A DNA stretch of 64,000 bases from Gemmatales bacterium (lineage in GTDB: Bacteria > Planctomycetota > Planctomycetia > Gemmatales > HRBIN36). Shown piece after piece: positions 1 through 64,000 of the stretch. The notes below the pieces were generated by a model. It worked only from the letters and a program-made list of their open reading frames with translations. It searched no databases and had not been told where the DNA came from. The stretch lies in the NCBI GenBank assembly GCA_025060195.1, contig JANXCQ010000022.1:1-64000 (forward strand). The letters are read 5' to 3'. Both the position numbers and the translations under genes were made by a program. Numbering within the stretch: position 1 is the first letter of the stretch; every line of letters begins with the position of its first letter.

Positions 1-42
1 ACAACCGATCGAAAACCCCGGCGAGATCGACAATTTTGGTAT

Positions 43-627
43 GTGATGGCCGCCCTAGCCATTGCCTTGATTCTTATTCTCGAAATTGTTGGGCTATGGT
101 ATTTGCTGGAAACTATGCATCCTTTACGACGGGCTAACTTTGAAGGGTTCGTTCCGCTTCTATATGTCCTAATACTAACGCAGGTGCTATATTTCGGTGC
201 TAGTGTTATTACAGGGTCGGCAGTACTTCGCATAGCGATCCTTGTCCATAAGAAGTTGTGGTCCGCCTCCGCCGAGCCGCAAAAAGAGGCCGTCCCGGAA
301 CCGAAGTTTACCGAGGGGATGTTGGTGACGGGCATTGTTCATCTGGTAGTAATCACCTTGGTTTTAGTGGTTGCGATCATATGCTTTGGCTTTCTGGGGG
401 CCACACTCGCTTCCGGAATGTTCGTGTTCTTACCTGTTGTATTTGCCCTACTTGCTTACACGCCGATTGCCATCGTCTTTATCACTGGACACATTTTCGC
501 GGATTTCTTGCCTACGAGAAAAAACCAAGGATGTTGGCTCGCGTTTTTGTATTGGATCTTTTTGCTCTTCGTTTACCTGGTAGCGGGATCGCCCTTTATT
601 TTCATGTCGAGAGCTGGTTTCAAATAG
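43..627 (+). CDS. hypothetical multi-pass membrane protein
   Basis: 194-aa ORF with several long hydrophobic segments; no recognised family. Confidence 0.6.
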   Translation: MMAALAIALILILEIVGLWYLLETMHPLRRANFEGFVPLLYVLILTQVLYFGASVITGSAVLRIAILVHKKLWSASAEPQKEAVPEPKFTEGMLVTGIVHLVVITLVLVVAIICFGFLGATLASGMFVFLPVVFALLAYTPIAIVFITGHIFADFLPTRKNQGCWLAFLYWIFLLFVYLVAGSPFIFMSRAGFK

Positions 628-997
628 GTTAATTCGCGCGGCATCTGTCGAGCATTGAAATTAATCGCACTTTGCAGAAGCTGACCAAGTGGCCATAACG
701 CCCTTGCCAAGTCAAGATGGTGAGTTACAATAGCATGGAGCGAAGGTATCCTCTACTTTGAGATGTTCAACTTAACAAAGAAAACATGAAAAATTTGGCG
801 ATGGTCTTGACGAAGTCAATAACGGTCGTTAGTGTGAATACTCAGAAAGTGAGAGCGTAAGCAAACGCGCTGTGTGATTGACTTCAGGACGCGTCTGAAG
901 CATAAACAATAAGAACATTGGTTCACGTTCTCTGAAGATCTGTGGCAAGTTTGCGGGCAGTGCCGAAACGGTCGAGGAACTGCCCGACGACGATCAA

Positions 998-1095
998 GGG
1001 AGCGTTTGCACCTCTGGTGAGGGCCCTGGTCTTCAAAACCAGTGGGCGTACTGAAGAAGTACGCCAGTGGGTTCGATTCCCATACGCTCCCGCCA
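998..1095 (+). tRNA. selC: tRNA-Sec (anticodon TCA)
   Basis: 8-bp acceptor stem GGGAGCGT/ACGCTCCC, anticodon stem-loop CTGGT-CTTCAAA-ACCAG, long variable arm with perfect 8-bp stem GGCGTACT/AGTACGCC, T arm TGGG-TTCGATT-CCCA, discriminator G, encoded CCA; 98 nt. Confidence 0.96.
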
Positions 1096-1245
1096 TGTCC
1101 GGCGTAGTAGCCTAGGTGGAATCGTCTCGCAGTCGCCTGCTGACGCTGCCCAAGCAGCGCTGCTTCCTTGAAAATTTGTCCCTGTGAATTGAATTCTCTG
1201 CGCGCCGCCTTGCATGTGCGGCCGAGAGTCCCTAGCAGCCTAAGC

Positions 1246-2079
1246 ATGACCTTAGCACAACAAGCACCTGGCTTGCCGCGTGTTGGCGATGCCGAGGCCG
1301 CTCCCGTACGTATTTTCCACGAGCCACGTGTTTACCTGCTTGCCCGTCAGACCTTGGCCGAGCAGGAGTTGGAGCGCTTCCTGACGGAGCACGGCATCAG
1401 CTGGGAAAGCGATTCAGAAATCGCTGCGGAGCGCTTGGTGGAAACCGCCGGCCGAATTTGTTACATGAGCTTTGCCCGGCCGCGACCGGGCGGGAACGCC
1501 GCTTATGTGCGGCATATTCTCGAAGCCGGGCATGGCTCGGTGCTGGAACATGCGGTGTGGACCTTCCTTTTCGCCGGAGTCAGTCGCTCCTTGACGCACG
1601 AACTGGTGCGGCACCGCGCGGGCTTCAGTTATTCGCAGCTGAGTCAACGCTACGTGGACGAATCAGTTGCCGAATATGTCGAGCCGAGAGTCATCGCCGA
1701 AGACCCAGAACTGCACCAACTGTGGGTCGAGACTATTGCCAAGATGCACCAGGCGTATGTACAATTGGCGGAAAAACTGCTGGAAAAATTCCGCCATGAA
1801 CCCGACCGCACGCTGCGACGTAAATTAGCTAGGCAGGCAGCCCGCAGCGTGTTACCAAATGCCACCGAGACCAAGATTGTAGTTACCGCGAATGCCCGCG
1901 CCTGGCGGCATTTTATAGAAATGCGAGCCAGTCGCTGGGCCGACGTCGAAATTCGGCAATTAGCCGTCAAGGTGTTGCGCATCTTACAGCAGGAAGCGCC
2001 GCACCTGTTCGGCGATTATGAACTGCGAGCTTTGCCGGATGGCACTTACGAAGCCATCACACCGTATCGCAAAGTGTAA
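1246..2079 (+). CDS. thyX: FAD-dependent thymidylate synthase (ThyX)
   Basis: RHRAGFSYSQLSQRY ThyX-type motif, HGSVLEHAVWTF; start chosen at internal ATG 1246. Confidence 0.9.
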   Translation: MTLAQQAPGLPRVGDAEAAPVRIFHEPRVYLLARQTLAEQELERFLTEHGISWESDSEIAAERLVETAGRICYMSFARPRPGGNAAYVRHILEAGHGSVLEHAVWTFLFAGVSRSLTHELVRHRAGFSYSQLSQRYVDESVAEYVEPRVIAEDPELHQLWVETIAKMHQAYVQLAEKLLEKFRHEPDRTLRRKLARQAARSVLPNATETKIVVTANARAWRHFIEMRASRWADVEIRQLAVKVLRILQQEAPHLFGDYELRALPDGTYEAITPYRKV

Positions 2080-2153
2080 CCCTGGAAAGTTGCGGATCAG
2101 ACTGGCATGCTTCCAGCCGGTTTGATCCCACCAGTCAAGAGGTGAGGAGTCCT

Positions 2154-3302
2154 ATGAGCAGTGCAATGCCGGAAGTTATGGAGCAGCAAATTCAAGAGGG
2201 GATTCTCGAAATGCACCCCAAGGGCTTCGGCTTCCTGCGCCAGCCGGGTCGGCGTTTGGAAGGAAGCACGGGGGATGTCTATGTGCCCGCCCCGCTGATC
2301 ATCAAATACGGCCTGCGCGAAGGCATGTGGGTGGCGGGCAAACTCATGGAAGGCAACGGCGTGGGGCCGCGCTTGGCCACCGTCGAAGCCATTGAAGGAC
2401 AACCCCCCGAGTTACTCCGGCGTCGGGATTTCGACAAACTTACGCCCATCGACCCCAATTTCTGGCTGCGGCTGGAAACCGGGCCCCAACCGTTAACCAC
2501 GCGCGTGATCGACTTGCTCTGCCCCATCGGCAAAGGACAGCGCGGCCTAATCGTTGCCCCGCCCCGTTCGGGCAAGACGATTCTTTTGCAGCATATTGCC
2601 CAGGCCGTCGCGAAAAACTATCCGGATGTCAAGGTTATGGTGTTGCTCGTGGACGAGCGGCCTGAAGAAGTGACGGAAATGAAACGTTCCATCCCAGGCG
2701 ATGTCTTTGCCTCGAGCAACGATAACCGTTCGGCCGAACACATTCGCCTGGCCGAAATGGTCTTCGAGCGGGCCAAGCGTTTGGCCGAAATGGGACATGA
2801 TGTCTTCCTGCTCCTGGACAGCCTAACCCGATTGTCCCGCGCCTATAACAAGCAGCTGGACTCGGGCGGCAAGATCATGACGGGCGGGCTGGACGTGCGT
2901 GCTCTGGAAGTACCGCGTCGGCTCTTCGGTACGGCGCGTGCCTTCGAAGAAGGCGGCTCGCTTACGGTCATCGCCACCTGCTTGGTCGAGACCGGTTCCC
3001 GCATGGACGACATCATTTTCGAGGAATTCAAGGGCACGGGGAACCTGGAAATCGTGCTCGACCGCAAGTTGGCGGAGCGCCGCGTCTTCCCAGCTATCAG
3101 TATTCCGCAATCCGGGACGCGCAAGGAAGAGCGGCTCTTCCCGCCGCAAATGTACCAGCAAATTGTCCTGCTGCGGCGCGCTTTGTCGGTGATGAAACCT
3201 GTCGAAGCCATGGAAATGCTCGTGCAAATGTTGCCTAAGTATCAAACCAACGCCGAATTCTTAGCCCGCGTCGGCGAGTTTACCGCCTTAGCGAGCGAAT
3301 AA
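2154..3302 (+). CDS. rho: transcription termination factor Rho
   Basis: GQRGLIVAPPRSGKTILLQHIA Walker A, LLVDERPEEVTEM, DSLTRLSRAYN, GGSLTVIATCLVETGSRMDD; ATG 2154 preceded by GAGGAG. Confidence 0.95.
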   Translation: MSSAMPEVMEQQIQEGILEMHPKGFGFLRQPGRRLEGSTGDVYVPAPLIIKYGLREGMWVAGKLMEGNGVGPRLATVEAIEGQPPELLRRRDFDKLTPIDPNFWLRLETGPQPLTTRVIDLLCPIGKGQRGLIVAPPRSGKTILLQHIAQAVAKNYPDVKVMVLLVDERPEEVTEMKRSIPGDVFASSNDNRSAEHIRLAEMVFERAKRLAEMGHDVFLLLDSLTRLSRAYNKQLDSGGKIMTGGLDVRALEVPRRLFGTARAFEEGGSLTVIATCLVETGSRMDDIIFEEFKGTGNLEIVLDRKLAERRVFPAISIPQSGTRKEERLFPPQMYQQIVLLRRALSVMKPVEAMEMLVQMLPKYQTNAEFLARVGEFTALASE

Positions 3303-3359
3303 GGGTTGATCGGCCACGCGAACCGAGCCTGACGTACCAGAAACTTCGTGACTTTACCT

Positions 3360-3387
3360 GGGCAGGCCTCCTAGGCCTGCCCTTTTT
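3360..3387 (+). terminator. intrinsic terminator downstream of rho
   Basis: GGGCAGGCCT / AGGCCTGCCC perfect inverted repeat followed by TTTTT. Confidence 0.85.
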
Positions 3388-3409
3388 CGCGACTGTCTCG
3401 GAGCCGCTG

Positions 3410-3868
3410 ATGCAACGAACGCTGGTGCTTTGCAAACCCGATGCACTCCATCGCCGTTTGCTCGGAACGATTCTTCAGCGTTTGGAACAGAAAGGTCTGC
3501 GACTCGTGGCGGCTAAGTTGCTGCGTGCAGACCGCAGCTTGGCCGAACGCCACTACGCCGTGCATCGCGGTAAACCGTTCTACGAAGCGCTATTGCAATT
3601 CATCACCAGTGGGCCGACTTTGGCTATGGTCTGGGAGGGTCGCGAAGCGGTGTCAGTGGTGCGAACCCTGCTCGGCCCCACGGACGGAGCCCAGGCCCCT
3701 CCCGGCACGATTCGGGGCGACTTCGCCTTGAGTGTGCAGAATAACCTTGTCCATGCCAGCGATAGTGTCGCCACGGCCGAACAGGAGATTGCCCTGTGGT
3801 TTCGCCCTGAAGAAATCGTGCCTTGGGAGTCTTGCGATGACCGCTGGGTCGGTGCCACCCCAGGATAA
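3410..3868 (+). CDS. ndk: nucleoside diphosphate kinase
   Basis: MQRTLVLCKPDALHRRLLG..., HASDS active-site region; typical NDK length. Confidence 0.93.
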   Translation: MQRTLVLCKPDALHRRLLGTILQRLEQKGLRLVAAKLLRADRSLAERHYAVHRGKPFYEALLQFITSGPTLAMVWEGREAVSVVRTLLGPTDGAQAPPGTIRGDFALSVQNNLVHASDSVATAEQEIALWFRPEEIVPWESCDDRWVGATPG

Positions 3869-4187
3869 TACTTCTGCCAGCCAAGCTACATCCGCGCCTT
3901 CCCTCGCTGCCAGCGATGGCCAGCTCCCAACTCAGGGCGCTTCGCAACCAACTTCTTCGCGCGAACCGTCCAATCCGTTTTATGTCATGTTATTGTTGTT
4001 TAGCGTGGCCTTCGTGCTCACCGGTTTGGTGCTATCCCTGGTACCCTGGCCTGAACTGCCTCTCTGGCTGCGCCGTCATGGCTGGAAGATTTTGCTGGTG
4101 GAAATGGCGTTAGTGATCATAACAGGCCTAGCGAGTATGGCACTGGATCGCTGGCGGAGCGTTCGACCTGGTCGCCCCGAAGGCTAG
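3838..4187 (+). CDS. small membrane protein
   Basis: ORF continuing to 4187 with two TM segments; start likely ATG 3838 overlapping the ndk 3' end. Confidence 0.55.
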
Positions 4188-4572
4188 CGGCGAACTCGGT
4201 GTCTCTTGCGCTCCGTCATGGCGCGAGGATTCCAGGGCTCACGAGTCACGAGCAATCACGAGGCGTGGCAAGTCGTAGGCTGGTCGCTCACACTGGTTTT
4301 TTTCGTGCCCCCACTCGAGACTCTCGCCTCTCCCAACGCGCCGAAGATATTCCCCAAGGAAAAATAACATTTTCCGTGTAATCCGAGAAACAATTACCAA
4401 CGGAGCGATGGAATAGCAAAGGCAGACTGGCACTTGAATTGATAGTACACATACCCTCGTCAGGGCGACGATAACGGCCAAGAAGACGCCCGCGCTGTCA
4501 GCCGCGCTTTTGGGGGCGTTTGCGCGAAAGACTTGGCATCACCAGTCGTGTGCCGCACCAGGAGTGAGCTTC

Positions 4573-5424
4573 ATGGCCGCACAAGCAGCACCTGCAATCC
4601 CATCTGCTTCGAAAGCGCCGGCCACGGGCTTTTGGGCAGAAGTTTGGGCCAACGTGTCGGCGTTTATCACTCTCTGGGGAGATATGGCAGATTTCACCTG
4701 GCGCATGTTGCATTGGATGATGACACGCCGACCATGTCGTGGCACGCTGTTACCCAACTTTTACCAAATCGGCGTGCGCAGCGTGCCGGTGATTGGCACG
4801 ACCGGGTTGTTTATCGGCATGGTGCTGGCAGTGCAAACCTACGCCGAGTTCATTCGTTTTCCCGGCATGAAGAGTTGGTTAGGCGCGGCGATCAACGCCA
4901 GTATTGTCCGCGAACTGGGACCGGTATTAGCAGCGACCATGCTAGCGGGCCGCGTGGGCAGCGCTTTAGCCGCGGAACTGGGCACGATGCGCATTACCGA
5001 GCAAATTGACGCCCTGTGGTGCCTTGGCGTCAATCCCATTCATTACCTCGTCGTGCCGCGTTTTTTGGCCTGTGTCGTGCTCATCCCACTACTGACTGTC
5101 TTAGCGGACTTCATGGGCGTCTTAGGCGGTGCTGCGATCACCACTCAATACTTCGGGATGGAACCTTACGAATATTGGCGTATTTCCCAGGAAAAAATAG
5201 GATTATGGGACATCTTCTGCGGTTTGATGAAAAGCACGGCATTCGGGGCCGCCATTGCCATCATCAGTTGCCATCGCGGTTTCAGCTCAACCGGTGGGGC
5301 CCAAGGCGTGGGACGCGCTGCCACCGATGCCTTCGTCTTATCCTTCGTTGCCATTCTGGTGCTGGATTTCTTCCTGGGCTTGCTCTTCACCGGCCTATCG
5401 GAAATGCTGTGGCCCCGCGGCTAA
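4573..5424 (+). CDS. MlaE-family ABC transporter permease
   Basis: MlaE/YrbE-like ELGPVLAATMLAGRVGSALAAELGTMRITEQIDAL; start ATG 4573 after GGAG. Confidence 0.92.
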   Translation: MAAQAAPAIPSASKAPATGFWAEVWANVSAFITLWGDMADFTWRMLHWMMTRRPCRGTLLPNFYQIGVRSVPVIGTTGLFIGMVLAVQTYAEFIRFPGMKSWLGAAINASIVRELGPVLAATMLAGRVGSALAAELGTMRITEQIDALWCLGVNPIHYLVVPRFLACVVLIPLLTVLADFMGVLGGAAITTQYFGMEPYEYWRISQEKIGLWDIFCGLMKSTAFGAAIAIISCHRGFSSTGGAQGVGRAATDAFVLSFVAILVLDFFLGLLFTGLSEMLWPRG

Positions 5425-5437
5425 AGCGAATGCGATA

Positions 5438-6328
5438 ATGTATTCCACTGAGAACACAACTAGGACGAGTGCCAACATTCCCCCGCCCGCCGGGAATGCT
5501 GAGCACAGCGTATCCGCAGCGCAACCACAGCCCTCGACGGAAAGCTCGCCGATCCTTCGGCTGGAACACGTTACCGTGCGTTTCGGCGAGCAAACCGTGC
5601 TGGACGACATCTGCCTGGAGATCCCCCGGGGTCAGAGCTTGGCCGTCATCGGCGAGAGCGGGTGCGGTAAGACAGTGTTCCTGAAAGTTCTGGTCGGATT
5701 GATCCGTCCTACTCAGGGCCACGTTTATCTCGACGGCTTGGATTTGCATGGGCTGTCGGAAGAGCAGCTGGTTCGTCAGCGCTTGCGGTTTGGTTTCGTG
5801 TTTCAATCAGCCGCGCTTTTCGATAGCATGACCGTCTATGAGAATGTAGCGTTTCCCTTGCGCCAACATACGGACTGGGACGAGCCGACCATTCGACAGC
5901 GCGTTACGCAACAGTTGGCAGAAATCGGACTAGGTGAGGAAGTGTTAGCAAAATATCCAGCGGAGTTGTCGGGAGGTATGCGCAAACGGGTGGGTCTGGC
6001 GCGGGCGCTGATGCTACAGCCACAAATTATGCTCTACGATGAACCAACTGCCGGATTGGACCCCATCATGGCCGACGTGATCAACAGTCTGATTCGCCTG
6101 ACCCACGAACGCCATCACATGACCAGCATTGTGGTCACCCACGACCTCAAAACGGTGCGCCAGGTCGCCCAGCGCGTAGTCCTGCTCTATCCCTATCACC
6201 GCTTGGCACCTGGAGAAGCGCAAATCCTTTTTGATGGCACTGTGTCCGACCTGGAAAACGCCACGGATAGCCGCATTCGCCAATTTGTCCTGGGCCAAAG
6301 CAGTGAACTGCTTCAGCTCGCTCCCTGA
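5438..6328 (+). CDS. MlaF-like ABC transporter ATP-binding protein
   Basis: GESGCGKT Walker A, LSGGMRKRVGLARAL signature; ATG 5438. Confidence 0.92.
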   Translation: MYSTENTTRTSANIPPPAGNAEHSVSAAQPQPSTESSPILRLEHVTVRFGEQTVLDDICLEIPRGQSLAVIGESGCGKTVFLKVLVGLIRPTQGHVYLDGLDLHGLSEEQLVRQRLRFGFVFQSAALFDSMTVYENVAFPLRQHTDWDEPTIRQRVTQQLAEIGLGEEVLAKYPAELSGGMRKRVGLARALMLQPQIMLYDEPTAGLDPIMADVINSLIRLTHERHHMTSIVVTHDLKTVRQVAQRVVLLYPYHRLAPGEAQILFDGTVSDLENATDSRIRQFVLGQSSELLQLAP

Positions 6329-6340
6329 GGAGGCTGCCCC

Positions 6341-7585
6341 ATGAACGATACCGCTTTCAAGTTTCGCCTGGGCCTTTTCGTGCTGATCGCCCTGATTCTC
6401 TTAGGAGCACTGATTGTGCTTTTCGAGCGCGTGCCGGAGTATTTCGCACGCTACATTACCTACGAGGTACGCTTTCGCGAAGCGCCGGGCTTGGAAAAAG
6501 GCATGCCCGTGCGCAAATCGGGGGTGAAAATAGGCGAAGTAGCCGATTACGACCTCGACCCCGACACGGGCATTGTCCGCGTGCACATCCAAGTGGATCG
6601 GCGTTATCAGCTGCGTATGGGCGACCAAGCGTTCATGAGCCGAGGGTTGGTGCTAGGAGAAACGGCCATTAATTTCATGATGGGGGAAGATAGACGTCCG
6701 GCTCCTCCAGGCCACGTTTTCGAAGGGAAGGAACCGCCAGACCTTGGTCGCGCCTTGGGGCAAGCTCGCACCTTGGCCGATTTGGCAGGCCAAACTCTGC
6801 AGGAAGTTCTAGTCGCCGCCAACAATTTGAGTAAGGCCGCTGAAAGTGCTGACACTTTCCTGCGCGCCAATCGTGCCCAACTGGATCAAACGATCCAGCG
6901 GGTCCATGACTTGGTGGGACGCGCTAACGACTTGCTTCGGGAAGAAAACCGGCATAACCTAACGGCAACGTTGCGCAACTTTCGACAAGCCAGCGAGCAA
7001 TTCGACCAGCTAACCCGCCGCACAGACCCCCTCCTTACTGACACCCATAAGGCGGTGCAGCAACTGACTACCCGACTCGACCAACTCAGCACCAGCGCTG
7101 AGGCAACCTTGAACGAGATCCGTCGCACCGTCGAACGCCTCGATAAACAAATTGCCAGCAGCGGTCCCAAAGCGGATGAATTGCTGCTGGAGGGTCGAAC
7201 GACTCTGAAACGCTTGCAAGCGAGTCTCGATCGTGCCGACGAATTGCTCACCAGCCTGCAGCAAACAGGCAAGTTGCTCCAGGAACGAGCTCCGAACATT
7301 CTGAGGAACCTGGACGAGGGAACTGCCCGCGTGAATGCCTTAGCGCAGGAACTTGGCGCGTTCGCTAAAGCTTTAAACGAAGCCGACGGCACGGTGCGCC
7401 GTCTCATGAACGATCCGTCCCTGTATAGTAACCTGAACGCGGCGGCTGCCCAGCTGAGTCGCTCCATGCCCCAGCTGCAGCAGATTCTTCGCGACTTGTC
7501 CCTCTTTGCCGACCGGATTGCCCGCCATCCGGAACTGTTAGGGGTGGGCGGCGTGGTCAATCCGTCGAGCGGTATCAAACGTTAG
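6341..7585 (+). CDS. MlaD/MCE domain protein
   Basis: N-terminal TM, MCE-type region GLEKGMPVRKSGVKIGEV, long coiled-coil C-terminus; adjacent to MlaE/F genes. Confidence 0.9.
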   Translation: MNDTAFKFRLGLFVLIALILLGALIVLFERVPEYFARYITYEVRFREAPGLEKGMPVRKSGVKIGEVADYDLDPDTGIVRVHIQVDRRYQLRMGDQAFMSRGLVLGETAINFMMGEDRRPAPPGHVFEGKEPPDLGRALGQARTLADLAGQTLQEVLVAANNLSKAAESADTFLRANRAQLDQTIQRVHDLVGRANDLLREENRHNLTATLRNFRQASEQFDQLTRRTDPLLTDTHKAVQQLTTRLDQLSTSAEATLNEIRRTVERLDKQIASSGPKADELLLEGRTTLKRLQASLDRADELLTSLQQTGKLLQERAPNILRNLDEGTARVNALAQELGAFAKALNEADGTVRRLMNDPSLYSNLNAAAAQLSRSMPQLQQILRDLSLFADRIARHPELLGVGGVVNPSSGIKR

Positions 7586-7589
7586 CCAT

Positions 7590-7618
7590 TGGCGATACGC
7601 CAGTTGGGCAGATATAAT
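7590..7618 (+). promoter_or_regulatory. candidate sigma-70-type promoter for rpsA
   Basis: TTGGCG - 18 nt - TATAAT upstream of a ~230-nt leader before rpsA. Confidence 0.5.
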
Positions 7619-7853
7619 GACAAACCCGTCGTGGCAGGAGGAACTCCGACCGGCGGTCGGTCGGCTGCGCAGACGGGATAGGCACAGTCCGACGGAACTG
7701 GGGCGTTAGCCGCGCTTCGCCGCAAGGGTGGTTCGGCTGGCGAGGTGCCCGGCTTCGGCCGCATCGTAGGCGGACACAGGTAGTCGCACGCCCGTCAGCC
7801 GCTTGCGGGGATCGGCGCAGCCACCAGCTGAGGCAATCGCCAGAAAGGATCTT

Positions 7854-9662
7854 ATGGTCAATAGGAATTTGCTGCGTGAGTTCGACGTCGACGACAGGGA
7901 AATCCTTGAGCAGATCGAGGCTTCCCTCGGAGGCCCGGTGGAAGAGAAGTTGCCAGCGGCTTACTTGGAAAAGGACCAGGGATTCGAACCGGGGCAGGTC
8001 GTAATCGGCACGGTCCGTCGCGTTACCGACCAAGAGGTTATCGTGGATATCGGTTACAAAAGCGAGGGAGTCATCCCCATTGAAGAATGGCGCGACGAGG
8101 CTCAGGGGAAAATTGTTCCTCCCAAAGAGGGGGATCAAATCAACGTAATGATCGAGGCTATCGAAGAACCCGCGGGCGTGATTAGCTTGAGTTACCGCCG
8201 TGCCCGGCGCATCCAGGAATGGAAGAACTTCCTCGAAGTGCACAAGCCGGGCGACGTAGTCGGCGGCAAGGTGGTCCGGAAGGTCAAGGGTGGATTACTG
8301 GTCAATGTAGGAGTGCCCGCATTTTTGCCTGCGTCCCAGGTAGATATTCGCCGACCCGCCGACGTCGCAGATTACATCGGTCAGGAAATCCGTTGCAAGA
8401 TCCTGAAGATTGATGAGTCCCGTCGCAACATCGTGGTGAGCCGCCGACAGCTTCTCGAGGAAGAACGGGAAGAACGACGCCGCCGACTTCTGGAAGAACT
8501 CCAACCGGGGCAGATTCGCAAAGGTGTCGTCAAGAGTATCACCGATTTCGGTGCCTTTATCGATTTGGGCGGCATGGACGGTCTGTTGCATATTACGGAT
8601 ATGAGTTGGGGGCGCGTACAAGACCCCCGCGAGATCGTTCAGGAAGGCCAGGAATTAGAGGTCGTTGTGCTCAGCGTGGACAAGGACAAACAACGCATTG
8701 CCGTCGGCCTGAAACAAAAAACTCCCAGCCCGTGGACCAACATCGAGGAAAAGTATCCGGTTGGCAGCAAACATGTTGGCGAAGTCGTCAACATCACGCC
8801 CTACGGCGCCTTCGTGAAATTGGAGCCCGGGGTCGAAGGCCTGGTGCACATTAGTGAAATGAGTTGGACTCGACGCATCAATCATCCGAGCGAAATCCTG
8901 TCCGTGGGTGACAAGGTGCAAGTGGCGGTGTTGGGTATCAACAAGGAAAAGCAGGAAATTTCCCTGGGCATGCGCCAATGCCAGCCGAATCCTTGGGATG
9001 CCGTACCGGAGAAATATCCCGTCGGGGCCGTCGTTACTGGGACGGTTCGCTCCTTGACGAACAGCGGGGCTTTTGTGGAACTAGAAGAAGGCATTGATGG
9101 ATTTGTACACATAAACGACATTAGTTGGGTCAAAAAAATTACGCACCCCAGTGAGGTGCTTCAGAAAGGAGATAAGGTAACTTGCGTCGTGTTGGGTGTG
9201 GATTACGAACGGAAACGCATTCAGTTGGGCATGAAGCAATTGGCTACGGATCCTTGGGAAACGGATATTCCCAGCCGCTACCAGCCGGGCACCATCATTG
9301 TGGGACGTGTCACCAAGCTCACCAATTTCGGAGCCTTCGTTGAGCTCGAACCCGGCTTGGAAGGCCTGCTTCATGTTACCGAACTGGCGGATCACCGGGT
9401 CGAAAGCCCCGAAGAGGTGGTACGCGTGGGCGACATCGTGGAGGTCAAAGTGCTCAGCGTCGATCCCACCGAACGCAAGATCCGCCTGAGTAAGAAACGC
9501 GCTCAATGGGGCAAAGGCGAAGAGGAAGGCTTGGGCGAGCCGCCCGCGCGTTCTCGGCGCGAATTGAAAGGAGGTACGGGCGAATCGGCCAGCAGCCAAC
9601 TCTTCAATCTTCCGTCGCAGAAACGCGCCGAGAAGTCCTCCGAAAGCCCGAAAGGCTCCTAA
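7854..9662 (+). CDS. rpsA: 30S ribosomal protein S1
   Basis: Multiple S1 repeats (GAFIDLGGMDGLLHITDMSW, GAFVKLEPGVEGLVHISEMSW, GAFVELEEGIDGFVHINDISW, GAFVELEPGLEGLLHVTEL). Confidence 0.95.
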   Translation: MVNRNLLREFDVDDREILEQIEASLGGPVEEKLPAAYLEKDQGFEPGQVVIGTVRRVTDQEVIVDIGYKSEGVIPIEEWRDEAQGKIVPPKEGDQINVMIEAIEEPAGVISLSYRRARRIQEWKNFLEVHKPGDVVGGKVVRKVKGGLLVNVGVPAFLPASQVDIRRPADVADYIGQEIRCKILKIDESRRNIVVSRRQLLEEEREERRRRLLEELQPGQIRKGVVKSITDFGAFIDLGGMDGLLHITDMSWGRVQDPREIVQEGQELEVVVLSVDKDKQRIAVGLKQKTPSPWTNIEEKYPVGSKHVGEVVNITPYGAFVKLEPGVEGLVHISEMSWTRRINHPSEILSVGDKVQVAVLGINKEKQEISLGMRQCQPNPWDAVPEKYPVGAVVTGTVRSLTNSGAFVELEEGIDGFVHINDISWVKKITHPSEVLQKGDKVTCVVLGVDYERKRIQLGMKQLATDPWETDIPSRYQPGTIIVGRVTKLTNFGAFVELEPGLEGLLHVTELADHRVESPEEVVRVGDIVEVKVLSVDPTERKIRLSKKRAQWGKGEEEGLGEPPARSRRELKGGTGESASSQLFNLPSQKRAEKSSESPKGS

Positions 9663-9726
9663 ACTCCATCGCCCCCTCCCCCTACCGTGCACTTCGAGGA
9701 ACTGTACACGTCCCCGCCTGCGGGAA

Positions 9727-10014
9727 GTGTATGACAAGATCAAGCCGAAGTTGGGCGAGGAAGAAGCTCGGGTTTTGCTCAATTACATCGAATCTAGCGT
9801 CGAAGGTCGCGCTGCCCCCCAAAATGACCTGCACCGTCTCGAACTTCACTTACGGGGCGAAACTCTTACCACTAAATCCGACCTATTGAAACGGATGGTC
9901 GGCATCGTGTTCGCATTCTGGGTCGGGAACACGGGAGGCGTGGCCGTAATTTTCTACTTTTCTGCTCGGCGGTGGCGGGAAGCTGGCATGGCACCCATCG
10001 TTGTGAGATATTAG
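9727..10014 (+). CDS. hypothetical small protein with C-terminal TM segment
   Basis: 95-aa ORF, GTG start; TM near C-terminus; start uncertain. Confidence 0.45.
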   Translation: MYDKIKPKLGEEEARVLLNYIESSVEGRAAPQNDLHRLELHLRGETLTTKSDLLKRMVGIVFAFWVGNTGGVAVIFYFSARRWREAGMAPIVVRY

Positions 10015-10554
10015 CGCGGTGGTTAGACGAGGTGTCTTACCGTTCATCCCATGTTGGGCGGTCGTTTCGCGGCCAGGTCGAGCCAGACAGACGTTGAACC
10101 TGGAAAGTTGTAAGAGAGTCGGGGCTCCAGCAGGCCAGTTTTGACAGAGGTTCCCAGGTTAGCGGGGAAAGGAATGCCGCCACGGTTATGCATTTCGCCA
10201 ATAGCTCATGGCCTGTCAAGCACGCGAAACTGATCAGCTCAGGGGCCGCGGATTGAGCCACTTGCAGTTCAAGAGGAGTGCGCTTTCTCGGTGCGCCAGC
10301 CGATGTTAGGCAAGGCAGAAGCTGGTGCGTACCGACCCGCACGCGATGCTGCCCGTCGTTTCCCGAACTTGCCGCAGAATCCCAGGATAGCAAATGCGCT
10401 CAACCTGCCACCAGCGCGGGGAGTAAGCTTGGCAGCGAAGATAGCGGTGGGAAACGGCGATTATTTGCCGCGCGGGTTCTGCGAGCACGCCAAAAGGCGC
10501 CAGCCCCTTCGATAAAGCTCACAAAGATTCCCGCAACTCAGGAGCTTCGCCCCA

Positions 10555-11390
10555 TGGCCCGTAAGAAACGTCGCCGCGAGGAACCGGTACAATCCCCCTT
10601 GGAAACTTATCTTCGTGAAATTAACGAAACCCCCTTGCTGACGCCTGAAGAAGAAAAAGAACTGGCGCAACGAATTGCCCAGGGCGACAGCGAGGCCCGC
10701 GATAAGATGATCCGTGCCAACCTAAGGCTCGTGGTCAACATCGCCCGCAATTACACAGGCAAGGGACTATCTTTGCAGGACTTAATCGAGGAAGGGAATC
10801 TCGGTTTGCTACGGGCCGTGGAAGGTTTCGATCCCAAAATGAACACGCGCTTCAGTACTTATGCCAGTTATTGGATTAAGCAGTCGATCAAACGGGCCCT
10901 GGTCAATTGCGGTAAAACCATCCGCATCCCCGCATACATGGTCGAGTTGCTCAATAAGTGGCGCCGGATGGCCCATCAGTTACAGGACGAACTCGGACGC
11001 ACGCCTACTCAAGAAGAAATCGCACGCGCCCTGAACTTGCCTAAGAAAAAACTCAATATCATCAAGAAGGCCATTCGCATCTACAACTCCTTACCTCAGA
11101 CAGAACAACTGGAGAGCAATTGGACGTTAGGAGAACTGATCACCGATGAGCGGACAAAGACACCAGACCTGGAATTGGTGGAACATGACGACCTGGTTCA
11201 GGTCCTGCGCCTCTTAGAACGCATGGACGAACGCGAGGCGACCATTCTGCGGATGCGCTTCGGTCTGGACAACGAGGAGCCCAAGACCCTGAAGGAAATT
11301 GGGGAACGGTTAGGTCTAACGCGGGAGCGAGTGCGCCAGATCGAGACCGAAGCGCTCAATAAACTCGCCGAGGCGCTGCAAGCCAATTAA
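10555..11390 (+). CDS. RNA polymerase sigma-70 family factor (RpoD/SigA-like, short)
   Basis: SPLETYLREINETPLLTPEEEKELAQRI, DLIEEGNLGLLRAVEGFDP, FSTYASYWIKQSI, region 4 TLKEIGERLGLTRERVRQIE; ATG 10555. Confidence 0.93.
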
Positions 11391-11393
11391 GTT

Positions 11394-12797
11394 TCACTCA
11401 TGACGCAATGCTTCGATGGGATCGAGATAGGCAGCGCGGCGCGCCGGGTACCAACCGAATAACACCCCGACCGCCACGGCAAAGAAAAACGCCAGAAAGA
11501 TGGAGGGGACATGAATTTTCGCCGGCAAATGGGTGGCGAAGAATCGCTCCGCCACGAAGGGCGCAATGACGACCATCAGCAAACCTAGAATCACGCCGAC
11601 GATTCCCCCCACAGTAGTTTGCGCAATCGCCTCGGTGAGAAATTGTAAGGAGATGTCGCTGCGTTTCGCCCCCAAGGCGCGACGGATGCCAATCTCTCGG
11701 GTGCGTTCGGTAACGCTGGCGAGCATGATGTTCATGATGCCGATGCCCCCGACCAGCAGAGAGATCCCGGCAATGGCCGCCAGGAGTATCCGTGCCCGCA
11801 TGCGCGTGCGCTCGGCCTGTTCCAGGCGATCGAGGGGGATTTTGATGTCCCAATCGGCTTTCAGGTGGTAGCGGCTCAGCTGTTCGCGGATCATCTCCGC
11901 CGTGGGCCGCACTTGCGACATTTCCCGCACGGTGACGATGATCTGATGCAGTTGCACCTGTTCTGCACTGCGCGCTCCTGTTGCGCGAATGAACTGGGTC
12001 TCGCCTAACAAGGCCCGCGAGGCTTCCAGGGGGATATAGACGTCGTTATTGAATTGTTCGATAATCGCACCACTGGTGCTGGGATGACGCGACTTCAGAA
12101 CCCCAACCACTACGAAGGCACGGTCCTTGCCACTGAATTTGATACTCTTCCCCAGGGGCGATTCCCCAGGAAAGAGCGTTTGCGCTATATCCGAGCCAAT
12201 GACGGCCACATTGGCAGGGATGGGAAACTCATCTGCTTCGGTGAGGAAACGTCCCTCGGCCAGAGCGTTTTCCAAGCCGAAGGCAACAGCATAGTGAGGT
12301 CGCGTGCCGATCACACGTCCCTGGACCATACGGTTTCCCGCCAACACCGGTCGCACTTCTGCGGGCATGATGCGGAGCGGCAGAATGGAGACGACTTGGT
12401 CGCCCAGTGCTTCCTGATAATAACGCAGGTCGTCATAGGTCAGACCATAACGAGCGACAAAGGCACGGCGGGTCGTGCTCGCTTCTTCGGGCGGCTTGAC
12501 ACTGGTAATGATGATGTTCGTAGCCCCCTGCTTCTTGATCTCTTCCAGGGCTTCGTGCATGCTCCCTTCCCCGAAGGCCATGAGCACGATCACCGACAAC
12601 GTGCCGATAATAATGCCCAATACCGATAAGAACGAGCGCATCTTGTGCAGCCAGAGACTGCGTACCGCCGCAGTCACGCAACGTCGCCCCTTGACTCCCA
12701 GCAGGAACGGCGCAGCCAGGACTAATATCGAAGCTGCCGCCAGCCCGGCGTAGAAAACATAGCTCAGGATACCTAAGATGGTTTGCCGATCCCACAT
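11394..12797 (-). CDS. MacB-like ABC transporter permease (FtsX domain)
   Basis: N-terminal MacB periplasmic core (SLWLHKMRSFLSVLGIIIGTLSVIVLMAFGEG), C-terminal FtsX (GGIGIMNIMLASVTERTREIGIRRALGAKR). Confidence 0.92.
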   Translation of the reverse strand: MWDRQTILGILSYVFYAGLAAASILVLAAPFLLGVKGRRCVTAAVRSLWLHKMRSFLSVLGIIIGTLSVIVLMAFGEGSMHEALEEIKKQGATNIIITSVKPPEEASTTRRAFVARYGLTYDDLRYYQEALGDQVVSILPLRIMPAEVRPVLAGNRMVQGRVIGTRPHYAVAFGLENALAEGRFLTEADEFPIPANVAVIGSDIAQTLFPGESPLGKSIKFSGKDRAFVVVGVLKSRHPSTSGAIIEQFNNDVYIPLEASRALLGETQFIRATGARSAEQVQLHQIIVTVREMSQVRPTAEMIREQLSRYHLKADWDIKIPLDRLEQAERTRMRARILLAAIAGISLLVGGIGIMNIMLASVTERTREIGIRRALGAKRSDISLQFLTEAIAQTTVGGIVGVILGLLMVVIAPFVAERFFATHLPAKIHVPSIFLAFFFAVAVGVLFGWYPARRAAYLDPIEALRHE

Positions 12798-12826
12798 GGC
12801 TCCTTGCCCTTAGGAACTCGCGGGCC

Positions 12827-13522
12827 TCACGCGGCCCGATCCATGCGGTAGTCGGCCTCGACCCGGCCATCGCGGAGTCGCACGACGCGCCGCGCCCAAG
12901 CTGCTATGTCGTTTTCATGAGTCACCATAATGATCGTTCTGCCGGCGTCATTCAGGGCACAAAGCAGTTGCATAATTTCGTCGCTGGTTTTGCTATCGAG
13001 GTTACCCGTCGGTTCGTCGGCGAGGATAATTTCTGGATCGTTCACTAAAGCGCGGGCAATGGCAACACGCTGCTGTTGGCCTCCCGATAACTGAGTCGGA
13101 CGATGGTCCAAACGGTCTCCCAACCCCACCAGGCAAGCGAGCTCGATGCAACGGCGTCGCGTCTGCCGGTTGAGCCGACCCTGATACAGCAACGGCACCT
13201 CGATATTTTCCACTACCGTGTACTGCGGAATGAGATTATACGACTGGAAAATGAACCCAATATAGCGCCCGCGCACTTCTGAGAGCGCGTCATCGGAGAG
13301 TTGGGAAACATCCCGGCCGGCTAGGATGTATGTGCCTGCGGTGGGCCGATCCAGGCACCCCAAAATGTTGAGCAACGTGGATTTTCCCGACCCGGAGGGT
13401 CCCATTAAAGCAATAAAGTCGCCACGCTCGAATGCCAGCGTTACCCCGCGCAGTGCTGGCACCGTAACCGATTCCATCTGGTAATTCTTGACTAGATCAA
13501 TCACCTGGGCTACCACAGCCAT
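12827..13522 (-). CDS. LolD/MacB-type ABC ATP-binding protein
   Basis: [49 protein letters not shown]; start likely ATG at 13522. Confidence 0.93.
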
Positions 13523-13529
13523 GGGCGTG

Positions 13530-15743
13530 TCACCTCGTTGACGGAGAAGACACACCGATCCCGGCGGGAGGTTTAACAAACTGCGGCGGCAGGTTCGGAG
13601 GCGAACCCCCACTACCAGGCTTGCGATACTTGCCGCCGAAACCGGGCTTGCGCCCGGGCGCGGTACCAGACCCTGGGACGGGTTTGTCACCCGCACCGTC
13701 CGCGGCTGGCGGTGTCCCAGGAGCATCGGGATTAGTTAATGGCGGACTCGCGGGTTTCTCATGGGCGGGAGAACGCGGTACACTTCGTTCTCCAGATTCG
13801 GCCAAGTCGCCACGACGTTCCGCCAAGGTCCGCGGATTGAGCACGACGATTTCCCCTTCCTTTAGCTCGGAGTCGGGTAAAATTTCCACCCAACGGTTGT
13901 TACTAACCCCTGTGCGGATAATCCGCTTTTCGACCTCGCCCGTCTGTTCATTCTTGACATAACAGAATTTCTGCCCAGCCACTTCTAAGACCGCATGGAG
14001 GGGTAAGCGCAAAACGTTCTCACGTGCGCCGTCGAGAAAAATGGTCACCTCCGCACTCATGCCTGGTCGAAGATGAGGCACTTCCTCATCCACGCTGACA
14101 ATGGTCTGATAGACCTTCACGTCGCTGGACATGAAGTCCGTAGAGGAAGCTACCGCCGCGACAGCTTTGACGTGTCCCTGGATCGGCCTGGGATAGTCCG
14201 CAACACGAATCTGCGCCCGTAATCCCGGGCGAACGACCTCTTCCTCGGCATCAGCAAATTCTTCGCGCAAGCGCGGCGCCAGCATCAATGTGGTAATCTT
14301 ACTCCAATCATTAGGCAGGGCGGCTAACGCGGCCACCCAGCGCTCCCCAAAGCCGGTGCGCCGCACTACATCCCCACGAATGCGGCTGACCAGCGACTCA
14401 TGCACTTTGACGCGCACCTGCATTCGCTTGAGATCGGGAATACGCATGAGCCGCTGACCCTCACGCACGGGTTCGTTTTCTTGAATGACGACCTGTTGGC
14501 TCCCGATGCCCCAACGGCTGGTCTCCGGCACATAATAAATGACTAGGCCGTCATTAGGCGCGTAAATGACGCAGTTACGAATATCCTCGGCCAACTCCTC
14601 GAGTTTGCGCAATTCCTGTTCATAGATGGACAAACGCGACTTATACGTGGCTTCCGCCTGAGCGGCTCGGGCCTCGGTTTGCGTTTTGACCATCGCCAAC
14701 GTGGCTTTCGCCTGGGCGAGCTTATTCTGATAATCAATTAGGCCCCGCCGATATTCATATTCATCCAGGACCCGTTTCTCTTCGAGAAGTTTTTCCAGAT
14801 TGATTTGCGCACTGCGTAAACGTGCTTCGTCCGCCTGAGCCTGACTGACGCTGACGTAGCCCAGCTTGACCATCCGCATCGTCCAACTATAGCGGTCGCG
14901 CCATTGGGCCAATTCCGACTCCGCGATCGAGATGCGTCCCAGCACGTCCTTGCGTTTTTGTTCGATGTCCCCTTCCAGGAACTTCTTGAGGTCGATTTCG
15001 GCAAGCCGAACATTGTTTTCGGCATTTTCCAGATCACTTTTATTCTGACTCAGGATGATCTCGCGATCTTTCTCTGCCTGTACCAGTAGGGCCAGTTTCT
15101 CGGCAACGACGATCTCCTGATCCTTGTATTGCTCCTTGAGTGCGGAGTCGTCGAGCAAACAGATGAGGTCGCCTTTGCGCACTTGAGAACCATCGGGAAT
15201 GACCCATTTGATGGTAGTGGCAATGTTATTACCGCGACCGCTGCTCCGCACTCGACAAACGATTTCAGTATTGCGTGCCGATTCCAATTCTCCCCATTGC
15301 ACCGCAGTCAAGATGATGTCGCCTCGATCCACGCGGTGAAATTCCAAGTCGCGGTAAGGGTTGTCGAACGCGCCGAACCAGGAAGCGACCAGCATACCCG
15401 CGCCCGCGAACAACCCAAGCAGGACTATGCCTCCTAACCATGTCGTGGGTTTGAACCAACGTCGGCGCGGCAGGTCCCAGGCGACCTCGAACGCTGCCTC
15501 GCCATTGGTGAGCGGCGCCCACGCCATGCTACTATTTTCTTGCCGTGGCCGACGCGACAAAACGCTCGACGGATTCTGCGTCTCGATCGCGGGTGGTGCG
15601 GGGAGCGGATTTTGGGAAAAGTCGTGACCGGTTTTTTCTTCCAAGCTCTGGCTGGAAGAAGCAGGCTCCTGCGCGTCAAGGTTCCGGGAGGCGGGTTGGG
15701 GGCGGGAGGAGAGTGTCGTCGAAGGGGGAGGTGTCGCGCTCAT
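13530..15743 (-). CDS. HlyD-family periplasmic adaptor (membrane fusion protein)
   Basis: Single TM, long coiled-coil, barrel-sandwich-type segments; ATG 15743 has GAGGAG upstream. Confidence 0.82.
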   Translation of the reverse strand: MSATPPPSTTLSSRPQPASRNLDAQEPASSSQSLEEKTGHDFSQNPLPAPPAIETQNPSSVLSRRPRQENSSMAWAPLTNGEAAFEVAWDLPRRRWFKPTTWLGGIVLLGLFAGAGMLVASWFGAFDNPYRDLEFHRVDRGDIILTAVQWGELESARNTEIVCRVRSSGRGNNIATTIKWVIPDGSQVRKGDLICLLDDSALKEQYKDQEIVVAEKLALLVQAEKDREIILSQNKSDLENAENNVRLAEIDLKKFLEGDIEQKRKDVLGRISIAESELAQWRDRYSWTMRMVKLGYVSVSQAQADEARLRSAQINLEKLLEEKRVLDEYEYRRGLIDYQNKLAQAKATLAMVKTQTEARAAQAEATYKSRLSIYEQELRKLEELAEDIRNCVIYAPNDGLVIYYVPETSRWGIGSQQVVIQENEPVREGQRLMRIPDLKRMQVRVKVHESLVSRIRGDVVRRTGFGERWVAALAALPNDWSKITTLMLAPRLREEFADAEEEVVRPGLRAQIRVADYPRPIQGHVKAVAAVASSTDFMSSDVKVYQTIVSVDEEVPHLRPGMSAEVTIFLDGARENVLRLPLHAVLEVAGQKFCYVKNEQTGEVEKRIIRTGVSNNRWVEILPDSELKEGEIVVLNPRTLAERRGDLAESGERSVPRSPAHEKPASPPLTNPDAPGTPPAADGAGDKPVPGSGTAPGRKPGFGGKYRKPGSGGSPPNLPPQFVKPPAGIGVSSPSTR

Positions 15744-18525
15744 CGCTCCAGACTCCTCGCTCATCTATGGTCATCATTTCCAGGTCGCGGAACAAGATCA
15801 TGCGGGTGGTGAGGTAGCTGGTCCAGGTGTCCATCAGAGCGTTTTCCGTGGCGGGCAAGGAGCGCAGGGCACCTAAGAGTTGCTGCGTGAGCGCTGCGGC
15901 CGCGGTGGCGACATCCCGTTGCACTCCAGGCTCCGGCGGCGCCGCTAACACCTCGCGCGCTTGGTTGACCTGAAGATAGGTCAGTACCAAGGCGCGCTGC
16001 CTCAGCAAGTAATCCTGCTGCAATTGCCGCAACCGTCGCACCGTTTGGCGAATTTGCAAGACCAACGCGTCTTCCTGAGCCATCAATGCGCGTCGCTGTC
16101 GTTGAAAGGCGATTAGCGCGGCGCGATAGCGATTGCGTTCCAGACGGCGCACCAAAGGCAGCTCCGTGTTCAGGCTCAGCTCGTGCTGGGCGCGGGTACC
16201 TTCAAAGTCCAGGGGACGTGCCAAAATCGCAGGCGTTGCCACGTCCACGAAATAGCGCAAATCCACCACGCCCAGCAATGCGTTGGCCGTGACCGCAATC
16301 TGCCGCCAGGCATCCACCAGTTGGGCCCGACGGTTCATCAAATCCAGCCGCCTACGGAGCGCAGTATTCCCAGCTACTAAAAGAGCAGTTTCCTCGTCCG
16401 TCTCTAATAAGTCTATCCCCTCCACTATGATGCGGGGAAGGGGTGGCCAGGACTTTTCCAGTCTCATCAATTTCTCATCTCGAGCCTCCAGTAAGACCTG
16501 GGCGAAGTTGTCGAAAACGGATTGAAACGCGCGGCTCCGTTGCAATTGGCGGATTTCCAACACTCGCAGACCACGGAAGGGCTCCATTTGCAACACCGTA
16601 GGCGCCGCGAACGCGCCAAGTAACGCCTCCACTTCCACCGCCACCTGCCAAGTTCGTTGTTCCAGGCGACGCAACGATAATTCCAATTGTCCTAGATAGA
16701 GCTGCCGCGTGATGTCGCGTAGGCGTTGCTGCAACTCCCGCGGAAACTCCCGATCCTGCAATTGATATTCAACTCGTAAATCTTCCAGATACCGCTGCTC
16801 GGAGCGCAACGCTTCTAGCAAAAGTTCGATGGCTGGACGTCGGCAAGTCCAGTAAGCCCCGGGCGAGAAACCAGGCACCAACGGCGCCACGGAGAGCACC
16901 GCGGCCATTTCCGCCACGGCAAAAGCCCCCTGATCGCTTTGTCCGCTCAGACCTTGCCAGAAGCGCCAGCGCTCGGAAATGGTGGTTTGCAATTCCGTGC
17001 CCTGGACGTAATCCGACTCGCCCAGAGCTCGTTCAATTTCTCGGCGAATTGTGCCAGCCGCGTCGGGGCGGATTTCCCATTCGCGTATGGCATTGACGAG
17101 CTGAGTATAACCGTTGATCGCCTGGTCGAGCGCATCCATTTGCCGACGCAGGGGCATCATGACACTGGGGTCGAGTTGCAGCGGGAACTCAGTGGGCAGA
17201 CCCAGCTGGAGCTTGAACTGATCCAAAGTGTTCGCATAAATGACGCGACTTTGCAACACCACCGACTGCGCTTCGCGATACGCCTGTTCCACCTGGTTGA
17301 CCTGCAATTCGGAAATGCCACTAAAGCCACCCGCCAAATTGCGAAAACGCTCCAGCTCCCGCTCCAACTCAACAACGATGCGCTCATTGTTATAAAGCTG
17401 CTGCTGACGTAGCAATGTCGGCAGATAACCGACGGGCGCTACAGGCGTGTCCGCAGGGCCAACGGCAATAGCCCCCCCTGCCGCGATGCTCACGTAAAAT
17501 TCGCGATGAAACCGTGCATAGCGTCGCAATTCATAGACCAAGTCGCGTTCCGCTTGCGTCAATGGCTCGAGAGTAACAGCACGCCCGCCGCCCGCCAAAA
17601 ATGGTTGCGCCAAACTGAAGGTCAGGCGCGATTGGCTCAGTGTATGCTTGGCCGTGCCCGTCAGGTTGATCACGGTCTGGTTGGCCAGTCGCAACAATAA
17701 CAGCGCTCCCGTGGGAAGCAATTGCCGCACCCCCACCGTGGGATTCACGCGCCAGCGATTGGCTGGGCCTCCAGGCACCTCCTCCCCCCACCATTGGCGA
17801 ATGGCCAACATCGTCGCCTCGAACTGGGGCAGAAAGGCAAAACGCTCCAAACTCACGGGCAGGGCTGCCAAATATAGATCCTCACGTCGGCTCTGAAACT
17901 CGCGACTATTGAGCATGCCCAACTCGACTGCCTGCTCCAGGGTAATGATGTAACCTTCGTCCGCCTGTGAACTGCCAGGCGAAGCGCCTGAGTCAGGGGG
18001 AGTTATGGGGGCATAACGCGGCAACACCCAGCGGCGCGTCCGTAGCGGTAAGCCGAGGCGTTGGCGATTTTCCCGATCCCACTGCTCCAACAGTTGCAGA
18101 TAGCCGTCCCCTTCTATGTAGGCCACTGCTTTGGGCCGCTGGGGACGTGGCGCTAAACTCCAAGCCGCGGGGTCGTCAGGCGGCATCGGAGGGAAATTCG
18201 GATCCGTCGGGTCAGCAAATCGGGCCAACGGATGAGGATAAACGAAGTAATTGGCCAAGCGACCCTCGGATACCGCCTCTTTTTCCTGGAGGATTTCCCG
18301 CACATCATGATCGGCACGTCGGCGGAAAAACTCCCGCGTGCAGCCCGACACCATCATCACAACTACCGCCACAAGACCACACCACCGACCCGGCCACCAG
18401 GAGCTACTCCAAGACCGACTGGGACTTCGACTGCCCGCTTGTTCAGCACTGTTTCGCATAGGATGCCAATCCGGTCTCGGACGATGAGCGGAAGTCATGA
18501 CCCCGAGGCTGCCTTCAGTAGGCAT
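15676..18525 (-). CDS. TolC-like outer-membrane efflux protein
   Basis: Long helical OEP-type repeats, located directly upstream of HlyD and MacB genes on same strand. Confidence 0.75.
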   Translation of the reverse strand: MPTEGSLGVMTSAHRPRPDWHPMRNSAEQAGSRSPSRSWSSSWWPGRWCGLVAVVVMMVSGCTREFFRRRADHDVREILQEKEAVSEGRLANYFVYPHPLARFADPTDPNFPPMPPDDPAAWSLAPRPQRPKAVAYIEGDGYLQLLEQWDRENRQRLGLPLRTRRWVLPRYAPITPPDSGASPGSSQADEGYIITLEQAVELGMLNSREFQSRREDLYLAALPVSLERFAFLPQFEATMLAIRQWWGEEVPGGPANRWRVNPTVGVRQLLPTGALLLLRLANQTVINLTGTAKHTLSQSRLTFSLAQPFLAGGGRAVTLEPLTQAERDLVYELRRYARFHREFYVSIAAGGAIAVGPADTPVAPVGYLPTLLRQQQLYNNERIVVELERELERFRNLAGGFSGISELQVNQVEQAYREAQSVVLQSRVIYANTLDQFKLQLGLPTEFPLQLDPSVMMPLRRQMDALDQAINGYTQLVNAIREWEIRPDAAGTIRREIERALGESDYVQGTELQTTISERWRFWQGLSGQSDQGAFAVAEMAAVLSVAPLVPGFSPGAYWTCRRPAIELLLEALRSEQRYLEDLRVEYQLQDREFPRELQQRLRDITRQLYLGQLELSLRRLEQRTWQVAVEVEALLGAFAAPTVLQMEPFRGLRVLEIRQLQRSRAFQSVFDNFAQVLLEARDEKLMRLEKSWPPLPRIIVEGIDLLETDEETALLVAGNTALRRRLDLMNRRAQLVDAWRQIAVTANALLGVVDLRYFVDVATPAILARPLDFEGTRAQHELSLNTELPLVRRLERNRYRAALIAFQRQRRALMAQEDALVLQIRQTVRRLRQLQQDYLLRQRALVLTYLQVNQAREVLAAPPEPGVQRDVATAAAALTQQLLGALRSLPATENALMDTWTSYLTTRMILFRDLEMMTIDERGVWSDERDTSPFDDTLLPPPTRLPEP

Positions 18526-18575
18526 CGGCGGAAGGAATCCGAGGAAGGATCAGGAAGTGGGTGAGCTAGGGACGA

Positions 18576-19355
18576 TTACAGACCTTCTGCGTCAGGGCAC
18601 TCCGCCAGCAGGCGCAACAATTGTTCTCCTACCTGGGCCTGTTCCGGGTGCTGCCGCATCAGTTTTTGGACTTGCTCCCTCGCCCACTGCGGATGCTCCG
18701 TCACGTACCATGCCATGCCCGCGAAGAAAAGTTGCACCTGCTCCAAACACTGTCGCGCAAACTCCTGGGCAGCTTGCTGACCGAAACGGAGAATCACCTG
18801 CCAACCCCGCGCATCGACTTGGGCAGCCAGCTCAGCTTGATGCCGAATGCCTGTTTGCCCTTGTGGCGCACGCAGGCCACGGTAACGCAACAATAGCAAA
18901 GCCCGCACGTGCGCAGGTTGACTAAGGAGCTTGCCACGCCCAGTCGCCTCGACATACCACAAACGCAGACCTGGCTCGTGATAAATCGTGTGCCAATTCA
19001 TCCGATTCCCGTGCTCATCCTCCCCAACAAACTCACCGTTGCCCACTGCACGCACCTGCACTCCCCGCGCTCCTAACTGCTGCCACAGCCAATAACCCCA
19101 ATCGGGATGTTCTAGTAACCACACATACAACTCCCGCCGACAGGGAAATGTCTCGGCTCGGCCCGTCGAACGGATCTGCGGCGCCTGTGCCACATGCAGG
19201 GCGTGACTTCGCCAGGGCTCGGCGAGACGCTGGAGCAATTCTGCGTTCCAAACTTCCGACGCCCCACGTTCGCCCTGCGCGGGAACCGGCTCCCAACTCG
19301 CCCAGGCCAAGACCACGTTCACGAGCACCCCTTGCCAACCTCGTCGCACTTGCAT
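18576..19355 (-). CDS. hypothetical exported protein
   Basis: 259-aa ORF with N-terminal hydrophobic segment; no recognised family. Confidence 0.6.
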   Translation of the reverse strand: MQVRRGWQGVLVNVVLAWASWEPVPAQGERGASEVWNAELLQRLAEPWRSHALHVAQAPQIRSTGRAETFPCRRELYVWLLEHPDWGYWLWQQLGARGVQVRAVGNGEFVGEDEHGNRMNWHTIYHEPGLRLWYVEATGRGKLLSQPAHVRALLLLRYRGLRAPQGQTGIRHQAELAAQVDARGWQVILRFGQQAAQEFARQCLEQVQLFFAGMAWYVTEHPQWAREQVQKLMRQHPEQAQVGEQLLRLLAECPDAEGL

Positions 19356-19694
19356 GGTGTTTCCGTCCCTCCTGAGTGCCGACGGCTCGGTGCTTGGGTC
19401 GGAGTCTGCCGTCGGCGTCTTTGGCGTTAATCGAACATAGGCCTAACGAAAATAGAGACTTTTTCTGTCCTAGGGACTTTACCAAGCAGTGCGACTAGGC
19501 AAACTTTACCGACGCCGTCGCCGCGCTACTGACTTTTCACCTCGCGACAGAATCTGCCACTTTGGAATAGTCGCCAAAATCGCTAGCCAAGAAAAACTCG
19601 CTCTCCTCAGCAAAATTTGTGCTATACTTGGGCAGCAGGGCTGTAAGCATCAACGCAACTTGCTCGCCTCGTTGTGCTGGCCCAGGAGGCAACT

Positions 19695-20621
19695 ATGGCC
19701 GCCCCTTTACCAGTGTATCGCAACCCTAACTACCTGGATGAATCTTCAAGTTCGCGGAACCCCGCGGAGCTCGATTTGCAGCCTACGTTGTCGGCACAGG
19801 CCGCACCGGATTCCGTTGCGGAGGACGACGCAGACGTGCGCTCAGGAATGATTATTTCCCTGATGCCAAAAAAGTCTTCAGGGGGCGGCGACCCCAATGG
19901 CGATTTGGCCAGCTTACACGAAGAAAATCGCCGATTACGGGCATCGTTAGAACAAGCCCGGGAACGACTCGCCCTCATGGAACGAGAAGCCGCTCGCTGG
20001 CGCCAACGCGAACAGGAATACGAGGCTCTTCTGGAAGAGAAAAGCGAACTGATTCGCCAACTCCACCAGGAACTACAGCTGGCCAAACAACGCCCCGCCG
20101 TCGAACGCCGCGTGCCCCGCGAGGAAGAACTCCTCGCGCTAGAACAGGAACTATTGCGCGAACGCGAACAACTCAAGCGGGACGAAGAACAACTCATGGC
20201 CGAAATTCGCCAAATGGAAGTAACGTTATCCCGCGAACGCGCCGACTTAGCCCGCCAACGCAACGAACTGCAACGCCTGCATCAGCAAATTCAAATGGAA
20301 CTGGAGATGGCCGCCCGCGAAGCCACCTTACGCGAACGCCTCGCCCCCTTATACGAACTACATGCCGAGTTACAACGTCGCTACTTCGGCGAGACACGCC
20401 ACTCCCTTCGGCCGCCGTCGAATTCCCAAACTGCTACCGCCCCGGCGAAGAGACCTAGTTCTTCGTCGCCTGACATGAGCACCGCCAAACCCTCCACGCC
20501 GCTCCTGTCCGCAAACCCTGGGAACCAGGCTCCCGCCTCCGCACCTCCCGCAGGGCCTGAACCCATTCACGAAGACAGCTCCAAGCCGGGCTTCTTCCGA
20601 CGCCTGTTCGGCCTCGGCTAA
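19695..20621 (+). CDS. coiled-coil protein
   Basis: ATG 19695 after AGGAGG; strongly heptad-like E/R/Q/L-rich region. Confidence 0.7.
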   Translation: MAAPLPVYRNPNYLDESSSSRNPAELDLQPTLSAQAAPDSVAEDDADVRSGMIISLMPKKSSGGGDPNGDLASLHEENRRLRASLEQARERLALMEREAARWRQREQEYEALLEEKSELIRQLHQELQLAKQRPAVERRVPREEELLALEQELLREREQLKRDEEQLMAEIRQMEVTLSRERADLARQRNELQRLHQQIQMELEMAAREATLRERLAPLYELHAELQRRYFGETRHSLRPPSNSQTATAPAKRPSSSSPDMSTAKPSTPLLSANPGNQAPASAPPAGPEPIHEDSSKPGFFRRLFGLG

Positions 20622-20766
20622 CCTGCGTGCTCATCACGGCACCTAATTTCGACATATTCCCTATCCTCGGTAAAAAAGTTTAGAGCGTTACGACTCCGAG
20701 CCGAAACTTATATGGGATGATTTTCTCGGTTCCTGCGGGCGAGCACGAGTCCACGCGAGATAGCGT

Positions 20767-21831
20767 ATGCCTCGACTCCATGCCTATCGACTAAGCTGCT
20801 ACCTTGTCATCCTGCCAGGATTAGGCTATGCTCTGCTTGCTGATAGTGTAGCCTTAGCTCAACCGCCACTTTCCCCATACCCCGCACCTTATTATCAGCC
20901 CCTATCTCTCGATAAGCCGACCTTCTCAGAACTAAGTGCCCCCTCTGCAACGAACATGCACCGAGCGCCAGCAAATTCCACCGGGCAAAAGTCGGCGGCG
21001 CCAACGCCACCTATCTCAACTTCGATACCATCGCGAATGCCGAGCGATAACCCTCCCCACGAAGGTGGCCAGGAACGGGGCTGTATCCACTGCGATGCAC
21101 TTGGCAGTTCCTGCCTGGATAAAATCCGTTCTCTATTCCACCGCCGTGCTGCCCCTAATTCACACGACTTAGAAGCAGACACTTACCTCTATAGTCCCAC
21201 AGAAAGTCGTTGGCACCTATGGAAGAAACACGAAAAACCGTGCAAGCATCCCCTTTGCGCTTACCCCCATATATTTCTGCCATTCGAACTGTATGGCCGC
21301 ATGAGCGTAGTGTGGCTTGTGGGCGGCGGGAAGTTAGATCGCACGCTTGACCCCGGCATCGGCGCCGAGATCGGCATACGTCAGTTCCTTTACGATGATA
21401 CCAAGCCCGCTGCCTGGTTTGGCGAGTTGGGCTTCGAATTTACCTATCACAATGGCGGCGAAGACCCGGATTTACCTATATTCACGATCCGTGAATGGAA
21501 CGTTTACTGGGTGCGCGTCGCCCTTGGACGCGAATGGTATTTCGGCAGCGGCGAACCCGGCGCTTGGACTTTCTTAGTGGGTGCCTTTACGGGTGGTCGC
21601 TTCGGCAGCGCTAACACGAAGTTCCTCGACGAACCGTATCGCACCGATAACATTGGCGGTCTCTTCGCCGGCGGACATGCAGGCATACTCATACCCCGTT
21701 GCGGCTACGATCTCATGGCCGAAATCTTCACCGAATACGGCCACGACTGGACCAGTTGGTCCGATCTCATTAACTCCGACCGCCATATTGATCATATCAA
21801 GCTCGGCGGCGCCATCGGTATTAGGTACTAA
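20767..21831 (+). CDS. hypothetical secreted/outer-membrane protein
   Basis: Signal-like N-terminus, C-terminal aromatic/Gly-rich beta-barrel-like sequence ending LGGAIGIRY. Confidence 0.6.
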   Translation: MPRLHAYRLSCYLVILPGLGYALLADSVALAQPPLSPYPAPYYQPLSLDKPTFSELSAPSATNMHRAPANSTGQKSAAPTPPISTSIPSRMPSDNPPHEGGQERGCIHCDALGSSCLDKIRSLFHRRAAPNSHDLEADTYLYSPTESRWHLWKKHEKPCKHPLCAYPHIFLPFELYGRMSVVWLVGGGKLDRTLDPGIGAEIGIRQFLYDDTKPAAWFGELGFEFTYHNGGEDPDLPIFTIREWNVYWVRVALGREWYFGSGEPGAWTFLVGAFTGGRFGSANTKFLDEPYRTDNIGGLFAGGHAGILIPRCGYDLMAEIFTEYGHDWTSWSDLINSDRHIDHIKLGGAIGIRY

Positions 21832-22040
21832 ACTAAATCGCAAGTCAGGGACTATAATCTAAACTGCCACTATCCAACTTTCTATGATTTGACCCCTACG
21901 GTAACACTACTAATATCTGTTAGTCAACAGTCTCATCTACTTAGTCCTTATGGGCGATTAGAAACTCAGGCCCTTTATAAGTTAGGCATTATATGCTGCC
22001 TTATTCGGCCGAAACTTAGATACTAAAGTCTAATAAACAA

Positions 22041-23654
22041 TCACCATAGCCCTAAGAGTTTCCACCAGACTAAGCCCATAGCTAACCAGATACCTAAGTT
22101 CACGAAGGATAAACGGAGGCCTAACCTCCACCATTCTCCTGTGCTGGCATAACCGACACTAAACAAAATCGGCCCGTGTGTTGTCCCGTAATGGGTCAAA
22201 CCCGCTGACAGATTGGTAAGAAACGCTAAACATGCTACGGCCAGCGGCGCTGGGATCCCCGCGACTATGAGAATGCCCGCAAACGCCCCGTACAGGGCCA
22301 CGATATGCGACGTGATGCTGGCAAACATATAATGAGCATAAAAGTAAACCAGCACGATTAGCAGGAATAGGAGCACTAATGGCAGCGGGCCGAAATAATC
22401 AGCTAAGCCGCGCGCCACGGCCTGCGGAATCGAAGTTTCCCGCAGTAAGTTGCCTAATTGCACTAGCCCGCCATACCACAGAAAAACGTTCCACGCGCCC
22501 CTCTCTTCCACCACATCCCGCCATTCTAAGACCCCGGTAAGCATTAGTAATGCGACACTCATCAGGGCCACTATCGTGATGCTTTTCGGCCCCAAGAGAA
22601 ACCCCCCTAGCATCCAACTGAGACAGGTGGTACCGAAAATTATGAGCACTATACTTTCCTTGAGCGACATAGGCCCCATAGTTTGCAAAAGGTCTCGAGC
22701 CAGTTGCGGGGCATCGGGAGTATGACGCACTCTCGGCGGGCACCATCTATAAGTCAGGGCGGGCACTACTACCAGCGACACCAACGCGGGTAAGCAGGTG
22801 TAAAGCAGCCAGTTACCATAATGCAGCACGACTGGCCGATGTACGTGAGCGCTACCCGTGCTGCCCAGCAATGCAACATGCTGCGGTGCAGGCGAAGCGG
22901 TTACCCGCGCCGCCTCTAACGCTGCCAGGGGATTACTGGCCTGGCCCGTATAAAACATGGCACAAGCCACGATGTCGCTTTGATAGATGGCCAACATTAA
23001 AAACGTCCCTAACAATGCCGCGGATGGCCCCGGATAGGATCGATAATGCTCGGCCAAGGCCCGGGCGATAGGCAAAATCACGCCCCCCACACGCGCCGCA
23101 TTCGACGGAATGACGCCCGCCAACAAGGTATCGGTGGCCACCAGTGCATAGGCCAAGCCCAACGTGCGGGCTCCCAGCGCACGAATGAAATAGAGAGCGA
23201 TGCGCCGCGCTAAGCCCGTCTTGATAACGGCCCGCGCAATCATGTACGCGGCCAACACGAGCCAAACCGTCGGCTCAGCGTAGCCCGCCAACGCTTGTTC
23301 GACGCTCAGCGTGGCAGTGACCAGAGTCGTGACGATGGCTAGGAGCACGATCGCCCCATCAGGCAACGGCCGCAAAATGAACGCCAGTATCGTGGCCAGG
23401 AAGATGGCCAACAAGCGCCAACCCGCAGGCGAAACGTTCGTCGGCCGCCAACCGAACACCCCATCCACCGCCCACACGCTCACGCCCAAACCCACCGCGA
23501 GTAACCATCCTAGCCAGGGGGCTACTAAGGGCTTTTCTAGCGCGGAAAGATGAGTCGTGTCTGCGGCTGGGAGCGTCTCGCCCCCACCAGTTGGCTTACT
23601 CGCTGGCGTTTCCCCATGCATCATGGCCGAACCCGCGCATTGCCAGCGCCGCAA
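22041..23654 (-). CDS. DASS/SLC13-family anion:sodium symporter
   Basis: Many TM segments; AIYQSDIVACAMFYTGQASNP, ASITSHIVALY and NLSAGLTHYGTTHGPI motifs of the DASS family. Confidence 0.87.
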   Translation of the reverse strand: MRRWQCAGSAMMHGETPASKPTGGGETLPAADTTHLSALEKPLVAPWLGWLLAVGLGVSVWAVDGVFGWRPTNVSPAGWRLLAIFLATILAFILRPLPDGAIVLLAIVTTLVTATLSVEQALAGYAEPTVWLVLAAYMIARAVIKTGLARRIALYFIRALGARTLGLAYALVATDTLLAGVIPSNAARVGGVILPIARALAEHYRSYPGPSAALLGTFLMLAIYQSDIVACAMFYTGQASNPLAALEAARVTASPAPQHVALLGSTGSAHVHRPVVLHYGNWLLYTCLPALVSLVVVPALTYRWCPPRVRHTPDAPQLARDLLQTMGPMSLKESIVLIIFGTTCLSWMLGGFLLGPKSITIVALMSVALLMLTGVLEWRDVVEERGAWNVFLWYGGLVQLGNLLRETSIPQAVARGLADYFGPLPLVLLFLLIVLVYFYAHYMFASITSHIVALYGAFAGILIVAGIPAPLAVACLAFLTNLSAGLTHYGTTHGPILFSVGYASTGEWWRLGLRLSFVNLGIWLAMGLVWWKLLGLW

Positions 23655-24048
23655 TCTAAATCAGCGGTAGCTTTCGACTAATCGTTCGTTCTTGGGTAAG
23701 TCGTCGGATTCGCGCAAGCCCACGCTGTCCTCACGAAAGGAAAATTCGCCCCACGGGAAGCTAAGCTGGCGAAATTTTCACGAATTTTTCTTTGACTCCC
23801 GCGGCTCCTGTTGCGTAGACTAGAAGCGAAATCGAGAAATGAGAAGCATTTCGGCGCCGGCATCGACGATTGCCGGGCACAGCCCCGAAGGATGGCACGC
23901 ACGCGAGCATCGGCAGGAGGCACGCAGTTTCCAAAGCGTTCTGTCGCTTCACTCATCGGTAACGCGGCGGAAATATACGGTCGCCCACTCAGCACGAGTG
24001 AGCGCAGGTAGAGATATTCTCGGCATATCGCCCAACGGGAGGAGCCTT

Positions 24049-24315
24049 ATGCGGTCAGAAACGCTCAGCTACCAGGTCGCTATTCCAGCCCCTGAAAAGG
24101 GTTGGTTGGAAACTCAAGAAGTTGGCGACGAATTGTTGGAAGCGACGGTGCAGAAACGCCTTGGCAACCGTATTCGCGACCTACGCATTGTGCGGAGCGA
24201 GCGGGGCGTGATCTTGCAAGGCCGCGTACCAACTTATTACGCCAAACAATTGGCCCAGCACGCTATCTTAGAATTGGGCCAACCCGTGGCCGCTAACCAA
24301 ATCGAAGTGCAATAA
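24049..24315 (+). CDS. BON-like domain protein
   Basis: ATG 24049 after GGAGG; ...VQKRLGNRIRDLRIVRSERGVILQGRVPTYYAKQLAQHAILEL pattern. Confidence 0.6.
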   Translation: MRSETLSYQVAIPAPEKGWLETQEVGDELLEATVQKRLGNRIRDLRIVRSERGVILQGRVPTYYAKQLAQHAILELGQPVAANQIEVQ

Positions 24316-24320
24316 ACGCC

Positions 24321-24698
24321 TTACGAGCCGTAACGAATCGGTGGTTCTGTCGGCGTTACGCATTGTCCTTGTACGGTAAGTTGCACCGTTTTCAGTTCCC
24401 GCCGGCGATCCAGGCGACGTAATACTGTTTCCGGCACTGTCGTGAAAGCCGCGGCAATGGTGAGCACCCAGTAGAGCGTGAGATCGCGCAAAAACTCGGC
24501 ACAGTTGTCCCACTGTTCGATTTGTTGTCGGGAGTAACCTCGTGCGGTCAACTGGCCCACAATATCTTGCCAAGCGGTGAACCGTGCATGGTCGATGAGA
24601 AGGTTCCACGCCTGGGGCCAATCGTCCGGATCACGGTGTACGACGATGGCCGCGATTTGGCGAATCTGTTCCCGCTGCTCGGGGAAAGGTACGGACAT
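24321..24698 (-). CDS. small phage-type protein (candidate Mu gp36/connector-like)
   Basis: Follows the major head protein gene on same strand; start ATG 24698 with GGGAG SD; family assignment positional. Confidence 0.45.
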   Translation of the reverse strand: MSVPFPEQREQIRQIAAIVVHRDPDDWPQAWNLLIDHARFTAWQDIVGQLTARGYSRQQIEQWDNCAEFLRDLTLYWVLTIAAAFTTVPETVLRRLDRRRELKTVQLTVQGQCVTPTEPPIRYGS

Positions 24699-24837
24699 GT
24701 TCAGTCTCCCGCAGAGGCGGGATGTCGGCGGCGCATGATCGGTTTGAGCGAACCAGCACCAACCGACACCCCGCCCAATTCGCTTGGTATGGTGGCTAAG
24801 CCGATAAGCATGCGGAGGCCTGCCGAGGGACGGGCTC

Positions 24838-25788
24838 TTACTCGTTGAGGAAGGCACTCACGAGTAGTTCAGCGGCGCCGCGATACGGATTGCCTACGAG
24901 TTGGCCCTGATGATCGGGCACGGCATCCTGTACCAGGATTTGCCGCAGCCGCGGCGCTAGTCCGGTCGAGCATACGAAAGTGCAGGTAGCAGGGGACAGC
25001 GTCAGTTGCTCATGGATGTATTCCGGTTCGTCGCCCGGTCCCGTAGCCGGAAGGCGGAACGATCGCAGCTCGCTCTCGGCCTGCATGAGCATTTGGACTA
25101 ATTCGGCGACGGAAGGTGTGTGGAGAATGCGTACACAGATCGCATCCCACCAGTAGCCGAAAGCGGCGGCGCCTTCCCCATCGACCCAGAAACTGACAAC
25201 CTTTTGCAGCAGCGCCTCGCGACTATCCGCGTTATCGCGCAAGACAAACGGTTTGCGATTCTGCCAGATCATCGGCAGCACAGGGCCCCGGTGGATCAGC
25301 AAGATCATCTGATGCCGCTGATTGTCCCCACTTGAGGCAGTGAATTCCAGGAGATTGCGGCCCACTCCCAGTTGGTGCGATGTGGCGAAGAAAGGTGAAC
25401 CGTCGAAGCAGGTCAGCGTACGTCCTTGGGCCAGGGTCCGCAACACCGCTCGGCCGGGAAACTGACGGGCTTTCTCCCCGAGTTGTCGGGCCTTGAGCAG
25501 GTAGCCGCCCGTTTGATCATCCTCGATGTCGCGCAACGGTACCTGAAAGGCGCCATCGAATTCGCGGTTTTCTACGCGATAGTCCACCACGTCAATCCGC
25601 GCGAAACGGCGATGGCCCGCATAAGCCTGAATGCCCGGAGGCGGGGCGAGCCAAGCATAATGCTCGATCCGCGCCCGCGAGTCCAGGATGGTCGTGAAGC
25701 GTTGCCAGGAAGGGGTCGCCGACTCAGGCGGGTTATACCCGGCCACAAATTCCGCACGCATCGCTGTGGTAAAGAGATCCACTTGCAT
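24838..25788 (-). CDS. Mu-like major head protein (gpT-like)
   Basis: LTCFDGSPFFATSHQ and C-terminal GNPYRGAAELLVSAFL resemble Mu gpT family; ATG 25788 with AAGGAG SD. Confidence 0.78.
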   Translation of the reverse strand: MQVDLFTTAMRAEFVAGYNPPESATPSWQRFTTILDSRARIEHYAWLAPPPGIQAYAGHRRFARIDVVDYRVENREFDGAFQVPLRDIEDDQTGGYLLKARQLGEKARQFPGRAVLRTLAQGRTLTCFDGSPFFATSHQLGVGRNLLEFTASSGDNQRHQMILLIHRGPVLPMIWQNRKPFVLRDNADSREALLQKVVSFWVDGEGAAAFGYWWDAICVRILHTPSVAELVQMLMQAESELRSFRLPATGPGDEPEYIHEQLTLSPATCTFVCSTGLAPRLRQILVQDAVPDHQGQLVGNPYRGAAELLVSAFLNE

Positions 25789-25870
25789 GGTAAGCTCCTT
25801 TGATTCGAACCTGAAGGGAAGAATAGTTGCTCCCATGTGGCCTTGGGATTCGAGGGAGACAACCGAGTGC

Positions 25871-26593
25871 TCAATTCGCCCGGGTCGTTAGAATCAGCCA
25901 GGTATTGCCAGCCGAGATCAGGCAGACATGACTCGCGAAGGAAGCGAGCGTCAACTCCGATTGCCCTTCGATACTGTCGCCCGGAGCAGCCGATATGGTA
26001 ACCGCCTGGCTGTTATTACTCGACTTGATGAAGCGAATGACATCGCCCACCTGTGTGACGCTCAGCGGTGGCAAGGTTACGGTCATGGGGGCAGTATTGG
26101 CTAAGAAAATCGTCTGGTACACCGCGAAGCGTCCTAAAACGTGATTACTTCCCTCCACGAGTACCCGCACGCCGGCGGTATCCGCACGACTACGCTGGGG
26201 CGGCGCCAGCAGCACCTCCATCGGGTTGAACACCGCGACGATCACGCCAGCGAAATTGCCAAACGGTCCGGGTTGCAGCTGCACCTGATTGCGGCTCTGG
26301 GCATACGCTTTGTAGCCGACATGCTGCGGACTGGCGTTACTCAGACGCACCGATAACAGCATCGGCCGATCGATGCACAGCCGATACTGTCCTGGCCAGC
26401 TACCGGCAGGAACCTCGACGTTTTCCTCACTGATACCGAGAAACCGCAGGGGCTGACGCTGATCGAAAATGGTCGCGTAGCCTGTCTCGGTCAGCCCCAT
26501 CAGGTCGCCGACATGGTAAATCTGGGGCTCCGCCGATAAAGGCCACAGCCGACGCGTTTCCGTGTACGGTACGGTGGTGATGCGACTTGGCAT
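25871..26593 (-). CDS. phage-type structural protein between protease and major head genes
   Basis: Position in cassette, beta-rich sequence, GGAGG SD upstream. Confidence 0.5.
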   Translation of the reverse strand: MPSRITTVPYTETRRLWPLSAEPQIYHVGDLMGLTETGYATIFDQRQPLRFLGISEENVEVPAGSWPGQYRLCIDRPMLLSVRLSNASPQHVGYKAYAQSRNQVQLQPGPFGNFAGVIVAVFNPMEVLLAPPQRSRADTAGVRVLVEGSNHVLGRFAVYQTIFLANTAPMTVTLPPLSVTQVGDVIRFIKSSNNSQAVTISAAPGDSIEGQSELTLASFASHVCLISAGNTWLILTTRAN

Positions 26594-26677
26594 GATGTAC
26601 CTCCTCTCTGCAGACGGCCCCGCTAGAGCATGGGGAATTCGCGGCGCATAGCGCGTGGCCGCGGGTTGGTTCCCAGG

Positions 26678-27589
26678 TTAGCGTCGTTGTCCGAGAAACT
26701 CCTCCGCCGACAGGCCCGAGCGTTGAAATGCTTGCACGAACCGTTCACGATTCAGCCCGAGCCGCGTCAGCTCCGGTGCATGCTGCTCGAAATAATCCAG
26801 AACCCGCTGGAGCTGCGGATCTGCCACTGTGCTGGTGGGCATCAGACGCTCGGCAAAACGAACCAACGGCGGCAACGATTCCAGCCAATGCAGAAATGCC
26901 TCCAACTGATTAGCTTCGGTGTCGCCGAAGCGATAGACCCGCTCGTTGTCTAAGGAGCAAGCGAATTCGACCAACCAACCATCCTGGAGCATAGCCGGCA
27001 GGAGCTTACCTTGCTCGAGTAAGCGTTCACAACAGGCCAAGACCCGCTGCCGGCGAGCTGCAGTGTCTAGGATGGCCTGGGACAGCGCCGGACGCGTGAT
27101 GGTCACAGAAGGAGTTTCCGGCTCGCTAAACTCGGCCAAGGGCAAATCGGCCAAGCCTCGCACGGCAGGTAACTCGCCCCCTAACAGGGCCACGCGTCGC
27201 AGTGTCCAGCCATAATGTTGACCCTCATGGACAAAGTCGCGATACAGCTCGACCGAAACCTGCCGATAGGCCCGTTGATTAATCAGTTGCGCGACCAGAG
27301 GCGGGACTTCGCTGAAATGGGCGAGCAGTCGTCGGCCGTCGCGCCAAACGTCCTGCACCCATCCCGCCGCGGGCCAACCGCTTTGCCGCAACCACGATTG
27401 ATCTTCGTCATGGCCGATGACTACCGGGGGACGGACAATCGGCGGATTGCGCATACTTAACCGCTCGAAATTCTCCACGATCTGATCCAGCTCCGCCAAG
27501 CCGAAGGTTTGCCCGTGCCAAGTTCCCGCTGCGAAGATTTCCACATTGCGGACACGGGCCCATTGAGGTGTATTTCCCGCAGTCGTCAT
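26678..27589 (-). CDS. Mu I-like phage protease/scaffold protein
   Basis: WHGQTFGLAELDQIVENF...PPVVIGHDEDQ...RQVSVELYRDF pattern of phage I proteins; GGAGGAGGAG SD. Confidence 0.75.
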   Translation of the reverse strand: MTTAGNTPQWARVRNVEIFAAGTWHGQTFGLAELDQIVENFERLSMRNPPIVRPPVVIGHDEDQSWLRQSGWPAAGWVQDVWRDGRRLLAHFSEVPPLVAQLINQRAYRQVSVELYRDFVHEGQHYGWTLRRVALLGGELPAVRGLADLPLAEFSEPETPSVTITRPALSQAILDTAARRQRVLACCERLLEQGKLLPAMLQDGWLVEFACSLDNERVYRFGDTEANQLEAFLHWLESLPPLVRFAERLMPTSTVADPQLQRVLDYFEQHAPELTRLGLNRERFVQAFQRSGLSAEEFLGQRR

Positions 27590-27610
27590 GGTGCTCCTCC
27601 TCCGTTGCCT

Positions 27611-28963
27611 TTAGCGCCAATCAGGCCTGGTGCGAGGAATTGACAACCCATGGTCAGCGATATGGGCACAAGGACAAGGTCGGATCTCGGCAGCGCGGTG
27701 CCCCTGGGCGGGTTGCGGGGCCAGCTGATCGTGCGGCTCCAACGGCGCTTGTCGGCCATACCGCAGATACAACGCCGAACGCGCGAGCGGTAAGCCCATG
27801 GCCCTCAGCCCGCGATCCACCTTGAGCGACGCCCATAGCTCACGATCATTGACCCCCACGAGCTGCACACGAGGCACGTCGGCATAGGCGAAATTCAGTT
27901 GCACCAAGTCGGGGAGCAACTGGCTATTGAGCGCGTCGGACACCAGTTGTGCCAAATGCCAGACGAACAACTCCGCCGTACTGCGGTGGACTTCCCCTAA
28001 GCACCGTGCGCCCGTGCGCAATCCTTCCAGACCGTGTAATAACGCCCCTGTGATACCGAGATAGATTTCATGGCGCAGGTCGCGCACCGCTTGAGCGAAG
28101 TCCTCTGCGTTGCGTCCGGCTAAAGTCAACGGAAGAATCTCCACGCCCTCCGGAAGGGTGATATATCCTGCCTGCCGGGCCTCTCGCAGTGCCTGCTCCA
28201 GAGCGCTCTGCCAATCACTGCGATGGGCGGGATAGCGCCCGATGAGTAAGGGATGACTGAACCGTTCCAAGGCGAGCATGCGCAGCTTCCAGGCCGTGTC
28301 TAACGTCCACCACGCCCGATACGCCGCCAACAAGTCCGACATGCCGTAGGGATGTTCATAGAGCGACAGGTAGCGCACGATGACGAAATCCCGCGGGTCA
28401 TACCGCTGCTTACCGTCAGCACTGACCACGGCCGTGATGTTGTAAAACGCATCCGTTTCCAAGCGGAACCAAGCCGGATCCTTGGCCTTGAGATCACGGA
28501 GCACAATCTTTCCCGCCCATGGGCCATGCCGTTGCACCATCCAAACCTTTTCCGCCACGCTATAGCCGTCTAACAGAGCGGGCAGCAAAAGCGCCTCGCA
28601 AATCTTGCGCAAACCGCCGGCACATTGCGTGAGCACGTCAAACACGAACCGTGCCGCGCGGCGATCCTGCCGTTGAGCGGGATGGGCAGGATGAACGTGT
28701 AAATCGAGACTGGCCACAGCCACCACCTTCTGCAACAAAGCGGCCTTGACCGTCGGCTCGGCCAACATCTTGCGCACTATCTGCCGCCATTGCACCGGAT
28801 CTTTGGGCCAATCGTCATACCAGGGTGCCAAGCGATACGGTTCCCGCCGAAACGCCTCGGCCAACTTCTCCGCAAAGAATCGGGTCGGTCGCGCGACACT
28901 GGAAGCCCGATGTCGCTCCCGCCACCAATTCCGAAGCCGTTGCCACCATCTCATCGTTGTCAT
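27611..28963 (-). CDS. Mu gp29-like portal protein (DUF935)
   Basis: LAEPTVKAALLQKVVAVASLDLHVHP..., DFVIVRYLSLYEHPYGMSDLLAAYRAWWTLDTAWK; adjacent to I-like and T-like genes. Confidence 0.78.
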   Translation of the reverse strand: MTTMRWWQRLRNWWRERHRASSVARPTRFFAEKLAEAFRREPYRLAPWYDDWPKDPVQWRQIVRKMLAEPTVKAALLQKVVAVASLDLHVHPAHPAQRQDRRAARFVFDVLTQCAGGLRKICEALLLPALLDGYSVAEKVWMVQRHGPWAGKIVLRDLKAKDPAWFRLETDAFYNITAVVSADGKQRYDPRDFVIVRYLSLYEHPYGMSDLLAAYRAWWTLDTAWKLRMLALERFSHPLLIGRYPAHRSDWQSALEQALREARQAGYITLPEGVEILPLTLAGRNAEDFAQAVRDLRHEIYLGITGALLHGLEGLRTGARCLGEVHRSTAELFVWHLAQLVSDALNSQLLPDLVQLNFAYADVPRVQLVGVNDRELWASLKVDRGLRAMGLPLARSALYLRYGRQAPLEPHDQLAPQPAQGHRAAEIRPCPCAHIADHGLSIPRTRPDWR

Positions 28964-29560
28964 CCCACTGGTGCAGCGATCCGCCTCATGGGATCAGCAT
29001 AAGTGTACTTATGTTCAGTTGACGGGATTAAAGCAGAACCTCGGGAGCTAAGTCAAGATCAATTTCACCAAAAATTGCCATTTGCTAAAAACAGAAACGC
29101 GGCGTAGTAGGAACTGCATCATTGTCTGCGATGGTTATCCCAACTCATCCACGCTGACTCTAAACCGCAGATTATTAGGATAAGCGCGGATGCCTAGTAA
29201 AGGTCTCGTATCCGACTTTAGGTACAAACCGGAGTGACAACAAGGCACTGATAATCGTCAACGCTTGGAACCTACTAACATGGTTGTCGCCGGCTCGAAT
29301 CCCGTGATCTAAGAGCAAGACGCTAATAAACGTCCGCGCTTGAAACCGTTGCCAAATAATGCCGACGAGTGCTAGGTTCGCTGCGAATGGATGTAGCAGC
29401 TTGGTTGCGTGAGAGTAAATTTGTGCGCAGAGTTAGGTAATGCCCTTTATTAGATGCATAACCGCATTATTTAAGGCTTAGGTGGGATGCTAAGTTCGCA
29501 TCTTATCAGCTTATCGCTTATCTCTGGGAGCTATGAAACTATGCTTTCCCAGCGCTAAGG

Positions 29561-30058
29561 TTATGAGAATATTGCCGTAAGAAACTTCAACGTGTCGGCA
29601 TAAATTCCTGGATCCTCCGACTCACGCGGGCCAGCTATGTTGATCACGAGTTCGTCGTCGGGCCAGAGGTGGGCTACTTGTGTCAACCAACTTCGCCCTG
29701 CTTCGATGGCATGGGGCTCGGTCAGATTGACAATCCGATATGGGCGCAAGAAGACCAACTCGGCCAGCTGCTTGGTCAACTGGGTACCCGGGGAACGGTG
29801 GAGCGCCTCGCCGCGAACCACGATAAGCGTAGCGTGCGAATCGCGGACATTCCAGGCCGTGCGCTGTTCGGGCGCGCGGGAAGGTGTCTCAAGGAGGCGA
29901 GGATATATAGCTAATAAGCCTGGGGGTGTAGTTAGATCCTCGGCCCATCCTCCGCGTGGACACCATCCGCCATACGGCCTATCGGTGTGTATGGCGAAAT
30001 CGAGCGCGGCTCGGTCGACGCCCGTTTGGCCGCCCGACCAAATCACCAAGCGAAGCAC
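29561..30058 (-). CDS. putative molybdenum-carrier (MoCo_carrier, SLOG-like fold) protein
   Basis: IWSGGQTGVDRAALDFAI and GGWCPRGGWAEDL motifs. Confidence 0.8.
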   Translation of the reverse strand: MLRLVIWSGGQTGVDRAALDFAIHTDRPYGGWCPRGGWAEDLTTPPGLLAIYPRLLETPSRAPEQRTAWNVRDSHATLIVVRGEALHRSPGTQLTKQLAELVFLRPYRIVNLTEPHAIEAGRSWLTQVAHLWPDDELVINIAGPRESEDPGIYADTLKFLTAIFS

Positions 30059-30593
30059 GGGGCGTCCTCCTTCGTCGTCGTGCTCAGGGGCAGCACCTCG
30101 GAGTAAGCGGCTCCATCATGGCCGAGGCTCAGTGCCATAGCCGGGCCTTGCATGTATACGGCTAAGGTTCTTCCCTCGCTTGCGAGACGGCGAGTCGTCG
30201 TGTCCTGCTCGAAATCGCAGCGCCTGGCCAAGGCCGAGCGGACATTTCTGGACGCTCGGCTTTCAGTGAAGTTTGGACTATCGTCGTCGCTCCCAGCTCC
30301 CATGGTGCAATATATGGTGAAAGATTAGCGTCAGGACGACGAAGTAAAGTCTGTGGTCGTCCCCTCTAAGTCGCGCCCTACAACGGGGCTATAGCGTTCC
30401 ACCCCCGTTCGTGCTGCTGGGCATAAGTGCTCTTGGCCAAAATGAGCTTTCTTGGTTAGCATAATGATAGGTGCGCCGCGGTCGGCCAGAGCGTGGCTTT
30501 CGAGCACGTAGACCGATGCATAAAGAGCTATTAGGCAGGGACAGCAACTGCTACCCTGAGACATCGAGGTTTCCCATAGCACGGGAGGTAACC

Positions 30594-31790
30594 ATGTACC
30601 GAACTACTTGGCTAAGCCTGGCTGCGCTCCATCTCCTCGGGTCGCTGAGCTGGCAGGCTGTTTTGGCGGTTCCTAATCCTGCGCCGCGAAGCGACCGAGA
30701 ACTGGAGGTGCTGAAGTTAGACGAGATCACCGGCACCGACCTAATAGCCGCTACTATCCAGCGCCTGAGTCGTGAGCGCAATCGCCAACAACTTCAGGAG
30801 CTAGTCCAAGCGGGCGTAGCCTTGGCCAAGCAGAAGGATAGTCCGCTCGGTTATAATGCCGCCTATATTTTGTTCAATTTGTGCGACGAAATTTATGATG
30901 CGCAGAATGGCGAGATTTTGTATCGTTTTTTGATGGAAAAAGCCAAGTTGCTTCAGAGCCCCATCCGCCAATTTGAGCTGCGCCAGGTGATGATGGGGTT
31001 AGCCATGCGTACCAGGCAGTTTCAGGTAGCGGAGCGTCTGGGCAAGGAACTCTTGGAAATGACCACTGGCGTGGAGCATTTGGAATCCCGGAAGCCTCTG
31101 ATCGCGCTCCAGATGGTCATCGTGTATGCCTATCTCAATCGGCTCGAAGATGCGCAGAAGATAATCGCAGATCTGAAGAGTATTCGAGGCCTCGATGACC
31201 ACCCACTCATCCTGCAAAGGGAGGCCTGGTTGCTCCGTTTCATGGGACAATATAAGAGAGCGGCCGCCATCTACGAAAATATCCTGCCCCAGGTTAACGA
31301 CAACAATTTTGCCGACTTCCTTCGCTATCAACTGGGCAGCCTCTATGCGGAAATGAACGAGATTGACAAGGCGACGGAGCAATTTCAGATTTTGCTCAAA
31401 AAAGACCCGGATAATCCGTCTTACAATAACGACCTGGGGTATATCTGGGTCGATCATGACCGCAATCTGGAACAGGCCGAGAAAATGATCCGCAAAGCGT
31501 TGGAAAAAGAGCCAGAAAATGCCGCCTATATTGATAGCCTCGCCTGGGTTTATTACAAGAAAAAACAGTTTGCGGAGGCGAAAAAGCTGTTATTGCAGGC
31601 GGTTTCCTTGCCCGATGGCCAACATCCTGAGCTTTACGATCACCTCGGTGACGTGCACATGGCTTTGGGAGAACGGGACGAGGCCATTGCTGCCTGGAAG
31701 AAAGCTATTGAAACTGCCAGCCCCAGCTATCGCGATCAACAGCTCAAGCGCGAAGTGGAACGCAAAATCCAGAAGGCTCAGGCGCCGTAG
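30594..31790 (+). CDS. tetratricopeptide repeat protein
   Basis: Signal-like N-terminus, TPR motifs (NNDLGYIWVDHDRNLEQAEKMIRKALEKEPENAAYIDSLAWVYYKKKQFAEAKKLL); ATG 30594 after GGAGGT. Confidence 0.85.
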   Translation: MYRTTWLSLAALHLLGSLSWQAVLAVPNPAPRSDRELEVLKLDEITGTDLIAATIQRLSRERNRQQLQELVQAGVALAKQKDSPLGYNAAYILFNLCDEIYDAQNGEILYRFLMEKAKLLQSPIRQFELRQVMMGLAMRTRQFQVAERLGKELLEMTTGVEHLESRKPLIALQMVIVYAYLNRLEDAQKIIADLKSIRGLDDHPLILQREAWLLRFMGQYKRAAAIYENILPQVNDNNFADFLRYQLGSLYAEMNEIDKATEQFQILLKKDPDNPSYNNDLGYIWVDHDRNLEQAEKMIRKALEKEPENAAYIDSLAWVYYKKKQFAEAKKLLLQAVSLPDGQHPELYDHLGDVHMALGERDEAIAAWKKAIETASPSYRDQQLKREVERKIQKAQAP

Positions 31791-31838
31791 GCCATCGTCT
31801 TGATCCTGCCTGGTGGCGATGGATAACACGATAGTTAG

Positions 31839-32609
31839 CTAACGCGCGGTGAAGCCGCCGTCCACCAGCAGGACTTGTCCCGTAATGTAACTACCCGCGT
31901 CGCTGGCTAGCAATAAGACGGGGCCGATCAGTTCTTCGGGTTCGCCCCAGCGGCCCAGGTTGGTGCGTTCGCTAAAACGCTTGCGTTGTTCTTCGGTGAG
32001 TAGCCGGGCAGGAAGTTCGGTCAGGAATGGCCCTGGCGCGATGCAGTTCACGGTGATCCCATAGGCACCTAACTCCGCGGATTGCGCTCGGCACAATCCG
32101 TGTAAGGCCGCTTTGGTCGCGGAGTAGGCACTACGGCCGGGAATCGAGATCACCCCCATGATACTGGAAATGTGGATGATACGACCCCAGCGCCGTTCTT
32201 TCATTTGTGGTACCAGGGCACGTGTCAAACGCATGATCGAGGTCAGGTTCAGTTCGAGTAGATAATCCCAGTCCGCGTCGCGGATTTCTTCGGTGATTTG
32301 CGGGATGTTGGAACCGGCGTTATTGATGAGGATGTCCACGCGGCCCATTTCTTCGAGGGCGCGGCGTGCGAGACGGTCCACATCGTCGCGGCGGGTCATA
32401 TCGGCCACGATGGCCAAGCCGCGGTTCGGTTTCCCGGCGAGAATTTCGTCTAAGGCGCGATGCAGTTCGTCTTCATGTCGGCTGCTAATGACAATGTCGG
32501 CGCCTGCGTCGGCCAGGCCCTTGGCCATCGCTTTGCCTAATCCTTTGCTGCCACCGGTCACCAAGGCGACCTTGCCCCGCAAGTTGAACAGCGAATTGAT
32601 CAGGTTCAT
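31839..32609 (-). CDS. SDR-family oxidoreductase
   Basis: TGGSKGLGKAMA, NNAGS, YSATKAALHGL motifs. Confidence 0.93.
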   Translation of the reverse strand: MNLINSLFNLRGKVALVTGGSKGLGKAMAKGLADAGADIVISSRHEDELHRALDEILAGKPNRGLAIVADMTRRDDVDRLARRALEEMGRVDILINNAGSNIPQITEEIRDADWDYLLELNLTSIMRLTRALVPQMKERRWGRIIHISSIMGVISIPGRSAYSATKAALHGLCRAQSAELGAYGITVNCIAPGPFLTELPARLLTEEQRKRFSERTNLGRWGEPEELIGPVLLLASDAGSYITGQVLLVDGGFTAR

Positions 32610-35600
32610 GTCAGTTGCTCCGTGAGTGCGGTTTGCCAGGCGGCTTTGAGTTCGTCAAGGGAGGCATCTATGAGCCGATGGCGGCGCTGGCTGTCGAAAA
32701 TGGTCAGTTGTGGCGCGTCGCTTACTGTGCCGAGGATGCACCAAGGCAGACCCGTAAAAAGTTCGCGGAAGTCGGCCTCGGCCTCGGGTGGAATTTCCAA
32801 AAGAAAGCGAGTGTTACTCTCGGAAAATAATATCACGTCGTCCGGCAAGTTTCCTTCGAGTACGGAAACTGACAGTCGCATGTCAGAGCCGTTGTCGCCC
32901 CTTGGCGGCGCCGTGCCATAGCTGGGAAGCGCAATATCGGCGCCGAAACCGCCCGCGAAACACATCTCGGCCAGGGCAACCGCCAAGCCACCTTCGCTCA
33001 GGTCGTGACAGGCACGGACATAGCCGCGTTGGATGGCCTGATGAATTGCGGCGACGATCCTCGGTGCCAGCGAGAAATCCACAGTAGGCACGCGCTGCCA
33101 AGCCGAGAGTTGATCGTTCCCAGTGGTCTGTATCGGCATGCGGCCGGCATTGTTCAGGATCAGTTGATAATGGGAACCGGCTAACTCGGCACGGGTAACG
33201 CCGACCAACACGATCAAGTTCCACGGTCGCTTGAAGTCCATGCTCACACATCGTCGCACATCTGTGACTATTCCCAGAGCACTGATGAGCAACGTGGGCG
33301 GAATGACATAGTGGATGTCACCACTGTGAAATTCGTTGTTGAGGCTATCCTTACCACTGATGAAAGGTGTGTTGAAGGCCAAGGCCGCGTCTCGGCATCC
33401 TTCGGCCGCGCGGACTAGAGCGCCGAGGAGGTCAGCGCGATCAGTGTTACCCCAGCAGAAATTGTCCAGGAGAGCAATGCGCTGGGGATCGGCTCCCACA
33501 GCGACGACGTTACGAACAGCTTCATCCACGGCGCTGGCAGCCATCCAGTAGGGGTCGTAATCGCCGTAGCACGGATTGATGCCGCAACCGAGAGCCAAGC
33601 CGCGAAACGAACCGCGAACAGGCGCTATGACGGCAGCATCGCCGGGCCCATCATGAGCTACACCGACCAGCGGCTTGAGCACACTCGTGCCTTGCACCTC
33701 GTGGTCGTATTGTCGAATAATCCATTCTTTACTGGCTACATTATAACTCCGCAAAATCCCTAACAGCACGAGTGTCCAATCTTGGGGCGCTGAACGCGAC
33801 TCAGTTTTGCTGTGGCTCGACGGCACTAACTCGACGGTTGGCGATTCCCCAGGCAACAAAGACTCTGCTTGAGTCCCGCAAACGTCGTTTTGCTCGGAGG
33901 AGCCAGTTTGGTGCGTCGGGCACATCGTCTGCATTTGGCCCGGTGGCGATGATGCTGGGAACCAAGTGGCGTGGCGAACGATTTTCGGTCGGCCTTCGTG
34001 GAGAAAGTGGAGGTCTAATTCGCCGACGAGTTGGCCTTCGTAGTAGAGCCGTAAGTAACCTGTCGCCTCGAACTGGCCCAGCACAGCAGCCTCGACGTCC
34101 TCCGCGACGCAAAGCGCCTGCAATTCGGGCCAAGCTGAGGGCGGAACGGCCAAGATCATCCGCTCCTGCGATTCGGAAATCCAGATTTCTGTGTAGGACA
34201 ATCCCTGATATTTCAACGGTGCTCGGTCGAGATGGACGCTGGCCCCTAGTTCCGCAGCCATTTCGCCGATGGCACTGGAGAAACCGCCCGCGCCGCAATC
34301 GGTGATGGCGTGATATAGACCGCGGTCACGAGCGGCCAATAACACGTCGAGCATTTTCTTTTCCGTGATGGCATTACCGATTTGCACGGCGCTGGATGAG
34401 ATGGTCTCGGATTGCTCTGTCAGTTCCAGGGAGGAAAAAGTGGCGCCGTGAATACCGTCGCGTCCCGTGCGTCCGCCGAGCACGATGATGAGGTCGCCGG
34501 GCTTCGGACGTTTGTGTTCCAGGCCAACGGGAATCAGCCCCACGGTACCGCAGAAGACCAAAGGATTGGCCAGATACCGCGGGTCAAAACACACGGCTCC
34601 CGCCACGGTGGGGATGCCCATGCGGTTTCCGTAATCGCGTACCCCTGCCACCACGCCCCGCAAGGTTCGGCGTGGATGCAGCACACCCGCGGGGATCTCC
34701 GCTTCGGGCCAATCCGGTGGAGCAAAGCAGAACACGTCGATATTCGCGATGGGTTTTCCCCCCAGGCCTGTGCCGAGCACATCGCGAATCACTCCGCCGA
34801 GACCCGTGTTAGCGCCACCGTAGGGTTCGATGGCCGAGGGATGATTGTGCGTTTCCACTTTGAAACAAACGTGGTAGCGTTCATCGAAACGGACAATCCC
34901 CGCATTATCGCGAAACACACTAACGCACCAATCATCGGGTCCTAAGCGTTGGCGGATCGTCTCCGTAGCCGCGAAGATAGTGTCCCGAAGCAAGTTCTCA
35001 TAACGTCGGGAGCCATCGGCCCCCACGTAATGGATGGCGCTTTTGAACGTCTTATGCGAACAGTGTTCCGACCAGGTTTGGGCCAAGGTCTCCAGCTCAA
35101 TATCCGTCGGCTCGCGGCCGAGTTGACGATAATACTGTTGAATCGTCCGCATCTCTTCCAAACTGAGCGCCAGTTGGCCCTCGCGACTGATGCGAAGCAA
35201 TTCTTCGTCGCTGGCCTGGCGTAACGGCACTTCCACACGTTGTAACCGATACACACGTCCCAAGGCGCGCCAAACCGATTCCGGCAGCGGACCAAGGTAC
35301 CATTCTTCGATAACCTCGTTAGCCAGAATTTTCCGCGCGATACGGTCGAGTAGCGACTGCTCGAGCCTTTCGGCAAAGATGTAACGACGGCCCGTGCGTA
35401 ACACGCGAATGTGAGATAACCCCAAGTCCCGCGCCGCCAGCGTCACGCTCTCAACCACGGGATCCATGACGTCAGGCCGCGGCAAGACCGTGACAATTGT
35501 CGCCTCTTGTGAAGGTGCTCGTTGTCGCTCATTCTCCTCGGCGCCCGCTCGCTTCAGGATCCCGTCCAAAGGTAATCGCGCACCCGCAGGTACGATGGCA

Positions 35601-35800
35601 TAACGCTCTAACACGGCGTCGGTGAGCAGCGCCATCGCCAACATTCCCACGCTACAGGGAGACGATTCCTCACTAATCGCAAGATAAACCCGCCCCGTGC
35701 ACAGCAACGTGGCCTGGACGTTCCCTTCACGCAATTCCTGGCTAATGCGGCGATGTTCCGCGTCGGGTTCGACAGGATAAATCGCGATTTCCCACAGCAT
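32606..35800 (-). CDS. purL: phosphoribosylformylglycinamidine synthase (PurL with N-terminal PurS-like region)
   Basis: TWSEHCSHKTFKSAI, KVETHNHPSAIEPYGGANTGLGGVIRD, SGKDSLNNEF, ACHDLSEGGLAVALAEM; no PurQ glutaminase domain. Confidence 0.92.
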   Translation of the reverse strand: MLWEIAIYPVEPDAEHRRISQELREGNVQATLLCTGRVYLAISEESSPCSVGMLAMALLTDAVLERYAIVPAGARLPLDGILKRAGAEENERQRAPSQEATIVTVLPRPDVMDPVVESVTLAARDLGLSHIRVLRTGRRYIFAERLEQSLLDRIARKILANEVIEEWYLGPLPESVWRALGRVYRLQRVEVPLRQASDEELLRISREGQLALSLEEMRTIQQYYRQLGREPTDIELETLAQTWSEHCSHKTFKSAIHYVGADGSRRYENLLRDTIFAATETIRQRLGPDDWCVSVFRDNAGIVRFDERYHVCFKVETHNHPSAIEPYGGANTGLGGVIRDVLGTGLGGKPIANIDVFCFAPPDWPEAEIPAGVLHPRRTLRGVVAGVRDYGNRMGIPTVAGAVCFDPRYLANPLVFCGTVGLIPVGLEHKRPKPGDLIIVLGGRTGRDGIHGATFSSLELTEQSETISSSAVQIGNAITEKKMLDVLLAARDRGLYHAITDCGAGGFSSAIGEMAAELGASVHLDRAPLKYQGLSYTEIWISESQERMILAVPPSAWPELQALCVAEDVEAAVLGQFEATGYLRLYYEGQLVGELDLHFLHEGRPKIVRHATWFPASSPPGQMQTMCPTHQTGSSEQNDVCGTQAESLLPGESPTVELVPSSHSKTESRSAPQDWTLVLLGILRSYNVASKEWIIRQYDHEVQGTSVLKPLVGVAHDGPGDAAVIAPVRGSFRGLALGCGINPCYGDYDPYWMAASAVDEAVRNVVAVGADPQRIALLDNFCWGNTDRADLLGALVRAAEGCRDAALAFNTPFISGKDSLNNEFHSGDIHYVIPPTLLISALGIVTDVRRCVSMDFKRPWNLIVLVGVTRAELAGSHYQLILNNAGRMPIQTTGNDQLSAWQRVPTVDFSLAPRIVAAIHQAIQRGYVRACHDLSEGGLAVALAEMCFAGGFGADIALPSYGTAPPRGDNGSDMRLSVSVLEGNLPDDVILFSESNTRFLLEIPPEAEADFRELFTGLPWCILGTVSDAPQLTIFDSQRRHRLIDASLDELKAAWQTALTEQLT

Positions 35801-35824
35801 GGACTGACGTCTGATCGAGCGGTT

Positions 35825-36709
35825 TCAGGTGGTGTTCAGAGAATCGCGGCGCGCTTTTCCCTCCGCCAATAAACGAAAGAGCTTTTCCCTGTCCTCGTGT
35901 TGTAGAGCCTGACGGAATTGTTCTAAGCGGTTTTCCAGTTGTTGCAGTGCGTCGAGCACCGCTTCGCGGTTGTGCAAAAATATAGGCGTCCAAATTTCTG
36001 GCAAGCCAGAGGCAATCCGCGTAGTATCGCGGAACCCCGAAGCAGCAAAGTCGGCCCATTTGCCGGGCAAAATTCCCGCCAAGGCGGACGCCAATAGATG
36101 CGGCAAATGACTGGTCAGGGCTAAGGCTTGATCATGGTCTTCGGGGGCCATCAGCTGAACGCGGGCACCCAGGCCTTCCCAGAACTCCACCAGACGTTCC
36201 GTCGCTTCAGGACAACTCCGAGGCGTCGGCGTAACAATCACCCAACGTCCGACAAAGAGCTGCGCCTGAGCATGTTCGTAGCCGCTCTTTTCAGAGCCGG
36301 CCAAGGGATGACTCCCGACAAAGCGACACTCGGCCGCCGAGAAGGCTTCCGCGCCGCCACTGCTGCGCATCTGCAACCACGACGCTTCCACTTCGGCAAC
36401 GAGACGCGCCTTCGTGCTTCCTACGTCGGTGAGGACGGCATGGGATGGAGCATATCGAAACGCCTGGCACACGTGCTTCGCGATACAATCCACAGGCGTA
36501 CACACGAGCACCAAGTCGGCCTGGCGCACCGCCTCCGCTATTTCCACCGTGGCCTCCGTTACAATTCCCTGCTTCAATACGTCCGATATGGCCTCGGCCC
36601 GACGCACGACGCCAACGACCCGTCGGGCCAAGCCGCGTTGACGCACTGCCAGCCCGAGCGAGCCCCCCAATAACCCCACGCCGATGATCGCCACCGTCTC
36701 GCAGAACAT
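35825..36709 (-). CDS. tyrA: prephenate dehydrogenase
   Basis: IIGVGLLGGSLGLAVRQRG, VGSHPLAGSEKSGYEHA. Confidence 0.9.
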   Translation of the reverse strand: MFCETVAIIGVGLLGGSLGLAVRQRGLARRVVGVVRRAEAISDVLKQGIVTEATVEIAEAVRQADLVLVCTPVDCIAKHVCQAFRYAPSHAVLTDVGSTKARLVAEVEASWLQMRSSGGAEAFSAAECRFVGSHPLAGSEKSGYEHAQAQLFVGRWVIVTPTPRSCPEATERLVEFWEGLGARVQLMAPEDHDQALALTSHLPHLLASALAGILPGKWADFAASGFRDTTRIASGLPEIWTPIFLHNREAVLDALQQLENRLEQFRQALQHEDREKLFRLLAEGKARRDSLNTT

Positions 36710-36929
36710 ATGCCCCCATTATATTGCCCACAAGGCCCATCGCTCATCGGAGCACCGCCCACCGTGCCTGATAATTCCCCAACCCAAGCAAGCAAGCGCC
36801 TTTGGTTTTCCAATATTCCGCTGCCCTGTTTTGAGACGAAATTACCCGGCCGAGGTGCATTGACAGTTGGCGCCCACACGCTACGATTATTCAGGCCCTG
36901 TATGTGCCGAGAGGCGGACAGCTGGCTGA

Positions 36930-37005
36930 CGGGGTGTAGCTCAGCTTGGTTTAGAGCGCTTGGTTCGGGACCAAGAGGTCGCCGGTTCAAATCCGGCCAC
37001 CCCGA
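36930..37005 (+). tRNA. tRNA-Pro (anticodon CGG)
   Basis: CGGGGTG/CACCCCG acceptor, AGCTCAG D arm, TTGGT-TCGGGA-CCAAG anticodon stem-loop, GCCGG-TTCAAAT-CCGGC T arm; CCA not encoded. Confidence 0.95.
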
Positions 37006-38237
37006 TTTTGCTCGCTGGGGTCGTGCTCGATTGGGAACAGGCCCAAACGCCAGCCTGCGGCCAAGAGTAAGCCGACGATCAGCCCCACGGCCACGTTTAG
37101 TGCCAAACAGACAGCGGCCGTAATGAGCATAATGAAGGCGTTGACCCGCTGAGTTTGATCCCGAAAAACCAGAGCCAGTTCCGCCCCCGCAAACGCCAGC
37201 ATCACGCCTAACACACTCTGCGGAAACGCCTGGCACAACGCCATCAGGGAACTGCCAAACGCCACGGCCAGCACCAGCTTCACCGCCCCGAGAAACAGAA
37301 TCGAGCCATTGGTTCGCGCCCCAAAGCGATATTGCCCCGCCAACCCCCCTGCCCCATGACACATAGGCATGCCGCCAAACCAGCACGCCACCAGGTTCAT
37401 CAGCCCCACCGAAACAGCTACTTTCCGCATCGAGATCGGACGATCGGGAAACAAATCTGCTGCTAACACGCATACGGCCAACACCGAGTTGAGCGCCGTC
37501 AAAGGAATCTGCGGCAGCGCTGCTTTCGGAAACGCGGTGACAAAATCTTGCCAAGCGGGCGGCGACCACCTCGGCAAGCTCCCACTCAGCCCAAGCGACC
37601 TCACGAGATCGGGCCGACTGATCAGCGTAAGCACTAGCCCCAAACCAAACAGGAACAATGCCGCCGGCAGCACGCGAGAATGAATCAGTATCAAAGCGAA
37701 GCAGCAGGCAACTATTCCCACCAACCAACCATCCATTGACCCCGCCCAACCGGAACCGCTCACCATACCTATCCCCTTGAGCAGCAAAGAAAGCCCCAAG
37801 GCCAGTTGCAAACCACGCACTACGCTTTTCGGCACGAGCCGATTCAGCCATTCAATCCACCCGCTCAGGCCGAGGAGCAGGATGACAAAACTGACGGTAG
37901 CGCCCGCGGCCAGGATCTGCGGTACAGTGAGACCCTCCGTGAGAGCCACCGCCGCGATCGCTTTCATCGGCTGCACAGCCATCGGAATCGTGAACGTCAA
38001 CCCTGTCAAGACGTTGAAAAGACCCGCGAAAAACAAGGCCGAGGCAAAGTCCAGGCCGTTTTGAGCCGACATGCCGACCAACAAAGGTAAAAACGTTCCC
38101 AAGTCACCTAAGGAACCCGCAATTTCTTGGCGATTAAGCCGGGCATAGCGCAACGCCCCCCACAGCGGCCAACTACTCGGCGCGGTTTCCGTTGGAGTAA
38201 TGGGCTGGTTCGTCTCTATCGTGCGATTCATCCCCAA
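36987..38237 (-). CDS. MOT1/SulP-like putative molybdate/sulfate transporter
   Basis: Multi-TM, GSLGDLGTFLPLLVGM and AVQPMKAIAAVAL motifs of MOT1 family. Confidence 0.85.
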   Translation of the reverse strand: MGMNRTIETNQPITPTETAPSSWPLWGALRYARLNRQEIAGSLGDLGTFLPLLVGMSAQNGLDFASALFFAGLFNVLTGLTFTIPMAVQPMKAIAAVALTEGLTVPQILAAGATVSFVILLLGLSGWIEWLNRLVPKSVVRGLQLALGLSLLLKGIGMVSGSGWAGSMDGWLVGIVACCFALILIHSRVLPAALFLFGLGLVLTLISRPDLVRSLGLSGSLPRWSPPAWQDFVTAFPKAALPQIPLTALNSVLAVCVLAADLFPDRPISMRKVAVSVGLMNLVACWFGGMPMCHGAGGLAGQYRFGARTNGSILFLGAVKLVLAVAFGSSLMALCQAFPQSVLGVMLAFAGAELALVFRDQTQRVNAFIMLITAAVCLALNVAVGLIVGLLLAAGWRLGLFPIEHDPSEQNRGGRI

Positions 38238-38851
38238 CTCACCACTTTTCTAGTAGCGTATTCCCCGTACTCCGCAGTTTCGATGCGTCCACCTAAATGG
38301 AGGTTCGGTATTACCGAGATAAAGGATGCTCTCCGTTTATGTACGCTATCTGCAGCCCGAGTACCAAAATACCTGCACCTGCCCGAAAGCAAGTTGTACT
38401 ACCTCGAGCCAACGCAGAAACCCCATCATCTTCGAACCGTTACCTTTCCCGATGACAACGATAGGACGCAAAAACTAACCGCGGATGGAGCACATGGCCG
38501 CTAATAGATGCAAAGGAATCTAAAGAGGCTTAGGTTCTAAAGTGGCTCAGGCCCTTGGATCGCCTTGCCAATCGCTATAGCTTAGCGCCGCACAGCAGAA
38601 CATAACATCCCTAGGTCTCAGTCATCCGCCTATAAAAACGCATGATGTTAAGAATAAATACGTCTAAATCCAAACCGGCGATAGCCCTTCTCATAAACTG
38701 CCGTACATCATCAGTTCACTTATGATCGGCCATGCATTCATATTCACATTGTAGGCTGCCGCTCCGTTCCCTAGTTACACGCAAGCTACATCCCGCGAAG
38801 CCCCCAGATGTACAATTAATGCCAATTGGAAACTATGATCGGATTTAGGCC

Positions 38852-39435
38852 CGCGATCCTTCCATACTAACCTAGCAACAGATTACAAGAACGGTGGTGT
38901 GCCGCTGCCCTGTGCTATTCCTCCCGCGCGATCCTTCCATACTAACTTAACCACCGATGGCAAGATTGTTCTGGACAAGTCTAGCGAGGCTCAATATAAG
39001 CCAGCGAGACTTAGTACGTTACCAAGGTGAACGTTTGCCCCGTATCCGGATTCGAGTTTGTCCCATACCAACGAAAGCCACATTTGGTGTATAGACGCAG
39101 AAAGATACACATCGGCTCAGGACAACCGCCAAGATTTAGTATGATACCGTCGGAATGCTCGCTCCCATCCTGTCACGAACCTATGCGACGCTAAGCAAAT
39201 CAGAGGTTATGCAAGTAGACCCAGAAAAATAGAGACCGGATTAAGAAAAGCTTCCTAGATTCATTATGATACTGATTCAAGCGTTTGTTCACATCTTAGC
39301 ACAAGCCTAGGCAACACTAACTAAACCGCAGAGCAGGCACATGGATGCGGAAAAAATATAGAGCGGCTTAGAACAAGCCTTTCCGATTTAGCATAACACC
39401 GATCAGAATGTTTGCTTCCATCTTAGCGCGGGCCT
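38852..39435. repeat. degenerate tandem repeat array, ~125-bp period
   Basis: Aligned anchors GACTTAGTACGTTACC (39008), GATTTAGTATGATACC (39133), GATTCATTATGATACT (39258), GATTTAGCATAACACC (39385); spacing 125/125/127 bp; also a 19-bp exact duplication GCGATCCTTCCATACTAAC 75 bp apart at its left end. Confidence 0.75.
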
Positions 39436-39722
39436 AGGCCATATGACCTAAATCGGACCTTACACTGAGGAATGCGGATTATTCGGAGGCTGTTGTGTGT
39501 TCTCTTCATGCGGCAGAGCAATGCGCCTGCTGAACTAAGAAAAGCAGCGACTAACCTAGGCAACTTAGTTAATGACTTCATTATTTGTGTGGAACGGCTT
39601 GAGCTATAGTGTCTTCGGATGGCAATTAAAGTATCGCGGCCGAAATTATGACAGTCATGAACTATTGACCTAACAGCTACGTCCTTGAGTCATATAAGTG
39701 AAACTTAGTACCTGGATTTACA

Positions 39723-40277
39723 TTAGTGAATTACACGCCGTACGGGTGCTAATAATCCTTCGCGTTCGCTTTGCTCCAGTTCCTTACGGACTTCGCTCAG
39801 GCCGTAGGCGCATAATTCAAACATGGCGCTGAGCCGACGCAATACAGCCGATTCCTGACGATAAGGTTCTTCGTCGAAGGTGCTGGCAATGTAATAGGAG
39901 CGCTTACCTTGTTCGCAGTAATCCACAAAGAAATCTTTGCTATATACGGAGCGGAGACGTTGCAGGGCTTCGGGGAATAGCCCTGTCCAGAAGAGCGTGA
40001 AGTCGCCGATGTGGCGATGAATTTCCCGTCGTGTTAGGCCTTCGGGAGGCAGGTCCTCGGCTAACATGACCATTTCTGCGACTTCCTCGATGGGCCGGCC
40101 GCTGGGCTTGCGTAACCGATAAATGGCGTCCATGCGTAAGAACCGCGTGAGCATGGTGGCGATGTAATCGATCAGCGCGAAATCACCTATGCCGAGCCGC
40201 GCTACAAACGCCTGCTCGGTTACTGCCGTCAGGAACCGCCGTAACGGATGCGCGGGTGGCAAGGGACTACGATACAT
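39723..40277 (-). CDS. conserved-looking hypothetical protein
   Basis: 184-aa ORF with good coding character, no known motif. Confidence 0.65.
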   Translation of the reverse strand: MYRSPLPPAHPLRRFLTAVTEQAFVARLGIGDFALIDYIATMLTRFLRMDAIYRLRKPSGRPIEEVAEMVMLAEDLPPEGLTRREIHRHIGDFTLFWTGLFPEALQRLRSVYSKDFFVDYCEQGKRSYYIASTFDEEPYRQESAVLRRLSAMFELCAYGLSEVRKELEQSEREGLLAPVRRVIH

Positions 40278-40550
40278 GGCGACGCCCCGTTCGGACTTTA
40301 CGATTCCCCAGTGTTGGCCATCGTCTTGGCGCTGGGAAAAATGTGGCCAAACATTTGTGCGTTTTTCTGCGTGTCCATGCCATTATTCGCATAATCGTTA
40401 CCAGCGTCAAACTCGCTTCGCGGCTGCTGCGAGCTTCCCAGTGATTTGCGGGCAATTAAGGGCGCCGGCGAACCTAGCGTTGTCTCTTGGGGAAAGCCCG
40501 TTCCTCCTTTGCAGTATGGTTCGAGTTGTGTGGTAGTGCGGTCCATGGCA

Positions 40551-41534
40551 CTAGGGGATGAGCACTTCCACTTTCGCTTTCTTACGCTCTTCGAGTAATA
40601 CGCGGGCCTTGACTTCTTCGACATACACATCGAGTACGATGTCGCGGACCTGCTCGAAGGTGGTTGGTTTGCCGGGCTTGCGGTCGGTTACGGTAATCAG
40701 GTGGCAGCCGAATTCCGTGTGCACGACTTCGCTGATTTCGCCGACCTTGAGTCGGCTGGCTGTGCGAATGAACGGGTCAGTGTCGTTAGTGCGTGGCGGA
40801 AAGTAACCTAGGTCGCCTCCGAGGGCGCTACTGGGGTCTTGGGAGTATTTCTTGGCGGCCTCGGCAAAGGGTAGCCCGTTGGCGATTTCCTGCCGGATCG
40901 CTTGGAGTTGGGTGGCAATTTTCTGCCGGGTCGCATCGTCGGCATTAGGTGGCACGCGCAAGGCGATGTGGCTGGCGCGGATCACCACGCCGTCGAACAT
41001 TTCTTTGTTCGCTTCGTAATATGCCCGCAGATGTTCCTCTTTGATTTGCTGTCGGAGCCATTGGTCCCAGGCCCGCACACGTTCTAAGGCTGCGATTTCC
41101 TGCTTGAGTTTTTCGGGCGAGATACCCGATTCTTTCAGGAAGCCTTCGAGGGTTTGTCCGCGGGCCTGCAAGGCGGTTTGCAGATCGGCCAAGCGTTTCT
41201 GCAAGGTGGCTTCGTCGGGCGCGGGGAAATGCCGGGCGGCGTATTGTTTGATGAGGGCTTCGTCAATCAGCAAGGCGAGCACTTCGCGTTCGAGCAATTT
41301 ACGACGTTCTTCTGTCCAGTTTTGAGGCGGTGGTGGTAACCTCTGAAGCGCTGCTTGTAGGTCGCGCCAGAGGATGGCTTCTCCGTTCACGATGGCTACG
41401 GGTTTATCGCCCGGCGTGGTGCTCGGCTGCTGCGCGACCATTTCTCCCGTAGCGTAGCTGATCAGGGTAAGCAGCGCCAGGAACAGTCTTGCGAGCCCCG
41501 GATTGCTAGATTCCAGTTTTGATAATCGGATCAT
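40551..41534 (-). CDS. parvulin-type peptidyl-prolyl cis-trans isomerase (SurA/PrsA-like)
   Basis: RASHIALRVP, FAEAAKKYSQDPSSALGGDLGYF, GEISEVVHTEFGCHLITVTDR. Confidence 0.92.
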   Translation of the reverse strand: MIRLSKLESSNPGLARLFLALLTLISYATGEMVAQQPSTTPGDKPVAIVNGEAILWRDLQAALQRLPPPPQNWTEERRKLLEREVLALLIDEALIKQYAARHFPAPDEATLQKRLADLQTALQARGQTLEGFLKESGISPEKLKQEIAALERVRAWDQWLRQQIKEEHLRAYYEANKEMFDGVVIRASHIALRVPPNADDATRQKIATQLQAIRQEIANGLPFAEAAKKYSQDPSSALGGDLGYFPPRTNDTDPFIRTASRLKVGEISEVVHTEFGCHLITVTDRKPGKPTTFEQVRDIVLDVYVEEVKARVLLEERKKAKVEVLIP

Positions 41535-41788
41535 ACCTGGCCCCTTTTGCCCATGCCTGCGAGCAAGTTCCCCGTTTTTCCTTTTACGATGTGGGCAGTC
41601 TCATGCGACAGTCGGTCGGTGACATAGCCTGTATGTGGCGAAACGCTAGTCCAGTTTTGCGTACGTCGGCGAGGCTTCGTGGTTGTGGTGTAACTGTGTC
41701 AGGACTTGGTCTGCGTGGGCAGCGGCTTGGAATTTGCGGCCCCTTGGGTGACAGGGGTGGTGCTGTGTTACTGCGGGAACTGATGATT

Positions 41789-42895
41789 TCAGTGGCCGAT
41801 GTATTTAGCGTAGAGGGTGCGGGCGCGTTCTACGTCGCTGGTGCCTTTGATGATGGCGCGGCCGTCGGGAAATACTGTGAACTCGTAGCCTTCGACATGG
41901 AACTTGAGCAAGAATTGATTGTATGTGACCTCGCCTAGGCCGCGTAATCGTTGGGCTAATTCGGCGAAGTCGAGGCGAGTGGCGCTGCGCTGGGCCACTT
42001 GTACTGCATTGCGTCCGCACAGGGCCGTGGTGTGTGAACCCATTTTCCCTTCGAGCCAGTCGAACTGCCGACGTTTACAGCAAGGGCAATCCACTTTGTC
42101 TTTGAGTCGGCTGATTTTGAATTGGCGGAGTACGTTGTCCCAAACGTCCACGTAAATGAGATCGCGATTGACGGCTTCGAGGTGGCCTGTGAGGAGTTTG
42201 AGTGCTTCCGCGGCCTGGAAACTGGCGACGATGTGGACTGCCGGTGCGAGTACCCCGGCGGTTTCGCAGGTTGGGGCCATGCCTGGAGGCGGCGCTGATT
42301 CGATGACGCAGCGTAGACAGGGCGTCTCTCCCGGCAGGATTACCATCACTTGGCCATGACTGCCGATACAGCCGCCATAGATCCAAGGTTTGCCGGTATA
42401 GATGGCCGCGTCGTTGATCAGGTAGCGTACTTCAAAGTTGTCTGTGCCATCGAGGATCAGGTCCACGTCGCGGATCAGGTCGAGGATGTTGGTGTGGTCA
42501 ATGTCGGCGACCACGGGTTCGATCTGCACGGTCGAATTGACGCGACGGAGAATGCGGGCTGCGGCTACCGCTTTGGGGAGATTCTCGGCTACGTCTTGCT
42601 CGTCGAAGAGGACTTGCCGTTGGAGATTGTGCAGTTCGATGAAATCGCGGTCGACGATGCGGACGAAACCGACGCCTGCCCGCACCAGGAGGTTAGCCAA
42701 CACCGTTCCCAGCGCCCCGCAACCGCATAAGGTAACGCGGCTGGCCAGCAATTTTCGCTGTCCTGCCTCGCCGATGCCCGGAAACTTCATCTGCCGACTA
42801 TAGCGCTCCAGGCTTATCGGCGTCGCACTCTCGTGGGCAGTCGCAAGGCCGCTGGATGGCTCGTGAGAATGTTCGCTTTGCATAGTTCCGTGCAT
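41789..42895 (-). CDS. ThiF/MoeB-family E1-like adenylyltransferase
   Basis: RYSRQMKFPGIGEAGQRKLLASRVTLCGCGALGTVLANLLVRAGVG, DGTDNFEVRYLINDAAI, CPCCKRR zinc motif. Confidence 0.93.
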   Translation of the reverse strand: MHGTMQSEHSHEPSSGLATAHESATPISLERYSRQMKFPGIGEAGQRKLLASRVTLCGCGALGTVLANLLVRAGVGFVRIVDRDFIELHNLQRQVLFDEQDVAENLPKAVAAARILRRVNSTVQIEPVVADIDHTNILDLIRDVDLILDGTDNFEVRYLINDAAIYTGKPWIYGGCIGSHGQVMVILPGETPCLRCVIESAPPPGMAPTCETAGVLAPAVHIVASFQAAEALKLLTGHLEAVNRDLIYVDVWDNVLRQFKISRLKDKVDCPCCKRRQFDWLEGKMGSHTTALCGRNAVQVAQRSATRLDFAELAQRLRGLGEVTYNQFLLKFHVEGYEFTVFPDGRAIIKGTSDVERARTLYAKYIGH

Positions 42896-42975
42896 ACGCC
42901 TCCCGCTGCGGGATTGACACGCATTTATTTTCCCTAATCATACGAACACCCTGACCTGAGTGCCTAGTAAATTGT

Positions 42976-44712
42976 CTAACAACCGCTCGTTATTCTGGCT
43001 GAGCGGGAGGGCTCTTGCAGATCGCCGATGTAAAAGACGTAGATTTGATCCCACTTGTTAGACTCGATACCTGCAAGGATCAGAAATTGGCCATCCGAGG
43101 TGAGTTGGATGATCGTGTCAGTCACTCTGTCTCTTGCAGGGAGCCGAATTATGCCGACACGCCGCTCATGGGCCAAGGACCATATTTCCATCTCTCTTTC
43201 GTTGTGTCGCCCTAAAATCACATGCTCGCCGTCTGGTAGCGCGATGAAAATCTGGGGCATATGCACCGGCAGAGCGCATAACTCTTTGCCATTGGGGATG
43301 GTAAATATGCGCGGGCCCTGAGTCGGCAGGCCAACAGCGACATACCGGCCCGACGGGTCTACGACCAAGTGGCGCCGGAGGATGTGCTCTCGAGGCTCGT
43401 TTGCTTCGATGCGGATACGTTTGTGCTCCCGGAATCGGTCTATGTCCCATAAAACGATTTCGTTTCGAGGCCCGTTGAGAAATATGGCCCACCTTCCGTC
43501 CCTGCTTAGCCCAGCGGTTTCCCCATAATACACCATGCATCGGACGATGCGGACTTCCTGCAGTTTTTTACCCGCTGTAAGGTCATAAGTGGCCAGCCAA
43601 GCATCGCGATGTCCGCCCGGCACCGGAGGTTCATCGGGCCGTGCTTCGGCGGCTGGAATGGAAGCTAAGATTACCGCTAACTTCTTGTTCTGATTCACGG
43701 CCACAAGGGGGTATTGAAGGTTTTCGGGTAACTGAGTTGGCCACAATAGTTTACCAGTGGCTAATTCCCGTTGGACTAACCAAAACGTGGACGGGAACAC
43801 TAAACCCGGCTTGAGTTCTCCGCCGGGGAAGCCTTCGATGGTGAGGACGGTAGTTCCTGCAGGTCCGATAACAGCCTGCATCACGTCAGCACGGGGGCCA
43901 AATTGGTTTGCAGGCCCAAGGTCAAAAGGCCAGCTGACGAGAGGCCTCCCTGTCACGAGGTGGCGCACTTCCAACTGGCGGCGGGTAATGCTGAGCCCTT
44001 CAACCCTCCCCGGCATGTCCGCCCTGATAACCAGGGCCACCTGATCTTGTTGCGCTACGACGCACCCTATCAGTATAGACGACTTTAAGTGGCTCTTGGC
44101 CTCGAGAGGGGCAGCCCTGCGAATCACGCGCACTAACCGCTGGTTTTCTCGGGCGAGCTGACGCCAGACATGGTGCACTTCGTGGTTGTGGCTGTCGAGG
44201 GTCAGGTAGATACCAGCGAGCGTACGTCGGCGTTCAGGATCGTTCACTTGGTTCAGTTGGGGCCAACGCTGCCAGAGCGGTTGCAGAATTTTGTGCCGAA
44301 ATTCCCGCCAACGTGGCCGCAAATCGGGCGCCTCTTCCGCAAGTTCCTCTGCGGCCGACCACGCCAGAAACAGACCCGCCAAATCGTCTTCACGCACAGC
44401 CTGGACATCCCAGCACTTGAGCAGGCTCTCCGCCACATGGTGCGCGACAAACTGGCTTAGGATCGGCTGCCAGCGCCGACGTTCGCGCACCTCTGTGTAC
44501 TTTTTGAACCAGTCCAGCCTCTGAGATAGACGATAACCTATCTCACCAACATTACGCCAGCTAAAATTGGGTGCCGAGCCGAAGTACTCAGTAAATTCTG
44601 TAAGCCCCTTCACCCCGGCGGTTATGCCGTTCAAGAGAGTCTTAATTATCTGGCGCCGATACCATTCATTCTCGGCAGCCGTGGCAACTTGGGCCAGACG
44701 CTCATAGTCCAT
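42976..44712 (-). CDS. hypothetical protein with WD40/beta-propeller-like repeats
   Basis: LSRDGRWAIFLNGPRNEIVLWDIDR, VDPSGRYVAVGLPTQGPRIFTI type repeats. Confidence 0.65.
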   Translation of the reverse strand: MDYERLAQVATAAENEWYRRQIIKTLLNGITAGVKGLTEFTEYFGSAPNFSWRNVGEIGYRLSQRLDWFKKYTEVRERRRWQPILSQFVAHHVAESLLKCWDVQAVREDDLAGLFLAWSAAEELAEEAPDLRPRWREFRHKILQPLWQRWPQLNQVNDPERRRTLAGIYLTLDSHNHEVHHVWRQLARENQRLVRVIRRAAPLEAKSHLKSSILIGCVVAQQDQVALVIRADMPGRVEGLSITRRQLEVRHLVTGRPLVSWPFDLGPANQFGPRADVMQAVIGPAGTTVLTIEGFPGGELKPGLVFPSTFWLVQRELATGKLLWPTQLPENLQYPLVAVNQNKKLAVILASIPAAEARPDEPPVPGGHRDAWLATYDLTAGKKLQEVRIVRCMVYYGETAGLSRDGRWAIFLNGPRNEIVLWDIDRFREHKRIRIEANEPREHILRRHLVVDPSGRYVAVGLPTQGPRIFTIPNGKELCALPVHMPQIFIALPDGEHVILGRHNEREMEIWSLAHERRVGIIRLPARDRVTDTIIQLTSDGQFLILAGIESNKWDQIYVFYIGDLQEPSRSARITSGC

Positions 44713-44766
44713 CTCGAAACAAGGGTCGTAACGCGTTAGGTTTTCTAACAGGTCTAAACCAATTTT

Positions 44767-45030
44767 TTACACAGTGATACGGCGGTCTAGTTCTTTCCGG
44801 GGCAAGCCTGGCTCATTCAGCTTGGGTAGTGGAGGGGCCTCAGCTAGCCAATGGTCGGTGACGACCGAGATATGCGAGCGCCAATTTTCAAGGTCGCTGG
44901 TGCCTGCGTTGGGCTGGTTCGGTACTTGCGCTAAGGATTGGCTTGGCCCAGTCAGGCGCACGCCGATGAGCCAAAAGACAAATAACACGGCGAGCCCTAA
45001 CCCCGTCAGCGCCACACCTGTCCGCAACAT
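44767..45030 (-). CDS. small membrane-anchored/exported protein
   Basis: MLRTGVALTGLGLAVLFVFWLIGV N-terminal TM; ATG 45030. Confidence 0.55.
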   Translation of the reverse strand: MLRTGVALTGLGLAVLFVFWLIGVRLTGPSQSLAQVPNQPNAGTSDLENWRSHISVVTDHWLAEAPPLPKLNEPGLPRKELDRRITV

Positions 45031-45160
45031 GATCGTCGCTCCGAATAGTGGGAGATGGTCTGCATGGAGACCGGCGCGATGTCCCCGGCGCCGACTTGAA
45101 ATAGTCCGCGCCTTGGCGCTGCTTGTACCCGCGAAGGGGTCGGTCGCAAGGTACGTGCGG

Positions 45161-45433
45161 TTAGCCGCCGGCGACTGCGGGAATGATGCTGATCTGATCG
45201 CCGTCTTTAACGGGCGTGTCGAGATTGTCCAGGAAGCGAATATCTTCGTCGTTGAGATAGACGTTAACAAATCGGCGAATCTGGTTCCCGTCGAAGAGCC
45301 GTTGGCGCAGCTCGGGAAATTGGCGGGTAACGTCGTCGAGGACTTGGCCAACGGTTTGGCCTTGACCGAGAACCGTCTCGTGGCCTTGAGTATGAATCCG
45401 CAGCGGAGAAGGAATCTGCACCGCAATCGCCAT
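45161..45433 (-). CDS. ThiS/MoaD-family sulfur-carrier protein
   Basis: Ubiquitin-like sequence, ...TPVKDGDQISIIPAVAGG ends in the diglycine required for thiocarboxylation; ATG 45433. Confidence 0.92.
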   Translation of the reverse strand: MAIAVQIPSPLRIHTQGHETVLGQGQTVGQVLDDVTRQFPELRQRLFDGNQIRRFVNVYLNDEDIRFLDNLDTPVKDGDQISIIPAVAGG

Positions 45434-45435
45434 GA

Positions 45436-45792
45436 TTATCCTCGCAGTGCCAGCATGTGGACAATAATGCCGCAGGCCCAGAAGGTGGTGACAAAGCTGA
45501 GACAGTCGCCAACGGTCAGCCACCAGGGTCGTGCGCGTCCCGCTTCCCAGACCAAGCGCTCAATCCGACGCCATTGGACGTGCAAAATCAGGCCCAGGAG
45601 CAGCAGATAAGTTTCCAGGGTCAGCTTCAGTTCCAGCCAGCGTCCTTGTAACAATGCTATGCTGAGCAACACTTGTGCGGTCATGTAAAAAATGAGCACT
45701 CCCCAACCGACTATCCCCAGCACACGGGCTTCCTGCGGTAATGGGGGCGGTTCTACAGAGGCGTCGGGCCAATCAAATTCCGAGGCAGACAT
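45436..45792 (-). CDS. small membrane protein
   Basis: Several TM segments; 2-nt gap to ThiS/MoaD gene. Confidence 0.65.
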   Translation of the reverse strand: MSASEFDWPDASVEPPPLPQEARVLGIVGWGVLIFYMTAQVLLSIALLQGRWLELKLTLETYLLLLGLILHVQWRRIERLVWEAGRARPWWLTVGDCLSFVTTFWACGIIVHMLALRG

Positions 45793-45843
45793 CGCCAGTT
45801 TCCTGGGGTCGCTCCGGGACAGGACGAGCTTCGTTCGCTAACT

Positions 45844-47139
45844 TTATTGTACCAAGGCCAGTTGCTTATCTGCGAGGCGTACGGGAGCAACTGTGCTTTG
45901 GCCCGCCTCGAGAAGCTGCTCGAATTCCTCCAGACGTGGGGCGATGCTGGGCGCCTCTTTTAACACTCCGTAAAGCGCTTCCTGAGTTTTCAGGCCGTTG
46001 CCTGTGATGCACAGAACGATTTCTTCGTCGCGTGAAATGTGCCCCTGATCGATGAGCTTTCGCGCCACGGCCAAAGTTACGCCACCTGCGGTCTCCGCGA
46101 ACACGCCTTCGGTTTCGGCTAGAAGAGTCATGGCCTCGGCGATTTCTTCATCGGAGGCATCCTCGGCCCAGCCACCTGTTTCGCGGATGACGCGAATGGC
46201 GAAGTAACCGTCAGCTGGGTCGCCGATGGCCAGCGAGCGGGCGATGGTCTGAGGCGATTTCACCGGCCGATGCGTGTCCCAGCCGTTTTTCACTGCCGTG
46301 CTAATCGGGGCGCAGCCGCTGGCTTGGGCACCATGCACGCGATAGCGCTGCGGCGCCACCCAGCCGAGTTGCTGCAGTTCCTGGAACGCCTTGTGGATTT
46401 TGCCGATCAGACTTCCGCCTGCCATGGGGACGACCACATGCTGCGGCAACCGCCAACCGAGTTGCTCGGCAATCTCGAAGCCCATGGATTTGGAACCTTC
46501 CGCATAAAACGGCCGTAAGTTGATGTTCACCAGTCCCCAACCGTATTTGAAGGCGATCTGGGTGCACAGCCGATTCACCTGATCGTAGGTGCCCCGCACG
46601 CGAATCAGGTGCGCACCATATACCTGCGTGCCGATGATTTTGGCCAACTCGATTTCCGCAGGCACCAAGATATAGGCGCGCAGTCCCGCCGCGGCCGCGT
46701 TAGCAGCTACGCTGTTGGCTAGGTTCCCCGTGCTGGCGCATCCCACGGTATCAAAGCCGAATTCGCGAGCCTTGCTCAAGGCCACGGCCACGACCCGGTC
46801 TTTGAAGGATAATGTGGGAAAGTTCACCGCGTCGTTTTTGATCCACAGTCGCCGCACACCGAGCGCTTCAGCCAGGCGTGGCGCTGGGAGCAACGGCGTC
46901 CCGCCTACGTGGAGGCCGACGGTCGGCTCACCGTCCAACGGTAACAGTTCGCGGTAACGCCACATGGTGAACGGTCTTTTTTCGACGTCCTGTCGGCGAA
47001 CCTGCTGAGCGATCGCCGCATAATCATAGTCCACTTCCAGCGGGCCAAAATCGTCCGAACAGAAATTGATCGGTTCCTGCGCATAGCTTTTGCCACACAA
47101 CCGACATTTCAAGCCGCGTACCAAGGTGGTCTTCACCAT
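45844..47139 (-). CDS. thrC: threonine synthase-like fold-type II PLP enzyme
   Basis: PTLSFKDRVVAVAL PLP-Lys motif, STGNLANSVAA, N-terminal CRLCGKSYAQEPINFC zinc-ribbon-like segment. Confidence 0.88.
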   Translation of the reverse strand: MVKTTLVRGLKCRLCGKSYAQEPINFCSDDFGPLEVDYDYAAIAQQVRRQDVEKRPFTMWRYRELLPLDGEPTVGLHVGGTPLLPAPRLAEALGVRRLWIKNDAVNFPTLSFKDRVVAVALSKAREFGFDTVGCASTGNLANSVAANAAAAGLRAYILVPAEIELAKIIGTQVYGAHLIRVRGTYDQVNRLCTQIAFKYGWGLVNINLRPFYAEGSKSMGFEIAEQLGWRLPQHVVVPMAGGSLIGKIHKAFQELQQLGWVAPQRYRVHGAQASGCAPISTAVKNGWDTHRPVKSPQTIARSLAIGDPADGYFAIRVIRETGGWAEDASDEEIAEAMTLLAETEGVFAETAGGVTLAVARKLIDQGHISRDEEIVLCITGNGLKTQEALYGVLKEAPSIAPRLEEFEQLLEAGQSTVAPVRLADKQLALVQ

Positions 47140-47314
47140 AAGCCTCCTCGATGCCTACTGGGAAAAGGGTCGTATCATGCGGACACAGTGACATTGCGTT
47201 GTCCGAGCGGAGTTAGCGTAAGCCTGAACCACCGCTGGTCCGAACGCTCGCTACGCTTCAGAGTGCCCCAACCCGACCAGCGAACAGGCTCGACGTCCGA
47301 CCGCTCCTGGGATC

Positions 47315-47347
47315 AAAAACGCCTCTCCCCGGGGTCGAGAAGAGGCG
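47315..47347 (-). terminator. riboswitch expression-platform intrinsic terminator
   Basis: Minus strand CGCCTCTTCTCGACCCCGGGGAGAGGCGTTTTT. Confidence 0.9.
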
Positions 47348-47362
47348 CAAGAATCGTGCTTA

Positions 47363-47481
47363 CGCATCTCATCTCTCCCGGTTCGCTGGCCGGGCGGGAA
47401 TTAGCACCTGACGCCGAGTCGCTCGGCCGGTTGCTGTGGCTTCACCGGGCCCGTTCCCTCCGCCACTCTGGATAAGACGCG
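47363..47481 (-). promoter_or_regulatory. SAM-I (S-box) riboswitch
   Basis: Minus strand CTTATCCAGAGTGGCGGAGGGAACGGGCCCGGTGAAGCCACAGCAACC...AGGTGCTAATTCC...GAGAGATGAGATGCG; P1 CGCGTCTTATC / GATGAGATGCG pairs along 11 positions. Confidence 0.97.
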
Positions 47482-47675
47482 TTGGCTAAGCTCGTTCCCA
47501 GAGCGCGCACACGCGACTGTTGCGACAATTTCCCTCGATTCTAGAATCGCCGCGCACCCCAGGCAAGGGCCGCCTCTAATTTTTCCTGCCCCACCCCTTG
47601 ACACGTCGAACCGCCCAACAGTTTTTCTGCCCCGCCTCAGCCGAGTCACGCCGACCGTTGCACGACCCTTGCCGC

Positions 47676-48191
47676 TTACGCCCAACCATTGAGTCGAAGG
47701 AAAGTCTCACGCCAATGATATTGTTCTAATAATCCCTCAGTCGGTCGCCCCAGAATTTTGCATGCCACGTACAACGCCTCGACACTGGCCAACCCATTGG
47801 CAGGATCGGGAAACCATTTCGACACCCGCGGATAAGCCGTGCGGTAACCACGCAACGAACGCGGCGGCACATGGGCAAAGTCGCGCACCATTCGCTGGGC
47901 CCAACGCCAACTGCCATCGAGAATCAACAGCCCGTACGACGCATCCGATTCGGTCAAGGGCGGCCCTTCCGGATCGAGTCGAACATAACGGGCCAAGTCC
48001 AGAAACCGGCGCACGGGCCATGTTACCAATATCACATCGGCTCGATGCCGTAATGGCCACACAGTACACTTTTGCACCCGCTCTTTCGGATGCCGTACAA
48101 TAATCGTCGGCGGATACTCGAGCGTGATCCTCGGTTCCTGCATCATGATTCGCAACGTTTTCATCCCTTGACTAAACTTGTTCAAAGACAC
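47676..48191 (-). CDS. DTW/Tsr3-superfamily protein (acp-transferase-like)
   Basis: LLILDGSWRWAQRMV motif plus RSLRGYRTAYPRVSKWFPDPANGLASVEAL. Confidence 0.75.
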   Translation of the reverse strand: MSLNKFSQGMKTLRIMMQEPRITLEYPPTIIVRHPKERVQKCTVWPLRHRADVILVTWPVRRFLDLARYVRLDPEGPPLTESDASYGLLILDGSWRWAQRMVRDFAHVPPRSLRGYRTAYPRVSKWFPDPANGLASVEALYVACKILGRPTEGLLEQYHWRETFLRLNGWA

Positions 48192-48231
48192 GCGAATCCT
48201 GCGGTGCTCTCTGAACTATTATTCGCCAATA

Positions 48232-49971
48232 TTACTCGCCACGAACGTCCAGCACCCAGTCCTGGTCGTCCGGCGCGTGGAACCGAACTTCGTGCTCTGC
48301 GTCCTGATACTTCGCCGGTTGCGTCTTCCCGCTACGCGGATCGAACCATGATACGCTTTGAAGCGTTTTCGGCAGTGCGTCGCGCCGCAATCGCACTGTG
48401 CCCCCTCGAGGCAAATAGGCCACCACCCAGCGGTTCTTAGCAGTCGCCGATACCGTAACGAACCGCGTCACATCTCTCGCCCCCGGTTGTTCCATCAATA
48501 ATTGCGGAGCGGGGCGCAACTCGTGCCAAGGATTCGCCGTGAAATACTTTTTGGCCACGCTCACGCCACGTATCCCCTCGGTTTCCAACCCCTCCGTCCA
48601 GACGGGTATGATCCCTAAGCGTTCGTGGCGTTCGGCGGGACCCGGCTTATCGAGCCAGGGCCAGATCGCATGATGGCCGTAGCTTACGCCCGCCGTCGGC
48701 GTAACCAGTAACGACCAGTAAGTCGCCCGACGAATGTGATACGGCGCAAACGGTTTACCGCTGTGATACGAAGGGTGGTCCTCATAGTTCGGCTCCAGGT
48801 TGATCACTGGCTTAATGGGCGAACGCGACCAATGCTGCGCGGGCGGCCCCTCGACCAGCCAACGCAAGTGCGCCTCGTTATCACCGTGGCCCGATTGATA
48901 ACCCAGAAAATCAACCCAGGCCTCCCCGCGAAACTGCTCCCAGACCCAATTCTGCCCCGAGGGATGCAAACTCACCAACCGATCCCGCCGTCTTTGGGTG
49001 AACAACCGACGGCCCAACCGCTTCCATCGCTCTGTATCCCGATAATGACTATCCCCGCCGAGCAACCATACGACCTGATAAGCGCCCCAACGAGCGATCA
49101 GATACTCGCATAACCGCTGTGCCTCTTCTTCCGGAAGCGCCAGCCCCGGATCACTTCCGATGAGCGCCCACAGCAACACCGGCGCTGCTATCATATGGTA
49201 CTCGTTGATCAGGGCCACTTTACCATCCATTCGGCCCAGCACCTCGGGATGCACCCGCAGCCGACCCGCGCGGGAAAAGACATGTTCTTTGAGCGTCTGC
49301 TCCCCACCCCGCCATTGAGTGGAAACGAACTGAATGGCCGTGAACCCCTGCCGCTGCCGTGTCGCCAAATAACGCCGCCATTCCTCCGATGTCGCCTTAA
49401 GCACCCCGTTCCACGCTGTGTCCGCCAACCAGAAAAACGGCGTGCCATCCTGGTGCTCGATATAGGTTCCCGCCGACGCAATCCGCAACGCCCCATGTCG
49501 GTAAAGCGGATTCTTACCGCGATAGGGTCCCACGCGAAATTTCCCCCGTTGACCGTGTAAGCCGCGGTCAGCATCGGGCCTAGCCTGACTTTGCCACGAC
49601 CACTCCCCTTCCTCATCAGGGCTGAACCGCACCCGCCAGGTACGGCCACCATCCCAGAATGCTTCCCGCACTTGCATCTGGCCCGAAGGACTCATAAAAG
49701 CAACCTCGACCCGCACATCCCAGAGCGGCTCTTGATAATCCTGCTGCGCGGTAAACGTTACCTCATAAACCCCCCAACGGTGCACATCAAACGATGCACC
49801 TTGTCCGCCCACGCCAACTAACTGACCCAGCGCCACAATCGCCGCTACCACCGATGTCGCCGCCAAAACCAGCGTCCTCCTTGTGCACACTTGCATGGTG
49901 CCCATTCGCCTCCTGATACGCCCCTTCGTCACTCGACAAGCTTTTGATGATCGGGCCATCAACCTATCCAC
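48232..49971 (-). CDS. DUF4038/apiosidase-like glycoside hydrolase
   Basis: FFWLADTAWNGVLKATSEEWRRYLATRQRQGFTAIQFVSTQWRG, VVWLLGGDSHY; signal-like N-terminus. Confidence 0.85.
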   Translation of the reverse strand: MDRLMARSSKACRVTKGRIRRRMGTMQVCTRRTLVLAATSVVAAIVALGQLVGVGGQGASFDVHRWGVYEVTFTAQQDYQEPLWDVRVEVAFMSPSGQMQVREAFWDGGRTWRVRFSPDEEGEWSWQSQARPDADRGLHGQRGKFRVGPYRGKNPLYRHGALRIASAGTYIEHQDGTPFFWLADTAWNGVLKATSEEWRRYLATRQRQGFTAIQFVSTQWRGGEQTLKEHVFSRAGRLRVHPEVLGRMDGKVALINEYHMIAAPVLLWALIGSDPGLALPEEEAQRLCEYLIARWGAYQVVWLLGGDSHYRDTERWKRLGRRLFTQRRRDRLVSLHPSGQNWVWEQFRGEAWVDFLGYQSGHGDNEAHLRWLVEGPPAQHWSRSPIKPVINLEPNYEDHPSYHSGKPFAPYHIRRATYWSLLVTPTAGVSYGHHAIWPWLDKPGPAERHERLGIIPVWTEGLETEGIRGVSVAKKYFTANPWHELRPAPQLLMEQPGARDVTRFVTVSATAKNRWVVAYLPRGGTVRLRRDALPKTLQSVSWFDPRSGKTQPAKYQDAEHEVRFHAPDDQDWVLDVRGE

Positions 49972-50121
49972 AAAGTCATCACGAGACTAATGTAGAATTC
50001 CAGATGCGCCAGGCAAAACCCCTCTGCCCGCAAAATTACGCTTGCGGCCCCTGCTTGTTGAGTTTGCTGTCCATTCGCAACACGACCGCGAGGGAACGAA
50101 CCTGCCAGAACGACAAACGCT

Positions 50122-50901
50122 GTGCTAGCCGTGCGTGTCATTCTTTTCGATGCCGTTGGTACGCTCATCGAGCCCCAGCCGAGCGTGGCCGAGGTGTACG
50201 GACGCCTCGGTCGTCGTTACGGCAGCTGTCTAAGTGCCGACGAGATCGTCTTGCGTTTTCGGGCAGCGTTTCGCCGTCAGCAGGAGTACGACCGTCAACG
50301 TCATTGGCGCACCGATGAGAACCGCGAGCGGCAACGCTGGCGCGACATCGTCCGCGACGTGTTTGCCGAGCTGCCCCATACCGAAGGACTTTTCGATGAC
50401 CTTTGGCACCATTTCGCCCGCGCCGACGCCTGGAGCTGTTTCCCCGAAGTAGCAGACGTATTATCCCGCTTGGCCGCGCACGGCTTCCAACTGGGGATCG
50501 CTTCCAACTTCGACCAACGCCTGCGTGCCGTCGCCCACGGCCTGCCAGCGCTGTTACCGTGTCGCTGGATCTTCATCAGCAGCGAACTAGGCTGGCTCAA
50601 ACCCGCCGCGGCCTTCTTCGACCGCATTACTGAGATTATCGGAGTCGAAAAGTCGGAAATACTTTACGTCGGTGATGATTATGACACCGATTGTTACTCG
50701 GCGCTGCGAGCGGGTTGGCACGCCGTGTGGCTCAATCGTACGCCCAACCATGCTGCAACCGAATCAAACGCGGCTCCGCCCAAGCCCGATCTTACCATCC
50801 CACGCACCGGCGAACACGCTTCGATCCCGCCACGGGCCCCACCCTGTCCCACCGTCACTTCGTTGAACGAGTTGCTAACACTTCTAGTGCCCCGTCCCTG
50901 A
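50122..50901 (+). CDS. HAD-superfamily hydrolase
   Basis: ILFDAVGTLIEPQ, LGIASNFDQRL, KPAAAFFDRITE, LYVGDDYDTDCYSALRAGW. Confidence 0.9.
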   Translation: MLAVRVILFDAVGTLIEPQPSVAEVYGRLGRRYGSCLSADEIVLRFRAAFRRQQEYDRQRHWRTDENRERQRWRDIVRDVFAELPHTEGLFDDLWHHFARADAWSCFPEVADVLSRLAAHGFQLGIASNFDQRLRAVAHGLPALLPCRWIFISSELGWLKPAAAFFDRITEIIGVEKSEILYVGDDYDTDCYSALRAGWHAVWLNRTPNHAATESNAAPPKPDLTIPRTGEHASIPPRAPPCPTVTSLNELLTLLVPRP

Positions 50902-50994
50902 CCCCGTGATCCGTTCCTGGGTTGATACAATGGAATCCGCGAACGTCTGGGAACAATCGCAAGCTACCCGCACAAGAAACGGACGAGTCTCACT

Positions 50995-52404
50995 ATGCCC
51001 ATCCGCAGTTACGAAGACGCCCTGGCCTTCTGGTTTGGTCGCATCAATTACGAACAAACTGGAATGCCCAGCGACTTACGGGCTTTGAAACTTGAACGGA
51101 TGCAAGCCCTGCTGGCCCGGCTGGGACAACCGCAACAACGACTCCGGATTGTGCACATTGCAGGCAGCAAGGGCAAAGGCTCCACGGCCGCCATGCTGGC
51201 CTCCGTGTTGCAAGCGGCAGGCTACCGTACTGGGCTATTCACCTCCCCCCATCTTTGCCGCGTCGAGGAGCGCGTCCAAATCAATGGTCAAGCCATCACG
51301 CCCAGCGAACTGACGCACCTGATGCGCGAAATCGAGAACGCGTGTACTTCCGTCGAAGCCGCGGGACACGGGCCGCCTACCTTCTTCGAGATTATCACCG
51401 CTCTAGGCTGGCTCCACTTTGAGCGTCGCCGCGTCGAGTGGGCCGTGATTGAAGTCGGCCTGGGCGGGCGCTTCGATTCGACCAATGTCTGCCGACCTCG
51501 CGTCGCCGTCATCACCAGTATCAGCCTCGACCACGTGCAACAACTCGGGCCGACTCTGGCACACATCGCTCGCGAAAAGGCCGGCATCATCAAGCCCGGC
51601 ATCCCCGTGATTAGCGGGGTGACTGAACCGGAACCCGCCCAGGTCATCCGCCACATCGCCCACCAACACCACGCGCCGCTCCGTGAGTTGGGCACCCACT
51701 TTGACTACGAGTATTTCCCAGGCCGCTACACGCCTGAGACGTGGTACTGGCCTCGCTTACGCTACACGACCCGCAAAGCGCCCATGGCTTCCTATAACGG
51801 AAGCTGGGCCGCCGCCCGCGACTACACACTCAACTTGTGGGGCCGACATCAGGCCGCCAACGCCGCCGTCGCTCTCGCCGTCGTGGATTGCCTGCGCGAA
51901 CAAGGCGTCGTTATTCCCGAAACCGCATTAGTCGAAGGCTTGCGCAGCGTTCGTTGGCCCGCTCGCATAGAAGTGGTGCGAAACCGACCCGTAACCATCC
52001 TTGACTGCGCCCACAATCGCGCCTCCATGGCCGCCTTAGTGCAAACGCTACGCGACAGTTTTACCTGGCGTCGGCTCCTGGTCATTCTCGGTTGCTCCCG
52101 CGACAAGGACATCCCCGGTATGCTCGCGGAATTGGCCCCAGTTGTTGATGCCATCTACCTCACTCGCTACTCCGCCAGCCCGCGCGCCGCCGACCCTCAC
52201 GAACTCGCTCAACACTGGCCCGGCCACGCCCCTTGCTACGTTTATCCAAGTCCCGAGCAAGCCTGGAAGGCTGCTTGCTCGGCGGCAGAAGCAAACGATC
52301 TCATCTGCATCACCGGCTCCGTCTTCCTTGCAGGCGAACTCCGCCCCATCATTACAACAGCACCCCTCGCCACACGCCCCGCCACGGAACCCGCACAAAC
52401 CTGA
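50995..52404 (+). CDS. folC: bifunctional folylpolyglutamate/dihydrofolate synthase
   Basis: HIAGSKGKGSTAAMLASVL, TSPHLCRVEERVQING, EVGLGGRFDSTN. Confidence 0.93.
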   Translation: MPIRSYEDALAFWFGRINYEQTGMPSDLRALKLERMQALLARLGQPQQRLRIVHIAGSKGKGSTAAMLASVLQAAGYRTGLFTSPHLCRVEERVQINGQAITPSELTHLMREIENACTSVEAAGHGPPTFFEIITALGWLHFERRRVEWAVIEVGLGGRFDSTNVCRPRVAVITSISLDHVQQLGPTLAHIAREKAGIIKPGIPVISGVTEPEPAQVIRHIAHQHHAPLRELGTHFDYEYFPGRYTPETWYWPRLRYTTRKAPMASYNGSWAAARDYTLNLWGRHQAANAAVALAVVDCLREQGVVIPETALVEGLRSVRWPARIEVVRNRPVTILDCAHNRASMAALVQTLRDSFTWRRLLVILGCSRDKDIPGMLAELAPVVDAIYLTRYSASPRAADPHELAQHWPGHAPCYVYPSPEQAWKAACSAAEANDLICITGSVFLAGELRPIITTAPLATRPATEPAQT

Positions 52405-52588
52405 CCCTGGCGGAATCCCGACTCCCTGGTCGGAATGGCGCGCTAATCCGACGGCACATCCACTCCGTTATAGGCTAAACTTGTTTACGGCCAAGATAAC
52501 AGTGAGGCGCAGCCTGGGCCAATTCCCAACCGCAGACTGCTTTGGCAAGCACGCCTAATTCTCAACCGCCGAGCACCGGGAACTGTAT

Positions 52589-53041
52589 ATGTGGCACACG
52601 CTCCTCGAAAAAATCCAGCATGAGGACCTGAGCAGCCTGACGCTTAGTCTCGACAACGGCAGCGCAGTATCCGTGCAACAAATCCTGAGGGTTAGCGAAT
52701 CCTTTGTGATTGTGCGGGGACGATGGGCTGGCTCCTCAGAATCCGGCTGGACATTCGTGCTGCCCCTGACACGCATCGTAGCCGTGTGCTTCCCCCGAGA
52801 TACTCCCGCTTGGCTCACCGACCGCCCGCCCCCAGAAGCAGTTCCATCCGAACAAGCTCCCCAGCCCAGATTGCCCCCGCAAGCACCGACCGACGAATCT
52901 CCAGCGCCACCTCCCCAAGAAGCAGCCGAGGCCTTGCCACCGCCGCCTTCCCTCGATCCCGCCGCAGCGCAACCTTCCTTAGCGGAACGACTCCACGCGC
53001 TCCGTCAACGCCTCCGCCAACGTCTGCAGCCATCTTCGTAG
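52589..53041 (+). CDS. hypothetical protein, Pro-rich C-terminus
   Basis: 150-aa ORF. Confidence 0.55.
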   Translation: MWHTLLEKIQHEDLSSLTLSLDNGSAVSVQQILRVSESFVIVRGRWAGSSESGWTFVLPLTRIVAVCFPRDTPAWLTDRPPPEAVPSEQAPQPRLPPQAPTDESPAPPPQEAAEALPPPPSLDPAAAQPSLAERLHALRQRLRQRLQPSS

Positions 53042-53356
53042 GAATCTCAGTAACCAGCCTTATCCGCTCTGAGCAACTCCCGCCCGTTCCTTATGCAACA
53101 ATAAGGGTACCAGGCGAATGCTAATCCCTCCTCTCTGGCGATGGTAGGTCAATGGACGCGGCTGTTGATCTGCAAACGGGTTCCTGGGCGCAGGCTAATC
53201 GCTTATTAAGCAAGCATCACTGACTAAGCAATCATTCGTTATTAGCTTGCTAGCCCCACGAATAAATAATCTCGACTACGCCCTCTACGCAAACTGATCG
53301 CTATACTCCCTATAATTCCCTATGCCCTTCCAATCTTAGTCGGCTGGTAACCCCTT

Positions 53357-54172
53357 ATGATCGAAACCTGGATCGGTACCTCAGGATATTCGTATCCCGA
53401 TTGGGTGGGACCATTTTATCCGCCTGGAACCCCCTCCAGCCGCATGTTCGCCTATTACAGCCAGCATTTCCCCCTCACTGAGCTGAACTATACTTTTTAT
53501 CGTGTGCCCACGCCACGGGAGTTAGTGCACTTAGTCGAAAAAGCGCCGACCGGCTTTCGCTTTATCGTTAAGCTCTATCAATCGGTCACGCACGAACAAA
53601 AGCAGGACGATGTCCCCGCTTTGCAGGAAGCACTGACTGCCATGCAGCAAACCGGCGCCCTCTTAGCCGTCCTCGCCCAATTCCCCGAACGCTTTCATAA
53701 CACCCAGCCCAACCGCGCCTGGCTGGAACAGTTAGCTCAGTGGTTCGGGGCTTACACCTTAGCTATTGAATTTCGCCACCGCTCCTGGGATCGCTCCAGC
53801 ATTCGCCGCTGGCTACGGGAACTTAGTATCTTACAAGTCTCCGTGGATGTTCCCGCTTTACCCACTATATTCCCCACTAAGCTCGTGCTGACTGATTCAA
53901 CCCTCTATATTCGGCTCCATTCCCGCCGGGCTGAAACCTGGTATGCGGATGACAAGGCCCGTTACGATTATCTCTATAATGATGAAGAATTGGCGGAATG
54001 GATCGAAGCGATGCGTCAGGCACGTCCTCGCAGAGCTTGGATTCTTTTCAATAACTGCCAACGCGGTCAAGCCGCCATCAACGCCCGACGCATGGAGGAA
54101 CTCCTACGTCATTTCCCTAAAGACTTCCACCTGATCACCCCGCCCGTTTCAAAAACCGGCCTCTTTGATTGA
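53357..54172 (+). CDS. DUF72 family protein
   Basis: IGTSGYSYPDWVGPFYPPGTPSSRMFAYYSQHFPLTELNYTFYRVP. Confidence 0.92.
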   Translation: MIETWIGTSGYSYPDWVGPFYPPGTPSSRMFAYYSQHFPLTELNYTFYRVPTPRELVHLVEKAPTGFRFIVKLYQSVTHEQKQDDVPALQEALTAMQQTGALLAVLAQFPERFHNTQPNRAWLEQLAQWFGAYTLAIEFRHRSWDRSSIRRWLRELSILQVSVDVPALPTIFPTKLVLTDSTLYIRLHSRRAETWYADDKARYDYLYNDEELAEWIEAMRQARPRRAWILFNNCQRGQAAINARRMEELLRHFPKDFHLITPPVSKTGLFD

Positions 54173-54235
54173 GCTATTAACCTATCCCCAATATGAAGTA
54201 GTATCTTCCTTATATCTAAGCGAATTAGGCATCCT

Positions 54236-54616
54236 ATGCTGCGCCACCAGGAAGAACACCAGCCGAAACGCTTCGTTTTATTACATCATGATTGGCCTCA
54301 TCCCCATTATGATCTGATGCTGGAATGGCAAGGTGTCCTTAAGACATGGCGCACTGCCGAAATTCCTAAACCGGGCCTAAGTCTAACTATGGAAGCTATT
54401 GGCGACCATCGCCTGGCATATTTAGATTATGAGGGGCCCGTCGCGGGCAATCGCGGCACCGTCCGCGCTATCGATCGCGGCACTTATTATGGTGATCTCG
54501 GCGACTTATCTAAGCCAATCCTTATTGATTTCCGAGGAGACTTAGTCCAGGGCCGCTATGAATTGCGCCTAATCCAGGCCCCTTGGTGGCAACTGAACTT
54601 TCTGGCTAAGGAATAG
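54236..54616 (+). CDS. stand-alone LigD-type 3'-phosphoesterase (DNA polymerase ligase) domain protein
   Basis: KRFVLLHHDWPHPHYDLMLEW, YEGPVAGNRGTVRAIDRGTY. Confidence 0.8.
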   Translation: MLRHQEEHQPKRFVLLHHDWPHPHYDLMLEWQGVLKTWRTAEIPKPGLSLTMEAIGDHRLAYLDYEGPVAGNRGTVRAIDRGTYYGDLGDLSKPILIDFRGDLVQGRYELRLIQAPWWQLNFLAKE

Positions 54617-54765
54617 TAAAGATAACGCAGGGCAACCCTCGAAAACGACATTTAGAACCTCGGTAATGACTTAGTTGTATAGATAATGAATCACAATAAC
54701 CTCCCGCTTCCCATGGTAACATTTTCCCTTTGGCCTACCTGCTAAGGGAGCCAATACCAAAAAAC

Positions 54766-56358
54766 TTAGTCGGTGCGGGAAATCTGGTGCCGCAGCGGTT
54801 TGCCGGGTAACTTTTCCTGATATTTTCCCTCTGCAATAACAGGTTGGCCATTTATAAAAAGATAGATTACTCCCGTAGCGTACTGATGCGGTTTATCAAA
54901 AGTTGCACGGTCGCGAAACTGGGTGGGGTCGAACACCACGATATCGGCGTAATAACCGACCCGCAGATAACCCCGTTGTGGTAATCGAAGTATATCGGCG
55001 GGCAGACCAGTGGCCGACCGTATCGCCTGCTCTAAAGTGATGAGTTTGTCCTCCAGGGCATAGCGGCCGATCTTTCGCGGAAAGGTTCCATAATGGCGAG
55101 GATGAATCACGGCCGGCGACGGCGCCATGGCGCTCCCGTCGCTCGCGGTCGCCACCCATTCCTGACGCATAAACAGTCGAACGTCCTCTTCGTTCATACC
55201 GAAATTCACCACGGAGGCGCCACCGTTACGCTCGATTTCCAGCACAATATCTAACACCGGACGCTTCTGCTCGCGGGCTAGCTGCGCTAATGATTTGCCA
55301 TTCCATTCGGGCCGTTTACTATAGCTGGCGATGCGGATACTTTCCCCATGCTGATGTCTGCGGATGCTTTCTTCGATAGCCTTACGCATTTTGGGCCCGT
55401 GCTCCGCGTCCTCTAAGCGTTGGAGCATTTCCTTCTGGCTTCCCTCACGATAAATGGCAGGTATCAAGGTGGCTGCTAACGAGGTGCTGCTGGCTATATA
55501 GGGGTATTGATCGGCAGTAACGCGCAGACCCAGTTCGCGTGCCCGGCGAATTAAGTCAATCGCCTCGGCCGATTTCCCCCACGCCGCCCGGCCCGAGCAT
55601 TTGATATGAGATATATGCACGGGCAAGCCTGCTTTTTGACCAATAGTGATCGCTTCCTGCAGGGCCTCTAATAAGCCCGCCCCCTCATCCCGGATATGGC
55701 TGACATAAATACCTTGATAGCGCGCGACTACACGAGCCAAGGCGATAATTTCGTCGGTCTTAGCATAGCAACCCGGATTATAGATGAGACCCGTAGATAA
55801 TCCCCAAGCGCCTTCCTGCATGCCCCGCTCGACCAGTTCTTGCATGCGCTGCAACTCCTCGGCCGAGGGAGGGCGGTTCACGTTGCCCATGACGTGAGCA
55901 CGCAGGCTATTATGCGGAATCAGATGACAGACGTTCGTGCCCGCACCGTGTTTCTCAATTTCCGCATAATATGCAGCCACCTGGATAGGCCCGGATCCGC
56001 AATTACCTGTGACGATCGTGGTGACACCTTGATATAAATAATTGAGATTCGCGCGGGTGTTTTTCTGGCGGATGGAATTGTCACTATGAGTATGCAAGTC
56101 GATGAAGCCGGGAGCCACGACTAGGTTCCGCCCCTGGATTCTCTTAGTTCCTGCCTTCGCGGTGAGCTGGCCCATCGCCACGATGCGGTCTCCTTTGACG
56201 GCAACATCTTGCACTGTGGGCGGAGCCCCACTACCGTCATACACGGTTCCGCCGACGAGCACATAATCGGCTTCCACGTCGGCAACATTTTGTCCTAAGC
56301 TCCCGGTGCCTGCGAGCAGGCAGCCTAAGGCTATGCTCAGTGCGAGGCGAAGTTTCAT
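54766..56358 (-). CDS. N-acyl-D-amino-acid deacylase family amidohydrolase
   Basis: VVAPGFIDLHTHSDNSI, GLSTGLIYNPGCYAKTDEI, VSHIRDEG, HISHIKCSG. Confidence 0.93.
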   Translation of the reverse strand: MKLRLALSIALGCLLAGTGSLGQNVADVEADYVLVGGTVYDGSGAPPTVQDVAVKGDRIVAMGQLTAKAGTKRIQGRNLVVAPGFIDLHTHSDNSIRQKNTRANLNYLYQGVTTIVTGNCGSGPIQVAAYYAEIEKHGAGTNVCHLIPHNSLRAHVMGNVNRPPSAEELQRMQELVERGMQEGAWGLSTGLIYNPGCYAKTDEIIALARVVARYQGIYVSHIRDEGAGLLEALQEAITIGQKAGLPVHISHIKCSGRAAWGKSAEAIDLIRRARELGLRVTADQYPYIASSTSLAATLIPAIYREGSQKEMLQRLEDAEHGPKMRKAIEESIRRHQHGESIRIASYSKRPEWNGKSLAQLAREQKRPVLDIVLEIERNGGASVVNFGMNEEDVRLFMRQEWVATASDGSAMAPSPAVIHPRHYGTFPRKIGRYALEDKLITLEQAIRSATGLPADILRLPQRGYLRVGYYADIVVFDPTQFRDRATFDKPHQYATGVIYLFINGQPVIAEGKYQEKLPGKPLRHQISRTD

Positions 56359-56559
56359 GGCCGGCTCCTTTGTTAGTCTTTGGAATGAAACCTCGTATTT
56401 CGTGGGATGCGCTTGACCCCGACGGGCGCATCGAGGGTTTTAGGTTTATCCTAATAGTGTGCGAGACGAAAACGAGAGAGGTGCCAGGCGGTAACGGGAT
56501 AGTTACAATGATGTCCTAGACAATTCTGCTCTAAGCTGTGAGCAGGAAGGAGGAAGCAC

Positions 56560-57429
56560 ATGTATCGTCGTCCAGCCGTAGCGCTTCTTGGGCTGATCTA
56601 CCTGGTTTCAGGCGTGTGGGGACAAGGGGCGGGCCGAGCGCCGGAGAGTAAGTCGGACGCCGCACCAAAGTCGGAAGAGCGACGCAAGACCAGTGCGACT
56701 GTTGAAGTCCAGGGGGTAGGTGTGGTACGGCTGCCTGCCGAGGGGGTACGTATTGTGATCACGTCGCACTTGCGGATGCCCCGAATCAAGGAAGCGCTGG
56801 AGGAGGACGCGCGTCTGGCTGCAAAACTGGAACAGGCGTGGCGCCAGCTCGGACTGGGCAATATGCAGATACGTACGATAGACCAGCAGTTCCAAGCCGT
56901 GCGAACGCCGGATCCGAATCAGCCCGCCCTGGATCTGCACGATTTGCCTGTGGTGGGTTACTCAGTGTGTCGGTCGTATATCGTCGAAATCAGCGATGTG
57001 CCGGCCGAGCAACTGCCCGAGGCGGCCGCTAAAGTGCAAAAGGTAGCCTTAGAGCATGGTGCAGTGCTAGGCACGTTGGTGTTGAATCATCCGCTCGGGA
57101 ACGTTATGCCGGGGCCGGGCGCTGGGGATTCGCCGGCGCCGTCGCCGATTACTTACTTTCGGCGCAACCCGGAGGAGGCCTATCAGCAAGCCTTGAAGCA
57201 AGCGAAAGACAACGCGTGGAAGAAGGTTCAGGCTTTGTATGGGGACGCAGTCCCGTTGCGCATGACTATCCAGGAGGTCAACTTGACGTCGCCCGATGCT
57301 CCAATTAGCTCGGCGGTGCCCCAGTTCGCTCTTCGAGCACCCTTGCCTGCGGGGCAGTTCTCACGCTTTGCCTCGGCAGCGCCAGAAGTCGAAATCGTTG
57401 CGGTGGTTCGTCTGATATGTGAATACTAA
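56560..57429 (+). CDS. SIMPL domain (DUF541) protein
   Basis: Signal-like N-terminus; VEVQGVGVVRLPAEGVRIVI... Confidence 0.75.
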   Translation: MYRRPAVALLGLIYLVSGVWGQGAGRAPESKSDAAPKSEERRKTSATVEVQGVGVVRLPAEGVRIVITSHLRMPRIKEALEEDARLAAKLEQAWRQLGLGNMQIRTIDQQFQAVRTPDPNQPALDLHDLPVVGYSVCRSYIVEISDVPAEQLPEAAAKVQKVALEHGAVLGTLVLNHPLGNVMPGPGAGDSPAPSPITYFRRNPEEAYQQALKQAKDNAWKKVQALYGDAVPLRMTIQEVNLTSPDAPISSAVPQFALRAPLPAGQFSRFASAAPEVEIVAVVRLICEY

Positions 57430-57659
57430 GAACCATAATCATGCTTGCTCCGAGCCGGCCGTTATTCCGGTGAACCGCAGCTTACCTAGATGAAGCGCCG
57501 AGCTAAGGGCGCATGGGGTTAACCTATCGTCATAACACGGTTTAATCCCTGCCCTTGGAAATGTTGGCAAGCCAAAGCGCACAATCTATCAGCAGCCGCA
57601 TGACCGGCCCAGGAATATCAAATTTTGTCAACGGTTTGGCTGCACCTGAAGGCTCGAGT

Positions 57660-58343
57660 TTAATTGCGGCTGCGTAGGAGCATGAGGTGTCGGGAAAAGC
57701 GCTCTTTGAGATGGCGATGCACTTTCCGAAGCAGTTCGATATCGGAGTCGGTGATTTCGCGTTGCTGAATGATTAGGCCGTGCTTAGTGGCCAGTTCCTG
57801 CGCGGTATCGAGGAGCTTTTCGACAGCCTGGAGTTTGCGGTCTACCGCTTCGCCAGTGGTTTGCTCACCGAGGTCCCAGAATTTGCAGGCATCGGCAAAG
57901 GTCAGGTCAAAGGTTTGGCCGGTAACGAATTTATCCACTGCGGCAGCATCGAGCATATGGAGTAGCAATTTTTGTTGCTCGCGGGGCAGGCGTGACGACG
58001 CGGGTGTTTCCTCTTCAGGTTCTTGGCCTTCGAGAATGCGTTTGGCGATGCGCTGGCCGTCGCGGGAGAGGGAGTAAAGTTTTTGTCCGACCTTGGCCAG
58101 CCAACCGCGTTTGGCCAAGCCACGTTCTCCCATAATGGCCGAGAGCACACGGTTGGCGTCGGGGTATTGCTCGGCATATCCGCGCAAACCGAAAGCTTTG
58201 GGAAACTCTTTCCAGGCGGCCACGATGAGGTCTTCGGCGCTGAACGGCGAGTGGCCCTGTTGTTCGAGCTTCCAAGCCGCTAAGAGGATCATCTCCGGTA
58301 AGGTCAGGTTAGTGCGGTTGGAGTTGGGGACGGTGCGGATCAA
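57660..58343 (-). CDS. conserved-looking hypothetical protein
   Basis: RTNLTLPEMILLAAWKLEQQGHSPFSAEDLIVAAWKEFPKAFGL...; probable TTG start at 58343 with AAGGAAGG upstream. Confidence 0.65.
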   Translation of the reverse strand: MIRTVPNSNRTNLTLPEMILLAAWKLEQQGHSPFSAEDLIVAAWKEFPKAFGLRGYAEQYPDANRVLSAIMGERGLAKRGWLAKVGQKLYSLSRDGQRIAKRILEGQEPEEETPASSRLPREQQKLLLHMLDAAAVDKFVTGQTFDLTFADACKFWDLGEQTTGEAVDRKLQAVEKLLDTAQELATKHGLIIQQREITDSDIELLRKVHRHLKERFSRHLMLLRSRN

Positions 58344-58359
58344 GGCGAGGCCCTTCCTT

Positions 58360-58926
58360 TTAGGAGGCTGCCCTCCCGACAGCCGCGGAACCTTCCCGAA
58401 GTCCCTCCCGGGATGTGCGCACACGCTGGGCTGGGTCAGCGCTTTGTTTGCCAGTATCGCCTGCGTAGAACAGATTAGACACCTCTTCCGGATGTAGCCG
58501 CGCTACTTCACGCTGCACTTCACACGCTAAGCGACCAATGGGTACCAGGAATAACATCTGCCCACCTGCCAGAGTATCGACTACCTTGCGATCGCGACAG
58601 GCGCTGGTGGGATCGCTTGTCAATAGAAATACACTGTGGCCGTCGGTCAACAAGTTGAGGTTCGCCAATGGTTGTTCACATTGCGGATATACTTCCCGCA
58701 AATAGCGTAAGCATTGACGTATCTTTTGCAGACTGATCCCTTCGCGGCGTAACATGACCGCCGTTTTGATCGCCAGGATGTCCAAGAAGGAATAAACTCG
58801 GCGTGTCCCTTTACCGCGGGCTCGTGCGATCGAGGGGCGAATGAGATTGGTTCGGTCCCAGTGAATCAGTTGCTTGACCGTCGCCCCCGTGACCCGTGCC
58901 ACAGTATCTAACAGAAAGCCAGCCAT
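58360..58926 (-). CDS. MerR-family transcriptional regulator
   Basis: VARVTGATVKQLIHWDRTNLIRPSIARARGKGTRRVYSFLDILAIK; ATG 58926. Confidence 0.85.
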   Translation of the reverse strand: MAGFLLDTVARVTGATVKQLIHWDRTNLIRPSIARARGKGTRRVYSFLDILAIKTAVMLRREGISLQKIRQCLRYLREVYPQCEQPLANLNLLTDGHSVFLLTSDPTSACRDRKVVDTLAGGQMLFLVPIGRLACEVQREVARLHPEEVSNLFYAGDTGKQSADPAQRVRTSREGLREGSAAVGRAAS

Positions 58927-59135
58927 AATTTCCTTAAGGACATCCAAATGGCACTGATGGCATTTTAACGACCCACGTTGCTTCGGCAAGATAGCTTCGG
59001 CGATTTTATGGCTTGGAGTAGAAGTTGGCCACCAGGATTTTGCCCTTACGGGCTGGTTTTTCGGAGGGGACCGACGGTTTGCCGGGCCAGCGCACTAACT
59101 GTATGATGTAGTGTAAAACATTCGCTGAGGCTGAG

Positions 59136-60254
59136 GTGATGCTGCGTGACGTGCTAGCTGCGACGGTGCGCGCCTTAGAAAGCGGCACGCCCGCAGTATT
59201 ATGTACCTTAGTGGAGACGCGTGGCTCGACGCCGCAGAAACCTGGCGCGGCCATGCTCGTGTTTCCCGATGGGCGGCAAGTAGGCACATTAGGAGGCGGG
59301 TGTGTCGAGGCGGAGGTCAAACAACGTGCCTGCCGGTGCACGGATCCGCATCGGCCCGAGTTGTTGGTCTTCCATCTGGATCATGATTACGGTTGGGACG
59401 ACGGACTGATTTGTGGTGGCCGCATGACCATCGCTGTCCAACCGTTGGTGGGCGACGGGTTCGGCTCGTCAGCGCTGCATGACTATTTCCGTCGCGTCCA
59501 GGAACATTTGGGCCAAGGGTTCGGAGGGTTGGAAGTGATCGCGCTGCAAGGACGAGACGGTTTTTCCGCAGGGGCGCGTTGGTTGTTGGATGCAGAACAC
59601 CGTGTGCTGGCGCAGCTTCATGCCCAGACCTTACCGGCAGCGCTGCTGCCCCTGCTGCCACGTTTGGAACCGCTGCCGCGGCCGCAAAGTCGGGACGGTT
59701 TCGCGATCTTACCCATCGCGCCGCGGATTCGCTTACTTATCGTTGGTGCGGGACACGTAGGCCAGGCCGTGGCACGTCTGGCCCACGAAGCGGACTTTGC
59801 CGTCTGGGTGCTGGACGACCGCGAGGCTTACGCGAACCGCGAGCGTTTCCCGAATGCCGAGCGGATTCTCGTCGGGCCGTTAGATCAGGTGCTAGAGCAA
59901 TTGCTGCCCCAGGACATTACGCCGCATACCTACTGTCTGATCGTCACGCGTGGGCATCAGCACGACGAGCAAGCCCTTTACTATCTGGCGCCCAGCCGTG
60001 CTGCCTACGTGGGCATGATCGGCAGCCGACGCAAGATTCGTCTGATTTTCGAGGACTTGCTCGCGCGGGGCGTGGCCGAGCCAGCGTTACGCCGTGTCAA
60101 GGCACCGATTGGCATAAACATCGGCTCGCAGACGGTCGTGGAGATCGCCATCAGCGTCGTGGCCGAACTCATTGCCTTTCGCAATCTGGGACCCGCGGAA
60201 GCGGAGAAACTACGCCACTTCGAGCCTGTTTGGCCCATGGGGACATCCTCATGA
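59136..60254 (+). CDS. XdhC/CoxI family protein
   Basis: CTLVETRGSTPQKPGAAMLVFPDGRQVGTLGGGCVEAEV; C-terminal Rossmann LLIVGAGHVGQAVARLA, VGMIGSRRK. Confidence 0.93.
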   Translation: MMLRDVLAATVRALESGTPAVLCTLVETRGSTPQKPGAAMLVFPDGRQVGTLGGGCVEAEVKQRACRCTDPHRPELLVFHLDHDYGWDDGLICGGRMTIAVQPLVGDGFGSSALHDYFRRVQEHLGQGFGGLEVIALQGRDGFSAGARWLLDAEHRVLAQLHAQTLPAALLPLLPRLEPLPRPQSRDGFAILPIAPRIRLLIVGAGHVGQAVARLAHEADFAVWVLDDREAYANRERFPNAERILVGPLDQVLEQLLPQDITPHTYCLIVTRGHQHDEQALYYLAPSRAAYVGMIGSRRKIRLIFEDLLARGVAEPALRRVKAPIGINIGSQTVVEIAISVVAELIAFRNLGPAEAEKLRHFEPVWPMGTSS

Positions 60255-60886
60255 TTGTTGGTTTAGTGCCCGCAGCTGGGAAAAGTGTTCGTTTCGGCAG
60301 GAATAAACTCCTCGAGCTGATTGACAATCGGACAGTGTTAGAGCACGTTATGAGCGCCCTGCGAGCAGGGGGAGCGTCGGCGGTGGTGGTCGTTGCCCGC
60401 GAAGATGCGACGCTGCCGAAGGTTCTCGAGCGGGCAGGTGCCTGGCCTGTCGTGTTGGAGTACGAGACCGCTGACATGCGTGAGACGGTCGAGGCCGGTC
60501 TGCAATGGTTAGCGCGACAACGTAAGACGGTGGAAGCCTGGCTGCTGTGTCCGGCCGACTATCCGGCCATTGGCGCTGACGTGGTGAGGCAGCTGATCAT
60601 GTCGTATCGGACCGGTATCCGCGAGGCGGTTTACGTCCCCACTTATCAGGGTCGTCGCGGCCATCCGGTGTTGTTGGCTTGGTCGCACGCCGAGCGATTG
60701 TGGCGATTTCCCAAAACTGCGGGAATCAACGCGTATATCCGCCAGCAGCCCGTGGTGGAAGTGGCCGTCGCATGCCCGGGGATTCTTTACGACTTAGATA
60801 CGGTCGAGGACTTAGCTCGCCTCCGTGCTTTTTGGGAATCATCGTTGCAAAGCGCGACAGGGCTGTGCGATAATGCTACACCGTAA
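60251..60886 (+). CDS. MocA/MobA-like NTP-transferase
   Basis: IVGLVPAAGKSVRFGRNKLL, LCPADYPAI, QGRRGHPVLL; ATGA overlap with XdhC stop. Confidence 0.92.
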   Translation: MIVGLVPAAGKSVRFGRNKLLELIDNRTVLEHVMSALRAGGASAVVVVAREDATLPKVLERAGAWPVVLEYETADMRETVEAGLQWLARQRKTVEAWLLCPADYPAIGADVVRQLIMSYRTGIREAVYVPTYQGRRGHPVLLAWSHAERLWRFPKTAGINAYIRQQPVVEVAVACPGILYDLDTVEDLARLRAFWESSLQSATGLCDNATP

Positions 60887-61321
60887 TCGTCCCGCGCTGT
60901 GTCAGCGTCGAAGTTGTCTATGCCCCTGAGATGCCAAGCAACCACGAGATTCTTCGCTAAACAGTTCACGAGGCACGTTAGATGCAAAGATTTGGCGCGC
61001 ACGTTGCTAATTAGGTGAGCTAGAATGGGACTTGGAAGCGAGTCGCGAGTCCCACGGAGAGGCTGTACTCTCCCGACCCTCCCCACACCATAGGGCGCGA
61101 GGAGCCTACCGCAAGCGAGTCCCGGTGCACGGCCCTCGCGCTCGACTTTTTAAATTCTACGCAGCTTGTTGGTTGTTGTCGGGCCACTCGACCTTGGAAG
61201 TTGCACTTGCTCAAATCCGGCGGTGTGCTGTATTGGCACTGCGTTGCCCTGAGCGGCATCGATAGGGCTGTCCCTCAAAGTGCCAAGGGATGTCAAGCAA
61301 CGCCAGGAGGGAGAATCGCGC

Positions 61322-61948
61322 ATGGAGGCTTGGCAGTCCGCAGCATGGACCCTTGTTGTGTTCGTGGCGGAAACATGTGTCGTGACCTTGAGCACCATCC
61401 GCACCATTCTGATCGCGCGGCACCAGCGCGTGCTGGCGCCGCTGCTCGGCTTAGTGGAAATCACTCTCTGGCTACTGGCCATTACCCAGGTGATAAGCAA
61501 CCTGAAGCGACCTAGTTACTTTGTCGCCTTCGTTGCGGGATTCGGTGTCGGTAATTATTTGGGCGTGTGCCTGGAAGAGTGGATGGCTTTAGGCTATGCG
61601 GTGGTGCAGATCGTAACGCGGAAAGATCCGAGGGCTATGGTTCAGGCCTTCAGCGAAGCCCGTTTTGGTGTTACCCGACTGGATGGCCATGGCGTTATGG
61701 GGCCTGTGCATTTGCTCTTCAGCGTGGTTCCGCGCGCGAAGCTGGCGGAGGTTAGCCAGTTGATCGAAGCCACCGATCCCGAAGCGTTCTACACCGTGGA
61801 GGAACTGCGCAGCATTCGTCGGGGCTTTTTACCGCCGGCGATGGTATTTCCCTTGTGGTCGACTCGACGAGGCATGCCTGTCGCAAACCTGGGGGGTAGC
61901 GAGGCTCGTGCCCCTAGTTGCGAGAAAATTTTGCGAAAATCCTGTTGA
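61322..61948 (+). CDS. DUF5698/DUF2179 membrane protein
   Basis: ETCVVTLSTIRTILIARHQRVLAPLLGLVEITLWLLAITQVISNL, NYLGVCLEEWMALG. Confidence 0.88.
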   Translation: MEAWQSAAWTLVVFVAETCVVTLSTIRTILIARHQRVLAPLLGLVEITLWLLAITQVISNLKRPSYFVAFVAGFGVGNYLGVCLEEWMALGYAVVQIVTRKDPRAMVQAFSEARFGVTRLDGHGVMGPVHLLFSVVPRAKLAEVSQLIEATDPEAFYTVEELRSIRRGFLPPAMVFPLWSTRRGMPVANLGGSEARAPSCEKILRKSC

Positions 61949-62009
61949 CCGACTTACTTACTTGGAGTATTTGATTAACAGAGAAGCAAGATTCCGAGGA
62001 GGCTAGCGT

Positions 62010-62540
62010 ATTCCTTTACCACGTATGTCGCGACCGGTGCCAGAACGAGGGTTGCGGGTCAACGAACAGATTCGCGTTAGTCCAGTTCGCCTGATCGGGG
62101 TTAATGGCGAGCAATTGGGCATCGTTCCAACTTCGGAAGCGCTGAAGCGCGCACGCGAGGCGGGCCTGGACTTAGTGGAAGTGGCACCGATGGAGCGGCC
62201 GCCCGTTTGTCGCATCATGGACTACGGCAAGTATAAGTATGAACTCTCGCGGAAGCAGTCCAAAGCGCGCCAACATCAGCCGAAGTTGAAGGAAATCCGC
62301 CTGCGGCCAAAAACGGGCGAGCATGACATCGAAGTTAAGGTCAATCAGATTCGCCGTTTCCTCGAGCATCAGGACAAGGTGCAGGTCACCGTTCAATTCC
62401 GCGGCCGCGAAATGCAGCATGTCGAAGAAGGACAACGCGTGATGGCACACGTGTTGGAAAAGGTGCAGGATCTGTGCAAACTGGAGCGGCCCCCCGTCTT
62501 GGAGGGAAAACGCTTGGTCGCCATGTTGGCCCCGAAATAG
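62010..62540 (+). CDS. infC: translation initiation factor IF-3, probable ATT start
   Basis: [24 protein letters not shown]...; ATT 62010 in frame with ATG 62025 and preceded by GAGGAGG (61996-62002). Confidence 0.92.
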
Positions 62541-62665
62541 CTGAGCGTCGGATTCAGGAGCCAGCCATTCCCTTTCGTTAGCGAACTAAAGCTGACCGCG
62601 GTTCTCACGACGCTGGTGCCGATGAGCTAGTACCGTATATAATATTTACCTATTCACTACGCTGG

Positions 62666-62708
62666 CCTGGCGGAGAAGCACCAGGTCTTAGCGTGCAAAA
62701 ACGCTAAG
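62666..62708 (+). promoter_or_regulatory. paired hairpins in rpmI leader
   Basis: CCTGG-N10-CCAGG followed by perfect CTTAGCGT-GCAAAA-ACGCTAAG stem-loop, ending 25 nt before rpmI ATG. Confidence 0.6.
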
Positions 62709-62733
62709 TTGCCCATGCTCGCCGAGGATTGCT

Positions 62734-62928
62734 ATGCCTAAACAAAAAACCCACAAAGGCGCCAAAAAGCGCTTCAAAGTGACCGCCCACGGGAAAGTGA
62801 TGCGGCAAAAATGTGGTCGGCGCCACTTGCTCAGCCACAAACGCGCGAAGCGGAAACGGCAACTGCGTCGGCCCCTGGTACCTGTGGAAGGCGCCATCGC
62901 GCGTAAGATTGCGGTAGTAATCAGCTAA
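62734..62928 (+). CDS. rpmI: 50S ribosomal protein L35
   Basis: [36 protein letters not shown]. Confidence 0.96.
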
Positions 62929-62940
62929 GGAGTCCGGCTC

Positions 62941-63324
62941 ATGGTGCGAGCTCGCTCAGGGAAGAATACGACGGCCTTTCGCCGCAGGTTACGTAAGCGC
63001 ACGAAAGGGTTCTTCCTGGGTCGCAAAAATTTGTTCAAGCAGGCCCTGATTACGGCGATCCGCGCGGGCGTGTATGCCTACCGCGATCGTCGGCAGCGGA
63101 AACGGTGGTTTCGACGGCTGTGGATTTTGCGGATTAACGCGGCATGTCGTGCCCGCGGCTTGAAGTATTCGACCTTCATCGCCGGGCTGCAGCGAGCTCG
63201 CGTGGACTTGGACCGCAAGGCGCTGGCAGAGATTGCCGTTCACGATCCGGCCGCTTTCGACGAACTGGTTCGGTTAGCCAAACAACATTTGCCTCCGCCG
63301 TTAGCCGCGGCGAGTTCGCCGTGA
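62941..63324 (+). CDS. rplT: 50S ribosomal protein L20
   Basis: RRRLRKRTKGFFLGRKNLFKQA...AYRDRRQRKRWFRRLWILRINAACR. Confidence 0.96.
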   Translation: MVRARSGKNTTAFRRRLRKRTKGFFLGRKNLFKQALITAIRAGVYAYRDRRQRKRWFRRLWILRINAACRARGLKYSTFIAGLQRARVDLDRKALAEIAVHDPAAFDELVRLAKQHLPPPLAAASSP

Positions 63325-63341
63325 GCCAACCGGAGGACGAT

Positions 63342-64000
63342 ATGGAACTGGAGCAACTCCGGCAGCAAGCGCTAGCGCAACTGGAGGCAGTTGCCGACGA
63401 GACAGCCTTGTCTTCGTGGAACAGCCAGTATCTGGGTAAAAACGGGTTGTTGACCCAAGCGCTCAAGCGTATCGCTCAACTGCCTCCCCAAGAGCGTCCT
63501 TCTTACGGCCAGCAAGTCAACGCGTTGAAAGAAGCGCTCTTAGCTGCTTTTGAGCGGAAAAAAAGTGAACTGCATCAGCAGGAAATCGCGCGGAGCCTCG
63601 CGGCCGAAGCCTTGGATGTTACCCTGCCTGGCCGACCAGTGCTTCGCGGCCGCCTGCATCCTGCGACTCAGGTGATGCGCGATATCCTCGCGATTTTTGC
63701 CGAACTCGGCTTCCAAGTGTATCGCAGTCGGGAAGTCGAAGACGACCTGACGAATTTTGAGTTACTCAACATGCCGCCTCATCATCCCGCGCGCGATCTT
63801 TGGGACACGTTCCATACCACCGTGCCCGGAGTGTTGCTCCGTACCCATACGTCGCCCGGTCAGATTCACGTCATGCGGCAATACTGCCCGCGACCGATTC
63901 GCGTGGTGCTGCCGGGTATGTGTTACCGCTATGAGCAGATCACCGCCCGTAGCGAAATCCAATTTCAGCAGGTCGAAGGCCTAGCTATCGGAGAGTCAAT
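63342..64000 (+). CDS. pheS: phenylalanyl-tRNA synthetase alpha subunit (3' truncated by window)
   Basis: Own translation from ATG 63342 (GGAGG upstream): ...SQYLGKNGLLTQALK..., LNMPPHHPARDLWDTFH, LLRTHTSPGQIHVM, PGMCYRYE; open to the window end, so missing from ORF track. Confidence 0.95.
   Translation, partial: MELEQLRQQALAQLEAVADETALSSWNSQYLGKNGLLTQALKRIAQLPPQERPSYGQQVNALKEALLAAFERKKSELHQQEIARSLAAEALDVTLPGRPVLRGRLHPATQVMRDILAIFAELGFQVYRSREVEDDLTNFELLNMPPHHPARDLWDTFHTTVPGVLLRTHTSPGQIHVMRQYCPRPIRVVLPGMCYRYEQITARSEIQFQQVEGLAIGES

Follow-up and report, generated by a model that had tools for sequence, protein, structure and literature searches.

Why should five phage head genes stand by themselves among host genes in a planctomycete genome? 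The question is raised by positions 24321-28963 of the window, a 64,000-nucleotide stretch of DNA from a Gemmatales bacterium, which hold a cassette of five intact minus-strand genes (Table 1). The original prediction had described this arrangement correctly: five intact genes on one strand, a BON-like gene and a DASS transporter on one side, and on the other a gap of 597 bp followed by a "molybdenum carrier"-type gene, for which the current Pfam name is cpYpsA/SLOG. It had also noted the lack of tail, integrase and lysis genes, and none was seen in the ORFs flanking the cassette. GC and GC3 of the cassette resemble those of host genes. Contamination was considered as its source and rejected, since the contig that carries the cassette is 80 kb long and surrounds it with host genes.

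Table 1. Features of the head cassette and its surroundings; coordinates are those of the window.
Feature	Coordinates	Strand	Evidence and remarks
DASS sodium:sulfate-type (Na_sulph_symp) transporter	22041..23654	-	PF00939 4e-109; host gene
BON-like host gene	23839..24315	+	BON 7.9e-5, below curated cut-off; convergent neighbour, 5 bp from cassette end
Head adaptor/completion protein (probable), 125 aa	24321..24698	-	Homologous to the phage gene after gpT
Major capsid protein, Mu gpT type	24838..25788	-	Mu-like_gpT PF10124 3.7e-39; phrog_371 1.4e-39
Capsid spike/decoration-like structural protein, 240 aa	25871..26593	-	phrog_1731, alone weak (1.6e-3)
Head maturation protease, Mu gpI-like, 303 aa	26678..27589	-	phrog_976 7.8e-36
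Portal, Mu gp29 type, 450 aa	27611..28963	-	Portal_Mu PF06074 E 8e-56; phrog_113 3e-44
Noncoding box ahead of portal, TTGACT-18-TTTAAT	29000..29064	-	Promoter-like by eye
cpYpsA/SLOG ("molybdenum carrier") host gene	29561..30058	-	PF12694 1e-40

Family profiles agree with the gp29-like portal and the gpT-like major head protein that had been predicted, and the gpT family profile in turn matches solved capsid proteins of Mu-GpT type at ~1e-36. The I-like protease was likewise recovered, assigned via PHROG only (Pfam Mu-like_Pro E 0.089). It is shorter than most aligned phage homologues (303 aa vs mostly ~490-600 aa) and lacks their middle region; the residues conserved in this alignment, H60, S112 and E114, are retained. 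With a Portal_Mu protein, a Mu-I-like protease and a gpT-type capsid protein in one cluster, the cassette classifies as a Mu-type head module.

The two remaining products are less conspicuous. What had been announced as a structural protein appears to be capsid spike- or decoration-like: phrog_1731 matches its phage homologues at 7e-9 and 1.9e-13, and a model of modest confidence (pLDDT 61) has the capsid spike of phage Pa223 as its best PDB match. The small protein, predicted to be connector-like, matched no family, and a structure search with its helical model (pLDDT 81) gave no significant match, only a weak resemblance to a phage neck protein; its homology to a gene that follows gpT, at once or at a short distance, in related phages does speak for the prediction. 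From position and the weak fold match, it is probably a head adaptor.

The true start of gpT is most likely 25788, although the ORF opens at 25836, because a good ribosome site is found there and the phage N-termini align. For the small gene, 24698 is the most likely start, rather than the GTG at position 24857. The good Shine-Dalgarno sites claimed for the cassette are present for protease, spike and gpT, but not for the portal.

Is the cassette decaying? The comparison is with the sister species SKYG129, which belongs to the same genus but to a different species; for the search of window DNA against its genome, one 20-kb piece was taken. SKYG129 carries the same cassette in the same place, with 71-87% protein identity (83% for the portal) and ~75% DNA identity in the cassette block. 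The flanking DASS transporter is common to both (84% identity), and the BON-like gene is conserved in its C-terminal ~90 aa (84.5% identity over 71 aa); the cpYpsA/SLOG gene was not matched in the SKYG129 cassette contigs and hence does not stand beside the cassette there. All five frames are intact in both species. The whole cassette shows a pN/pS of 0.19 (bootstrap 0.17-0.22), a dN/dS of about 0.08 at saturated synonymous sites, similar to flanking host genes, and no stop codon, vs about 39 expected under a neutral model at the same divergence. Because of the shared place, the low dN/dS and the absence of stops, these comparisons indicate that the cassette is retained under selection and is not decaying, as had been suggested. 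It is neither confined to one strain nor evolving at a dN/dS near 1, two of the outcomes that the original prediction had named as speaking against it.

The conservation extends to the noncoding box ahead of the portal, where 54 of 65 bases (83%) are identical in SKYG129 vs 73% across the aligned portal-to-spike stretch; a consensus promoter scan did not report this box. Both species also have the same trimming in common: no gene stands between portal and protease, the protease is shortened, and the adaptor is clipped, without the C-terminal part present in related phage homologues. The cassette is known from these two species, both represented by drafts of 93% and 87% completeness. The family's five other genomes lack gpT, and their flank gene order is unconserved, such that an ancestral empty site is not readable there.

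Homologous portal, protease, spike, gpT and adaptor genes occur in the same order in Gemmataceae prophages and in IMG/VR tailed phages with a Mu-type head (L030-L033, L071-L078), with a best capsid protein identity of 43%. These phages are larger: they also have terminase and minor head genes and, in those that were read, genes for neck, tail tube and tape measure, whereas the cassette lacks minor head and tail genes and its proteins are trimmed. In G049, for instance, a minor head protein is encoded between portal and protease, where neither species' cassette has a gene. A cassette flanked elsewhere by ordinary prophage genes had been named as a further counterargument; this applies to the related cassettes, but not to the copies in this genus.

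The cassette had also been described as lacking a terminase. That is correct at the locus itself, yet the genome does have one. Contig C56 of the window genome carries an intact phage packaging operon encoding a ParB-like protein, an ABC-GNAT protein, a TerS-like protein and TerL, and the operon is intact in SKYG129, too. TerS was assigned by position and a helix-turn-helix; dN/dS is 0.25 for the TerS-like protein and 0.18 for the TerL core. Of a first TerL ORF of 678 aa, the initial 128 aa were discarded, since dN/dS exceeds 1 there owing to an overlap with the TerS-like gene in another frame; the last ~20 aa of this ORF run through the reverse strand of the tRNA-Ala gene that TerL adjoins. 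Together, packaging operon and cassette match the late-gene order of related tailed phages: phage contig L074 reads ParB-TerS-TerL-portal-protease-spike-gpT-adaptor, and contig L151 reads ParB-ABC/GNAT-TerL-portal. No HNH endonuclease was seen.

In SKYG129, the operon contig and the cassette contig both terminate in the same RtcA gene; thus, portal and operon are apparently separated by only ~3 kb, including an unspanned gap of ~0.12 kb between the two contigs. In the window genome, packaging block and head cassette occupy different, non-contiguous places. DNA identity between the species is 88-92% in the packaging block vs 73-78% in the head cassette. Since both divergence and location differ, joint evolution of the two blocks is not demonstrated. 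The closest TerL relatives (42-51%) are found on contigs of Gemmataceae that have no head of Mu type, one of them with an HK97-type head, so that different phages may have contributed the packaging module and the head module.

Tail tube and neck profiles of the closest phages gave no match in either genome of this genus, and the same profiles find true Gemmataceae prophages at 1e-78 or better. One general model of the contractile sheath gave no match in either genome. This search covers relatives of the closest phages' tube and neck and sheaths within reach of that one model; unrelated tails would be overlooked, and a tail locus could be missed in drafts of this completeness.

What are these genes kept for? 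A neutral prophage remnant, intact by chance, would fit the lack of tail, integration and minor head genes beside the cassette and the fact that related cassettes elsewhere belong to ordinary prophages and phages, but dN/dS, stop codons, protease residues and the upstream box all contradict it, and we regard it as very improbable. An empty shell or nanocompartment is the least probable use. Capsid protein and protease alone could form a shell, and a domesticated phage capsid is the presumed origin of encapsulins (PMC8987985); yet encapsulins are standalone shell genes with cargo, and portal, adaptor and the intact terminase operon would be without a role. Of the domesticated capsid originally proposed, the selected head module therefore stands, with a GTA-like particle as its most natural form, while a nanocompartment or secreted shell is disfavored, because portal, maturation protease and adaptor were kept along with the terminase operon. 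Altered head parts (clipped adaptor, short protease, spare TerS) might instead poison the assembly of incoming related phages. The truncations are common to both species, and interference at the head/terminase stage is known from satellites (PMC10690885); with the closest known phages at most 43% identical in capsid protein, co-assembly is doubtful, and five full head genes exceed the needs of such an anti-phage device, which leaves it hardly more credible than the neutral remnant.

Two further readings deserve somewhat more weight. Capsid-forming PICIs comprise genes for major capsid, protease, portal, adaptor, TerS and TerL and no tail, and they share with Streptomyces satellites their own capsid, protease, portal, connector and terminase (PMC10690885). 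The same set is found here, with a weak connector assignment and two blocks that are non-contiguous in the window genome, and TerL adjoins a tRNA-Ala gene, a common integration site. A satellite with its own heads and terminase, taking tails from a helper phage, is nonetheless improbable: satellites are mobile, whereas host genes flank the cassette in both species, no integrase, replication or regulatory genes stand beside cassette or operon, head and packaging genes have different contexts in the window genome, and at least the head cassette is vertically inherited at a fixed place. Less improbable, though still unlikely, is a complete but split GTA: the cassette would supply the heads, packaging would be encoded nearby, and a tail and lysis module, either diverged or unrelated, would lie at some other place in the genome. 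GTAs derive from phages that were domesticated and are inherited vertically (PMC9953437, PMC8987985); they are classed as viriforms (PMC9953437), and the head and packaging genes are intact and under selection. Within the ~75% background, the two genomes also show ~1-7 kb patches at 91-96% identity, as exchange of short DNA would leave; natural transformation accounts for these equally well. No homologue of tail tube, neck or sheath was detected in the genomes, and the clipped C-terminal end of the adaptor in both species speaks against a complete particle.

The reading that we favor, and to which we give about an even chance, is that the bacterial lineage has retained the head portion of a once tailed phage as its own genes, within a domesticated, GTA-like head-plus-packaging set that would produce DNA-filled heads. 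Like RcGTA, BaGTA and others, it would combine chromosome-fixed, phage-derived particle genes for head and packaging with purifying selection (PMC9953437), vertical inheritance being seen for the head cassette only. In contrast, known GTA particles look like tailed phages, while the cassette comes from a different phylum and is known by its genes alone. GTAs thus appear to be the most natural family, and the missing tail leaves GTA status unproven.

If the genes form such a head-plus-packaging set, the cassette would be transcribed from a conserved upstream promoter, protease and capsid protein would build portal-bearing proheads, and TerS/TerL would fill these with DNA. As the cassette is not accompanied by genes for replication or integration, this DNA would, like that in a gene transfer agent, come mostly from the host. 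Exit or delivery might involve a tail-less function, an unrecognised tail, or action inside the cell. A more specific version, which we put forward tentatively and well below an even chance, is a host-encoded tail-less particle, with Mu-type head, terminase and trimmed adaptor, into which chromosomal DNA is packaged and from which, with no tail involved, it is released or exchanged.

Phage tails have commonly been domesticated, and gene transfer agents with tails are known as well. A set of head and packaging genes under strong selection without a recognisable tail is unusual, and it allows one to test concretely whether a bacterium can make use of phage heads by themselves. No gene transfer agent in Planctomycetes is described in the titles and abstracts found by a literature search; the cassette, if our reading is true, would be a candidate route of DNA exchange in Planctomycetota.

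To the head module of phage Mu (gp29, gpI, gpT), the likeness consists in the families of portal, protease and capsid protein. The differences are an identity of about 25% to Mu gpT, the absence of an adjacent transposase, and the lack of a contractile sheath match in the genome; the transposase or integrase, lysis and tail genes of an intact Mu-like prophage are absent within the flanking ORFs. Short partial PF10124 matches in other planctomycetes were rejected as copies of this cassette: the two that were read look like protease-capsid fusions of other prophages.

The five head-type genes that the original prediction placed on one strand of the window (bases 1-64000 of the 80.5-kb contig C41 from a 3.94-Mb draft genome of 126 contigs, 93% complete) are present as ORFs, three of them with strong family matches. 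Portal and gpT-type capsid protein match in both Pfam and PHROG and the protease in PHROG, and a capsid-protein profile retrieves solved capsid structures of the Mu-GpT type at about 1e-36. The third protein matches phrog_1731 weakly, its phage homologues scoring better for this family, and its model (pLDDT 61, modest confidence) is closest to the phage Pa223 capsid spike. No family match was obtained for the last protein. It is modelled fairly confidently as a helical bundle, with no significant match in the PDB and a weak resemblance only to a thermophilic-phage neck protein. Since its relatives in related phages directly or shortly follow gpT, we assign it by position as a probable adaptor.

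The only other genome of the genus in our comparison set is SKYG129, a MAG of a sister species. Its contig C314 has all five genes in unchanged order, and beyond them the BON-like and DASS genes known from the window plus about 12 kb more of common gene order; the cassette thus recurs in another planctomycete genome, with two carrier species in all. Protein identities range from 71-87%. Over 1446 cassette codons, pS is 0.68 and pN 0.13, giving a pN/pS of 0.19 (bootstrap 0.17-0.22), similar to the adjoining host genes (0.07-0.17). The dN/dS of about 0.08 is rough in absolute value because synonymous sites are near saturation, but the codon-position pattern is unmistakable: gpT differences at positions 1, 2, and 3 are 0.13, 0.07, and 0.51. 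Simple neutral simulation to the observed divergence leaves the five frames with about 39 stop codons, and still with 12 at a seventh of that divergence, whereas the real frames have none. The presumed retention under selection is therefore supported. About 37 bp upstream of the portal start, a 65-bp noncoding stretch with 83% identity between the two species contains TTGACT-18 bp-TTTAAT. This candidate promoter was read by eye, as the automatic scan did not report it.

Features in the window and related loci
Feature	Location	Remarks
Five-gene head cassette	window 24321-28963	minus strand
Packaging operon	C56 (window genome); C109 (SKYG129)	ParB-like; ABC-ATPase/GNAT (phrog_11143); 200-aa helix-turn-helix protein in TerS position; TerL
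phrog_11143 ABC-ATPase/GNAT	L049:15363-17231 (C56 locus); L151:9321-11107 (viral contig); phage records H1-H12	
tRNA-Ala(TGC)	G000:C56:13113-13187 (L049, window genome); G001:C109:387-460 (L051, SKYG129)	antisense to TerL ORF
Lower-identity blocks (71-80%)	window 10432-29065, 30665-31798	
Higher-identity blocks (91-96%)	window 31839-36123, 40552-41920, 44616-52761	
Selenocysteine tRNA gene	window 998-1095	ARAGORN, Rfam
Mu-type-capsid prophages L030, L031	G009:C1 at 4.42 and 7.57 Mb	

The cassette itself lacks a terminase, as predicted; the genome does not. A terminase-profile search gave one strong match in each genome of the genus, both within a packaging operon. The true TerL start lies near residue 129 of a long ORF; the stretch before it was rejected as part of the protein because it is the TerS-like gene read in a different, overlapping frame. 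With dN/dS of 0.18 and 0.25, respectively, the TerL core and the TerS-like gene are both under constraint. In both genomes the TerL ORF runs for its final ~20 codons over a tRNA-Ala, possibly an old integration site. The ABC-ATPase with its fused GNAT acetyltransferase domain, a PHROG family with no assigned function, is paired with a ParB-like protein in phage packaging modules and matches 65 phage records.

The phage contig L074 has the order ParB, TerS-like HTH gene, TerL, portal, protease, structural protein, gpT, adaptor, and L151 has ParB, ABC-GNAT, TerL, portal; operon and cassette together thus correspond to a normal phage packaging-and-head region. In SKYG129, C109 and C314 both terminate in the same gene, RtcA, with about 124 bases missing by alignment to C56. 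If this estimate holds, some 3 kb containing RtcA and a PEP-hydrolase-like gene would separate the operon from the portal, and the operon would face away from it. In the window genome, rearrangement has parted the packaging block from the cassette.

As predicted, the genes next to the cassette include none recognised as tail, integrase, or lysis genes, and the same holds for the operon. Searches for three tail and neck components elsewhere were also empty: tail-tube and neck profiles built from the closest phages had no match in the seven genomes of the window's family, and the contractile-sheath family search returned nothing. The profiles find counterparts in the Gemmataceae prophages of G009 and G049 at 1e-78 or better, a control that is not independent since these prophages contributed rows. 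Both species share three changes relative to related phages: no gene separates portal and protease, where the G049 prophage has a minor head protein; the protease (303 or 313 aa versus mostly ~490-600 aa in the aligned phage proteins) lacks its middle while keeping the invariant H60, S112, and E114; and the adaptor lacks a C-terminal stretch. Being common to both, these changes probably predate the species split. In domestication, trimming is expected first and strong constraint afterwards.

Both genomes hence combine intact, selected head genes and intact packaging genes with no recognised tail. We propose that the head genes would be co-expressed, that the protease would mature a portal-based prohead, and that TerS/TerL would pump in DNA, presumably mainly chromosomal because no replication or integration genes lie alongside. 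Up to delivery, these proposed steps would equal those of gene transfer agents. Alternatively, head and packaging genes may act separately. The nearest Gemmataceae relatives of TerL (42-51% identity) come from contigs that lack a Mu-type head; one of these has an HK97-type head. DNA identity between the species is 88-92% for the packaging block versus 73-78% for the cassette. Compared with each other, the two genomes form a mosaic in which sharply bordered blocks of ~75% (71-80%) and 91-96% identity alternate, some inside one contig; C56 belongs to this mosaic too. A recent exchange of the packaging block is therefore possible. The mosaic could be explained by recent transfer of short pieces (about 1-7 kb) from one species to another, or by chimeric MAG assembly.

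Gene transfer agents carry the same mark of domestication, yet form particles that look like tailed phages (PMC9953437). The head-plus-terminase set without a tail recurs in capsid-forming PICIs and Streptomyces satellites, which, however, are mobile (PMC10690885). Encapsulins are standalone shell genes of suggested phage origin (PMC8987985), unlike a cassette with portal, protease, and adaptor. As none fits all tested features, we class the cassette as domesticated phage structural genes rather than a confirmed gene transfer agent.

The window also encodes a selenocysteine tRNA. L030 and L031 are closely similar and reside in one complete Gemmataceae genome, one having a portal of another family, phrog_21. 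Planctomycete genomes, several of them with two or more copies, carry 550-1000-aa proteins (L010, L012, and other short PF10124 matches) that look like protease-capsid fusions and align to the gpT model only in its C-terminal part.
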